Shown here: positions 1 to 64,000 of the stretch, piece by piece | How the letters are laid out: each line of letters opens with the position of its first letter | Numbering within the stretch: position 1 is the stretch's first letter | From: Viola odorata | Taxonomy: Eukaryota > Streptophyta > Magnoliopsida > Malpighiales > Violaceae | Length of the DNA stretch: 64,000 nt | Assembly (NCBI GenBank): GCA_963691705.1 | Contig: OY829541.1 | Span: forward strand, 39,573,661 to 39,637,660 | Direction of reading: 5' to 3' | Made by a program: the position numbers and the translations under genes | The notes under the pieces: model-generated | Databases searched by the model: none | What the model was told of the DNA's origin: nothing | Seen by the model: only the letters and a program-made list of their open reading frames with translations

Positions 1-2666
1 TCTACCCATAGCTTATTCCTCCCTGTTAGAGCCCCCCAAATCCACTTGAAAAGCAAGACCTCATTTCTCAACTGTAAGTCCCTCAAACCCAACCCTCCCA
101 ACTCCTTCGGCCGAGTGATCGTGGCCTACTTGACCTTAGCTAAACCAGCTTTAGTGTCCCCTCAATTCCATAAAAATTGCCGCATTATTTGTTCACATTT
201 TTGAATGATCCCCTTCGACATTTTGAATATTGACATGTGATAAATCGGAAGGCTTGCTAGCGTTGATTTAATCAACGTAATACGACCTCCCAAGGACAAG
301 AGCGGTCCCTTCCAAGTGGTAAGTTTCTCCCTCATCTTCGTAATGAAATCTGTCCAATTGGTTAGCCTTCTCAGATTCATGCCCACCTTCGAACCCAAAT
401 AATTGAATGGTAAGGATTCATACTTGCAACCCGCTCTACGCGCCATAATTTCACCTAAGGGCCTGTATGTATTTACTCCGACCAAAGTACTCTTATGGTA
501 GTTGACTTTCAATCCGGAAAAGGCGTCGAACCAACGAAGGAGCCCCTTGACATTTTGCACCTCCACCTCTTCATTGTTAGCAAAAATGAGCGTGTCGTCT
601 GCGAAATAGAGATACATGACATTCAAACCTGTTGCAATATCAATCCCGCGCAGCACCTCTTGATCTTGGGCTCGCGTGATTAGGAGGTGGAGACCCTCTA
701 CCGCAATGTTGAAAAGAAACGGGGATAAGGAGCAGCCTTGGCGAAGCCCCCTACTCAGACCAAACTCTGCAGATGGAGAACCATTAATCAAGACCGACAC
801 TCTCATTGTACTAAGGCATTGAGTACGTCCACTCCACAGAGTCATAAGCCTTTTCAAAGTCCAATGACAAAGGACATCAAACAAGTACGTCCACTCCACA
901 GAGTCATAAGCCTTTTCAAAGTCCAATTTGAAAAGGAGACCAGATTTCTCGTGTCTTTTTAGGGCGTGAACAACTTTATTGGCGGCCATAACACAATCTA
1001 AAGTACATCTCCCCTTAATAAAACCATATTGAGACGTGCTTACCACCGAAGAAATAACTATAGCTAGTCGCGTGGCTAAAATTTTCGAGATCACCTTGTA
1101 AAAGCTGCTAACCAAACTAATTGGCCGGTATTCTGTGAATTTCTTAGCTCCTTTGATTTTCGGAATCAAGGTAAGAAAGGAAGTATTGGTCCCTCCTGTA
1201 AATTTTCCTGACCAGAAAAATTGCTTCACAAGGTCGTTGTATTCGGAACCAAGGGTCTCCCATGCCCGTTTCAAGAAACCCATAGACCACCCATCTGGAC
1301 CAGGGGTCTTATCACTTCCTAATCTCTGCACAGCCTCCCAAATCTCGTCAGTAGAAACATCCCTGTCGAGGTCCTCCACCTCTTGAGCACTAAGCTTACT
1401 AAATCCCAGGTCTGTCATTCGGGATCTGTTCCATCTAACTTCTTTGAAGAACGCATAAAAAGAAGCAGCCGCATCCTTAATATCCAACGGGGTTGTTAGC
1501 CTATTATTACCTTGGATAATCTCTGTTACATTACATCGCAATATATCTAATTTCGCTGATAAGTGAAAGAAGCTAGTATTCCAGTCCCCGAGGGAATCCC
1601 ATCTCTGCCTCGATTTTTGTTGCCACATACTACACGCTTGGCCTTGGATCTCCTGTAGTTTGCTATTTTCCTCCGCTACCAAGTCGCGCGCATCAGCAGT
1701 GCAATCTAATTGGTTCAACTCATTAGTGAGAGCCTGCAATTTAGTTCCTATATATCCAAAGACCTCTTTGTTCCACGTACGAAGCTTTTCCTTGAGGAAT
1801 TTTAACTTCTTAGTCACCTTGTGCATCCTGGGGTGTGCCACACCCGCTTCTCTCCATAGAGAACTTAATAGCTCCTTGAACCCCGGGTGACCCCACCAAG
1901 CCGCCAAGTCCCTAAAAGGTTTTGGTCCCCAATCCTTAACCAAAAAATTGATCATGAGCGACACATGGTCAGAGCTGTTCCTGTCCAAAGCCGACAGCTT
2001 CAACTCCGACCACCTCACATCCCAACCCACTTGAACAAAGATCCTATCAAGCCGACTCCTACTAGCCGCATTGGCCCAAGTAAACCTTCTACCTAACAGG
2101 GGAATATCTCGGAGATGGTTCTCGCTAACCCATCTTTGAAAGTCCCGAGAACCACGAGTCTCAACCGTCTCACAAGATCTATCCGACGTAGTAAGAATCT
2201 TATTGAAGTTCCCCGCTACTAGAACCGGGTCCAAGTTATTCCTAATCAAGTTACTCAGCTGGTCCCATAAGACCACTCTATTTACTGCTTCTGTGTGGGC
2301 ATAAACATTCACCATGACACATTTAAAATTTAGCGTCTTAACACACCCCTCCAACCATATGAATCTATCCCCTGTAACCACCCTAGAAACCTCAACTACG
2401 TCCTGGTTCCACATAGCAAGGAGGCCCCCCAATCTCCCACAAGCGGGGACAGCAACCCACTTCACCCCCACACCATTCCATAAATTGTTCACGAAATAAT
2501 CAGATAGCTGTTCCCGTTTGGTCTCTTGAATAAAGACCACTTCCAAACGTTCTCTTTGAATGATTTGTTTTACAAATCTCCTCTTCGGCAAACCACTCAA
2601 ACCCCTACTGTTCCATGAAAGCAATCTAACCATTATACCAATTGATCTCGCTACCAGCAGGCTCAT
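1..2666 (-). pseudogene. LINE ORF2 (endonuclease-reverse transcriptase), broken and cut by window edge
   Basis: This is ORF2 of a plant L1-type LINE, which nicks target DNA and copies its own RNA at the nick. The reading frame opens at 2666, or more conventionally at the ATG at 2633. It begins with an APE-type endonuclease (VRLLSWNSRGL; SDH motif near residue 235). The reverse transcriptase follows, with LDFEKAYDSVEW and the catalytic FADD box near residue 665. An in-frame TGA at 162-164 ends the open frame at 834 residues. The same frame continues to the window edge with KELGGLGLRD, typical of the RT C-terminal region, and contains a TAG at 126-128. The expected GDFN endonuclease motif reads GNFN, so an acidic residue is lost. 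A patch at 822-927 is rearranged (see findings). The 3' end, poly(A) tail and target-site duplication lie outside the window. Confidence 0.93.
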
Positions 2667-2847
2667 TAATTCCTGTAGTGACTTACTTCACATTCAAACC
2701 GTTCTCTGTCAAACTTTCAGAAAACCTCTTCGTCAATATTATCCGTGAGGAACATCGCTACTCCAAGTTCCCAAGCAGCTCCCACCATGATTGTTTTCCC
2801 GATGGCCTGATACATATTGACAATGTCGTCGTCTTCAACTCTCTCCG

Positions 2848-4116
2848 CTACCGTAGTCGACCCCTCCCCCGATTGTTCCGTTTCAAGTCTGCCATTTCCA
2901 CTTGCAAACCTTTTAATTTTGTGGTTTGGACATCGGACTGTAACGAGAGGTTCCCTAGAGAAGTGTTCAAAGGGGGGACTAAGGATTCCTGCAATGAATC
3001 CCGCACCTGTTCAGCCGGATTATGTTCCTCTTCTCCCACCAGATTTTCCTCTTCCTCTTCTTCCCTACTCTCTACCTCCATATCAGCCCCCACCATCTAG
3101 TCAAGGTTTGAGATCGCACCTTGCATAGGTTCCTCGTGAATCCAAACCTTATGCTTCTTATCCTCCAAGCGGACCATAATCTCTCTGTCTATATTAATCG
3201 AATCCACCGAGACCAAAAATCTTACCACGTCCAGCCATTTGCGTTGCAGTGTGTTTTCATCCACACAAATTAGCTGACCGCACACACTAGCAATAGCCTT
3301 AATGGAGTCCATTCCCTACGCTTTAACAGGGAGCCCCGTGCATTGCACCCAACATAAATGTCCCATACTCATTATCACTTCCTTCCATGGCATTACCCTA
3401 CTAAGAATATCATCTACCGCTGGATTGATCCGCGTCATAGCCCTATTAAATTCTTCAAGACTAGGAAATTCTAAAAAAACTAACCCTCTACCCATCAGTT
3501 TCGCCTCACATATCAAGTCTGCTTCCGTTAATAATTCCTGGATTTCGAGAGCTTGTTCAATCCTACAAAGGATTCCAACCGCGCTTCTATCTAGCCAAAC
3601 CTTGTTTTTAGCAAGAATGGATAGTTCAATGATGACCTCCGGAGCAGCACGACTATCAGAAGATTTCTCAATGTTTTCTCCAATCGTTGGCGAATAGATT
3701 TGCGACCCCTTTGTTTCTACCACCACCGTAGTAGGTCTCGTCGACAGTAGCGAATCTGTCCTACTATTCTTCTCAGTTGCAGGCCCATTTTTCATAGCTC
3801 CCTTCTTGCCTGATTCTCTTCCAATACTAGGTTTCCTCCCATACTTCTCCAATCTACATCTAATTGCCGAGGCCCCGATGAATTGCTTACCTAGGGTTGT
3901 CGCCATCTCTATCGGATTCTGGACACCTTCCAAACGGACAAAACCAAAACATCACCCTGCCTTATTCCGACGTCTCAGGATGAATACGTCACGAACCCAT
4001 TGGAATTGAGGAAGCTTCCATCTACGAATCAACAGATGTTCTAGGGTTTTGTGATCAACATGAAGAGGAAGGTTCTCAAGGTAGAAAGTTGTAATGGGTT
4101 TGGTAAAATCCCGCAT
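2848..4116 (-). pseudogene. LINE ORF1 with N-terminal RRM, three nonsense codons
   Basis: This is the nucleic-acid-binding ORF1 partner of the LINE, about 180 bp upstream of ORF2. I start it at the ATG at 4114-4116 because an in-frame TAA lies just upstream. Residues 10-65 form an RNA-recognition motif: RNP2-like FYLENL, then RRNKAG, a stop, and RNP1-like CFGFVRL. The middle portion resembles the DUF4283-type region of plant LINEs (VQCTGLPVKA, then a stop, then DSIKAIASVCGQLI). The C-terminus is acidic, with an EEEEEE run. In-frame stops lie at 3952-3954 (TGA), 3316-3318 (TAG) and 3097-3099 (TAG). Two of them sit where related ORF1 proteins have Trp. One frame runs through the whole gene with no frameshift, so only point mutations inactivated it. 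Confidence 0.85.
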
Positions 4117-6479
4117 CGAGGTATTTGGTAGGATTACGGGATGAGAGGTTTTTTACGCCAGCACCGTGAGTGTTTGGTATATTATGGGACTCCGGCAGCA
4201 GTGGGATGGCCAGAGGGGAGACAATGGCTATGCGCCGCGTAGGGTTTGCTAGGTCAATTCCTATCGCTATCGTTAGTCTAAGCCATATCAGATGTTGAGA
4301 TGCACATTTTCAGTCGAAGTTGTGACCCAATACATGCATTGAATCCGGTACGTAATTAATATCTTGCAATAAAAGGAGCAAAATTATTTTGGGTTGGTGT
4401 TTCACTCGTTAATACTTTTACTTACATTAGATTACTGAGTTCTGTTCTCTTCTTCTTCTTTGATTTCTGTTCTCTTCTTCTTCTTCGATTTCTGTTCTTT
4501 TTTTCTCTCCAAATTTCTATTCTTCGCATCTCTTCTCTTCTTCTTCTTTGATTTTTGTTCTCTTCTTCTCTTTCACTCTCGAAATCTCAATCCCTCACCC
4601 TTTCCTTCAATCTGAATCTCTCACTCTCGGACTCTTGACTCTAAACTCCCTCACTCTCATCTTCAACCTCACAAACACACAGACAACGCTCACCATCAAT
4701 TCCCCTCTCAATCGCCTCACCACTGCCTCCGAATCACCACCGCCACACCAGCCATCACCGCCACATCAGCCATCGGCCCATCGCCGCCTCATGCACCCGA
4801 GCGTCCCTCACAGACCCAATCACTCACGCTCCATCACGTATCTGACCACACCAACATCGTTCTTCCATCACCAACACAGACCCAATCTCACTCTCCACCA
4901 CCTGCCGACCCTCATTCAATCACCGTCACACCCTCTCTCGGCCTCACCGCCATCGTCGTCGTGGCACCAGTACGCTCTCATCACCGCCAACACAGCAAAG
5001 TAATTTCTCCCTTATTTCTGCATACTCGTATTTATCATCATCATCTACTTTTCTTGTTCTTGTTCTCTATTTTTTCTCAGTTTGTTATTGGTTTTGCTGT
5101 TGTTTTGCGTTCCAATTTGCTGGATTAGTTCGAATTGAAGATCGGATTTGGATTTGGTTTTGGGTGTTAGTCGGGTCTGGTTTTGGGTTTGTAATTGGTC
5201 GGGTTTGGTTTGTATGGATCAAGAACGGTATTTCGGTACAGAAATACAATACCAAACTAATTTTAGTAAATACGGTACGGTACCGAATTTAGTTCAGTAC
5301 GATACGGTATTAAATTTTAGGCATTCGGTATATCGAATATCGAAATATTTCAGATGGTATACCGAAATACCATCTGATGGACAACCTTAGCTGTTTATCT
5401 TTCAACAATCAAAATATCAAATGAGTTTTCAAATTATTTATTACTGCAAAAGGTTGGTTGATGGGTTGATTAAAAAATTTAGCTTTATGAACCTTCTTTA
5501 TCTAACCTTCAGAATATGTGTGTTCAGTCCTTGCTCTTCTATTTCTTCCGACTAGCAAGTTTGCTTTGTGACTATGATTTTTTGTAGGTTAAAAATATGA
5601 CAAATGACATAACCTTCATATTAGAGTCCTTGAAAATTATAGCAATGTAATCTTCTTTTCAGGAGGATAGGAAATATGTTTGAATTATATCACTAGAGTA
5701 AAAAATCACACCGGTCGCCAATGTACGTAATAATCTTCATCGAATAATAGAAGATAGGTTTGAATTACACAACCTGGTGAAAAATCACATCGAGGTCAAG
5801 GTATAATGTAATCTTCTTTAGAAAAAATTGAAAATACTTCTAAAATTTATTAAAACAAATGAAATTTTTAACCCTAAAGTATAACACTTTATTTAATATA
5901 ATCCCTAAATTATAAAATTATTTAATCAGGTTCCTAAATTATAACACTTAATTTAATTTAATCCTTGTACCGTTTGAGGGTGATGACGTAGCGATTTTGT
6001 GCCCATGTGGCATGTCGCGAGTTTTTTTTGTTTTGAATTTTTGATTTTTTTTCCAACTTAAAAAAGATTTAAAAAATGTATCATAAATTTAAAAAACAAT
6101 TAAAAAATATACCAAAACTTTAAAAATGAATCTAAAACATAAAAATGAGGAAATTCTAGAAATACATTAAAAATTAAATATTAAAACAATCTCAAACTAA
6201 AAAAACACATACAAAAAAGTGTAAAAAAAATTAATAAAAAAATGGGAACTAAAACTAAGAGAGAAGGGAACAAGTTTTTTTTCTTCTTAGAATAATGCTA
6301 GTATAAGGGGACAAATATGTAATTTTTAAAAAAATTAACTTTTTCATGGAATCACCCTCCCCACCCTCTAGCTAAGAAATCACTTTCCCCATTTTGGGAA
6401 AGTGAGGGGGTCAAAGAAAATTGAAGTCCGGGGAGTCCAACTTTCTTTGTCACAACCAAACGCAAAAAAATTCAGAATC
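4117..6479. other. Intergenic stretch, low-complexity and repeat-like
   Basis: I see no credible gene. Positions 4440-4570 are a CT/CTT-rich microsatellite-like run. An open frame at 4548-5003 is only His/Pro/Ser/Thr-rich low complexity. Positions 5220-5390 contain many copies of CGGTAT/ATACCG words, as in the subterminal regions of hAT-like elements. Positions 5865-5965 hold three degenerate copies of a word like CCTAAATTATAACACTT, about 30 bp apart. The remainder is AT-rich. Confidence 0.6.
5351..5376. repeat. Perfect 10-bp hairpin in a CGGTAT-rich repeat
   Basis: CAGATGGTAT is followed by a 6-nt loop (ACCGAA) and the exact complement ATACCATCTG. It lies at the right end of the CGGTAT-rich block (5220-5390). 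That suggests the end of a small DNA transposon, but no matching left end or target duplication was found. Confidence 0.5.
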
Positions 6480-7275
6480 TCAGATTTTCGAGTTACTTTC
6501 CTCCTTGATTCTGCCAACCAAAGTATCTAATTTGGAATGGTTAATCAATGATGGTAATCCTTGAGTTCCCACGTTACTGATACCCAATAGATTGGTGATT
6601 CTGGTTCTGGTGTCTTGCGACATGTTCTTTTCGAAGAAAATGGAAGACTTTTCTAAATTAATTTGTTGTTGACCGCTTGCCATTTCATTTACTCTCAAAG
6701 CATGTCCATTATTTTCTTCATCTATGTTCGGAAGCTTGGCAAAATAAAAGGGAATCATTAGCGAAAAATAAATGAAAAATTGCGGGGTGGGGATAATGGG
6801 CGCCTTGGCAAATTCCTCTCGATGGTTTAAAATATTAATGCTTCTCCCCATCGATGACAAGTGAGTATGATATAGTGGAGATGGATTCCATAATCCAAGC
6901 TATCAATTTTTAGTGGAATTCCATTTTGTACATAATGGCTTCAAAATATTTCCCTTCAACTCGACTAAAGGCTTTGGACATGTCTAGCTTCAACCCCATC
7001 TTCAATCCCATCTTATACTTTCTCGGATTTGTCTTTGTTTTGAGGTAGTGTGTGATTTCATGGGCTACCAAGATGCTATCCGAGATAAGACGACCTACGA
7101 CTAAGGCATTTTGAGTTTCCGAGATTAATTTAGCATCACTATTTTCAGTCTGTTGGCTATAATTTTCGAGACCACTTTGTAGAAGGTGGAGCACAAGCTT
7201 ATAGTGTGGAGCTAGTTCATGCTTTCAACAGTTTTGACTTTCGGTATGAGGGAAAGGAAGGTATGATTAAAAATG
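6480..7275 (-). pseudogene. LINE reverse-transcriptase fragment (second LINE family)
   Basis: This is a relic of a LINE ORF2 of a different subfamily from the LINE at 1-4116. Reading leftward from 7275, the frames give SLIPKVKTVESMN, then RT block ISETQNALVVGRLISDSI, then GLKLDMSKAFSRVEGKY. The right half (6480-6860) contains MASGQQQINLEKSSIFF and LLGISNVGTQGLPSL, which follow the catalytic box in plant LINE RTs. The catalytic box is found only in another frame, as FAND rather than FADD. A section between the two halves (about 6860-6910) is missing. There are several stops and frame changes. No ORF1, tail or target duplication can be seen. Confidence 0.8.
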
Positions 7276-7780
7276 AGGTAGGTTATGGGTTTGATCCTAA
7301 TGATAATTTATTTATTTAATGTAATTAATTTGTACGTTAAAAAATATGATATGTATCAGTAATAATTATTCAAAATAGTAACTTGACATTGTCTTTCGTA
7401 AATTTTTATTTACAATTTGTTTAACAATAAAAAATAAAAATGATATTTATTTACTAAAAATAATTCATCTTCTTCATCCATACTATATTTTGGAGTTATT
7501 ATTTATCATACACTTATATAAGATAATTTTAACCAAATAAAATAAAAGTAAAATAACTTAGTAATTATTACTTAAGGATAAATAGTATTTTTTTACTTTC
7601 CCTTACGATTTTGGGTGTAAATTAAACAAACACAAGAATGTTACTTTCCTGAGAATCTTAAATGTAATTCAAACACAATAATCTAACTTTATCTGCAATC
7701 ACTCTTCTGAAGAAATGATTCTAAAGGGGAAATAAAATTTTGTCAACCAAATTATACCATATTATTATTGATTGATTAAT
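7276..7780. other. AT-rich intergenic DNA
   Basis: AT-rich sequence with no open frame or recognisable repeat. It ends at the left terminal inverted repeat of the DNA transposon beginning at 7781. Confidence 0.5.
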
Positions 7781-7982
7781 GGGATAAAGACATAAAAATA
7801 ACCCTGAACTTTAATGTTTTAATTAATCGCAACCCTGAACTATTTTTTTGTTTAATTACCCCCTGGTTGTAGTTATTATTTTTCAATCACCCCCTACCAT
7901 TACAAAAATCTAACCTGGCACCAACGCCGTCAGATTTTTGCCACGTCCGCTTGTCACGTCGGTGAACAGTGGCAAGTGGGGC
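7781..7982 (+). repeat. Left terminal inverted repeat of the Pack-MULE-like element
   Basis: Pairs with the complement of 13697-13920. The outer 130 bp match closely (for example CGCAACCCTGAACTAT and CAATCACCCCCTACC). The inner part ends with GAACAGTGGCAAGTGG here and GAACAGTGGCAGGTGG on the other side. Confidence 0.8.
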
Positions 7983-8021
7983 CCCACTATTTCACCTTAT
8001 CTCTTCCCCTTCTTTTATCCC

Positions 8022-8237
8022 TGCATCTTTTCACTTAAGTCGGCCCCGAAAAGCGCCGCCGCAGATGTTGCTAGTCTCAGCCTCATAGTGGTTGAGTTAC
8101 TCAAAGCTAAAACAAGCATAACCGCTAACGTCATCAAGCAGTTGATTTAAACCAAACCCAAACTAACCAAACATTTGAGTGCTTGTGTCAATGTTTACAA
8201 CGATACGACTTTGACAACCGATATCCTTGAGGCCACT
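8022..8237 (+). pseudogene. PMEI-domain gene fragment, 5' portion (captured host gene)
   Basis: The frame encodes a segment of a plant invertase/pectin methylesterase inhibitor domain, a four-helix bundle. It has the pattern FSLKSAPKS..ADVASLS, VELLKAKTSITANVIKQL and KPKLTKHLSACVNVYND, including the Cys in LSAC. An in-frame TAA interrupts it at about 8148-8150. The signal peptide and first Cys are missing; upstream is TIR sequence. The frame continues exactly across the retrotransposon insertion into 13011-13187. It is probably a captured exon piece rather than a functional gene. Confidence 0.8.
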
Positions 8238-9646
8238 TAATTGAGCCTTAATCATAATAGTTTTTACCACTTTATCTCTCACAATTTTGAGTGGTATGCT
8301 ATTGATTTTGGTACAAACCATTTGAATCGGGCATGATTGGGTAGAATTAGAGTAGACTGAATAAAGGCAGCCTTCTTGACCAAGACACCCATCTGGACCA
8401 AGACAGACTCGCCTGGCCGCGCTTCACCTGGAGATATCTTCGGAGCAAACAACGGACTGAAACTGCATTGACAGACGATCTTCCTAACGATTAAAGCGTT
8501 GATTTCGGTCAGATTGAGGATTCGCCCCGCTGATCCTGATCTGATTATATTTCCATACGAGGATGAGAGCAATCTAAATATAATTTAAATTAATTAGAAT
8601 TTTAATTTCCCTTTTTCCCGCCTATTTTCTAGGAAGAGAAAACTTTATATACTCTTCCTAGGGTTTTGAGAAGGAGGCGACTTCCTCTTTGATTCTGAAT
8701 TTCTCTGATACATTTTTGCTCCTCCGGAAATGAAGGATATTTCACCATTTTTAATATATTGTTATTTACTTTTCAATTATGTGCATGAGTAGCTAAACAC
8801 TCTTTTCTTAGTAGAGGCAATTAGGCATGAGCTTGAATATGCATGAGATCTAATTGTTCTTATTAATCTTCATTTATGCATTTAATTGATCCCGTACTTA
8901 ATCTTAATGTGTTTTCTGTTTGGTTTTAGAAGTAGCTAATCTAGAATTGAATAGGTAACGCAACAGTCATTCTCCTTGGTTGTGGATTATCGACCAAGGA
9001 GATCGAAGTAGACTCCTACGCGCTACTGGGTGTATCTAGGAAACGGTAGGGGGAAAGGTTAATCAGATCCAGTCCCGACTGACGACCGAGGATACTAGTC
9101 TAGAGTTGTCTTCCCCTAAGCCATTGAGGACGAAAGCACTGCAGAGATGTAATCGACTCAAGCCAGCTGCCAACTCGCTAAACACTTTAACCAGCAAGGT
9201 GCTAATTAGTAAGACATTATCTCTAAGTGTACCTGAGGTGGTGTTGATACAGGAGGGAAGTAGGGGTCATAAGCGTACCTTGATCCTATAACAACTTTGT
9301 GGATTAAAGATGAATATCTTTGCATCGATGATTGTATATCTTGTCTCATAGCCGCCAACCTCTACTAGGAATTTCTCTCATACTAGATATTTACCCACGA
9401 ATTAATCTTCTTGACCAAGAATCTCATTCTTGGCCAAGAACAGTGCACGCTCTATTTACTTTTTAATTTTATTCCTATCACAAACACCTACATTTCACCT
9501 AAGTTTTAATTGGTCATCATAATTTCATACAAAGAATTGTACCATTGCTCTTTGTGGTTCGATCCTCTTACTACTATTTACAAGCAATTTGTTCTTAGTA
9601 GCGATTTGTAATTCTCATTTATTTTTGCGAGTTCAACGCTCTGTCA
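8238..9646 (+). repeat. 5' LTR of Athila-like element Z
   Basis: A 1409-bp LTR. It ends in CTGTCA, and its last 165 bp match the truncated 3' LTR at 12841-13005. It resembles the complement of the LTRs at 22172-23590 and 26168-45612 (for example GTTGTCTTCCCCTA and GACGACCGAGG against their GACAACCGAGG). Confidence 0.85.
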
Positions 9647-9651
9647 AATTT

Positions 9652-9669
9652 TGGCGTCGTTGCCGAGGA
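9652..9669 (+). other. Primer-binding site of element Z (tRNA-Asp type)
   Basis: TGGCGTCGTTGCCGAGGA lies 5 bp after the 5' LTR. It differs at two transition sites from the complement of the plant tRNA-Asp 3' end commonly used by Athila elements. Confidence 0.75.
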
Positions 9670-9720
9670 GCAAACGGATACTGATATTTGTGTTTAATTA
9701 TTTTGTGACCAGGTAGAATC

Positions 9721-10772
9721 CATGGATTCGTCAATTGAGCGGACTTTAAGGGAGTTGAACTAGGGATCAGAGTAAGAGGCTTATTCCTGTCTCATTTTAC
9801 AACCGATGGATCACGATTGGACCATCAAGACCGACATTATCCACAATTTGAAAAAAGTTTCATGGTCATTCCAATGAAAGTCCCTACATTCATCTAAGGA
9901 ATCTATACTTGGAATGTGACACCCTCAAACCTACAGATGTTCCCATTGAGCGGGCAAAGTTACGAGCTTTCTAATGGTCATTGGAAGATTCAGCAAAATA
10001 TTGGTTCCATAGTTTGCCCCACAACACTATAAGTACTTGGGCTCAGATGTCAACAGCCTTTTTGAGGAAATACTGGAATGCAAACAAAGCCGCAACAACC
10101 AGAAAAAACTTAATGTCAGTTGAGCAACGAATAAGCGAAAGTTATGGAGAGTATTACCAGAGATTCAACGAACTCCAAGACGTCTGCCCAACCCATGGAA
10201 TGGCAGATCATGCTCTAATTCAATACTTCTATGATGGGATGAGCTAGAAGGACAGAGAAAGAACCGATACAGCCGTCGGAGGATCTTTACAAGACTTGAC
10301 CCCAACTCGAGCTAAATCATTACTCCGAACTATGGCTGAAAATTGTCATAACAATAGCTCAGCGGATCACACTATTCTTACTCCTTCTTCACATTCAAAT
10401 AAATTAAAACATCAAGTTGTTGTAATTACTAACTTCATAAAAAAAAAATCTACAGGTTTATCAGGCCAGAAACGCAACCAAGGTTGGATCAAGCATGATC
10501 CCCGCAACAATCAAAACAATGCACTACCATAGGTACCCACTAGAAGATCTTCCATTGAAGACACCGTGACCACTCTCAAAGCTAACCAAGCTGCCCAAGC
10601 AAATATGCAAGCAACTTTAGCAACCACTTTGGTGGAAATTCAGAAACACCTCAGCCGATTGACAGAGAACCGCTGTCTTGATCAACAAGAGCTACCACCC
10701 CCTTCTGTGATGAGCAACCCCATTTATAATGTTAGTTCGATCAATTTAAGGAGCAATATAGATCTACCTTGA
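9721..10772 (+). pseudogene. gag of Athila-like element Z, degenerate
   Basis: Capsid-type gag remnant. The likely start is the ATG at 9721. Several stops follow almost at once, and a frame change lies before 9981. From 9981 one frame shows the retrotransposon gag core: SAKYWFHSLPHNTISTWAQM, FLRKYW and ESYGEYYQRFNELQDVCPTHG. In-frame TAG codons lie at 10245-10247 and 10530-10532, and a TGA near 10771. The tail has a coiled, Gln-rich segment (TTLVEIQKHLSRL). No zinc knuckle is visible. Confidence 0.82.
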
Positions 10773-10820
10773 AAGAAACAGACGGTAGAACAGGAGGAAA
10801 AGCAAGAGAACCCAATAAAT

Positions 10821-11820
10821 ATGAATTGGGAGAGGGCAATGGAATCCTTGAGGAGGTACAAATCCACACCACACAAACAGGTTGAAGAAGAATTGGAGGA
10901 AGTAAAGGAAATTCCAACAACGAAAGATGACACCTTCTACGCCAAACAAGAAATTGTTGAACAAAAGAAAAAGATTAATGAAGATGTTTCTCTCACGTCC
11001 CCGGAAGAGGAAGAAGAAGAAAGGGAATTTATGGATACCTTTAAAAAATTGAAATCAACATGCCTATGATTGATTTAGTTACAAAAGTTCTCAGTCATGC
11101 AAAATTCCTTGAAAATCTATGCTTTAACAAAGAGAAACTTGTAGGTGACGAACAAAATATCTTCAATAGGAATGTCTCCTCAATATCTCAGTCAAAACTT
11201 CTAGAGAAGTGCTCGGATCAAGTGACATTCAACATTCCTTGCAAGATTGGCAACAAAAAAATTGAAAAATCCTTATGCGATTTGGGAGCTGGAATCAATA
11301 TTTTGTCATTGGAAGAATACGAAAATCTAGGCATAGGAATCATGAAGGATTTATCCAACTCGCCGAGCGATCAATAATCTACCCCATGGGAGTTGTCAAA
11401 AATATTCTTGTTCAAGTTGATAATTTCATTTACCCCGTTGATTTTTACATTGTTGACATGAACAAGGATTTATCTACAAACCCCATTGTTCTCCTTTTGG
11501 GCAGACCTTTCCTAATTACTGCTAGAGCCTTGATTGATGTCTATCACGGTTCTCTCTCTCTTGAATATTGTGGTCAAATTGTTAAATTTAGTATGTATGA
11601 TGAGGCCACACATCCTTACGAGGCATATAGTTTGAACTATATAGATGTTTATGAGCCCTCTGATGGTGAAAATTATGAGACTAACCCGTTTGATTCCTCT
11701 GTTAGCAAGGAAATTTCGACCAGGTTGAGGAAAGAGCTTTTTATGCGCGGCGATAATGTAGAAAACATAGATGAGCTCAATGTTTTAAGAACTTTATCTA
11801 ATTGTACTGAATATCTATGA
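10821..11820 (+). pseudogene. Protease region of Athila-like element Z, frameshifted
   Basis: Starts with an acidic, Lys/Glu-rich linker (10821-11069), then changes frame near 11060 and again near 11355. The retropepsin-like part has FNIPCKIGNKKIEKSLCDLG, where the usual D-S/T-G active site reads DLG. It then has YPMGVVKNILVQVDNFIYPVDFYIVDM and the conserved LLGRPFLITARALID. The frame ends at 11818-11820, before any reverse transcriptase. The RT to IN region appears to be deleted rather than mutated. Confidence 0.82.
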
Positions 11821-12081
11821 GCTAACAATGAATTATTACCTTCTCTTGTACAAGCACCAAACATCGCACCCAGAATATCTATGGAGCAAAGAACACCCGC
11901 CTTGGTCAAGAAAGAAAACCCTTCTTGGTCAAGAAAGGATTTTTTTGACGCACACCCCGCGAAAAGTATAAAAGGAAGGCAAGACAAAAAACAAAACCCT
12001 ACTACTTCCACAACCCTCAAACCCTCAAACCTCTTCAACAACCTCTCACCTCTTACAATCCGAACTTCACCATAGTCCGCA

Positions 12082-12831
12082 ATGGCGGGATTCAACTCAT
12101 CTTCCTCCACTCCTCCATCCGACCGTCCCCTGACTCCTTTAGAAATAATAACTCAGGTGGTAAGACGCAACCCTGACGGTTCAGTTTCCCAAACCCCAAT
12201 CCCTACAGTGGAAACAGAAGTAACCAGAGAAGGCATCTTGGGTCCCCTTCCAGCCCAGCAACCAACATCTGGCGAAGAACAGCCAACCATACGGACACTG
12301 GTATCCCAAGAGATTCGTGCATCCATGGAGAGACACATCACCAACAATATGGACTTCCCATAGCCTTGCTTGACTAGGGCAACATCTATCTTGGCCAATA
12401 CTCCCATTCGAGCGTCCAACACCCCAATTCCTACAATCATCTCCACAACAACAACCGTCGTCGCTGAACCTTCCTCCTCCTCAGACCAAAAGCACCGAGA
12501 AGGAAAGGCTCCAATGGGAATACTTGAATCCCGCTGCCAGGTGGAACCTCTTACAAAATTTAGGTCAGGTAACATTCCACTCCTTACTTATGCCTCCCAA
12601 TATGGGGGATGGCTAGAATTCAATGAAGATCGTTTTGGTTATAGACTTGCTTATCATTTGAACTACTGTTCAATCAGACCCTACCTTATCATGGATGATG
12701 ATTTAACATATCGCCTAGGACTGGATGCTAGAGTAAGGGTTATGGTTGAGAAAATTAGGTGGGAACTACTTTTCTTCCCCGCACAATCTATATACTATGA
12801 ACTGTGTTTGGAATTTAATGCCAGCTTCTGA
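12082..12831 (+). pseudogene. Athila-type extra ORF (ORF3-like) of element Z
   Basis: Two same-strand frames separated by a TAG near 12361-12363. The N-terminal part is Pro/Thr/Ser-rich. The C-terminal part contains ASQYGGWLEFNEDRFGYRLA and VMVEKIRWELLFFPAQSIYY, resembling the non-structural ORF that follows pol in Athila elements. Function is unknown. Assignment rests on pattern and position only. Confidence 0.5.
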
Positions 12832-12840
12832 TTTAATACA

Positions 12841-13005
12841 CTTGCCCATATTTCACCTAAGTGTTAATTGGTCATCATAATTTCATACAAAGAATTGTAC
12901 CATTGCTCTCTTTGGTTCGATTCTCTTACTACTATTTATAAGCAATTTGTTCTTAGTAGCGAGTTGTAATTCTCATTTATTTTTGACGAGTTCGACGCTC
13001 AGTCA
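12841..13005 (+). repeat. Truncated 3' LTR of element Z
   Basis: 165 bp closely matching the end of the 5' LTR (9482-9646), ending in CAGTCA next to the CCACT duplication. About 1.2 kb of its 5' part is missing. Confidence 0.82.
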
Positions 13006-13010
13006 CCACT

Positions 13011-13187
13011 CAAGCCTTGTCTTTTGGTAACTATAAATTTGCTGAACAAGGTGCAAACGACGCTGCGTTGGAGACCAATTGCTGCGAAGCTAGGTTCAAA
13101 CGAGGCCAATCACCACTGACCAAGGTAAACAAGGATGTGCACAACATTTTTGCTGTAATAACTGCCATTGCCCACCAATTGCTTTGA
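13011..13187 (+). pseudogene. PMEI-domain gene fragment, 3' portion
   Basis: Continuation of the fragment at 8022-8237, in the same frame once the retrotransposon and one copy of its CCACT duplication are ignored. It contains LSFGNYKFAEQGANDAALE, a Cys pair, RGQSPLTKVNKDVHNIFAVI and a natural stop (TGA) at 13185-13187. These are the last two helices of PMEI domains (SPLT..N is a family hallmark). AATAAA lies about 40 bp downstream (13227 region), so part of the donor gene's 3' UTR may have been captured too. Confidence 0.82.
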
Positions 13188-13696
13188 TGCAGATGCGTTT
13201 CCTATGAGATATGAATATGATTTATGTAATAAAAGTATTAAACCATCACTCTGATCCGACAAGGCCATATCCGACCACTATTTCTCGTCCTCCATCGCCG
13301 GATCCGACAAGGCCAGATCCGACCATCCTCAGGTTCACCACCACCACCTCCCTCCTCCACCCACCACCACCGCAACTCTCCCTCTTCCATCCGCCACCAC
13401 CACCACCTTCATCCCCGTTGTCATGTCCACCATCTATCCCTTCCATCGTCGCCAGATTTGACCGTCATCGAATCATCACCTTCTCCATCGACAAATCTGA
13501 CCATTGCTGGATCCACTTCTATCACCGCATTGACATTTCCACAATTAACGCCCATCCATCTCTCTCTGTTGAGCGCCCTTATCCGCCCACCAAGCAATGA
13601 TTTGCAGAAAGGAAAGGGAAAGGGAAGAGAAGGGTAGGTTGTTGACTTGTTGTGCGTGAGTAGAGGTAGAAAAAAAAAAGGAGTGACAGGTCCACC

Positions 13697-13920
13697 TGCC
13701 ACTGTTCGTCAACTTGGCAACCCCGTGGCAATTTGACATGGTAATATTGAGCTGTTGTGGCAAAAAAATTAACGGTGTTGATGACAGGTCGGATTTTTTT
13801 AACGGTAGGGGGTGATTGAATAATAATAATAACGACCATGGGGTAATTAAACAAAAATATAGTTCAGGGTTGCGATTAATTATAACATTAAAGTTCAAGG
13901 TTGTTTTATGTCTTTATACC
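13697..13920 (-). repeat. Right terminal inverted repeat of the Pack-MULE-like element
   Basis: Inverted partner of 7781-7982, slightly longer because of small insertions in its inner half. Confidence 0.8.
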
Positions 13921-13993
13921 ATTAATTGTTGCCCCTCCGTTCTTTTTCTAAAGATAGTCTTAGGCTTTTGTTTTTGTTTTGAAATATATGATA

Positions 13994-14267
13994 CTCCCTC
14001 TGGTTTTTAATAACTGTCATTTTCCTACTAAAAACGTGGTCCAAATTAACTGTTATTTTGAGTCATAATTACGACTTTTTCCCTGTCTTAATTTTTTTAC
14101 CCAACCAATTAATTTGGTACAATAGTATTATTGTAATTATACTATAAAAATGGGTAAATTGAAAACTACAGTCAAGAAAACTATTAACTACTATTTCAGA
14201 AAATTATTATTTTAAGTTTATCTATTATTTCAGAAAGTTAATTAATAAAAATAAAAACCGGAGGGAG
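13994..14267. mobile_element. Stowaway-type MITE
   Basis: Terminal inverted repeats CTCCCTCTGGTTTTTAATAA at the left and, on the complement, CTCCCTCCGGTTTTTATTTT at the right. It is flanked by TA on both sides (13992-13993, 14268-14269). The CTCCCTCCG terminus and TA target are hallmarks of Tc1/mariner-derived Stowaway elements. Length is 274 bp and there is no coding potential. Confidence 0.85.
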
Positions 14268-15139
14268 TATTTAGTTTATTTATTTTTCATTTTACTAACT
14301 TAGTTGAAGAAACATAATTAGTGACAGTAATAAAGTATGGTTAGCTGAAATGAGACTCGAAAGATATTAATTACTGGTAAAATGTAAAATAAAAAGGTGG
14401 AAAATTGATTATTTTGGTGAGTACATACTAACCCTTAGACGACGTCGTTATTGGAAGGAATCTACACAATTTTTTTTAGTTTCAGGACTCTCAACTACTG
14501 ATATCCTTTATTCCTTTCCTTTGGGCCATCATTACTTTGGATCTACTAATATAAACAATAGTTTTATTTATTTATTTATTAAAAATCAGCAATATGTGAT
14601 GTATTTGGTAATTAATTTACGATAATTAATTTTAAATTTCTATCTCTTATGCAAGATTTTTTTTTAATTTCTTTAATTGCACCGAAAATACTGCCAAAAC
14701 TATGTAAACATGGATTGTTTTTATACAATTTTTTAATTTCAAATTATTTAACAAAATAAAATAATAATAATCACATACTTTTACATAAAATATTTATTTT
14801 ATTGTTTAATTATTAATATATTTAAAAAATATTTTATTGTTATATTCAATTTTTTTAGGTTTTTTTTTTATCTTACTACCACCGTGGTCATATGTACCTA
14901 AATTTTCATAAAATATTTAAAATATTTTATATTTTTTTAAACTGATATTTAAACTAAACACTTTAATAACTTTTACGCACAATAATTTTGCCAAATGCAT
15001 AGCAATATGCTTAATAATTTTGAATTATTTATTTAAATGTACGCTATTTCTAGTATTATTATCATTTTTTTTGGTCTTCACGGGTATTTTCTCTGTATTT
15101 TTTGCAAAAAAATTAATCTATATAAGAGTTTTTACACGT

Positions 15140-15260
15140 ACGTATGCTAGTTGGCTCAGTTGATCGATGCTTGATAATAGAGTCAGGCCTTCATAGCATC
15201 TGAATCCCTCCTTCTCACGAGAGGAACAGAGTGATCCCATCCGTGATTGATGAAGCTCAG
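15140..15260 (+). repeat. Possible tRNA-derived SINE head
   Basis: TGGCTCAGTTGA at 15152-15163 resembles the Pol III A box. CATCTGAATCC at 15197-15207 resembles a B box (GGTTCGAATCC). The spacing is close to that in tRNA genes. It does not fold as a tRNA, and no tail or duplication was identified. Confidence 0.3.
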
Positions 15261-15571
15261 TAGTTTCATTATAATTCTTAAATTCTTGAGTTGTTTCCTT
15301 CTTTTCTCCTTACCAAAGAGGACAAAATCGAACCATCACGGGCTCTTTCTACCCCTTCTTCCACCAATAGATTCCTCTTCATTTCTTCGGTCTTAGATTC
15401 CTCTTCATTTCTCTGCTCTCCGCTAAAAAAATAATCTCCTACTTCATTCCCTTTAAATAGTGTTTGGTTTGCGAAATTATTGAAAAAATGATTCGAAAAA
15501 ATGAGATTTTTAGTTTTATTATGTTCGGTTAACGAAATGTTATTTTCCCCCAAAATTACTTTCCGAAAGAG

Positions 15572-15699
15572 TAACTATTAATTCTCTCTTCTTGTATTTT
15601 TATTACTGTGTGATTTTGATTGGGTAAAATTTTAATAACTATTAATTCTCTCTTCTTGTATTTTTATTACTGTGTGATTTTGATTGGGTAAAATTTTAA
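15572..15699. repeat. 64-bp tandem duplication, two copies
   Basis: 15572-15635 is repeated essentially exactly as 15636-15699 (begins TAACTATTAATTCTCTC, contains TGTGTGATTTTGATTGGG). The near identity points to a recent event. Confidence 0.9.
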
Positions 15700-16611
15700 T
15701 AGATTAGACTTTTTAGAAGAAAAAGAAGAAGATATAATTACATTTTATCAGAAAAGAGAGTTGCAAAAGCCTATCATTTTTCATCTAGATAATGTGAAAA
15801 TAAAATACTTTTTAGAACAAAAAATATAACTTTAAATGACATCTTTTTTTCAGAACTGAGAAAGTATATATTACTATATCCTAATTTTTTTTATTAGAAA
15901 GTGTTAGACGCTTAATTAAAGCCTTACTAGGTGGTAGAACAATGTACAATAATTTGCGTATATTGTTTATTTTCTTTGCTTTTTTCTTGCTTTTGCTATC
16001 AAATAATTTCTCGTAAGTGGCATATAATTGGCATCCAAATTTATCTAAAGAAAAATTTGACATTTATGCATTTGCCACATCACATCTTCCAAAATTAGAT
16101 TCGCTTTTAGTTTTGGTTGGGTAAGGAGTAGCCCCACTTCAACAACAACCTTCTTCTTTTTTCTTATACAAGCAAGCTAGCTTCTAGCAAAAGCAATTCT
16201 AAGTGAAATTAGAGGGCTCTCCTCACTTCGCCAATGCATTATCACATGCTGACACACACATCTTTCACCTAAGTATAACAAATAGTGTATGGCAATGTTT
16301 AATTCATCTGATGGATCATGCTGAAATTTAATTTCTATGTGAAATTGAACATTTTAATTTATAATCTTGATAAAAAAATTTGAAATCGAGATTTAGAATA
16401 GTCTCGTTCAATCCCTATTACTAATAGGCTATTAGCACGAAAAACTAACTTTCATAGTTAGTAATCCCTTTCTCTCGTCCCAATTTTGTATTAATCACGG
16501 GTTGCTACAAAACAACATGTGTTGGCTTACTTTGGGTTTGGTGTGGATGGCCACAATTACAAAAACTAAAAACCACACAACATCCTATCCCTCCTAGTCT
16601 CTAATTTCTCC

Positions 16612-16618
16612 TATAAAT
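16612..16618 (+). promoter_or_regulatory. TATA box of the beta-xylosidase gene
   Basis: TATAAAT, about 100 bp upstream of the ATG at 16715. It would place transcription start near 16645. Confidence 0.6.
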
Positions 16619-16655
16619 TTACCTATAGGAGCATTCCGCCCTAACTAAAACTTGC

Positions 16656-16928
16656 ATGCCCAAAACCCAAAGGCCACCTATCGTACCTAAAAGGCTAAAA
16701 CCCTCTCTATCTCTATGGCCTCTCTCCTCCCAAAAAACAGAGTACAGCTCTCTGTTTTCCTCTGTTTCACCTTCTTCACCATTTCCTTCATTTCTTTTCC
16801 CCAACAAGTCTCCGCTCAGTCATCATCCCCAGTCTTCGCCTGCGATGTTGCAAACAACCCGTCGTTGGGGAGTTTTGGGTTCTGTAACACATCCTTGGGG
16901 ATCAATGACAGAGTATCCGACCTGGTGA
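16656..16928 (+). other. Upstream ORF overlapping the beta-xylosidase start
   Basis: An ATG at 16656, about 10 nt past the predicted transcription start, opens a 90-codon frame. It runs out of frame through the main ATG and ends at 16928. Its start context is weak (T at -3), so scanning ribosomes may bypass it. The product is not conserved-looking. Any role would be regulatory. Confidence 0.35.
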
Positions 16929-19900
16929 GGAGGCTGACATTGCAGGAGAAAATCCTGTTCTTGGTGAACAGCGCAGGGAGTGTGAGTCGGCTCGGGATTC
17001 CAAAGTACGAGTGGTGGTCTGAAGCTCTACACGGCGTTTCCTACGTCGGTCCGGGGACCCATTTCTCCAGTCTTGTCCCTGGCGCCACCAGTTTTCCTCA
17101 GGTCATCACCACTGCTGCCTCCTTCAACGCTTCACTTTTTCAAGCAATTGGAAAGGTGGGATCTTTATGCTTTTTTATGCTTTTTTCCCAATGATTTTAA
17201 ATGTTCTTGAGTATCTTCCCCACCAATCAACATCTGGGTTGTCCTTATTTTTTTGTTTTAACAATTCATCTTGGGACTTGCATTGAAATGAAAAAGGCCA
17301 AAATGTGAGACAAATTGGGTTGTTCTTCCTGTTGGAAATACTAATTGATTAATAAATAAAAGAAGAAGAGGGAGGTGAGTATTTCAAACATGGTCATGTT
17401 TCTTGTTCTACGGGCGCCTGCCTTTGATTTATTTATCTTTATTAAAATAAGGTACACAGTGCTAGAAAGAACAGCGCCAAATTTGGGCAAATGCTTATGA
17501 AGTGCATTTTACGATACTGTGTCATTGTAGCATAGTATGGGCAAAACCTTGTTCTGGAATATTTGTCCTTTTTGATTTTCTATATTAATCAAAATTATCT
17601 TTAAAAGTGCATTAGAAAAAGAAAAAGAAAAATATTATATAGTTTTATCAGTTGCATTTAGGTACATCACCCAGTGTGTGTGGCTGTTACAGAACAGAAC
17701 TTATGTAGCAAAAAATTGTAGGTTTGATGGATTTGTGTAATATTATAAAGATTATGGAAGGAAAGGAAAGTAGGTGGAAACTGTAAATGCACATTTTTGA
17801 CTTGGGTGGGAATCCAGCTCACTCTGTGTATGAGAGAATACTGCAAATTGCAAATTGCAAATTGCATTATGAATAATCCATTGCAAAAGCAAGAAAATCA
17901 GTACAATGTTTTCAATGAAATGTCAAGGAATAGGTTAATAATTGATGATGATGATGATGTCTGCTAAGTGTTTTTGCAGGTGGTTTCAACCGAAGCTAGG
18001 GCTATGTACAATGTTGGATTAGCAGGATTGACATTTTGGTCACCAAACATTAATATCTTCAGAGATCCTAGATGGGGTAGGGGCCAGGAGACTCCAGGAG
18101 AGGATCCATTGCTCTCAAGTAAATACGCGTCGGGTTATGTTAAGGGTCTGCAAGAAAGTGATGATGGTGCCTCAGATAAACTTAAGGTAGCTGCTTGCTG
18201 TAAACACTACACTGCCTATGATTTGGATAATTGGAAAGGGACGGACCGGTATCATTTCAATGCTGTGGTAATGAATTTTTTTGATAAAATGTTACATATT
18301 TTTCCATTTTTGTTTGTGGGAATTAGGAATTTGTCACATTCTTTTTGCCTTTTTTGGTTTTTGATGAGTTAGGTAACCCAGCAAGATATGGATGATACAT
18401 TTCAACCACCTTTCAAGAGTTGTGTTATTGATGGGAATGTTGCTAGTGTCATGTGTTCTTACAACCAGGTTAATGGTAAGCCTACCTGTGCTGACCCAGA
18501 CCTACTTTCAGGGATTATCAGAGGCCAATGGAAATTAAATGGGTATATTTATGAATTCTTACAAATATTTTAGTATAAAAAATTATGGGTGTTTGTATCT
18601 GTTTTTAGTTTATCAGTCAGCAGAGAATCTTTCTTCATGGGTTTCCTGTTTCCTGCAGATACATTGTTACTGACTGTGATTCAATAGATGTGTACTTCAA
18701 TTCTCAACACTATACCAAAACACCAGAAGAAGCTGCAGCTAAAGCACTATTGGCTGGTAACTCCATTCCCCTCGCATAGATTTCTGAGGATGTTGATGAT
18801 TTTGCAAACTTGATGTACCATTTCGATCCAGTATCTCTTTGGATATTTTTCAATTATTTGGATTATTTTAGCTTGATATTTGTTGGAACTAAGAGACTTC
18901 ATAGAGATCTAATTTCTCAGATGCTTCTATTTGCAGGGTTGGATCTCAATTGTGGCTCTTTCCTAGGGCAGCATACAGAAGCTGCAGTGAAAGGTGGACT
19001 AGTGAATGAGTCAGCCATCAGTAATGCTGTCTCAAACAATTTTGCAACTTTGATGCGACTTGGTTTCTTTGATGGTGATCCTAGAAAGCAACTCTATGGG
19101 AATCTCGGTCCGAAAGATGTTTGCACACCTGCGAACCAGGAACTGGCCCGTGAAGCAGCAAGGCAAGGGATAGTATTGCTAAAAAACACAGCAGGCTCAC
19201 TGCCTCTATCTCCAACTGCCATCAAAACATTGGCAGTAATCGGACCAAATGCCAATGTCACTAAAACAATGATCGGAAACTATGAAGGTCAGCTTTAGCA
19301 ATGACTCAATTGCAAACAGTTTCTTGCCGCCTTGATTTGACTATTATAAAAGTTGATTCATCACCCTTACTGTAAATTACGCTTGTTTGCTGATATCCTG
19401 GAAAAAATGCAGGCACACCATGCAAGTATACGACGCCTTTGCAAGGTCTAACAGCCTCAGTTGCAACAGCTTATCAGCCAGGGTGCTCAGATGTTTCATG
19501 CAGCAGTGCCCAGCTAGATGCTGCTAAGAAGATAGCAGCTTCTGCAGATGCTACTGTACTTGTCATGGGTGCTGATCAATCAATTGAAACAGAGAGTCGC
19601 GATAGGATCAACATTGTTCTTCCTGGACAGCAGCAGCTTCTGGTAACAGAAGTTGCAAATGTGTCCAAGGGTCCTGTCATTCTCGTAATAATGTCTGGTG
19701 GAGGCATGGATGTATCGTTCGCGAAAACTAACGAGAAAATCACAAGCATCCTGTGGGTTGGTTATCCCGGTGAAGCTGGGGGAGCTGCCCTAGCTGATGT
19801 TATTTTTGGTTATTACAACCCAAGTAAGCTCTCTTTTATCTCTCAATTATGATGATTCTCTCTTGAACAAATATTTATTATTTTTTTGGGTGCCACATTG

Positions 19901-20547
19901 ACTAGGAATCAAGTCGTAAAAGAGGCTAAACATTTGGAAATTGTGAGTTAACTGAGTGATGACATTGTTTTTCAGGTGGAAGGCTACCAATGACTTGGTA
20001 TCCACAATCTTATGTCGACAAAGTACCAATGACTAACATGAACATGAGACCGAATCCTGACACTGGCTACCCTGGTCGAACGTACAGATTCTACACCGGA
20101 GAAACTGTTTATTCATTTGGGGATGGGCTAAGCTACTCCCCATTCAACCATCAGCTTGTTCAAGCACCAAAACAGGTATCTGCTTTCTTAGAAGAAGGTC
20201 ATGCTTGCCGCTCATCAGAATGCAAGTCAATTGACGCCGTGGAACAGACTTGCGGAAACTTAGCTTTTGATGTACATTTGAGAGTCAAGAACATGGGGAA
20301 GACGAGCGGAAGCCATACAGTGTTCTTGTTCTCTAGTCCTCCATCAGTGCACAACTCGCCGCGGAAGCATTTGGTGAGCTTTGAGAAGGTGAGCCTGAAT
20401 CCGGAAACCGAAACAATGGTGAGATTTAAGGTGGATGTGTGCAAGGATTTGAGCGTGGTAGATGAGCTTGGAAGCAGGAAAGTTGCCTTGGGAGAGCATG
20501 TACTCCATGTTGGAAGCTTGAAACATTCATTGACTGTGAGGATTTGA
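16715..20547 (+). CDS. BXL4-like: Beta-D-xylosidase, GH3 family (BXL4-like), seven exons
   Basis: A secreted glycosyl hydrolase that removes xylose (and often arabinose) from xylan-type wall polysaccharides in the apoplast. Exons: 16715-17155, 17980-18267, 18373-18542, 18659-18756, 18937-19287, 19413-19823 and 19976-20547. All introns are GT-AG and the phases agree, giving 776 residues, close to Arabidopsis BXL4. Residues 1-35 form a signal peptide ending near VSA. The GH3 N-domain has [35 protein letters not shown] and [11 protein letters not shown]. The nucleophile motif TDCDS spans the exon 3-4 region; Arabidopsis has SDCDS. The C-domain has [13 protein letters not shown] (acid/base region) and [11 protein letters not shown] fibronectin-III-like tail ends LKHSLTVRI. 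No stops or frameshifts were found. It is the only intact host gene here. BXL3-like identity cannot be excluded. Confidence 0.97.
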
Positions 20548-22171
20548 TATTTGCAGGACTTTGAACACTTCTGAAGTGTTATTTATTTTCTTTTCCTTTT
20601 TTTATAGTTTTTGCCCCAATTCCAGAAAAAAAGGGCATTTCCAAAATGGAAAGCTGAGCTATGAATAGGTTGAGAGGATTGTAAGCCATTTTCTCAATTA
20701 TTTCATGCAAAGACCAAAATTATTCAAAATTAAATATTAAAATCTCTAATAATTTATGTTCCCATGAGGATGTTTTGAATTGACAAAAGGAAAGGGCTAA
20801 ACGGGCAGGATTGTTTTAGTTGCAGCTGTAATGTCGTTTCAGCAATCTACCATGAATCGAATTTATAATTTACGTCATAAAAAACATGCATTAACGGTTA
20901 ATGGGTGCTTTCTAACCATTAAATTTATTTAATAGTATAAGTCTTATTTAATTAGTAATTCGATCTATTCAACAACATTACAAATTAAATAACGACATTA
21001 TAATCACTTTATTTTAGAATTTCTCTTTTTAACAACCACTAGCGGTGAGGTTTTTTCCCTTTTCGGTGTGGTTTTGATAAGCTTGGGCTGGTATTTTAGC
21101 CTTTTGGGCCAGAAATGGCACCTGATGAAACATGCTAACACCAAATCACGAATAATTGTCCCATTTATTTTTTTTAACTTTTTTTACAGTGACTCATGGT
21201 TGAGGCCTAAGGGATTGTGTGGTTTAGTGGGCCTGGCTATTTGATGGGTCGTTGTTGGTTGAATAGTGGTCTGGTGGGTGGATTTTTGCTTTGCTACTTG
21301 GGCTTTAGTGAGTAGGAGCAGTGTTATCACAACCGAATCGGACAACGAATCGAAAATGAATGAAGTACTGATTCAACATGGTTTAATCGGATTTATGAAT
21401 TGTTCAGTTTTAGAAAGTTGAACCGCATCGAATTGACTGATTTTTTATATAAAAAATAAATATACCAACAATATTGACTTTTTCTTTAATATAAAAACAT
21501 AATAATTCATACCCAATTAATATATCAAATAAATCTCTACTTTCTTTTTTTTTAGAAAAAAATAAAACGGTGTCATTTTTATGTAATTTATTTTTAAAAA
21601 AAAGAGTAAAATAACGTAGTTTCATGGATTGACTAACCCAGCCAATTAAGCATTGACCCAGACGGTGCATGGTTGTTCGATCAATTTTATCTGCTCATAT
21701 TGTAGTTTCGGTTTGATTGACTTTAGGATGATGTTTTAAATGATTTAAAGGTTGTAGGTGCTTTGTCGTCTCTCTTAAGCGGTACGCTGCTTTTTTTAGG
21801 CCGCAATGGGACTTTTGCATTTTGTTTTGTTTGATTCGCCGTCTCTCTTAAGCGGTGCCACTCCTAAATCTATATTATTTGCTTATATATTCATCATATT
21901 ATTTGTTATATTATTGTTTAGGTCATTATATATAACATCTAAGAATTTAAGTAGGGGGTAATCATTATTTTTAATAAATAGACACTAAATGTTATTTTTA
22001 AGCCCAACTTTAATTAACATTGAAAATTATTATTATTTTAATTAGGTCGATCTTAGTTTTCTAATTCAACGTACTTTAATTTCTCTTTCCTTAATAATAA
22101 TAAAAAAATTAATTTCTCTTGGTTTATCACTTAGTCCCTCTTCAATTTTTACTAATTTTTTTGTTTCTATA
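20548..22171. other. 3' flank of beta-xylosidase and AT-rich intergenic DNA
   Basis: The first 200 bp are probably the 3' UTR (AT-rich, with AATTAAATATTAAA-type signals near 20730). Further on there is no gene. 21310-21420 is rich in CGAATCG/AACCG words, as in transposon ends. An 18-bp word, CGTCTCTCTTAAGCGGT, occurs twice, about 72 bp apart (21767 and 21840). Confidence 0.5.
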
Positions 22172-23590
22172 TTATCGCCTGCTGAAGGCGTAAAAAATAG
22201 TTGTAAAATGAGTATGAAATGAGAATGAGTTACAACTTATCACGACCCACAAAGGGTTTGCAGATGGTGATAAGAGGATCGTCCACAGAGACTCCTCTGA
22301 TGCGTAGTTTTTAGGTTGACTTCCTTGTCACTGAGCTGATTCGTTTGATTCTGAAACTGAAAATAAAAGAACAACAATTTAAACAATAAAATAGGCTTGG
22401 CCAAGACAAAATAATTGGGTTGGAAATTCAGAGGATGAAAATTCCTAGTAAGGTCATTTTGAAAGCTGCGTTTCTTATGCTTCGATCATTGATTCAATGA
22501 TGTTCATCTTCGTCTCTATAGAGTTGCTATGGAATGCAAGGACTCCTGTACACTCCTACTTCCCTCCTTTATCAAATTCCCTAGCGGGTACTCCCTATTA
22601 GACAATCCTAACCAAATAGCACCTTGCTGGTTAAAGGGTTTACTACCTTGGTTGATAGCTTGATTAGATTGAAAGGTAGCACAATCGTCATCAATGGCGT
22701 AGGGGAAGACAACGTCTAACTCAAGTTTAACTCGCACTTAAGGCCCTCGGTTGTCAATCGGGTCTGAGTTATATTATTCATTTTCTCTAGCCTATCTCTA
22801 GGTCTAGTTGTCCACTTGGCCTATCCGGTTTCGCTCGTCCCCTTCTAGGTTGACTGCAACTTCCCAGCTAAAATATAAAAGTGATCAATTCTAAACTTTA
22901 ACAAGAATGCGATTTGTTAAACCAGAAAATAAATAATTACAGAGATAAAGATTATTAAGAATACTTAGATCTCATGAAGCATAAGAAACTTGGCTCAACA
23001 GCCTTTACCAAGAACGAGTATTTAGCCGGACATATTCATGGAGGAAAATGAATTTATTGATTGCATAAAAGAAAATAAATCTGTAAATCCCAAACTGGAA
23101 AGTTACAGAGCAAAATCTAAATGGTAGTCTGTGTGAGAGAGAGCTCAGAAGTCCCCTTCCACAAGGGCTTTTCACAACTTTTCACATAAGTTGTTTCCTA
23201 GTCCTACTCTATCTCAAACTCTTAAAATAAATGATAAGGATAAAAGAAAAATAAAGATAAAGATAATTGTTTGAGAAAGATCAAATATTGTTCAAGAGGG
23301 AGTCTTCCAGTCGTGATCCGAAATCCTTCAAATTCCGTAGCCACTGCAACTGCCATCTCGCGTCCTCAAGTCTCCTACTGCAGTCTGTCTCTGTCGCGAT
23401 TGTCTTGGCCATGCCCACGGCCAAGAAAGATTTGAATGTCTGATTTTGTGCTCCGTAGATGATGTTCTCCTTTTTGTCATCCTCTAAGTAATTTCTGCAA
23501 AAGTAGGGAGAATCCATAGAAATCAATAGCTTTACTGCCCAATTTATAAGTAATTAAATAGTAAAAGTATGAGAAATTAATGCTCAATCA
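22172..23590 (-). repeat. 3' LTR of Athila-like element X
   Basis: About 1.42 kb. Read on the minus strand it starts TGATTGAGCATTAATT at 23590, directly after a purine-rich tract, and ends near 22172. It is homologous along its length to the solo LTR split across 26168-45612 and to the 5' LTR at 8238-9646. The left end is approximate because terminal bases have decayed. Confidence 0.78.
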
Positions 23591-23603
23591 AATTCCCCTG
23601 CAC
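23591..23603 (-). other. Polypurine tract of element X
   Basis: On the minus strand GTGCAGGGGAATT abuts the LTR start. This is the expected plus-strand primer position and fixes the element's orientation. Confidence 0.65.
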
Positions 23604-26008
23604 TTAAACAAAAAAAAAAACAAGATCACAAAAAAATTAAAAATCAGAAAATGTTTATTTTTAATCATCCATCTCATCACATAGAATGCTCAGACGCTTC
23701 AATCCACAACTCTATCCCGCATTACCATGGCCTAACCAATACCCCAAACATCCTACATCTATATAGTGCCATAATCAGGTGCTTAAAGATAGGATCATGC
23801 AATTGGAACAAAACATTTGATTACATTTTCAGTTGTCCTCTCATTAATCCCTTGCTACATAGACTGCTAACTCTCAAGCAATTTCTCAAACAAGCATGCA
23901 ATTACAGGAAGTAGAATGCAGCACATAGTCAGAACATATTTTCTTTTCTTTTATTTTGCTTTCTTTTTCTTTGCTTAGGTTAGCACAACACCGACAACCA
24001 GAATTTTTCTTCAAGACAAGTGAGAGATGGTTTCTGTCACACCCCAAACTAGAGCGTGTGACCGGCATGAGAGTTCGAATGGATTCCTGTATTCATCTCG
24101 GACTCTCACCCGCCTAACTTAACTCTTTATCAAGATCTTTTCCAAAAATTACAGATGGTTCATAAAGACAAACTCCAATGATCAACTAAACACGAATTTG
24201 ACCAAAATTTTAAATACTTATAAGATATCTCAACACCGAAACCAATAATTAAAAGAGAATCATCTCAAAATCCCATAATTGATATTTACGCATTCTTGGA
24301 TGAAGAATTCCAGAAATTAATAGCATACCCAACTACTAACTAAACTCAAGCTTAATTAATAGAAGATACTTAATTAAAATTTTAGTATTCTAACCTTTGA
24401 TTTCTCGACCAAAGCTTCGACCTTCTCTTGCTCTCTCTCCCGACCTCTCTCTCGGTTTCTATTTCTTTCCTTTCTTACCCTTTATCTCTCTCTCTCTCCT
24501 TCCCTAAACAAGCCACGCTCTCCTCTTTTTCTTTTCTTCTTATCTAATCTCACTTTTCATTTTCTCTAATCCTTATCCCATTTTTTTATTTTATTTTATT
24601 TTTTATTTTTCCTTTCTTTTCCTTTATCTCAACTTTTATTTATTATTATTATTATTATGAAAAATAACTAGTTTATACACGAACCAAATGAAATTTCTAA
24701 TCCTCTTCTAATCTACTAGTACTCATCTAACTAACCAAGATAAATTTAAGTCACAATCTCTAGGGGTCTCACAGTTCCGAACCACCAACTCCATCTGGGA
24801 TGAGGGCAAGGTGGTGGAAAAAGAACACAGGCATTCATACAATAGTAAGTAAAAAGACTCAGCACACATTGCAAGAATTTAATAAACTAGCAGTCCATGT
24901 AACTAGGGCATTTATTAATTAAGGTCATGACAAAACAATTTTAGATATTCCTCTTGCAAACCCTGGTATTAAGCACCAATATCAAGAATCTATACATATG
25001 AGGGGTGTTTAAAGAGTACCAGGAAACGTACTCTTGCAAGTATTGGAAATGTTAACCCCTTAGAATGCCTTGGTAGCATGGCATGGAGTTATGAAATCAA
25101 GCATCCTCACTTTCTATAAAATGAAATCCATGTTTAAAATACAGGATGATTTCTAATTTTTGAAAAATAACACAGTCTATCTAAAAACACACAAAAAATC
25201 AAAACTGAAAGACATGCATAAGACTCCTCTGATCCTAGAAAAAGAAAGACATCCTATAGTGTCTTGGCCAAGACAAACTAAAAAAAAAATCATGCATAAA
25301 AATAGTGTAAAAATAAAAGAAAACACACAGAATCATATATACACATCTACACATAGAATGCTTGCTCCCACACACTCTAGAAGACACATTGTCCTTAATG
25401 TGCGTTGGAGGTAAAAAGAAAATGAAACTGAAAAAGGAAATGTATTGGACAAAAGAAAGAAAATAAAAGAAAAATAAAAAGAAGGACACGACCTGGGGGC
25501 ATTTAACTTGGTGGAGGGGGTTTTGGAGGTGCAACTGCATTTATTTTCTGATGGAGGCTCTTCATGGACTGAAATAAGGCATTAAGACCAGTCATGAACT
25601 CCCTCAAGAGGGTGTTAGTTTCCTAGTGGTGAGTTTGTTGCTGGGCAAGGAAGGCTTCTTGCAGGGTGAGCTGTTGGGCAAGAAGGGTTGTGGCCCAAGA
25701 TGGTGGAGCGCTGGAGGAAGAGGCTGCTTTATCAGGCTCGGGGAAAGCGTCTTAGTCAACCTCTCAATCAGGACACATGCCAAGCCGAATCTTCATCCTT
25801 GATTTTACGCTCTTCTTTGCATTTTAACCTGAGAACAAGCAGAGTTAGTTCCACTTAGATCAACGGGATATGTTTGAATAATATTTACGTAGTTTATCTA
25901 AAAATTGAAAATTGAAAACAAAATTGAAATGCATGAAAATAAAAGCATGGGTTGCCTCCCATGTAGTGCCCTTAGTTAACGTCATAGGCTTGACCCATCT
26001 TGTAAGTG
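23604..26008 (-). other. 3' region of Athila-like element X, degenerate
   Basis: Lies between the integrase end and the polypurine tract. Just after the integrase stop the minus strand has TGGGAGGCAACCCATG (about 25950), a signature sequence downstream of pol in Athila elements. Around 25540-25720 a Gln-rich coil-like frame (LLAQQLTLQEAFLAQQQ) may be a relic of the extra ORF. The rest is non-coding and AT-rich, and it is interrupted by a solo LTR at 24035-24773. Confidence 0.6.
24035..24773. mobile_element. Solo LTR (739 bp) inside element X
   Basis: Begins TGTCACACCCC and ends GGTCTCACA, a TG...CA structure. It is flanked by GTTTC (24030-24034) and GTTCC (24774-24778), a 5-bp duplication with one mismatch. 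It contains CT-rich low complexity and no ORF. The LTR family is unnamed. A small terminal-repeat element is an alternative. Confidence 0.75.
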
Positions 26009-26167
26009 TCACTCGGTGGATGGTGGCATCTCCACTACCTCCTTTCTCTTCTCTTTTGAAAATCCTTCGAAAAAGGGCTTCAATAGTTGTCCGTACACCT
26101 TGAATACATCTCTTATCTTTTCATTCTTTATGTCAACTATACCAAGTGGATAAACATTAATAATTGT
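26009..26167 (-). pseudogene. Integrase C-terminal end of element X
   Basis: Encodes INVYPLGIVDIKNEK and FKVYGQLLKPFFEG, then a stop at 26009-26011. This matches the FPYG-V-E-I-K / FKVNGQRLKPY end of Athila integrases. It is the direct continuation of the frame that stops at 45613, interrupted by the solo LTR. Confidence 0.85.
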
Positions 26168-26623
26168 TGATTCCCTACCGAGAGCATCAAATATAGTTGT
26201 AAAAATGATATGAAAATGAGTGGGAGATAGGTTACAACTTATCACTTATCCACAAGGATTTGTAGATCGTGGTAAGAGGATCGTCCTCAGGGATCTGGTT
26301 GTGATTTGTAATCTTGATTGACTTCCTCATCACTGGAGTTGATTTGGGGTTTTCCTGAAACTAAAACAAACAGATAACAATTAAGTAGAAAAGCAATCTT
26401 GGTCAATAGGATTGGCCAAGATTGGGTGATTGTTGTATAAGACTGATCTTGATCAAGGTAATTGGCCAAGATTAGAATATTGAGTTAAAAGGATGAAAAC
26501 AATAGAGAAGAATTCCTGGTAAGGCCAATATTAGAGCGCTCATTCACTTGCTTCGATCATAGACTTAAGGTTATTCGCATCTCAGAATCGTAACATTGCT
26601 ATAGATCGGGAGGAATTCCTTTC

Positions 26624-27209
26624 TGAAAACCATTAAGGCAATCCTAAGGGTATTTCTGTAATTATGACCCCTGCCGAAGAGGGAGTCCCACGAGCCTTGT
26701 CGGACATCTAAGCTATCGCTACCAAACCTTGAAGGGTTTACTGGGATGGTCGACATCAGCCGGGGGGAGGTCTCACGCATCTCTTAATGCACGGCATCCT
26801 CCTATCCCAGGGACCTATATAGATATCGCCCCCGACATGATCATAGGTATCGCCCCTGGTACCCTCCTCGGAGACATCAACCTTGACGTTACCACAGGTA
26901 TCGCCGATGACGTCGGGTTCAGGTATCGCCCGTGACGTCATCAGGAGCGACATCTCACCTGGATATCGCCCTTACATCCAGTTATCGCCTCCAGTGGCCT
27001 ACAAATACCCCTTAATGAAAAATATCAAGTAAGCCAGAATTCACTTACTAGAACCGCTGCTATTTTTGAACCACTTACTGACTTAAGCATCGGAGTGTCT
27101 ACGCCGGAGCCCCCCCTCCGGCGCCTTGCAGGTGTGTTCGACGGCAACTACAGCAACTCCGACCAACGGAAGTCACCATTCCGATCGTATAAGAGATAAA
27201 ATCTTAACA
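26624..27209 (+). repeat. 5' LTR of Tat element 1
   Basis: 586 bp, from TGAAAACC to CTTAACA. TATCGCC occurs six times between 26824 and 26989 (starts 26824, 26848, 26899, 26924, 26964, 26983). A perfect TGACGTCA lies at 26933-26940. A TATA-like CTACAAATACC lies near 27000. This arrangement looks like the promoter region. Confidence 0.93.
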
Positions 27210-27210
27210 A

Positions 27211-27230
27211 ATTGGTGCTTTCATTGAGAG
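27211..27230 (+). other. Putative primer-binding site of Tat element 1
   Basis: ATTGGTGCTTTCATTGAGAG lies just after the LTR, containing the TGG expected opposite a tRNA 3' CCA. I did not identify the tRNA. Confidence 0.6.
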
Positions 27231-27295
27231 TCTTGGTGTATTAAGTGAGCATCCTTAATAGTCAAGCCCTGTTCAACTCAGAGATCGGAATAATC

Positions 27296-28345
27296 ATGAC
27301 TTCTGAGTCGGAGCGGACGCGACCTCCATCTTCTAATGTTCCTTTCTCGATTCGTAGACAGTTATTTCCTTTTGCTACTGCTGAACTTTCTGGGACGACA
27401 CAACAAATCAGTTCAGAATCCCTAAACCCTTTGACCAGGTCTGCAGGGGAAGCTCTTTCCTCGCAAGCGACCGTTTCGTTGTCCCAAATGGCGGGATCCA
27501 GCTTCTCTACTCCTGCTTCGATGGGATTTGTGTTAAATAGTACAGAACACCCTTTTGCGAGTGAAATAGCGGCCCTTCGTTCTCGGTTGGACTATTTGAC
27601 TGAAATGGCTGCCAGAATGACACCTGAAATCTCCGGATCGAGTGTCCCTCCCCGTGTCATGTTCACACCGTCTATTGTCACCGAGCGACCCTTGTCACCA
27701 TCATTACAGGGAAATCTCCGATCAACTTTATCCGTAGCTGATCCCCCGATTAATTTTGTGCAGCTCACTCAAGGACGAGTGGAACCTTATGTGCCGCAAG
27801 TGCCCCTAGGTCCCATCCCTTTGGAGGATCGGCACCTGGAAGAGGCCAGAAACCATTGGGACGGTCGAAGGGAAGGAGCGAATAGGGATTTATCTCCTGA
27901 GCGCAGTGAAAGATCCAGCAGTAGGAGATATCGAACTCGCTCGCCCAGAAGCCACAGTCGGTCTCCTAGGCGACATCCCACGCCAGATCCACGGAATCGG
28001 AGGCGTCCTGCGGAAATGTCTCCCCCACGCCAGGAGCGTGAAATTCTTGATGACACATCAGGTCATCCATTTAGCCGTCGTATAAGACGCCATAAGGTCA
28101 GTCGACATGTGAAGCTTCCCACTAAGACTTATGACGGCACCAGAGATCCCATTTCATACATCAATAAGGTGAAGGATTTTGTGCAGTTTCAGACGCACAG
28201 TGATGCGGTGTTATGCCAAATATTTGTTATGACATTATCAGGAGTCGCGCGCCTCTGGTTCGAGGGCCTTCCCGGTGGATCTATTAGCAATTTCGCACAA
28301 TTGGAATCCAAGTTCCCCATCTCAACGCCAAGGAGATTCTTCTAA
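27296..28345 (+). pseudogene. gag of Tat element 1, with internal deletion
   Basis: The start is the ATG at 27296. The N-terminus is Ser/Thr-rich. Residues about 190-260 are Arg/Ser/Pro-rich (RRYRTRSPRSHSRSPRRH). The gag core begins with VKLPTKTYDGTRDPISYINK and SGVARLWFEGLPGGSISNFA, then stops abruptly near 28310. The remaining core is missing and the sequence jumps to the gag C-terminal part in another frame at about 28330. That part has a CCHC-like knuckle (YCKFHKARGHFTEVC). The event is an out-of-frame internal deletion. Confidence 0.85.
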
Positions 28346-31300
28346 AGGTCGGGCATACGATCCTGATTTCCCTTCCCTTAATCTACCAAGGGCAGAGATT
28401 TTAGCGATAGTGGAACAGCGAAACCTTCCCATCCGGTACCCTGCGCCCGTAAAGCCCGGAGTACTTCTAAGGAGAAGAGAAAATGCTTATTGTAAGTTCC
28501 ATAAAGCCAGGGGGCATTTTACAGAAGTATGCAGGGACTTAAAATCAGCAATAGAACGTTTGGTGGAGGAAGGTTACTTGGGAGAATTCGCAACCAAAGT
28601 AAGAGAAGACACCAGAAATAATCCCACGAAAAGGGTCGCAGATGACCGACGGGTATCCCCTCGCGTCCCACAAAAGGATAATGCTCTCGGAGGAAGAGGT
28701 GAGGAAACTTTCGCAGTTGATGATGAGGGCTTCCCTATGATTAACATCATAGCAGGATGGACTCCTTACATGGATGAACCAGAACTACCGACGACGGCGT
28801 TAGGACAAAAACGCAAGCGAAATGGCGCGACAAAGAAAGGTGAAACGATAAGCGTTCTAGATCGCATGCTGTTAGCCTTCTCCGAGGAAGACGAGAAAGG
28901 CGTTGTCTATCCGCATAACGACGCGCTGGTGGTTATGCCCATCATTGCCAGTCACGGAGTCAGAAGAACTCTCATAGATAACGGAAGTGCAGTAAACCTC
29001 TTCTCGTTGGAGGCTTACAATCTCATGAAACGGCCCGATAACGAATTGATACCTTGTAAAAAACCCATAATTGGGGTGGACGGGATCCCAATCCCAGTCA
29101 CAGGGATAACCACTCTGCCCGTATACTTCAGAGAAGACACCTCCAAGCGGTCAGAGGATCTGTTATTCCTTTTCGTGGACCTAAACTTGCCCTACAATGT
29201 TATACTCGGACGACCTTTTCTCAACCGCTTCGGAGCGGTAATATCTCAGAAGCATTTGAAGATGAAATACCCCTCTTGGGACGGAGTGGTAGCGATAAAG
29301 GGCAATCAAAAATTGGCGGCCGAATGTTACCTGCTCATGACTCAAAAGAGTTGTGATAGGTATGTATGTATAACAACGGACCCATATGAACAAGGCGATG
29401 AGAAACGCGCTCAACCTCTTGACAAAATGGTGCCCGTATCGGTAATCGGCATAGAAAAAGCAGACTTCCTTGTCAGTGAAAGGCTCAATTCAGAAGAAAA
29501 CCTTCAGTTGGCTCGGTTATTGAACAAGTGTCGAGGAGAATTTGCATGGAAACCCGCAGACATGCTGGGTATATCGCGAGAAATAGCCGAGCACCGACTC
29601 AACGTTGACCCTGGCGCTAAGCCGATCCAGCAAAAGCGGCGCGCGTTCTCTAAGAAAAAAGCCTTAGCTGTTGATAAAGAAGTAGCGAAGCTCCTTGACG
29701 CTGGTTTCATCCGCGAAGTTCAGTACCCCACCTGGTTAGCCAACCCAGTCCTCGTTCCTAAGTCCAATGGAGACTGGCGTATGTGTATCGACTTCACCAA
29801 TTTGAATGATGCCCGCCCTAAGGACTGCTACCCGCTTCCCCGCATTGACCAATTAGTCGATCAGACTGCCGGGTACACATATTTGAGTTCACTTGACGCC
29901 AACTCTGGGTATCACCAAATTCCCATGGCCATTGAAGATGAAGAGAAGACTGCCTTCATCACTCCTACGGCCACTTATTGTTATACGGCGATGCCATTTG
30001 GGCTAAAGAACGCGGGGGCGACGTTCCAACGTATGGCAAACAAAATATTCGAAGGACAAATAGGGAGGAATGTGGAAGCCTACGTTGATGATATACTGGT
30101 AAAAAGCGCTAGCTTTCAGGATCACTTGCGGGATCTAAGGGAAGTCTTTGACGTGATGAAACGGCACAATATGAAACTGAACCCCCGGAAATGCATGTTC
30201 GCGTTTCAGACTGGAAAATTCCTGGGCTACGTGGTCAGCCAAAAAGGAATCCAGCCTAATCCGTCAAAGATTAAAGCTATACAAGACATGATATCTCCAA
30301 GAACCGTTAAGGAAGTACAAAGGCTAACAGGGCGCGTTATCGCCCTAGGGCGCTTTATTTCCAAACAAGGCGAGAAGTGTCTTCCTTTTTTCAAAGTCAT
30401 ACGCAAGAAAGCATCCTTTGGGTGGACCCCGGAATGTGAAAAGGCATTTGTTAGCCTAAAAGATTACCTATCGTCCGATCTGCTGCTGACCAGACCAGAA
30501 CTAGGTGATACTTTGTACCTATATCTCGGCGCTGCTGACGAAGTGGTCAGCGCCGTCCTCGTTCGCGACGATAGCCACACGCACCACCCCGTGTATTTTG
30601 TGAGTCACGTTCTGAAGGATGCAGAGTTGCGATACGCCTGAATTGAGAAAATAGCGTTCGCGCTAATACAAGCCACTCGAAAAATGGACAGATACTTCCA
30701 GTCCTTTTCCGTTATCGTACTTACAGATCAACCGCTGAAAAGGATATTTCGAAAGCCTGAGTCCTCGGGAAGAATGCTAATCTGGGATCTTGAACTCGAG
30801 CAATACGGGTTGTGGTATCAGTCTCGGCCATCTGTAAAGGCTCAAATCTTGGCAGATTTTATAGCGGAATGCACCTTTACGGAAGATCCGTTAACAGACG
30901 TACCCGAAGAGGAATGGGGCGATTTGGATCTCCCGTTTCCGGAGACTTATACGGACCTCTGGATCATTCATGTAGATGGGGCTAAAAATCAAGAATTGGC
31001 TGGAGCAGGAATCTTTATAAATGGGCCGAACGATATGCGAATACAATACGCTATCCGAATCCTGCAGCCATTATCCAATAATGCGGCAGAATATGAGGCG
31101 TTACTAGCCGGACTCCGGATAGGGAGAAGCCTTTCTTCCAAAGGTAGGCACGATACCGGAAGAACAGGAGACCTGCGTCTGAAAATTTGCGGTGACTCCA
31201 AACTAGTGATCGACCAGGTCTTGGGGCGCTCTCAAGCTCGGGAGCCCATTATGGTCTAGTATCTCGCCAAAGTGATGCGGGAGCTATTAGAAATAAAGAA

Positions 31301-32720
31301 AGAAGGCATGCAAGTCAGTTTTGAGCACATTCCCCGAGAGGACAACGCCGAAGCTGACAACCTTACCAAGCTGGCTGCAAACCCAGAAGCATCCATACCC
31401 AAAGGCGTGTATTACCGAGAATTACCTATACCCTCCTTCATGGAAGAGCAAGCATCTCTCTGTGTGGAAGAACTCGAGAACGACTGGCGAGTCCCCATAA
31501 TCAAATACTTAAAACACGAAGAACTGCCTGAGAATATCGCTGAAAAGAAAAGAGTGCTGAGACAGGCAACTCACTGTACGTATTATGACGGGGACCTGGT
31601 TTGAAGATGCTTTTCGCACCCAGCGGCCAAATGCATAACGGAACAAGAGGGTCTTCACACGTTACGCAAAATTCATGAAGGGATATGCGGTATGCATGTA
31701 TCGGGCGACACCCTGGCTGCACAAGTCTTCAGATCTGGATTCTATTGGCCCACTATCCGGAAAGATTGCCATGACTATGTGCAAACTTGCCCGAAATGTC
31801 AGGAGTTCTCTAAAATTCCTCGACGTCCCGCCACTGAAATATCCGAGATCATCGCTCCTTGTCCTTTTGCTAAATGGGGGATCGATATCCTGGGTCCGTT
31901 TCCAAAGGCAAGGTCCCAACTAAAATTTGTAATAGTGGCAGTGGACTACTTTATGAAGTGGGCGGAGGCTGAAGCGGTCGCCAACATCACAGCGGAAAAA
32001 ACTTGGCGTTTCTTCAAGCACCAAGTTATCATGAGGTTTGGCGTACCCCGTATCCTAATCAGCGATAACGGGGCACAGTTCACCAGCCAATTCATCAAAG
32101 ACCAATGATCGAAATTCGGGATAGAGCAACGATTCTCTTCCGTGGCTCACCCCCAAACCAATGAACAAGTAGAAGTAACAAATCGGAGCATCCTCAGTGG
32201 CATTAAGAAAAATCTTGAGGGGTCTAAAAAGAAATGGGCTGACGAGCTGCCATACGTGATGTGGGCGTACCGCATGACCGTTAAAACCAGTACAGGAGAA
32301 ACACCTTTCGCATTGGCCTTCGGAACCGAGGCTGTTACGCCGGTAGAAATCGGTACCATGAGCCTGCGAGTGGCCCACTTCCGAGAGGAGCTGAATGAGG
32401 AAAGGTTACGAGCTAACCTTGACGCGTTACCGGAGGTCCGAGTAGAAACCCTCCTGAAAATGCAACACTACAAACGAAAGATGGCCTGTTACCATAGCAA
32501 GCGCGTCAAAGAACGGTTGCTAAAGGCAGGCGACCTGGTGCTCAGAGACAAACGAGTGGCTGGTCAACGTATGGGGAAGCTCAGCCCAAACTGGGATGGA
32601 CCATATCGCGTTACCCGAGTTATCGAAAAAGGAGCCTATCATCTGGAGACGCTCGATGGTACTCCCCTATCTAACTCTTGGAATATTGCTCGTTTGAAAT
32701 TATATTATCCTAGACCTTGA
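28330..32720 (+). pseudogene. pol of Tat element 1 (PR-RT-RH-aRH-IN), four nonsense codons
   Basis: One frame runs from the gag knuckle to the integrase end, with TGA 30639, TAG 31257, TGA 31602 and TGA 32106 as the only breaks. Protease: LIDNGSAVNLFS, then VILGRPFLN. RT: WRMCIDFTNLN, SSLDANSGYHQI and the catalytic YVDD near 30090. A first RNase H follows, ending with the DAELRYA region. A second, archaeal-type RNase H has HVDGAKNQELAGAGIF, NNAAEYEALLAGL and CGDSKLVIDQV. Integrase: HHCC finger (HEGICGMH, CPKC), acids in WGIDILGPFP, ISDNGAQF and NEQVEVTN, where the usual NGQ reads NEQ. Its C-terminus is NWDGPYRV. The double RNase H is diagnostic of Tat elements. Confidence 0.94.
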
Positions 32721-32819
32721 ACTATCTGCACCTTTGACTGATGTCAATCCTAACCTTAGCTAACGCTCCCTGAGAGAGCTTCCTTGGTTGTTTGTGGTTG
32801 CTTTTTGTGCAGATAGAAA

Positions 32820-33300
32820 AGGGGGCACCTGGGAGTGAAAAGTCCTATCCTTGTGAATGTCGGTCCTGATCAGATGGCTCACTAAGTGAGGGCACGACCC
32901 AGGATGCCTTGAACTAGCGTTGGGATTGAAAGATCCCAAGCGCCCCCGGGGAGTGAAAAGACCTATCTTTGTGAATGCCGGTCCTGATCAGATGGCTCAC
33001 TAAGTGAGGGCACAACCCGGGAATCCCTGGGAGTGAAAAGCCCTTTTCTTGTAATGACCGTTCTCGTGGAGACGGCCCATCAAGACAAGGCACGCCCCAA
33101 GGAAATAGTAACTCCGTTCTAGAAATGAAAAGTCCCCTCTTAGTGACCGAACTAGTGTAGTGGGTCCACTAAGTAAGGACATGATTCTAGACGCGAGGAC
33201 AACGCCTGAAAGTAAAAAGTCCTATCCTTGTGACGACCTGTCCCGATCCGACGGCTCACTAAGTGAGGGCACTTTCCAGGCCGATTGTGGAAAGATGGAA
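32820..33300 (+). repeat. Degenerate tandem repeats downstream of pol in Tat element 1
   Basis: About five units of 75-115 bp sharing GGGAGTGAAAAGTCCTATC, CTTGTGA, then a variant of GGTCCTGATCAGATGGCTC and CACTAAGTGAGGGCAC. The complement of the same family occurs at 63270-63730 in Tat element 2. Confidence 0.85.
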
Positions 33301-33899
33301 ACGCAAAAATTGCAAAATTCCAGCTAGTACCTAGAAGCGTAATCCCTAGTGAAGTAGAGCTGACGGAAAAAGCGATTCATGTAGTTTCCATACTAATACC
33401 CTATGACGGCAGCGGAAAGGCTCCTACGGGTAATTACTATCTCTTGTAACCCGTTATGCTACTGATGGTTTACAATTGAGAATGTGCAAAATACCTTTCG
33501 AGTAGCGGAAAGATTGATGACTGCACAAGCGGCAATACTATGAGGCTCGCCGGGAAAACTAACCCTATACTGACCTCAGCGATATCTGTTGATGAAAAGC
33601 TACGAGCCTGCTCGAGAAAGTAAACATATTATATCGCCTGGATGGTAGCGATGCCTGGGAGTTTCAGAAGGTAAAAGCTAAAGAAAGAGAAAAGGCAGCA
33701 ACAAAGATATAAACTGTTTAAATGCACAAAAGTGCCTTAGAGAGGTCACAAGTTCCAAAGACCAAAACAATAATGCCGCGGAGGTAAAAAACAAAAAGCA
33801 CGATGGCTGCAGAAGAGGCGGTAAAGCTTGGGAATGTGTCAACCCTCGGGGTTCCTCCGTTTCCAACCCTCTGCCTTAGCTCGGCGAAAACCCGCTTCA
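33301..33899. other. Spacer between repeats and antisense gene A (Tat element 1)
   Basis: No supported coding region. Short scattered words such as GCGGAAAG recur. It probably includes the 3' untranslated region of antisense gene A. Confidence 0.4.
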
Positions 33900-36190
33900 T
33901 TAAGGTTTGAAGGCCTCTGTGACCTCGTCACCTTTGTACGCATCTGCTCCATGGACCTCTTCAAAGCATTCAACCAAGATAGTGGTCGTCCGCTCGACGT
34001 GCCACATGCTCTTATCGGCTGAGTCCTCCGTTAGAGCGACTCTCTCTTCCTCTAGGGCAGTTTTTTTCCTCGCCAAGGATAACTTCTCTCCTTCCAGCAC
34101 GACATTGTTTGCATTAAGGGTGGACACTTGCCCCGACAGCTCCTACTGAGCTAGTAACAAGCGAGTGTGTTCCTCCAGCAACTTATTCTTTTCATTTCAC
34201 TCTCGCGAAAGTTCAGAAAGGGACGCAGTAAGAGAAGCAGCCTGACGCTGTACGTGCTCTGTCCAGTAGTGAAATTTCACAAAATTGGAAAAGAGATTAG
34301 AGCGTAGCAAATTCGCCTTATCATCATCTGTCTGCGAGAGGAAGGCTTCCCGCTCAGCGGCGGTCGATAGTATTTGGGCTGCCAAGAAAGCTGAAACCTC
34401 AACTGAACCATCGCCCCCAAGAGCCGCTAAGCCTGTATTGCGAAAATCATATAAGCCCACTTGGTGAGTCACAGTACCAGGCTCACTCGAGGAACTTAGG
34501 TCCGCAGCATAGTCGAAGGTGGAGGCCTCTTCGCCACAACGTTGCGATAAAGGAATGCTTGAGGGCACAAAGGCCAGAGGGACAGAAGGGTGGACTTGAG
34601 AAGAAGAACCCCCTTGGACGGCATAGGAACCGTGAGGGTGGTAGCCCGAAAAGTCCTGTAAACCTTCTTGATAGCCCGAGTTAGGACCATATGTATGAAC
34701 AGGCCCACCGAAGGAATTGGGTGAAGCCCCGAAAGTCTCAGCCGTACCCATGTTCACCAAAAACCCAGAAGGGTGAGTCTGGGAGCATCCATAGAAACAA
34801 AGGTGTTGTCCGGTCCGACTTCCGCCTCGGCAACAGTAGAAGATAAGCTTCCACCGTCACCCTCCGGTCGGGATCACTTCTTCGAGCCAACCAGCACATA
34901 ACCCATGTCCATCTCGCCTAGGGGGGACGCGACAGTAGAAACAGCGGCAGTATCCTGCAAGGAACCCAGCAGAAACACTGATAAGAGAAACGGGTAAAAC
35001 AACGCCCGACATCAAGGTATAACGTATCATGGATAAAAAGCACACTCACAACAGTTGTGTCAAGAGGAGGCGCTTTAGAAGAAGCTGCCGCGTCTGGAGA
35101 AGGAGTGAGAGCAGCAACACTCCTGGTTCTTCTCTTCCTCTTTCCTTTGTCAGGAACCCTAGGGGCTTTAGAAGGAGAAGACCGAGCAGAAGGGGTAGCG
35201 ACGGTTACAATAGGAATACCCGAAGGAATGTTGGTATTCCCCTCACCGGCTGAGGAAGAAGATACTTGAGCAAGGCTCACGGAAATAGCAGGTAGAACAG
35301 TGGAGTTATCGGCAGCTTCCGTAGAGGTGGCCTTCTCTTTTTCTTCTCTTTCCTGGGCCCTTTTCAGTCGCTTCATAACGCTTTCAGGCTTGTAGTTGGG
35401 ATCTGTCGCTGTATGATGACAAAATAACGTTAGCATTAGTACCAGTGATAATAAAGAAGGAAGTGACTCGACACTCACGTCTAACGCAGTCCTTCATATT
35501 GACTCTGCACGCCACATAGCGGATATGAACGCTGATTTTCAGTTGAAGAAGTTTGTCTAACCAGCCTTGTTCGCGCTGAGGAAGAGTCTCCGGCCGACCC
35601 CAGACATTGTCCTTGACGTCTTGGTTAAACCCAGACCGCTACCAGGAACCAGGGTCTTCAGGAAGATCTATCACAAAGAACTCTTTCTTCCAAGCATCGA
35701 CAGAGGACTCAATATGGAGAAGTTTCCAGGTGAAGGACTTGAGTGAGTCATCGTCATAACGAGGCGATATCGTTATCACTCCCCGACACTTCATCAGCTT
35801 AAAAACTGATTTAACCAGTAAAAGAGAAGGGGAAGTGATCCCCTTATATTTACAAAGTTCTAAGAAGGCACAAACGTAGCAATGCGCATTTGGAGCTAAT
35901 TGAACAGGATTCAAATCGCAGACAATGAGCAACTATTTTATGAAAGAGTTGATGGGAAGCTGGAAACCGTAACGGAACATTTGTGTATACAGGACCCTAC
36001 GCTTGCCCGTCAAAACGCTATTCAAGCGTACCGACTCAGGGGCAACAGTGGCCTTATAACCATCAGGGATAACAGCATTATGTGCGGCTAAATGCTCACT
36101 TAGTGCGACCTCAGAGGTGATACTACTAACTATAGCATCCATCTTTTTCTCATCGGCAGATCTCGACTCAGAACGACGAGTCTTAGCCAT
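33900..36190 (-). pseudogene. Tat antisense gene A (element 1), three exons, broken
   Basis: Transcribed against gag-pol. Exons: 36190-35479, 35408-35050 and 34954-33900, with introns of 70 and 95 bp (GTGAG..CAG). Exon 1 carries a domain like the 'putative gypsy type transposon' (Transposase_28) family: LTGKRRVLYTQMFRYGFQLP, then ITISPRYDDDSLKSFTWKLL. Exon 2 is basic and Ser-rich. Exon 3 has HQVGLYDFRNTGLAALGGDG and a coiled coil. Breaks include TAG at 35933-35935 and another stop late in exon 1, a stop and frame change early in exon 3, and stops at 34197 and near 34146. It is colinear with gene A' (60161-62488) and paralogous to gene B. Function is unknown. Confidence 0.82.
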
Positions 36191-36358
36191 GGCAGAAATA
36201 AAAAAGTAAAGATGAAGAAGACGACGAAAGAAAAGAGGAGGTACCTTTAGAAAGAAAGTGCTTCGAGAACCTTGAACGGTGGAAAGAAAATAAGACGGCT
36301 AGAGAAAATATGAAGAAAGCAGAACGGCAAAAGTAAGCAAAAGAAAATAAGTATTGGG

Positions 36359-36365
36359 TTTTATA
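36359..36365 (-). promoter_or_regulatory. TATA box of antisense gene A (element 1)
   Basis: TATAAAA on the minus strand within GGGTTATAAAACCC, about 170 bp upstream of the gene A ATG. The same word and distance occur at gene A'. Confidence 0.6.
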
Positions 36366-36860
36366 ACCCTAATAGCCAAAGAAACGACAGACGTTGCAGT
36401 CGTTGCGTGAGAGGATCACAAGGAAAAGACTCAAGCAATGAGTACAATTCTAGAAGAGCGCGACAACGCTTCGATTTTGCTAAAATTACAAAGCACGTTA
36501 GCCCATGGCGCTAGAAAAAATGGACACGTGTGTCTATGCCAGGATGACTTTTCTCCCGCATCTATGAGAAGATCGTAAACATTAAATGCTCTGAAAAGAG
36601 GATTTTTTTTTGAAATAAGACAAGAGCGATACTACACTAGAGAAGATAACGCGGAATGGCGTTAACCAAGCCGGTATCCTCCGGGATAACGTGGAAAAGC
36701 AAAGCAGAGATTATTTATTATCTAAAAATGAAGTACAAATATCGTTTCGCACGGAAAGGCGTTATTACAATACAGAAAAAGTGAATAAATGGGAAAATCT
36801 TCCCAGAGGACCAGCCTTGACCAGTCGATGGCCGGCACAGATATCGCTGCCACCATTCGC

Positions 36861-39074
36861 CTACTCCTCCCCGAGAGAAAGAAAATCTCCCTCGCCTTCG
36901 CCTAAATCCTTTATCTTCTTGGAAGTATAATCAGACAACTTGGTCAAATCAACAGTTCCCTGGCGATAGAGATCTTTAAAGCCAGCGATACAGACCTCCA
37001 TAGCCTTATTTTTCCACCAAGCTATCCTCGAGGGTACTTTGGCCAAATCCGCATCGCGGGACAATATCTCTTCACGAAGGAGAGAGTTCCTTTTATCAGC
37101 CGCCACTAGCTCCGCCTCCAGTAGCGCCACTTTAGCTTTCCCTTTGGATCTTTCTCGTGCGAGATCGGCGCGGCACTCGTTCAACTCTGCCCGGGTACGA
37201 TCTTGAAGCTTGGACAGCTCTGTTACCTTCGCCAAAGCGGCATCTAATTGTTCCGTCGAATCGGAAGAGCGTCGAACCTTGCCGCTCTGATCCTCGAGAA
37301 AATAGTTCAGCTCGCGAAAGCTAGCCAGCATATCATTCAGGAGACGTGAATGTTGAACTTCAGGAGGGTGCAACAGGAACTTTTCCTTGTCCTTCGAAGA
37401 ACTGAACATCTGACCCACTATGGTCCCTATAGGCTCATCTCGCGATAGCGGATCTGATATCCCTAAAGCACGAAGCCCGTCAGTACCGAAAGACGACAGA
37501 TCCAGCTGAAACGCAACATTTCCTTGAAGACCTTGAGGGGAAAGGTTGGCGATAAAGGGAGGAGAGCAACTCTTTATGGAATTACCAACGCCCGAGATCG
37601 ACGAAAGGAATAAAGGCTGAGGTTTCTTCGAGACAGGATTAGAAGGAATGTTTGGATTTGAAACCGGCACGGCCACGTCCGGAATACAGGAGGAAATCGG
37701 AGAATCAGGGCCACCGGATGGCAAAGGTGGGTCCACCGCCGCGGGAACCTCACCAGTTTTGGAAGGAACAACGGAAGGTGCCTTGACAACCTCCGCCACT
37801 TGCGAGGTACTCGCGATAGGACAAGTGTCGACCTTAGTGGGGGGAATTGCGTTAACTCCCTTCAAAGGAGGAATGGGGGGACCAGTTTTTTCTTTCCGGA
37901 TTTTCTTTTTGAGACGCTCTGTTTCAGCGGCCATATCCTCACTATTGTCCTCGGATGACTCAGCCAATGGATCATTTTTCCTCGCCCTGAGCTTCATCCG
38001 TTGGGCAAGGGTGGCGTGACGCAGTTCGGAACCAGCATCCATGCTCTCGTTATCGCTGTCAATCATTTTAGTCACAGGACGACTCGAAGACACTCCCCTA
38101 CCCCGAAGTGGCAACCAATTCTCAAGAAAATGAGAAGATTGGGCGGAAACGTTGCGCGCTGTGACAGTCTTAATCCTCCTTTTTCTCGGCGGGATAATTG
38201 GATGGCTGGAACTTTCGGGAGGGGGAGAAGGAGGTAACGTCTGAAGCGGTACCACGTTCAGAGGAGTGTTATTTCCACTGGAAGAACAACCCTCCGCGCT
38301 GCCTGTCAATGGAATATATTAATATAGCAAGTCAAGTGAAGCGATAACGCGGCAAAAGAAAAACTCACCAACGACACATTCTTTCAAGGGTCTGAACCGA
38401 GCAAATTCCCGAATGCGGAAAGGCCCTTCTATCTCTAACAGAGCAGAAACATGGGTCACATCGATGCTGGACAACACTTCTGGGTTTTTCCAATCGGCAC
38501 TAACAATCTTTTGATTAAAGCCTCCGCGCCACCAGCGGGACGATAGTCGAAGGGTGAAGAAGCCATTTTTCTAATTATCCACGTTTTCTTCAAAACCTTG
38601 GAAGTTCCGCCAGAAAAATCGCACGACGGCATCATTCCATCTAGGAGTGATATCCACCAAGCAGGCACGACAACTCAGCTTGAAAAATGTACGGAACAGA
38701 TCAAGGGATGGAGTGAAAATACGCTTCATCTCGCATGACCGAAGGAATGCATAAATCCCACACCAGGAAGGCGGAGTTATTTTAACCGGATTGAGATCGT
38801 AGTGGTCTAGCAGCTTCATCAGAGAAGTATGAAGTGGGAGATGAAATCCATAGAGGAACATCTTGAAGTAAACCAGCCGAAACGTTCCCCACATGGCGTC
38901 ATGAAGCTGAATATCTTTCGTAGGGATATATGGGCGACAACCCAAGGGGAAGGTGATACTGTTCTCCTCTAACTCCGCCCTTAAAACTTCATCACAATCG
39001 AAAATACTACGAGCTCTCCTAGCCTCGAGATCTATGGGATTTTCGACTCTCGCAGAAGCTCCAATATGAGACAT
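36861..39074 (-). pseudogene. Tat antisense gene B (element 1), two exons, one nonsense codon
   Basis: Exons 39074-38369 and 38302-36861, with a 66-bp GT-AG intron, about 715 residues. Start at MSHIGAS because its partner B' starts at the equivalent place. Exon 1 has the same domain as gene A: YFKMFLYGFHLPLHTSLMKL, PPSWCGIYAFLRSCEMKRI and DITPRWNDAVVRFFW. Exon 2 has FLENWLPL, a long Ser/Pro-rich linker, then LDLSSFGTDGLRALGISDPL and a coiled coil (AALAKVTELSKLQDRTRAEL). It ends in an acidic FLSLGEE. The only break I see is a TAG at 38571-38573, where B' has Trp. It could be a near-intact antisense gene. The product's role is unknown. Confidence 0.85.
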
Positions 39075-39261
39075 AAGGAATTGGGAAAATAAACTACGGC
39101 AAGAGAGAGACAAAATACCTGGAAGGGGTAGTCAGAGAACAGACCGTCGTCGCCGGCGAGCAGTTGTGAAGACTCTCCTCGAGCAAGAAGAAACACAGGA
39201 GAAAGAGAAAGTGTGAAAAATTGCAGAATATTAGCAAAAATGATGAAAGAGAATAGGGTTT

Positions 39262-39273
39262 CCCTTATAAGGG
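39262..39273 (-). promoter_or_regulatory. TATA-like box of antisense gene B (element 1)
   Basis: CCCTTATAAGGG, a palindromic TATA-like site about 190 bp upstream of the gene B ATG. B' has a T/A-rich box (TTTAAAAG) at the same distance. Confidence 0.45.
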
Positions 39274-39546
39274 TTCAGCTTGAAGAAGAAGACAGCCTGT
39301 AAAATTGAAACACGTGCGGAGCAGAAAGAGACGTCTGGACAGTCACTTATGTCTTTCAGAAAAGACGGTTATTGACTAGAAATCAAAAGACAGTTGCACT
39401 CAGCCATTGATCTCTCTCGGCGATAACCCCTGACATCCGAAGAAGTAAATTAGAAAGGCGATAGGGGAACAAAAGAAAAGGGAAGGTTATCTTATTCATT
39501 TTCGGAAAGCCATACGACATCTACAAAGAGACGAAGACATTCTAAA

Positions 39547-39966
39547 CTAATCGCTCTCAGACCAAGAGATACCATAGCAATAAACTACATCATCATCCGA
39601 GGGTGATGGCTCCCTGTTAAAGGAAGGGAAAGGCTCTTCCTTCCTCTTTCCCACATGTATCAGTGATCGGTTGGGCTCCTCTTTTGTGGTCGACATCGCC
39701 GTTTCAGCGCTCGCGGAGGGGAGAGCTATTTTTGGCAAGACACGGGGAGGAAGAGAGGGTTCATCCCCCTTTTCAGCAGAAGAGGCATGGTACTTGCAAA
39801 GCGGTGCAGACACTTTTGAGGCATTTTTCCTCTGCCTCTTGAGTCCCCGCCGGCGAACGAACGGCCTCCACGGAGGCGACGGAGGAGGATTGTCTGAGTC
39901 CGGCGAAGTTGGAGGAGTTGGCGGAGAATCCCGCGCCGCTGTATCCAAAAAATAAGAGTCAGCCAT
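39547..39966 (-). CDS. Tat antisense gene C (element 1), intact 139-residue protein
   Basis: Start at MADSYFLDTAARDSPPTPPT, the point at which homology with C' (48894) begins, although the frame is open further upstream. The N-terminus is strongly conserved and Pro/Ser-rich (DNPPPSPPWRP). A basic patch follows (RRRGLKRQRKNASK), possibly a nuclear localisation signal. The C-terminus is acidic and aromatic (DDDVVYCYGISWSESD). No known domain is recognised. It has no intron and no internal stop, and it is the only one of the eight cassette genes here that is fully open. Expression is unknown, and it may still be a relic. Confidence 0.75.
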   Translation of the reverse strand: MADSYFLDTAARDSPPTPPTSPDSDNPPPSPPWRPFVRRRGLKRQRKNASKVSAPLCKYHASSAEKGDEPSLPPRVLPKIALPSASAETAMSTTKEEPNRSLIHVGKRKEEPFPSFNREPSPSDDDVVYCYGISWSESD

Positions 39967-40034
39967 GAGATCACGGGCGATCTGCCAAGAGGAAAAATAA
40001 ACAAGAAGATGGACAGAAAGGAGGGAAAGGATCC

Positions 40035-40043
40035 CTTTAAATA
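40035..40043 (-). promoter_or_regulatory. TATA-like box of antisense gene C (element 1)
   Basis: TATTTAAAG on the minus strand, about 70 bp upstream of the ATG. C' has TATATAA at about the same distance. Confidence 0.45.
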
Positions 40044-40433
40044 GCCAAAAGAGGGGGAAAAGCTTTGGATTTCCCAACACGACTTTTGAGAACTGACACG
40101 CGTACAACCTGGAGTAAAAATCTAGATTTACAGTCACGCCTGTTGAAATCTCCCCCAGACCGAGGAAAACTGAAAATTAGCCCAATCGGCGGACAAGGAG
40201 GTGGCGGCACAGAATTAATACGGAACGGTTAGCGGGGAAACCGTCCAGTGACTGACTCGTTTTCAGTTGGGCTGAGAATGCCTCCAATCGAAAAAAGACA
40301 AAGGACGCATTAAAGAAGAAGAACAGTGATTAAGGGCACAACGAAAGCAGTTTATTTATTATGGCCTAATGGCCGAAAGGTACAGCCGCATAACTAGGAG
40401 AAAAGAAAAAAAGCTCAAAGGGAGCCACCACCA

Positions 40434-40811
40434 TCAGGCATCAGAGCCGGCGTCATCGGGAACTTCGGGAATGTCTCTCAGAGAGTCCATGACCAGAGTC
40501 AGGTCAGCAGATGTGACCCTCATCCCCTTCAAGCAGCACCCCCGCATGTTCTTGCGCTGCTGCAGCATGGCGATTACCACCTAAATCCGAGCGATTCAGG
40601 TGGCCAACCTTGACACGCTCTCTAAAGGACTGAAATCCTCCAGAGACGTGGCTCCCAGCCTGGAATGGAGTGGGGTCAGCATCCCTTGCAGCTCCAGGAT
40701 GTCCTCGGAAGTCTTGACCAGCATGTTCTCTAGGAACCCGACGTCACCATCATTGAGGTTCTTGAGAGTGTGGCCCTTGGAAAGGAGAAATTTTTTAGTC
40801 AAATGATCCAT
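40434..40811 (-). pseudogene. Tat antisense gene D (element 1), 125 codons, two nonsense codons
   Basis: Small gene next to the 3' LTR. It starts MDHLTKKFLLSKGHTLKNL and has the hallmark VKTSEDILELQGMLTPL. It then has stops (TGA at 40596-40598 and a TAG 15 bp on), continuing with MLQQRKNMRGCCLKGMR and a C-terminal IPEVPDDAGSDA. D' at 47967-48343 is colinear. The N-terminal half looks helical. No known family was recognised. Confidence 0.78.
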
Positions 40812-40860
40812 GATGCGAATTGCCTAAGATGAGGAGAGCGTGGGTGGAGAAAGCCCCCTG

Positions 40861-40867
40861 ATTTATA
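40861..40867 (-). promoter_or_regulatory. TATA box of antisense gene D (element 1)
   Basis: Minus-strand TATAAAT about 50 bp upstream of the gene D ATG. D' has TATAAATA upstream of its ATG. Confidence 0.6.
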
Positions 40868-41660
40868 GGCTCCGAGAAAAGGGCCTTGAAAAAAAAAAAA
40901 GATGAGGTCCTCAAAAGACGAGCCATCCCGTTACCCTCGAAGGCCGATGGACCTGAAACGGAAACGAAGGTCGACGTTCGTATATTACAAACGATGCAGA
41001 TATTCAACGGGGTACGAGATAGAATCTTGAAAAATGCCAAAAGGCACGATATTACGGGTGGCCATGACGTAAAAGCCATACGGTTGTCGGTATCCACAGT
41101 ATAAGGCCGCGTCGATGTCGCAGGTAGCTCCTAGCAGCGTAAAGCCTCGTCGATATCGCAGGTATCTCGTGGTATAAAGCCTCACAAATTGTAGGCAGCT
41201 GATGGCATAAAACTGCGTCAATATCGCTGTTTCCTTAAGCGGAAAGGAAAGACAGAGCCCGCGTTATCTCAAAATCCCTGTAAGTACAAAGTTTGTTATT
41301 TTCTCCATGAATACCTATCTCCTCTATGTGTTTGCAGTTTACCCAAAAGGATTGATGGACCCGGAACGTATGCAAGCCTATGGTATGACCTGGTCGCAAT
41401 CCGCGGCGGTGTCAAAAGTGGCCTGTCAGCAGCTCTCCTACGGCACGAACAAATTTACAACCTTCTAAGCCCTGCTGATGGATCTGGCAGAATAATATCG
41501 CTAGGCGAAAGCGACGCCCTAACGGCTACGGGGGGGATAGCGGCGTCTCTCGCTGGTTCCTTGATACCCTGTGAGGGCCGGACCCTCACCTAAGATTCTA
41601 GACATGGACAGGGAATGACAGCCCTTGGTAAACACTCGGGCTCGTTTTCAGTTGGGTTTA
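40868..41660. other. Region between gene D and the 3' LTR, Tat element 1
   Basis: No gene. Positions 41100-41240 contain three degenerate units built on CGTCGATATCGCAGGTA and a TAAAGCCTC-type word. The last 60 bp, with CCCTTGGTAAACACTCGGGC before the LTR, are nearly identical to the complement of 47738-47795 in Tat element 2. Confidence 0.6.
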
Positions 41661-42250
41661 TGATAACCATTAAGGCAATCCTAAGGGCATTTCTGTAATT
41701 ATGACCCCTGCCGAAGAGGGAGTCCCACGAGCCTTGTCGGACATCTAAGCTATCGCTAACAGACCTTGAAGGGTTTACTGGGATGGTCGACATCAGTGGG
41801 GGGGGGGGAGGTCTCACGCATCTCTTAACGCACGACATCCTCCCATCCCAGGGACCTATAGAGATATCGCCCCCGACATGATCATAGGTATCGCCCCCGG
41901 TACCCTTCTCGGAGACATCAACCTTGACGTTACCACAGGTATCGCTGATGACGTCGGGTTCAGGTATCGCCCGTGACGTCATCAGGAGCGACGTCTCACC
42001 TGGATATCGCCCTTACGTCCAGCTATCGCCTCCAGTGGCCTACAAATACCCCTTAATGAAAAATATCAAGTAAGCCAGAATTCACTTACTAGAACCGCTA
42101 CTATTTTTGAACCACTTACTAACTTAAGCATCGGAGTGTCTACGCCGGAGCCCCCCCTCCGGCGCCTTGCAGGTGTGTTCGACGGCAACTACAGCAACTC
42201 CAACCAACGGAAGTCACCATTCTGATCGTATAAGAGATAAAATCTTAACA
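41661..42250 (+). repeat. 3' LTR of Tat element 1
   Basis: 590 bp, from TGATAACC to CTTAACA. It is a close match to 26624-27209, followed by the target duplication CTTTC. A G-run near 41800 differs in length between the LTRs. Confidence 0.95.
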
Positions 42251-43574
42251 CTTTCCGATCCTTCTTCCCTCCTCTTGAAATCACCTGGCGGGTATTCCCT
42301 CTTCTGATGATCCTAGTCAGTGGATACCTTGCTAGCTAAAGGGTTTATCCAGTTGACTGCTGTCTTGGATCGTTGCGCTATCCCAATGGAATAGGGGAAG
42401 ACAATGTCTGGGCCAAGCTACTCCCCTATCGGAGCCCTAGATTGTCAGTCTGGTTAGACCTATACCTCTCAACTCCTACCAACCTTCACGAGATCAGCTG
42501 TCTACTCCGCCGATTTAGTTTCGATTCGTCCCCTCTTCGGCTGACTGCAAATCCCTCAGTAAGACTTAAAGGTGATCAAACCTTGGCTTTAATGGAGACC
42601 GATTTGTTCTAACAAGGGTTGAGATGATTACGATTTAAGAAGCTATGAAGTTTGTTATGATCTCACAAAGCAAGGAATGGCTCGTTGGCCCTTACTAGAA
42701 ATGGGTGTTTAGCTACTAAACGACATAACGAAAGAGATGAATATTTCAGAAATGAAAATTGAAGATTAAAATCTGTATTTTCTCAATGAAAAATACAGAG
42801 CAAGTGTTTTTGCAAGAGAAACCAGAGATGGAAGAAGAACCGTGATAGTCAGGCTTTCCTAGCTTTTAAACAAAAGCTAAGATCCCCGCCTACCACAGTT
42901 TCATTCCAAATCCAAATTTCAAACTAAGATATTACATAATATTTATTCAAAATCAGAATTAAGATAAAGGAAAATAAAATAAATTGTTTGTTGTTCTGTC
43001 GCACCCCCTTTTAGGATTTTATCCTAATGTGACACGGGTTTGGGACTAGATGTGAGACGAAATCGGACTCATCTCACATAATGTAATAAAGTCGCCACCC
43101 TAATCTGTTTCTAGGTTTAGGGAACCTATTTGTCATGCATAAAAAAAAAAAAACTAAGCCAAAAAGGGGTCTGAACCCGAGAACAGCGGTTCGGGGTCGT
43201 ATTATGGACTCGGGAAGGTGTTAGGCACCCGAGTCACATCCTAAAAAGGTTACCGGATAAAAGAGGTGTTTAATCATGCTTGAAAGAAAAAAAGTCCTAA
43301 TTTAGTAATCATGTCCAATGGATTAAATTTTAATAATTTTAAATAGTCATGCATACGAGCGTAAATACGAAAAAGCGTGAATAAATAAAAGGGAGGAAAC
43401 GTTTACTTGATTAAGGGGTACGGGCGATTTAGCCCTCTTTTACCGGAGTTATCGGCACGGAGAATGTTGAATGATTAAATATTTGACGTTTGCTGCACGC
43501 GAGTGAAAAATAATTACTTTGGACGAACAAAACAATTATCTAAGCATGCATAACGGGCAAAAATAAACGAGCGT

Positions 43575-43830
43575 ACAAGCATACAAGCATATAAATAAAT
43601 AAACAGTACAAGCATGCGAAAAATAAATAAACAGTACAAGTGTGGAGAAATAAATAAACAGTACAAGTATGCGAAAAGTAAATAAACGGTACGAGTGCAG
43701 GAAAATAAATAAACGGTACAAGTGCAGGAAAAATAAATAATGCAAGCGCGGGAAAATAAATAATGCAGGTGCGGGAAAATAAATAAACAGTACAAGTGCG
43801 GAAAAATAAATAAACAGTACAAGTGTGGAA
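43575..43830. repeat. Minisatellite of about 27-32-bp units
   Basis: About eight imperfect units sharing AAATAAATAAACAGTACAAG and a variable GTGCGGGA or GTGTGGA segment. Confidence 0.85.
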
Positions 43831-44556
43831 AAATAACGTTAAGGAAAATAAATACGATGGATCGAAATAAATTGGACTAGGCCCGCTGGGCCTAGAAATT
43901 GGGCCTTTAGTTGGGCCCATGATTAAATTAAAACAAGCCTAAGCCCATTCATCCTTTCTTCTCCACGTTTGGGCTTGGAACAAACCAAGCCAAGCCCACC
44001 CCTTCTTTTTATTCCAATTTGGGCTTGGCTATCAACCATATTAAAACATCCTTCACTATTCATCATCTCCCTCCTTCGCCCGAGTCTTCTTCCTTGAGCA
44101 CAAGAACAGCAGCGCAGCCGAGGAGTAAACGGACCAGCACAGCAGCGACGGCAACAGGCTATGGCAGCAGCAACGGCGGCGTACGGCAGGGCAGCGACAT
44201 GCAGGACAGCAACGTGAGGTGAGGCTAAGCGACGTAGCGCAGCACAACAGCTCGGCGGCGTACGGCAGGGCAGCGGCACGCAGTGGCGATGCAACGGTCA
44301 GGCAAGGCTGTGGCAGCGTGGTGCAAGGCAGCAAGCAGGCAGCGGCGACGCACGACAGGACAGCGGCGGCGGCAAGGCAGTAGCGGCGACGAGGAGCCGG
44401 CGACGCAGTGGTCAGGCGAGCAGCGACAGAGCGAAGCAGCGGCGATGAGGCGGTGGTCAGGTAGCAGTGCGGCGAGGAGGCGGTGGTCAGGTGAGGCAAC
44501 GGCTCGGTGGTGGAAAGAAGATGGAGGGCAGTGGTGATCGGCGATTGCGTGCTCCG

Positions 44557-44574
44557 CCCCCCCCCCCCCCCCCC
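44557..44574. repeat. Uninterrupted C18 homopolymer
   Basis: Eighteen C in a row followed by ACCCCACCCC. The minus strand could form a G-quadruplex. The length may also be affected by sequencing error. Confidence 0.8.
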
Positions 44575-45612
44575 ACCCCACCCCTTTTTCTTGTGGCTCC
44601 GAGCTTCCATTTAATGAAGCTTGAGGCAGTGGAGAGGTGAGGTGCCCGAGGATGACAAGACGTTGTGATGATGGCCGGGGAAGGATCGAGAGTAAAGGAC
44701 GAGGCCGAACAGTAAGGCGGTTGGAGGATTGGGTTCGTGTACGAACTAAAGGAAAATGATGCATGCCTACGTGTTAATTACCTCCACCATTTGATTTTGG
44801 TTGACTTTAAAAAGTAAACTAGATCAATGGTGGAGATGAGATCTTGATTTATCATTTAATTATTCAGTTTAAACGGATGGTACGAGCAATTTTGCCTAAA
44901 AAAAGGGTAAAAACTCGAACCGAAAATGTTAAAACGTAGAATAAAATAAAATAAACTAATTAACACACAGTAAGAGATGAAAAGTTCGCTACATAGATAA
45001 AAAATATTTACTTATAAGCAAAAAAGTTCGAGCGTAATAAAATACTACAATAAAAATTGAACGAAACGGAAAGAGATAGCACGAGTTAGAGAAATAATAA
45101 AAAGTAAGTAGCTAATGAACGAAATTGTTCGACCCTTGGTTTCGAGAATTTAACTCGGGAACCGATACGGGTTCAAACGGGAAAAGTGATAAAAATGTGA
45201 AAAAGAGACAAAATAAAATTTAAATGACTTGAGACGTAAAATAAATATCAGATTGACGTAAATAAATGGAAGCACGATTTTAGGAAATTGATGATAGAAA
45301 TGCGACAAATAAAAAATTTAAAATCCAAAATCGGGTAGCAACATGTTCAAAATCAGGATCGGATCAGGATCCTCCAGTCTTCTCGCTCGCTGACTTCATC
45401 TTCCAGCTCGAGTCCAGTTGTCTCTATCGGACCAATCTTGGCCAAGCCTGTGGCCAAGATTGGTCATTTGTCTGGGACACGTTCAAAGTTGATGTTTTCT
45501 CCTTGCTTGCCAACTCCTTGCAAATCTGCATAAGTAGGGAGATTTTAGGTGGTTCTGCCATCTAATTTGCCAAAATTAAATGACAGAAATATGCAAATTA
45601 AACCATCAATCA

Positions 45613-46420
45613 ACTGTATATGGCCTTTCCCTTTTTGTTTTAACCTTACTAGGAAATAATTTAAATCGATAATTTTAGAGAAGGACCCTCTCTCCCGCAA
45701 GGAGAGGTTTTTCCATAATTTTCTTATCATGGTAGTTCTTGATCCTGGTTTTCAGAATGAGTTGGTTGTCATAACTTGATTGCGCAGCTCCTCTAGCTCA
45801 TAAATTTGTAGTTTTCTCGCCTCTCCAGCTTCATCGTAGCTCATGTTACAATTCTTGACTACCTAGTATGCCCTATGCTGCATCTTTACGGGTGGGTGAC
45901 AGGTCTTCCTATACACTAGCTTGTACGACATCATCCTGATTGGCGTTTTATAGGTTGTCCTGTATTCCCATAGCGCGTCATCCAATCGCTGGCTCGAGTC
46001 ACGCCTTTTCGGGCTGACTGTCTTGGCCTAGATCGATTTTACTTCTTGGTTTGACACTTCCGCCTGGCCATTCATCTGTGGGTGATAGATTGTTGCTTGC
46101 CAATTCCTTCAATGACTAATGATCCCTCTAGGGACACCAAACCTATTGAGAATGTTAGATTTGATGAAGGAAACAATAGTTCTAACATCATCATTTTTAG
46201 TGGCTTTAGGCCTCTATCCATTTGGAAACATAATCTACAACCAGTAGTTTATAACAATTGTCAAAAGAACTTGGGAAAGGTCCCATAAAATCAATCCCCA
46301 CATATCAAACATTTCACATGAAATAATAAAAGTCATTGGTATTTGATTTTTAACACTTATATTACCCACTTTTTGACACTCGATGATACGATCCTTGGTC
46401 ACCTTAGGCTCGTAGCACGT
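45613..46420 (-). pseudogene. Integrase core of Athila-like element X, degenerate
   Basis: Several minus-strand frames, read right to left, give the zinc-finger end (ECQKVGNIS), the core (MGPFPSSF-like, LVVDYVSKWIEA-like, FGVPRGII), the third-acid region IYHPQMNGQAEVSNQEVK, then DDALWEYRTTYKTPI and KLFPSKVK. There are multiple stops and frame changes. The frame enters the solo LTR at 45612 and resumes at 26167. Upstream (gag, PR, RT) is missing. Homology ends near 46420. Confidence 0.82.
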
Positions 46421-47180
46421 ATTTTGATCTAGTTCTAGGGTAGGATTTCGATGCGGAAGTAGATAAACTCAACCAGACCGTTTAACCCTGTTAATATCTT
46501 GTATTAGCCAAACTAAACTTATCAAGTGAGGTTCTTGAATCGATCTCTAACCCCGCTAATGTCCTATATTAGCCAAACTAGAGCTACGAATCAATGGGAT
46601 GAACTTTCGTGCTTTACTTGCTATCCTAATCGACTGTTCAGACTCAATGAGGGACAAGGTTCGCGATGAACAATTGGAGAAAAATCTCTATGAATTTTAT
46701 TTGAAAAGAAAACGTAAGTTACAATAGAAAAGGGTGGCTCCTTAAATCCTTACATTAAAAGTCCTACTTCTAATTGAACTTCTAATTAATTAATTAATTA
46801 AACTAATTATAAATATATATAAAACTAATTTAATTAATTAAAATATGTCTCTGCACAGCTGGCATGGTCTCTAGTGCAATCTTTGAAGTCGGAGCACTCT
46901 AAATCCCGTTTTGACGAAAACCAGAAAACCCGTTGGCATAATCACGCCAAGAGTTGACGTGATCACGTCAAGGCCTCAGGAAGATCTATCCTTGCCTCTG
47001 TTTTTGGCGTGATTATCCCAAGAGTTGACGTGATCACGTCAAGGCTCAACACAATCTGCCACTCGCGGATTGTTGTGCGTTCATTTTGCGCAAGATAATG
47101 TCGACCCATGCTAACTTTTGATTCGCTCGTCCAATTGGACTGAAACATGCCCCAAACGAAAGATAACATCCAAATATAGT
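46421..47180. other. Unassigned repeat-like DNA between element X and Tat element 2
   Basis: No gene. It includes a TTAATTAA-rich tract (46780-46840) and a 71-bp direct repeat carrying an 18-bp palindrome. It abuts the integrase relic on one side and the Tat LTR on the other, so it may be a fragment of another LTR. Confidence 0.4.
46954..47042. repeat. Two identical 18-bp perfect palindromes, 71 bp apart
   Basis: TTGACGTGATCACGTCAA at 46954-46971 and again at 47025-47042, each within a longer direct repeat (GAGTTGACGT..CAAGGC). Each half-site is TGACGTG, an ACGT-core (bZIP-type) word. Confidence 0.8.
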
Positions 47181-47737
47181 TGGCAAGGTGATCTTCTCCT
47201 AGTCCGGGATGAACAGGTCTGATAAGAGTCCGGGGGATACTGAGCAGGATCGGCTTGATCTGGGCTAGTCGGGAACACTGTACTGGGGTCTTCATCACCT
47301 GCAAAGCGCCAGAGGGGGTCTCCGGCGCAAACACTCCGATGCCAAAGTCAGTGCAGGTAGTCAAAATGGCAGGGGTTCAGTACGCTATCTTAGGCTTACC
47401 CCCTTGTCTGAAAAGGTGGGGGTATTTATAGGCAAAGAAAAGAGTGTACCGACAGGGGGTGGGAATAGTCCCTGGTAGGTGTCGCTGGGGTGATAGATGC
47501 CGCTGGGGTGGCATTGAGTGATGTCATGCGGAGTGACATCATGGATGACCTGGGATGGGATGTCGCCGTGCGGATGCCGCATGAGAGCCCCCCCGCTGAT
47601 GTCGACCATCCCAAGGTCGGTCGCCAAGCTAAGGGCAGTAAGAACAGGGTCTTGTCTCCCGCTGCGGGTATAGTATGTTGGTCGGGTCACCCGGCGGGGT
47701 AGTGGAGATGCCGCTTCTGTGGTATCGATAATTATCA
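47181..47737 (-). repeat. 3' LTR of Tat element 2
   Basis: On the minus strand it starts TGATAATTATCGATACC at 47737. It shares with the element 1 LTR GCATCGGAGTGT, GCGCCGGAG and CTTTGCAGGTG near its end. The left limit (TGGCAAGG at 47181) is approximate. Confidence 0.7.
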
Positions 47738-47877
47738 TATGCCCAAACGAAAACTAGCCCGAGTGTTTACCAAGGGCTATCACAGCGTCTCCGGTCCTGC
47801 CCCTTCAGAGGTTTCTGCCCTAATGAGGGCTCGACGATCGATAAAGGTGTATCTTCGAAATGCCTTTTTTCGAAGTC

Positions 47878-47885
47878 TATAAATA
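47878..47885 (+). promoter_or_regulatory. TATA box of antisense gene D'
   Basis: TATAAATA, 82 bp upstream of the D' ATG. Confidence 0.6.
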
Positions 47886-47966
47886 GGCCTTACATTTTGC
47901 ACTTGCCTCATAACTCTCACAGCTTTTTCACCTCTCTCTTCAAATTTCCTTATCTCTCTTCTTTTC

Positions 47967-48343
47967 ATGGACGAAGTCACCAAAAACTTCCTGCTCTCCA
48001 AAACCCATGCCCTGAGGAACCTAACTCAGGCAGACACCGATTTCCTGGGTTCGCTGAGCATTAAGACCTCGGAGGATATACTGGAGCTCCAGGGGATGCT
48101 GACTCCCCTGTAAGCTAGACAGGCTGCCGTTACCCTGGAGGATTTTTGTCCCGTGGAGAAAGCGGTGAAGCTGTTTCTCAAATTCAGCTGCTGATGACGA
48201 CGCTACAGCATAGGAAGGACTTGCCGGGATGCTGCCTGAAGAGCATGAGGGCCTATTCTTCTGAACTGACGGCTCTTGCGGATGCCCTGAGGGAAATTCC
48301 TTTCCTGGAGTGGGAAGATGATGACGCTGGGTCGAATGCCTGA
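47967..48343 (+). pseudogene. Tat antisense gene D' (element 2), broken
   Basis: Starts MDEVTKNFLLSKTHALRNL and has the hallmark IKTSEDILELQGMLTPL, followed at once by a TAA. A frame change lies near 48146. It then continues as TLQHRKDLPGCCLKSMRAYS and ends DDDAGSNA with TGA at 48341-48343. It is colinear with gene D of element 1; the pair defines the family. Confidence 0.78.
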
Positions 48344-48819
48344 CCAGCGATGGGGATCCTCTCGGCGTGTCTTTCTGTGCTTCTCTGGGGCCACCTTTTG
48401 TAACTCCGGGCCGTTAGGCCTTTTTGTAATCTCGGGCCGCTGAGCCCTTTAAATAAATAAATATGCTTTCCCTTATTCACTTGCCGCGCTGTCAATGTTT
48501 TTCTTCTTTCTCATATCGTCTTTCTTAGAAAACAACTTCTATTCTCACTAATTGTGAGCGTGGTGTCCCTTGGGATCCTATTAACTTTATTTGCCTACCT
48601 AGCTCATAATGACGATTTTCCCATATCGCATCCGTTATGAATGTATTTTGCGCCGTTTTTCAGTGTTAACGGATTAGACACCGATTTCGGTGCCTCCTGG
48701 CTGGTGCAGACTTTTGACAGTTGCGGAGTCAGATCTTTCCCCCCAATAGACGTTATCTCTGATAGCATTAACTGTCCTCGATAATACGCGAAAAGGCAGG
48801 CACGCTTCCTCACCTCGGC
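48344..48819. other. Intergenic spacer D'-C' in Tat element 2
   Basis: No coding region. Includes CCGTTAGGCC and CCGCTGAGCCC followed by AAATAAATAAATA near 48410-48470, resembling the equivalent stretch after gene D in element 1 (GCCATTAGGCC, AATAAATAAA). It is probably the 3' end of the D' transcript. Confidence 0.45.
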
Positions 48820-48826
48820 TATATAA
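48820..48826 (+). promoter_or_regulatory. TATA box of antisense gene C'
   Basis: TATATAA, 68-74 bp upstream of the C' ATG. Confidence 0.6.
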
Positions 48827-48893
48827 TGGGGCTCTTCCTTTCTTTCTCTGTTCATCTTTTTTCTTCTTTCTTCTCACTCTTACTGATATTTCC

Positions 48894-49382
48894 ATGGCTG
48901 ACTCCCGTTTTTTGTATACTGCTGCTTGCGATTCTCCTCCGACCCCTCCAACTTCTCCCGACTCCGACAATCCTCCACTCTCACCCCCCTGGAGGCCTGC
49001 CAGACATTCCGTAAAGTGCCGGGGTCGCAAGAGATTGAAGAAAACAAAGAAATAATCTTTCAAATCCTTCTTTGCCGACTTTGAACCTCACTACCTTTCG
49101 CTGCGGCAAAAGGATGAAGCGTCACCATCCGTCCCTTGTCCTTTTCCCAAGGACGGGACTTCTATGCAAGATGCCGCCCCAGGACTGGTTACCCCGACCC
49201 TGGAGGAAAGCTCCCACGCCGCTTCAAAGGAGGAAACTGCCCCTACGACAGGTTCCGCGACTAGGCTTGGTAAAAGACCTTTCGAGATTGGCGAGCCCTT
49301 TCCTTTCTAAAACAGTCGGTTGCCATCGTCTCCGGAGGATTACGATTACGTCTATGACATACACTGGGCGGACGAGGACTGA
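48894..49382 (+). pseudogene. Tat antisense gene C' (element 2), broken
   Basis: Starts MADSRFLYTAACDSPPTPPT and continues DNPPLSPPWRP, nearly identical to gene C. A TAA follows KRLKKTKK at about 49053. The remaining protein is spread over two frames. The conserved acidic end DYDYVYDIHWADED stops at 49380-49382. The extreme conservation of the N-terminal 30 residues contrasts with the decayed middle. Confidence 0.78.
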
Positions 49383-49706
49383 CGATGTCGCACTTATTGT
49401 AGATGCCGCTGGCTTTCTCTTTCAATAAATAAGATAGAATGAAATGAAACAAAATGTCATTTGCCTTTTTCTTTTCGCTTTTGTTATAATCGCCGCCCTA
49501 TGGGATAACTGCCGCTGGACAACCAATTACCGCTTCATACGACCATCTTTGTGCTGTTTTTTGTAATTAACGAGTCTTTCTTTTACGACATTCAAGGCGA
49601 GCGCTTGACTTTAAGTTTCTGTCAGGGTCTTTCCACGTGTCCCATTTGTCCCGTACGTGTCTTGCTGTGATAGGTTGCCCTTCTGTCTGACTTTTCCACC
49701 GTCTCT

Positions 49707-49714
49707 TTTAAAAG
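49707..49714 (+). promoter_or_regulatory. TATA-like box of antisense gene B'
   Basis: TTTAAAAG, about 190 bp upstream of the B' ATG, the same distance as the TATA-like box of gene B. The site is weak. Confidence 0.35.
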
Positions 49715-49900
49715 GAAAAACGCTCCTTCTTCGTACCTTTTTGCTCCTTTTTATACTTCAGAACTCTCTTCGTTTTACGCTCGCTCTGAGGAAATTCTCT
49801 CGTTCGCATCCATACGACTCGCCTATTAATTTCAGTCTTCTCTCTTTCAAGGTATTCTGCTTGATCTTGCTTTTGATTTTCCTTTGCTTCTTTATCTATC

Positions 49901-50054
49901 ATGCCTCGCACGAGATCTCAATCTAGCTCTTTAGCTACCCCTAGGCCAATTTCTCGATATCCCGAGCTTGAAAACACCCCTAGCATCTTTACTTGCCCTA
50001 CTATCTTACGCCTCGAACTGGAAAGCAATAATATTACCTTCCCCTGCGGCTATC
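49901..50054 (+). pseudogene. Tat antisense gene B' (element 2), 5' part before the nested insertion
   Basis: Starts MPRTRSQSSSLATPRPISRY and runs to LELESNNITFPCGY, matching gene B (ELEENSITFPLGC). It is cut by the CRM-like element, with CTATC duplicated at the site. The gene resumes at 57544. Confidence 0.82.
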
Positions 50055-51025
50055 TGATGCGAATCCATGCATCCAGGTGCCGTTATCGCCAGCTGGTCCA
50101 ATGACTCGAGCCATAGCTCAAAAGCTTCAAGACAGATTGTCATCTCTCATTCACAAGGAGCTGGAGTGTGAGATGACAAGTGAGAAAGTTGCACTTCGAG
50201 AGAAGACGCCAAGAGTGGTGAATCTTCTCACCTTCACCATGAGCGATGATGATTCTGCTAGAAACGACACTTGACCGTTTCCCTCAAACGGCACTTGTCC
50301 GTTTCTCACAAACGGCATTTGTCCGTTTCCCTACCCGTTGCCGTTTCACTCATCTATCGCGCGTGCCGTTTGCTGTGCCCGTTCCGCGTATCCGTTTCGC
50401 GCCTGCCTGCTCTTTGTTGGAGACGGCTCCTGACCGATTCGGCACCTGTCTGTTTCGCTATTTCTGTCTGCTGTGAAGGAAACGGTGCCTATCCGATTAG
50501 CTTGTCCTGGAGCTGGCACGCGTTTGACTGTTTTTTTTTTGCTTAATTAATTAATTAGACCCTTTAATTAATTAGTTAAGTGTTTTAATTAGTTAAGTGT
50601 TTTACCTTATTTAATATTCCTATTTTGGAATTAGGGTTTTTCTTGTAAGATACTATATAAGGAGCCGCTTGGCCTCCTTATTTCTTTGGTTGTTATTTTG
50701 ATAAATTGAGACTATCTCTTTCAAATCTCCGCCCCTTGTTCAAGTGGTTGAACCTTGTTCTTCTTGAGTCCGCAATACTTGAGTCGTATACAAGTAAATT
50801 CTGGAATTGCATCCTACTTGTTGTCTGCCCTAGGTTGATATCCACCAGGGATATAGGCGTAGTGGATTCGACAAGGACCCTCTCTTGTTCGGATTTAGGT
50901 TGGCTGTTGCTTAGCGTTCAGCAGGCTTAAATTGTGTAAGTGAGTTCTATTATTCCGCAGGGAAATCCGTCTTTGACAACGATCAAATTTGGTGCTACAC
51001 ATCCTAAGGAACCAGGATCGTATCA
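50055..51025 (+). repeat. 5' LTR of element 3
   Basis: 971 bp, TGATGCGAATCC to CGTATCA. It is closely similar to 56604-57538 but has an extra segment of about 36 bp of TTAATTAG-type repeats near 50560-50605. Confidence 0.95.
50077..50274 (+). other. Polyprotein C-terminal tail encoded inside the LTR
   Basis: An open frame in the 5' LTR (GPMTRAIAQKLQDRLSSLIH, then acidic SDDDSARN) corresponds to the end of pol. In the 3' LTR the same frame has a TGA at 56656-56658, directly after GPMT. The 5' LTR thus keeps the ancestral tail, which the actual pol copy has lost. Confidence 0.75.
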
Positions 51026-51027
51026 GT

Positions 51028-51039
51028 TGGTAGCGGAGC
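51028..51039 (+). other. Primer-binding site of element 3, divergent initiator-Met type
   Basis: TGGTAGCGGAGC, 2 bp after the LTR, matches the initiator-tRNA-Met complement (TGGTATCAGAGC) at 10 of 12 positions. Confidence 0.5.
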
Positions 51040-51809
51040 TTAAGGTGTTCAAAGATTGGTAAGTATCTTTATTTGTTTCAAGTTTTCATCGTTGAAATCG
51101 GTAATTCATTCTACTCCATTCAAAACCGATTTCTTTGCTGTACTAGGTTCGTTACATGTGCAAAATTCAGGCAGTGTCGAAATTGAATTTTAATATATAG
51201 CTATTGAAGTCCGATTTTGGCGATTTTGATCTCGTTGGAAAGCTGAACCTGTTAGGCTTCCGAATCAAAAAGAATCAGTCGATTCAGAGTTAAGAATAAA
51301 AAGTTGTGATCAAAACACTAAGTTGTGTTCATAGTCAAAAAAAAAGAAAAAAAAAGAAGAATTCAATTCTGCAAATACAAAAATATATAGAAGTATTTGC
51401 GCCACAAAAGTTCGATTAATCAAGGAAACGAATTGAAGGCCAATTGTGTTTGAAATCGGAATTGGAGATTAATTTTATTTGAGTCCTTTCGAGTCAAATA
51501 GAGCTTTTCTTTGATTCCTTAATATTGCTTTCTATTCCACTTGTTATTCGTTTAATTGATTGATCTTGCAATTATTCGAATAACAAGTATCACCGTTTGT
51601 TGGAAGCTGGTTTTCTTTGAGAGTCTTCTTGGAAGCTTTTCTTTGAACTCTTGAGTCTCACTAAACACTTGAACAATTGCAGGAGTTTTTGAGAGGATTT
51701 TGGGTGAGTTTATTAGAGTGTTTAAACACGAGAGTAAACACGTGAGGGAGTGCTAGGTTAGTGCAATTTTACCTTTTCTTTTGTGTTGTGAATTTCAGGA
51801 AACTTATAG
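51040..51809. other. Untranslated leader of element 3
   Basis: AT-rich, no supported ORF. Leads to the gag ATG at 51810. Confidence 0.55.
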
Positions 51810-53627
51810 ATGTCTCAAGAAGGAGTACAATAACCCAATTTGTCGGCCATGTTAGCTGGCATAACGGAACAGCTTAGAACAATGACTGAATGACAATTAG
51901 CTGCCGATGCAAGGATGGCTCGGGTGGAAGCGTTGGCCACTATAAACCCGAACCCTAAAGCAGCGCAGGATCAACGTGATGGACATCTGACCGATCTGTC
52001 CGAGGAGGATGACAACGCCCGTCGACCACGTGATGTGAATCGGCAGCGTGCTCTTGCCCTCGTTCCTCCCAGGCGACTTGCTAGACGTGGACCACAAATT
52101 CCACGTCCTGATCTGGAAGAAGAACCTGATGGGGGAGAGGGATGGATAAATGCAAGGGATGGTCAGCACAGGGGGAGAAGAGACGGTCGGGGTGTTAGAA
52201 GAGAACAGGAGGAGGACCGATTGGATGCTAATCTCAGCAACATCAAAATAAAAATACCTCCGTTTGAAGGTACTGACGACCCTGATACCTTCTTGACATG
52301 GGAACGGAAGGTAGATGCTATTTTCTTATGCCACAATTATTCGGAGAGTAAAAAGGTTAAGCTGGCAGCAGTGGAATTCGGTGGATATGCTAGTCATTGG
52401 TGGGAGCAGTTCAACCTGAAGAGAGTAGCTGTTTATGCTGGTCCGATTAATGATTGGGGTGAGATGAAACAGGCGATGAGGCAACGGTTTGTTCCTACCC
52501 ATTTTCACCGTGAGCTTCATTAACGGCTCCAAACCTTGAAGCAAGGCAGCAAGGGAGTTGGGGCTTATTTTAATGAGATGGAGATTGCTTTAGCTCAAGC
52601 AAGGATTACTGAGGAACCTGAGGTAACAATGGCTCGGTTTATTGCTGGATTGAATGCTGAGATTGCCGACGCCTTGGAGCTGACTCAATACAATACTCTC
52701 GAGGAGATGCTTCACATGGCTCAAAAGATTGAGAAGCATCGTAGGAAAGCTAGGAGTTCCTATACGACTGCTAATTCCTCATCTTGGAAGAAGCCGTCGT
52801 GGTCCAAGGGAGACAAAGGTGGCTCCGTTTCAAAGAGCCCCTCTAGTGCCGTTATCCCTTCCAAAATGGCTACTAACAAATCTTATACTCCACCTGTGGA
52901 TCGGCCAGCCACTAAGGATATTGTCTGTTTCAAGTGCAACGGCCGAGGGCATAAGAAATCGGAATGCCCAAATAAGAGAGTTTTCATCATCAGGCCGAAT
53001 GGAGAGGAAGAATCGGATGATGAGCAAGAGGAATCAGAAACTGAGGAAGATGGTCATGCCGATTCGGATGCTGACTGTCAGAGAGGTGAGCAGGTTCAGT
53101 TGCTTGTTGTACGTCGGAATCTAAGCGTACAGGCCATCGAAGAAGTGTGTGACGAGGAACAACGGACTAATCTGTTCCATACCCGTGGTGTGATTGACAA
53201 AAAAGGTTGTTCCATCATCATTGACAACGGCAGCTACACTAATTGCGCGAGTTGGTTAATGGTCGATAAACTCGGTTTACCAACGGTAAAACATCCGAAG
53301 CCATATCAGCTTCATTGGATGACAGACGGGACCGGCGTCAGGGTGAATCGGCAGGTGCTTGTCAGATTTAGTATCGGCAAGTACCAGGATGAAGTACTTT
53401 GTGATGTGGTCCCTATGCAAGCGAGTCATATCATTCTTGGCAGACCATGGCAGTTTGACAGAGACGCGACCCATGAGGGAAAACGGAATCTCTATAAGCT
53501 GGTCAAGGATGGTAAGAAGTTTACTTTAGCGCCCCTCACACCAGCCGAAGTCCTTGAGGATCAGCAATGGCTTGCTAAGTCTTACGCTGAATATGAAATT
53601 GCAAAACAGCTTGCGAGAGAAAAATAA
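51810..53627 (+). pseudogene. gag-protease of element 3, four nonsense codons
   Basis: A single frame from the ATG at 51810, with stops at 51831-51833, 51891-51893, 52521-52523 and 53625-53627. The gag core has IPPFEGTDDPDTFLTWERK, YASHWWEQF and MKQAMRQRFVP. A CCHC knuckle (CFKCNGRGHKKSEC) lies near 52930-52970. An acidic linker follows. The protease-like part has IIDNGSYTNCAS at the active-site position and HIILGRPWQFDRD. The last stop separates it from pol, still in the same frame. In CRM-type elements gag-pol is one ORF, so this stop is taken as a lesion. Confidence 0.9.
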
Positions 53628-53630
53628 GGT

Positions 53631-56600
53631 TTGAGTGTGAAGAATGAAGAGAGGAATACTGAGTGTGTGAGCCTTAAACATTCGCATGAAAACAACAAGC
53701 ATGCGGAGGGAGAGTGTAAACATTCGCACGAAAAGAGTACGCGTGCTGAGAGTGGCATTGAGAGAAAAGGAGAGGCAAGTAAAAAGAAATTGAGTGTATA
53801 TGCCAAGGGGAGTGAAGTGGAGAGAGCATTGATTTTTCAAAAATACTGTTTTGGCGTGAGCCGTCCTATTCTCTTAATCCGTTTTCGCTCTTATTGTTTG
53901 ACGTCAGATGACGCGGAACGGTCACATGCCATTCCGATTGCTCTTTCTTCTCTTTTGCAGGAATTTAGGGATGTGCTGCCCGAGGAGATGCCGCTTGGAT
54001 TGCCTCCGATCCGAGGCATAGAACATCAGATTGACTTTTTCCCTAGATCGGCAATTCCTCATCGGCCAGCCTACCGAACTAACCCAGAGGAGACCAAGGA
54101 ACTACAACGGCAAGTGGACGATTTGCTTGCGCGTGGATACGTCCGGGAGAGCCTATCTCCATGTGTCGTTCCAGTTATTCTAGTCCCAAAGAAGGATGGT
54201 AGTTGGCGCATGTGTGTTGATTGTCGAGCAATCAACAAAATAACTGTAAAGTATCGCCACCCTATTCCTCGTTTAGATGATATGTTAGACGAATTAAGTG
54301 GTAGTAGAATATTTTCTAAAATTGATTTAATGAGTGGCTACCACCAGATTCGTATGAAAGAAGGAGATGAATGGAAAACTGCTTTTAAAACTAAATATGG
54401 TTTATATGAATGGATGGTTATGCCGTTTTGCTTGACTAATGCTCCTAGCACCTTTATGAGATTAATGTACCATGTACTTCGGCACTTAATTGGCAGATTT
54501 GTTGTTGTTTATTTTGATGATATTTTAATCTATAGCAAATCATTTGATGAGCATGTTTTACATCTTAGGGAGGTTTTTCTAACACTTCGTGAGCAGAAAT
54601 TATATGCTAAACCTAGTAAGTGTTCTTTCGCAATGGAACAAGTTGGCTTTCTTGGTTTTATTGTGAGTGCAGATGGCGTTAAAGTGGATAAAGAGAAGAT
54701 CCGCGCGATTCAGGAGTGGCCGACGCCGAAGACCGTTAGTGATGTGAGATCATTCCATGGGTTGGCGAGCTTCTATCGGCGATTTGTAAAGGACTTTAGC
54801 ACCATCGTTGTTCCTCTGAATGATTTAACAAAGAAGAATGCTGTTTTCAGGTGGGAACAGCCGCAGGAGGAGGCGTTTGCTACACTCAAGGAACGACTCT
54901 GTGCCGCTCCAGTGCTAGCACTACCCGACTTCAGCAGGGCATTTGAGATAGAGTGTGATGCCAGCGGATTAGGAATCGGCGCCGTTCTGATGCAGGAGAA
55001 ACGACCGATTGCCTTTTTCAGTGAGAATCTCAAGGATGCTCAACTCAGGTATCCGACGTATGACAAGGAGTTCTATGCTCTTGTCCGAGCATTGGAGACA
55101 TGGCAACACTACCTGATGCCGAGAGAGTTCATCATCCACACTGACCATTTGAGCTTGAAGTACCTCAAGGGACAAGGGAAGCTCAATCGGCGACATGCCA
55201 TTTGGATGGAATTTATTGAGGCTTTCCCTTATCACATTCAATACAAGCAAGGTAAAGAGAATATTGCTGTTGATGCACTATCACGAAGGTACGCGTTAAT
55301 TACTTCTCTTAATGCCAAATTACTTGGATTTTCGCACATTATAGCACTCTATGCTGCCGATGCTGATTTTGGTGATGTTTATGTGCATGGCGTTTCTATT
55401 TCTGGTTCTAAATTTTATAAGCATGAAGGATATTTATTTAGGGGCAAACACTTGTGTATTCCTCATTGCTCTCTTCGTGAGTTACTTGTGCATGAAGCCC
55501 ATAGTGGTGGTTTAATGGGTCACTTTGGCGTGACTAAGACGTTAGATGTGTTACAGGATCACTTTTATTGGCCTCACATGAAGCGTGATGTAGTGCGCAT
55601 TATTGCTAGATGTTTAATTTGTCGTAGAGCCAAGTCTAAGTCTGCTGGTCCTGGAGAATACATGCCGTTACCTGTTCCTTCTCATCCCCTGGACCGATTT
55701 GTCCATGGAGTTTGTCGTAGGACTGCCTCGGTCTAAGAACGGGAAGGATAGTGTCTTTGTTGTGGTGGACAAATTTTCAAAAATGTCCCATTTTATTCCA
55801 TGTTCTACTACTTATGATGCTACTCAGATTGCTGATTTATTCTTTCGTGAAGTAGTCCGTTTACATGGTATTCCTTTGACTATTGTGAGTGATAGAGATA
55901 CTAAGTTTCTTAGCCATTTTTGGCGTGTCTTGTGGAAAAAGCTTGGTACTAAATTGTTGTATTCTACATCATATCACCCACAAACGGATGGTCAAACCGA
56001 GGTGGTGAATCGGACCCTTGGTTCCCTTTTGCGCACCTTAGTGCATAAGCATGTTTCTACTTGGGTTGATCATTTACCGTTTATCGAATTTGCTTACAAC
56101 CGTGCTGTTCATTCTACTACTCATTACTCGCCGTTTGAACTTGTTTATGGATTTAATCCTAGGACTGTGTTGGATTTAACTCCTTTACCTTTGAGTGATG
56201 TTGTAAGTTTAGATGGTGCACAGAAGGCTGATTTTGTCAAGCATTTACATGCTACGGCAAAACAGAACATTGAGCGCATGAATGAGAAGCTTATGCAGAA
56301 ACGGAACGATGGCCGACGACTAGTAACGTTCCAGGTTGGAGATTGGGTATGGCTGCATATGCGCAAGGAGCGTTTTCCCGACCAACGCCGCGGCAAGCTA
56401 TCTCCTAGAGGAGACAGACCGTTCCAGATTGTTGAGAAGATCAACAACAATGCCTATAAACTGGCGTTGCCAAGTGAGTATGGTGCCGTTAGCTCTACTT
56501 TCAATGTGTCTGACTTAGTTTTGTTTGATGCAGATGACGAGCATGGACTTGCTGCTGATGCCGATTCGGATTCGAGGGCGAATCCTTCCGAAGGGGGAGG

Positions 56601-56658
56601 GGATGATGCGAATCCACGCATCCAGGTGCCGTTACCGCCAGCTGGTCCAATGACTTGA
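53631..56658 (+). pseudogene. pol of element 3 (RT-RNaseH-IN), one frameshift
   Basis: [31 protein letters not shown] and catalytic YFDD near 54515. RNase [30 protein letters not shown] and DALSRRYA. Integrase finger: [13 protein letters not shown] with CLIC. The frame shifts by an extra base in the CCCC run at 55686-55689; the rest reads on from about 55690 in the next frame. The integrase core there has SMEFVVGLP, with Glu where the first catalytic Asp is usual. It then has IVSDRDTKF, HPQTDGQTEVVNR and a C-terminal PFQIVEKINNNAYKL. It enters the 3' LTR and ends at a TGA (56656-56658). Confidence 0.93.
56591..56603 (+). other. Polypurine tract of element 3
   Basis: AAGGGGGAGGGGA directly abuts the 3' LTR and lies inside the coding frame. 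Confidence 0.85.
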
Positions 56659-57538
56659 GCCAGAGCTCAAAAGCTTCAAGACAGATTGTCATCTCTAATT
56701 CACAAGGAGCTGGAGTGTGAGATGACAAGTGAGAAAGTTGCACTTCGAGAGAAGACGCCAAGAGTGGTGAATCTTCTCACCTTCACCATAAGCGATGATG
56801 ATTCTGCTAGAAACGGCACTTGACCGTTTCCCTCAAACGACACTTGTCTGTTTCTCACAAACGGCATTTGTCCGTTTCCCTACCCGTTGCCGTTTCACTC
56901 ATCTATCGCGCGTGCCGTTTGCTGTGCCCGTTCCGCGTATCCGTTTCGCGCCTGCCTGCTCTTTGTTGGAAACGGCTCCTGCCCGATTCGGCACCTGTCC
57001 GTTTCACTGTTTCTGTCTGCTGTGAAGGAAACGGTGCCTATCCGATTCGCTTGTCCTGGAGCTGGCACGCGTTTGACTATTTTTTTTGCTTAATTAATTA
57101 ATTAGTTAGGTGTTTTACCTTATTTAATATTCCTATTTTGGAATTAGGGTTTTGCTTGTAAGATACTATATAAGGAGCCGCTTGGCCTCCTTATTTCTTT
57201 GGCTGTTATTTTGATAAATTGAGACTATCTCTTTCAAATCTCCGCCCCTTGTTTAAGTGGTTGAACCTTGTTCTTCTTGAGTCCGCAATACTTGAGTCGT
57301 ATACAAGTAAATTCTGGAATTGCATCCTACTTGTTGTCTGCCCTAGGTTGATATCCACCAGGGATATAGGCGTAGTGGATTCGACAAGGACCCTCTCTTG
57401 TTCGGATTTAGGTTGGTTGTTGCTTAGCGTTCAGCAGGCTTAAATTGTGTAAGTGAGTTCTATTATTCCGCAGGGAAATCCGTCTTTGACAATGATCAAA
57501 TTTGGTGCTACGCATCCTAAGGAACTAGGATCGTATCA
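56604..57538 (+). repeat. 3' LTR of element 3
   Basis: 935 bp, TGATGCGAATCC to CGTATCA, followed by CTATC. It lacks about 36 bp of TTAATTAG-type sequence present in the 5' LTR. Confidence 0.95.
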
Positions 57539-57543
57539 CTATC

Positions 57544-59488
57544 GCCCCACTATTCCTCTGACACTATGAGGCTTCATAGCTGGCTCTGGAAAACTCATAG
57601 GATTCTTTATTTTAAAATGTTTCAATATGGGTTCCGCCTCCCAGTTCATGACACGCTAGAGCGTGTGTTGCGCGAGCACGGGCTTAACCCTGCGCAGATC
57701 ACACCTTCCTCATGGAGCTGCATCTACACCTTCCTTCGTGCTTGCGAATTAAAAGATATTCTTGCTCCCTCTGTTGCTTTATTTCGCAAGTTCTTGACTT
57801 TGGTTTTTCGCGACGGATTCATTAATATTATTCCAAGATGGGATGATGCTCTAGTAAGGCCTTTCTGGCAGAAATTTGGAGGATTTGAGGGGAACGTCGA
57901 GAACTGGAAGAGCGGTTTCTTCGTTGTCGAATTACCCTCTCGCCTGTGGCGTCCTGATTTCAACCTGGAGGTGGTTGATTGGGCGAGGCCAGCGCCTCTG
58001 TCTAAGGAAGAGTTGGATCGGGCCAATGCTTTACTGGAGATGGAGTCCTCTTTCAAGATCCTAAACTTTGCTTTGTACAGGCCTTTAACTGAGTGTACCA
58101 TAAGTGAGCGTTTGAGCTTCGCCGCTGCCTTGCTTACCCTTTGTTTACTAACATAACTTTTCGCAGGGGAGACCATCGCTCGACCGCTCTCCGAAGGTGA
58201 CGCTCCTCACAATGTTGTCGCCCCTTCAACGACTGCTCCCTCTACTTCCGCTGGGGCTCGAGCTGATCACCGTATGCCCATAAAGAAAAGAGCTTTAGAC
58301 GAGATTCTTTCCAGGGAAAGCGGTTCCTCCTCCGCACTTCCCGCTTCGTGGAGAACTGGTTACCCAGTCGGAAGAAGAGGTCCGGGTCTGGTTTGCCAGT
58401 GACTGAGACAAAGATTTTCTCCTACGGAGTCGAGGACATGGAGGACATGGACACGGAATTGAGCCTCCGCCCGGCTTCCTCAGCTCAACGAAAGAAGCTA
58501 AGGGAAGCGAGCGAAGCTCAAGTGACCAAGATAGTTGCTCAATCTCCTCCAAGCGACGCCGCAAATACTGTCGCTTCCCAAACTGCCGCTTCTCCCGACA
58601 CCACTGTGGAGGGTGCCGCTTTACTGGGTGGCGCTTCCTCGACTCTAGGGTTGGCTGCCCCCAACAAGACCTCCTCTGCCGCGACGATGCCACCATCCGC
58701 TGCAAATTCCACTCCTGTCATGGAGCTCTTCTCACTCTCCCTCGAAGTCCCCATGCCCGTTGTTCCTTACTTCAATTCGAGACATCGGGGTCTCAGGCGG
58801 TATCTCTGCCCCTTGCTTTGTTGCTGATCTTTCCCGTGACGGGCCTCAAGGGGCCCCCTCTCACCGGCTAAATCTGTCGAAATTTGGGACTGACGGGTTC
58901 CGTGCCCTAGGTATATCAGACCCCTTATCGCAAGATCAGCCCACGACTATCTTGGCTTACGAAATGTTTCGCGCCTCCGAGGAGGAGAGTAGGCTACTGC
59001 AACTTCCTCCCGAAGTTCAGTATGTGCGCTTCATGAACAATTGCCTTGCTGCCTTTCGACAACTTCATTACTTCATCAACGCTCGTGGGACACAATCTAA
59101 AAACTCTGGTGCCCTAGCAAAGGTAGAGGAGCTGTCGCGACTCCACAAACGTGCTCAGGCCGAACTGCGTGAGTGCCGCGCTGACCTTTCTCGGGAAAGG
59201 TCTAAAGGAAAAGCCCAGGTTGAAGCTTTAGAGGCTGAGTTGGTGGCTGAGAAGAAGAAGAACTCATTCCTTCTTGAGGAGGTATCCTCCCGCGATGCGG
59301 ACCTGTCGAAAGCTTTCAAGAAAGTGACCTGGTGGAAGAAGAAGACTGAACAAGCCTTTATCGCTGGGGTGACAGATCAGCACCGCAGCAGGTCCGCTGA
59401 TCCCGCTGAGGTCGCCAGGTATGCCTCCGCGAGGATGAAAGAGATTGACGAGAGCCAAGAGGGTTTCCTCTCCTCCGAAGAGGAGTAG
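57544..59488 (+). pseudogene. Tat antisense gene B' (element 2), main part
   Basis: Exon 1 continues with YFKMFQYGFRLPVHDTLE, PSSWSCIYTFLRACELKDI and NIIPRWDDALVRPFW, ending at 58103. A 63-bp intron (58104-58166) has GT, a textbook TACTAAC branch point and CAG. Exon 2 runs 58167-59488: FVENWLPS, a Ser/Thr-rich linker, LNLSKFGTDGFRALGISDPL, a coiled coil and the acidic end FLSSEEE. Frame changes lie near 57560, 58340 and 58770, so the copy is dead. The intron position and phase equal those of gene B. Confidence 0.85.
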
Positions 59489-59988
59489 TGGATTAGTGCC
59501 TGGGAAGGGCCCATTTGATGCCGCTTGATTGGGGGTGTCGCTTCTTTCCTTACTCCCTTATTGTATTATTTTTCCTGTTTGGATATTTGATGTCGCCTCC
59601 TTGCTTGTAATAATTAACAGATCTTGTAATCTTGACCAAATAATGCGTGTTTCTTAACGATGTCGCCCTTTATCCCATGCCGCTTGACTACATTTTCTTC
59701 GCACTTTGCCTCTTGCATGCCGTGTCATTACATCTTGCCGCTCCTTTTCGCCGGGTTTGACTACGCCCTTTTCAGAGCGTTTAATGCTCTGACTCCTTTT
59801 ACTTGATATGGAGGAGACAGTCATGATGCTTTGAGCCCACGTGTCATCAAAGGGGAACGCTAAAGGACTGGCGGGCTGAGCATGTCTTTTCGCTCCTCAG
59901 GGGTTGTACCCGCTTCCCGCGTCTTTTTGCCCTTGACACGTCACACCCCACGATCGCTTGACCCGTCGTTCCCTTTAGTCCTTAGGGT
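59489..59988. other. Intergenic spacer B'-A' in Tat element 2
   Basis: No gene. Contains words such as ATGTCGCC and GATGCCGCTTG and the promoter of gene A'. Confidence 0.4.
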
Positions 59989-59995
59989 TATAAAA
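59989..59995 (+). promoter_or_regulatory. TATA box of antisense gene A'
   Basis: TATAAAA within GGGTTATAAAACCCC, 172 bp upstream of the A' ATG. Both word and distance match gene A. Confidence 0.65.
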
Positions 59996-60160
59996 CCCCC
60001 ACGTGCTTTCTTTTTATCTCTTGTTATCTTCTCTTTTGAAAAACGAAAAGAAAGAAAAGACAATTCCTCTTCTCCCTCCTACGATCCACCGCTGCCCGGG
60101 TGCTTCGATCTTCTCCTCACCACAGGTACCTTCCTCTCTATTCTTCTTTTAAGCTTACAC

Positions 60161-62488
60161 ATGGCTCGCAACCGCCGCTATCCCCGCTCTGCTGGGGAGG
60201 GGGATATTGATACTACTGTTTCCACCATTGCTTCCACCGCCGTCCTTCGATGGCGCCTGCAGAGCTATAATGCCACTCTCGACCAGCTGGAGGGGTATTC
60301 TAGTGAAGTTGCCCCAAAGTCCCTTCGCCTTAATAGCAAATTACCTGGCAACCGTAGGGTTCTTTATGCCAAAATGTTTCATTATGGTTTTCGGTTGCCT
60401 CTAGATCCTTTAATTGCCGAGTTATTCTCTGAATTTGATCTGAATGCTGCCCAATTGAATCCGAACGCCTACTGTGGCATTTATGCTTTTATAGCCCTCT
60501 GTAGATATATAGGGAATGAATCTCCTTCCTTGTTACTTCGCTCCTTTTTTCAATTATACCACCATAACAACGACATCATAGCGATATCGCCTCGCTATGA
60601 TGTTGAAGCTCTAAACCCCTTTACCTGGAAGCTGTTATTCCTTGAATCTTCTATTGATGCTTGGAAAAGAGGATTCTTCATCATCAATCTGCCCCAGCCT
60701 TTGTGGCGGAGCGGGTTTAATCTCGTTGTCCGAGACACTGCCTGGGGTGGCAGGCCAGAGTTAGGACCAGTTGACCAAGGCTGGCTGGACAAGCCGCTCA
60801 ACCTGTCGGGGATTCCCGGTGTTCGCACTCGCGAACTCGCGTGCCGGGGCGACATCTAGGGTTGCATTCAAAGTGAGCACCGTCCCTTTGTTCGTTGTTC
60901 CACGCCAATACTAACTCTAACATTCATTTCTTATCTCTACAGATCCTCCCGCCGGGTGGAAACCTGATTGCATCAAGAAAAGAGAGAGAAGAGCTCAGCA
61001 GAAGAGAGAAAAAAAGGCTCTTTCTGCCGCCTCGGCTGGTGCCGTGACTGACACCACGCACGCGTCCACTTCTGCACCTGAGTCCTCTTCTCTTCCTCGA
61101 GCGGAGGCTACTGCCACATCAACTGCTGAGCCAACCTTCCTCCCCTAGCGTTGTTCCTACACGAGCGTCGTCTCCTCGTCCTCTCCTTGCGAGAAAGAAG
61201 AAAAGAACTCTCCGCCTTCGCGTTATCGCTCCTACCCGTCCTCCTGTTCAGGTGGTTTTTACAAAATTTTCTGTCTATATATTTTTTGTTCGTTTCTTAA
61301 TTCCCCTATTTCTTTTGCACGTAGGATACCGCTGTTGTTGCCTCTTCTGCCACTCCTTCGCGCGACGACATGGATTTGTCGGGTATTCTTGACCCCAAGC
61401 GACCGCGTCTTAATGAGGACTCAACTTCAGTGAACGACTTTGCCGCTGGTCAGGAAAGGCAAGGCGGCGTCACCAATACCGGCCCCTTGGTGGGGAATCA
61501 AGGCTCTGGTCTGGCAGGGAATGGGGCTACCTCTGCGCTGCTTCACTCTTCTTTTGCCGCGTCATCTCCTCCACCTGGCAATCCCTTGGACTTTCTAGAG
61601 GATCTTGCAGAGGAGGACTTTCCCTCCCTACAAACTGGCGGTTTCAATATTTACGCTGGACCATCTAATCGTTCCCCTCCGTCCCCTCCTGATGTCTTCT
61701 TCATTCCTACTGCTGTTCAAACAGTCTCTCCCTCTCTTCCCCCCATGGACACTCCGCGCATGGTGGCTGACCTAAGCACTATACTCTCTAGCGGAGCCGC
61801 CACCCATCAAGTTGATTTAAGTAACATTCGCCAGCGCGGGTTCCCAGCATTGGGGGGCGACAGCTCCCTAGCGACATCCGTCTATCTGGCAGGGCATCTG
61901 ATGTCAGTTGAGGAGGAGGAGCAGGCTTTCCTCTCCATTGCCGAGGGCGAGCAACTACAGCAGATAAGGACCCAGCTGTTCTCTAGCTTTCAGGGCTTCC
62001 ATTACTGGTCTAGGAATGTGACGAGATGAATGAGCTCTCTCCAATCTTCCTCCCAGGAATGGCTCAACACTAATCACCAGCTCTTGGAAGAAATCAACAA
62101 GTACCAAAGGGAACTTCATAAAACTCAGAAAGAGCTGAGGAAGTGTGTTGAAGAGCGACAATGTGCGGAAGCCAGTTTGGGAGTTGCGAGGAAAGAGTTG
62201 GAAGAGGCCAAAGGACACCAGGCCATGAGGGATGCCGCCCTTCAAGCGGAGCAAAGTAAGAATGCCGCTCTTACGGAGGAAACGGCGGACAAGTGTAAAT
62301 GGTTTCTAGAACAAACTGCAGGCCTCATGGCCGACTGCTTCATTGAGCGTCACGGCCGTAATTTCTTCGACGTTGATGCCATTATCCGCCTCTTCAAGCA
62401 GAAGTCCAGGTTCCTCACGGAAGAGGGCTACCGCCAGGCGAAGAGGCCACGGCATGGCGAGGGGGATAACCGCATGCCCAGGCCGTAA
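60161..62488 (+). pseudogene. Tat antisense gene A' (element 2), three exons, nearly intact
   Basis: Exons 60161-60872, 60943-61251 and 61325-62488; introns of 70 and 73 bp. The first intron has an ACTAAC-type branch point. Start at MARNRRYPRSAGEGD, chosen because homology with gene A begins there, although the frame is open further upstream. Exon 1 carries the Transposase_28-like domain: LPGNRRVLYAKMFHYGFRLP, LNPNAYCGIYAF and AISPRYDVEALNPFTWKLL. Exon 2 is basic. Exon 3 has HQVDLSNIRQRGFPALGG, FHYWSRNV and a long coiled coil. Breaks: TAG at 60857-60859 just before the first donor, a frame change near 61147 and TGA at 62027-62029. Only about three lesions separate it from an open gene. Function is unknown. 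Confidence 0.85.
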
Positions 62489-63265
62489 ATGTCACTTCTC
62501 TTTCTGTCCATCGGGCGCCCTGACTTCTTTGTCCTTTTTGTGTTTTTGGGGCCTTTTTTTTAAACAAATATCCCCTCTTGTACAAATAGTTTGCACAATT
62601 TGCCATCATTTTACTTTATCGATGATCTTTCTTGCTTTACTTTTATTAGCCCTTCTTTCAAAACTGGTTGCCACCGTTGAACTGATGTGGCCTGCGCCTT
62701 CGAACTTCCCTTGCGGGGTCACAACACGCCCTGTCATCGCGCGTTTCTCTCCGCGCAATAGGGTAGATCCGTTCCTTACCATTATTTCGTACCGTGCTTG
62801 GGACGACTGGATCTCCCCTTTAGACGCTCAGCCTCTCTGCGGCGTCATTATTTTCCAAGTGCTCCATCACTTTGACACTTTACTAAATTTTCTGCACATT
62901 TTACTTATAAATTTCGTTAGTAGCAACATATTCCCGAAAAGCCTTAGTTACCTTGGGCCATTGCCGCGCACGCTCCTCACTTACTTAGCACGATCCTTCC
63001 GAGATATCGCTTGTGCCGAATTTTCTGCACATTTTCATTTATTATTTACATTAGTAGCGACATCTACTAAAATATCTTAATTACCTTGGGGTGTGGGCGC
63101 GTATTTCCCCAACTCACTTGGCGCGATCTCGCCCGTTGTCTCTCGTGTCACGTACTCTTCCAGCCAAACTTCACTGGGTTTGTCCCTTCCGATTACTAGT
63201 TGGGGTACCGTGATTTCCCGCATTTCTTCAATCGGCCGAGAAGTGCCCTCTCTCAGTGCGCCGCC
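62489..63265. other. Non-coding region downstream of gene A'
   Basis: No supported coding region. It corresponds to 33301-33899 in element 1. TTTCTGCACATTTTA-type words recur near 62890 and 63020, with TTAGTAGCAACA and TTAGTAGCGACA beside them. Confidence 0.4.
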
Positions 63266-63735
63266 TGATCAGGGTCAGCCATCTCGAGGATAGGACTTTT
63301 CACTTCCTCAGCGTTGCCCTCGCACCTTGGAACGTGCCCCTTCTTTAAGAGGAGCCTATGTTAGCGCTACCCTCGTAAGGATAGGATTTTCACTTACGAG
63401 GTGGAGTTTTTATCTTCCCTAGGGTCGTGCCTCACTTAATGATCATCCGCCTATGTGAGCACGGGCTATCACAAGGATAGGACTTTACACCCCCAGGGGA
63501 GTCGGGGCGTGCCCTCTCTGGGTTTCCCCAGGATAGGATTTTCACTCCCGACAGTGCTGGAGCGTGTCTCGTCTTAGCGAGCCGCCTGATCAAGGCCGGC
63601 CTCACAAGGCCAGAATTTTTCACTTCCACCACCATATATTTCCAGGATCGTCGGGGCGTGCCTCGTCTTGACGACCCATTTGCATTAGCCCGTTCTGCCC
63701 CAAGGCTAGGACTTTTCACCCCCGACATCCTCCTT
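63266..63735 (-). repeat. Degenerate tandem repeats of Tat element 2
   Basis: Several units containing AGGATAGGACTTTTCACT or variants, with GGGGCGTGCC. The complement of this is the GTGAAAAGTCCTATC family of element 1, confirming the inverted orientation and the shared structure. Confidence 0.82.
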
Positions 63736-63805
63736 TCCTTGTTATCTGCACATTACACAGACAACCAATAAGGAACAAGAAATATTTCCACAACAATTGT
63801 TAGAC

Positions 63806-64000
63806 CATGCCCAACGGCATGTCGATTTCAATTTCTAGACCATGCCCACCGGCATGTCACTTTTCATTATTTCAATTTCTAGACCATGCCCAACGGCATG
63901 TCGATTTCAATTTCTAGACCATGCCACCGGCATGTCACTTTTCATTATTTCAATTTCTAGACCATGCCCAACGGCATGTCGATTTCAATTTCTAGACCAT
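63806..64000. repeat. Hairpin-bearing tandem repeat array running off the right edge
   Basis: Five copies of CATGCC, a 3-4-nt loop and GGCATG start at 63806, 63841, 63885, 63920 and 63963. They alternate between a 35-bp unit (CAAC loop, then TCGATTTCAATTTCTAGAC) and a 43-44-bp unit (CACC loop, then TCACTTTTCATTATTTC), giving a 79-bp higher-order period. A sixth copy begins at the edge. Confidence 0.93.

Follow-up and report, generated by a model that had tools for sequence, protein, structure and literature searches.

The window, i.e. the whole 64,000-nucleotide stretch of Viola odorata DNA that was analysed, contains two elements in opposite orientation, E1 and E2. In the 8,940 bp that separate the end of pol (32720) from the 3' LTR, E1 carries four genes on the minus strand, in the order D, C, B, A from the 3' LTR side; they had been proposed by an earlier, sequence-only reading of this DNA and are borne out by the same four genes, in the same order, in E2. 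The main features of E1, in which the start codons of A–D are inferred, are as follows.

26624..27209, plus strand: 5' LTR of E1 (586 bp), with the TSD CTTTC (26619-26623) just before it.
27245..32720, plus strand: gag and pol of E1, the pol frame having in-frame stops at 30639, 31257, 31602 and 32106.
33900..36190, minus strand: gene A (exon 1 36190-35479, exon 2 35408-35050, exon 3 34954-33900).
36861..39074, minus strand: gene B (exon 1 39074-38369, intron 38368-38303, exon 2 38302-36861).
39547..39966, minus strand: gene C, a single open exon of 139 aa.
40434..40811, minus strand: gene D, about 125 codons.
41661..42250, plus strand: 3' LTR of E1 (590 bp), with the TSD CTTTC (42251-42255) just after it.

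The two LTRs of E1 are separated by a K2P distance of 0.035 (16 transitions and 4 transversions over 586 aligned bases) and enclose an internal region of 14,451 bp (from the coordinates). E1 encodes an RVT_3 domain between RT_RNaseH and integrase, in agreement with the Tat-type element that had been proposed; a second RNase H (aRH) between RH and INT is the arrangement described for Ogre and Retand, within Tat (PMC6317226). This domain is cut by a stop, and the two flanking pieces, which match profile positions 2-81 and 86-122 of 123, are singly just below the Pfam cutoff (21.0 and 19.3 vs. 21.6 bits). Gene B is, in addition, an antisense ORF with TRP28 (PF04195; 48 bits for a cutoff of 26.2) in the interval from pol to the 3' LTR. 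In the Retand survey of Vicient 2025, TRP28 was found in all but two of the 63 clusters (97%), shorter ORFs being counted (PMC11963269). E1 is provisionally assigned to the Retand-type plant LTR retrotransposons (Tat clade, Ty3/gypsy), of which it would be a decayed copy. Its sizes lie outside the descriptive range given for recently active Retand elements and exceed those of any listed cluster, both from pol to the 3' LTR (8,940 vs. 2,933-6,566 bp) and for the internal region (14,451 vs. 7,380-12,869 bp; PMC11963269). Tandem repeat arrays between pol and the 3' LTR are optional, occurring in about half of the Retand elements (PMC11963269); TRF at score 40 over 26000-43000 gave none, and four degenerate 84-nt copies are present at 32828-33288 of E1.

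The second element comprises the following features.

47740..63500, sense strand minus, cassette on the plus strand: element E2, in opposite orientation to E1, with no gag-pol inside the window.
ATG at 47967, plus strand: D' of E2.
ATG at 48894, plus strand: C' of E2.
ATG at 49901 and stop at 59488, plus strand: B' of E2, interrupted by a nested LTR element at 50055-57538 (TSD CTATC at 50050-50054 and 57539-57543).
60161-62488, plus strand: A' of E2.

The antisense strand of E2 carries D', C', B' and A' in the order found in E1, and all four (4/4) share protein similarity with their counterparts, the parts of B' that flank the nested element having been compared with E1 separately. The co-occurrence of the four genes, raised by the sequence-only reading, is thus seen in two elements within one window. 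As the sole match between the LTR of E1 and the end of E2 covers about 90 bp at about 80% identity (window self-comparison), the two elements, which are strongly diverged, are taken as different families; a recent origin of E2 as a copy of E1 is ruled out by a third-position mismatch near 0.58. The second cassette had been overlooked in the earlier reading, as had the paralogy of A and B with its Transposase_28 relationship and the decay of E1.

E1 is a relic: A, B, D and pol carry in-frame stops and C is the sole open gene of its cassette, so that the idea of working genes in E1 is not confirmed. Gene A has in-frame stops at 35935, 35641, 34199 and 34145, together with a change of frame that falls between 34954 and about 34630; gene B has a single in-frame stop (38573) and gene D has two (40598 and 40583). 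An explanation of these stops by splicing was ruled out, as they sit in exons conserved in E2. In the latter, stops occur in A' (60857 and 62027), C' (49053 and 49308) and D' (48111, with a frame change), and B' is broken by the nested element and by frame changes. The listed stops differ between E1 and E2; decay has therefore been independent, and it is no argument against a function in intact relatives. With A, B and D broken in E1, any protein supply would come from other copies.

The splicing claimed for A and B finds its counterpart in E2. The two introns of A and the one of B are bounded by GT and AG, at corresponding positions in E1 and E2 (3/3). Exon 1 of A is 712 bp long in E1 and in E2. 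The lengths of exon 2 of A are unequal modulo 3 between the two elements, which implies a frame change or another splice site in one copy. Of the six intron copies, A' intron 1 and the intron of B' contain the branch-site consensus TACTAAC.

The candidate promoter and poly(A) signals of the cassette are listed below, with positions of the boxes relative to the ATG.

36359..36366, minus strand: TATA-like box of A, TTATAAAA (TATAAA at -175; at -172 in E2).
39264..39271, minus strand: TATA-like box of B, CTTATAAG (at -196; weak match in E2, with only TTTATAC at -151).
40036..40044, minus strand: TATA-like box of C, CTATTTAAA (at -77; TATATAA at -74 in E2).
40861..40867, minus strand: TATA-like box of D, TATAAAT (at -56; at -89 in E2).
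36714..36719, minus strand: AATAAA past B, 142 bp downstream of its stop (no counterpart past B' in E2).
40351..40360, minus strand: two overlapping AATAAA past D (an overlapping pair likewise lies past D' in E2).

The four boxes had been placed about 170, 190, 70 and 50 bp before the ATGs of A, B, C and D and were found at 175, 196, 77 and 56 bp. That of A sits within 17 bases identical between E1 and E2. On the antisense strand, five of the seven TATAWAW hits lie 30-220 bp upstream of the ATG of one of the four genes (p = 1.2e-4) vs. one of three on the sense strand, and all six AATAAA hits, which reduce to four sites after merging of overlaps, lie at most 200 bp past a stop (p = 8e-7) vs. 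two of 12 on the sense strand, both p-values being nominal since the placement windows were set after seeing the E1 positions. The TATAWAW pattern misses the boxes of B and, in E1, that of C. AATAAA is absent past A in both elements and is found past B in E1 alone and past C in E2 alone. Conserved TATA placement supports separate promoters for A, C and D; for B, E2 provides only a weak match. A G-box shared by the promoters was rejected as too weak (8 matches in 2,400 upstream bases vs. 8 in 7,116 coding bases, palindromes being counted twice and the upstream matches occurring solely before A' and both B genes).

The coding nature of the cassette can be assessed by comparing E1 and E2. In a frame-blind nucleotide alignment, the mismatch at codon positions 1, 2 and 3 of the coding segments is 0.39, 0.35 and 0.58, respectively (p = 2.5e-39). 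The third-position excess is found in each of the six coding segments tested: D, C, exons 1 and 3 of A, exon 2 of B, and that portion of B exon 1 that follows the insertion point (taken singly, p lies between 1.3e-4 and 1e-10), the beginning of B exon 1 and A exon 2 lying outside this test. It is found in none of the three non-coding segments (0.55/0.50/0.53, p = 0.21; per-segment p 0.26-0.34). Across 986 trimmed codons, pN is 0.31 vs. a pS of 0.756, codon trimming by amino-acid identity being biased toward constraint, a bias from which the frame-blind test is free. A finite dN/dS was obtained for five of the 11 E1/E2 pieces (0.10, 0.13, 0.14, 0.16 and 0.32), the six others giving none as their synonymous sites are saturated. 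These data, which come from the comparison of two copies that are both broken, suggest that the purifying selection anticipated for A–D did act, but in the past, before the insertion of either copy. The cassettes share a six-frame protein similarity of 1,462 bits over 23 antisense-strand hits vs. 613 bits over 17 sense-strand hits; a mirror signal must account for part of the latter.

The breakage of A, B and D in E1 and of E2 as a whole might suggest that these frames arose by chance or are relics that never had a function. This is scarcely credible, as the third-position excess is confined to coding segments, the introns are conserved and PF04195 is matched above cutoff; the E1/E2 comparison already contradicts it. 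Judging from this comparison, the four minus-strand genes can be considered real, i.e. formerly coding, conserved and separately arranged antisense genes. The four units are also antisense to the full-length genomic RNA and might act mainly as RNA, dampening the element through double-stranded RNA and siRNAs, with the proteins being secondary. Such a role was proposed beside a protein role in a review of antisense ORFs and their promoters (PMC7264820). It appears improbable here, however, as the third-position excess in segments of all four genes and the conserved intron positions mean that proteins were selected. A–D are probably accessory genes of the element.

Among their products, A and B appear from their sequences to be anciently duplicated Transposase_28 proteins. 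A Pfam profile search gave, for this pair, matches to PF04195 above the cutoff for B as well as for A' (34 bits) and B' (41.3 bits), and no match for C. In the A gene of E1, a stop splits the TRP28 region, one fragment (35642-35932) giving only a weak match to PF04195 (E 0.044) and the other none. Gene A consists of the TRP28 region, a basic linker and a helical C-terminus, and gene B of the TRP28 domain followed by a long C-terminal helix, which was modelled on B'. The two proteins are paralogous across their N-terminal and C-terminal parts. In an unrooted TRP28 tree of seven sequences with modest support, A groups with A' (0.97), B with B' (0.79) and both B proteins with the database protein P0001 (0.90). 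From the grouping of A with A' and of B with B', the A/B duplication would predate the split of E1 and E2. P0001, which is B-like, is one of the three hits of the TRP28 alignment in the protein database; P0002 is nearest to A with a tree support of only 0.48, the contigs of these two being about 1.5 kb long; P0003 is a distant TRP28 hit. Exon 2 of B had no hit among the 8000 candidates scored in the protein database. L001 (IMG/VR) was rejected, as it had been retrieved by a chance word and its matching ORF resembles a DNA ligase by eye.

The C-terminal part of B' is predicted to form one 95-residue helix (residues 77-171), with a pLDDT per ten-residue block that is mostly 73-96, in a model built on an alignment of two sequences (mean pLDDT 72.5, pTM 0.34). 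Such a predicted helix is as expected from a coiled coil. The AlphaFold model of the TRP28 exon is unusable (mean pLDDT 41), and the solved-structure search gave one match (E 0.96). Clusters of the type K-[KR]-x-[KR] occur in A exon 2, B exon 2 and C, and none was found in D or in the first exons of A and B of E1; presumably, those of A, B and C can be read as nuclear signals.

These basic clusters and the very name of Transposase_28 would also fit proteins that serve integration, or the import of the pre-integration complex into the nucleus, and not regulation, TRP28 being a DNA-handling domain recruited from another element. A possible contribution of aORF proteins to the nuclear part of retrotransposition was suggested in PMC7264820. 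This alternative nevertheless seems rather unlikely: neither catalytic residues nor a nuclease family were identified, TRP28 has no reported similarity outside transposable elements in the text of PMC11963269, and expression from the opposite strand and from separate promoters does not suggest packaging with gag-pol.

For the two short genes, the searches gave no trusted relative. The C protein has a proline-rich conserved N-terminus, a basic cluster and an acidic tail, and it had no homolog among 34 protein-database candidates. D and D' share 61.5% and 49% identity in two pieces; the first 48 residues of D' gave a single match to domain profiles, below cutoff.

The best joint explanation, to which we give a probability of about 60%, is that A–D are accessory genes with a role as nuclear regulators of the element, the regulatory role being what we infer from analogy. 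The process could be viewed as follows. The host Pol II would transcribe each of the four genes from that gene's own promoter and with no need of the LTR. The persistence of the introns would be due to the genomic RNA being of the opposite strand: it would never show them as introns and the splicing of sense RNA could not remove them, as expected from the replication cycle. A and B would act in the nucleus, where their TRP28 domain would bind DNA or chromatin, DNA binding being a published prediction (PMC11963269), and the two would pair via their long C-terminal helices. In concert with C and D, both small proteins, they would adjust the expression, the silencing or the nuclear entry of the element, acting by analogy like the accessory genes of complex retroviruses.

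A more specific proposal, which is doubtful at this stage, is that some Retand-type elements possess four independently promoted antisense genes, in which the ancient TRP28 paralogs would join into a heteromeric regulator that binds DNA in the nucleus and may counteract silencing, together with two small undescribed partners. If true, this would amount to a control layer similar to that of complex retroviruses in a plant retrotransposon. The function of the Retand antisense genes is a stated open question (PMC11963269), and the conserved four-gene set gives concrete proteins to localise and test. The cassette also shows that genes with introns, when carried on the opposite strand, can be retained by a retroelement despite its RNA stage, and it suggests that ORF length cut-offs may hide part of the accessory gene content.

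Several known systems can be compared with this cassette. The earlier statement that a single antisense ORF is usually described was overstated, as the Retand survey reports 104 antisense ORFs (at least 600 bp) in its 63 clusters, 57 of them with TRP28 (PMC11963269), and multiple aORFs in Tat/Athila elements, with ORF3/4 of the Silene Retand-2, are listed in the introduction of PMC11728184. E1 resembles the Retand TRP28 elements by its antisense ORFs in the region from pol to the 3' LTR, by PF04195 and by LTRs within the published range of 315-1,194 bp, and the Smc-type domains reported in some of their antisense ORFs count as a further likeness (PMC11963269). Unlike the elements of this survey, it has 8,940 bp from pol to the 3' LTR, a pair of TRP28 genes that are paralogous and spliced, and two additional short genes that are below the reach of a 600-bp ORF cut-off (PMC11963269). 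The gene23 of the maize element Grande (Gomez-Orte et al. 2013, via PMC7264820 and PMC11963269) is likewise an antisense accessory gene with its own promoter in a long 3' internal region, although the likeness is one of description alone and one gene is reported there vs. four in E1. Nuclear location and transcription from its own promoter are reported for GENE23 (PMC7264820), whereas for the E1 cassette they would follow from conserved TATA-like boxes and basic clusters. The antisense ORFs past pol of the Silene Retand (ORF4, with a Transposase_28 domain) and of the rice RIRE2 are similar by description alone, and the text of PMC7264820 describes for them no conserved group of four genes that includes two TRP28 paralogs. 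By analogy, with no homology claimed, HBZ of HTLV-1 is an antisense, separately promoted nuclear regulator in a retroelement (background of PMC11963269); its antisense promoter lies in the 3' LTR, whereas the putative promoters of E1 are internal. No description of a four-gene antisense set or of a TRP28 pair was found in the literature text covered by the searches, and such a set or pair may already be described. Antisense TRP28 genes are themselves a published hallmark of Retand and the kind is already known; relative to the text of these sources, the presence of two TRP28 genes, the short genes C and D and the 8.9-kb region from pol to the 3' LTR look new in E1.

A 34-bp block lies directly internal to the 3' LTR, at 41616-41649 in E1 (the decayed, provisionally Retand-type retrotransposon) and at 47749-47782 in E2 (a second, diverged element in opposite orientation), and is 94% identical between the two, which exceeds the identity of the cassette gene pieces compared between them. 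This block is not purine-rich, contrary to expectation for a priming tract, and a 16-base portion of it has an exact second occurrence at 40256-40271, between the antisense genes D and C. In the interval between pol and gene A of E1, an 84-nt repeat is present in four degenerate copies (32828-33288), and a related sequence is found in E2 at 63161-63498.

Upstream of the cassette genes A and B, both copies share, when read by eye, an AGGTAYYT-like sequence that resembles a splice donor and precedes the ATG by 36-55 bases:
about 36245 and 39119, - strand, AGGTAYYT-like sequence in E1
about 60125 and 49851, + strand, AGGTAYYT-like sequence in E2

Exon 1 of the E2 gene B (B') harbours a nested LTR element, flanked by the target site duplication CTATC, and two other regions of the window carry further frames:
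50055-57538, nested LTR element, gag-pol-like frames on the + strand
162-2687, - strand, 841-aa frame
16691-20547, + strand, frames
Judged by eye, the 841-aa frame resembles a LINE endonuclease/reverse transcriptase, and the + strand frames at 16691-20547 resemble the exons of a beta-xylosidase gene from a plant.
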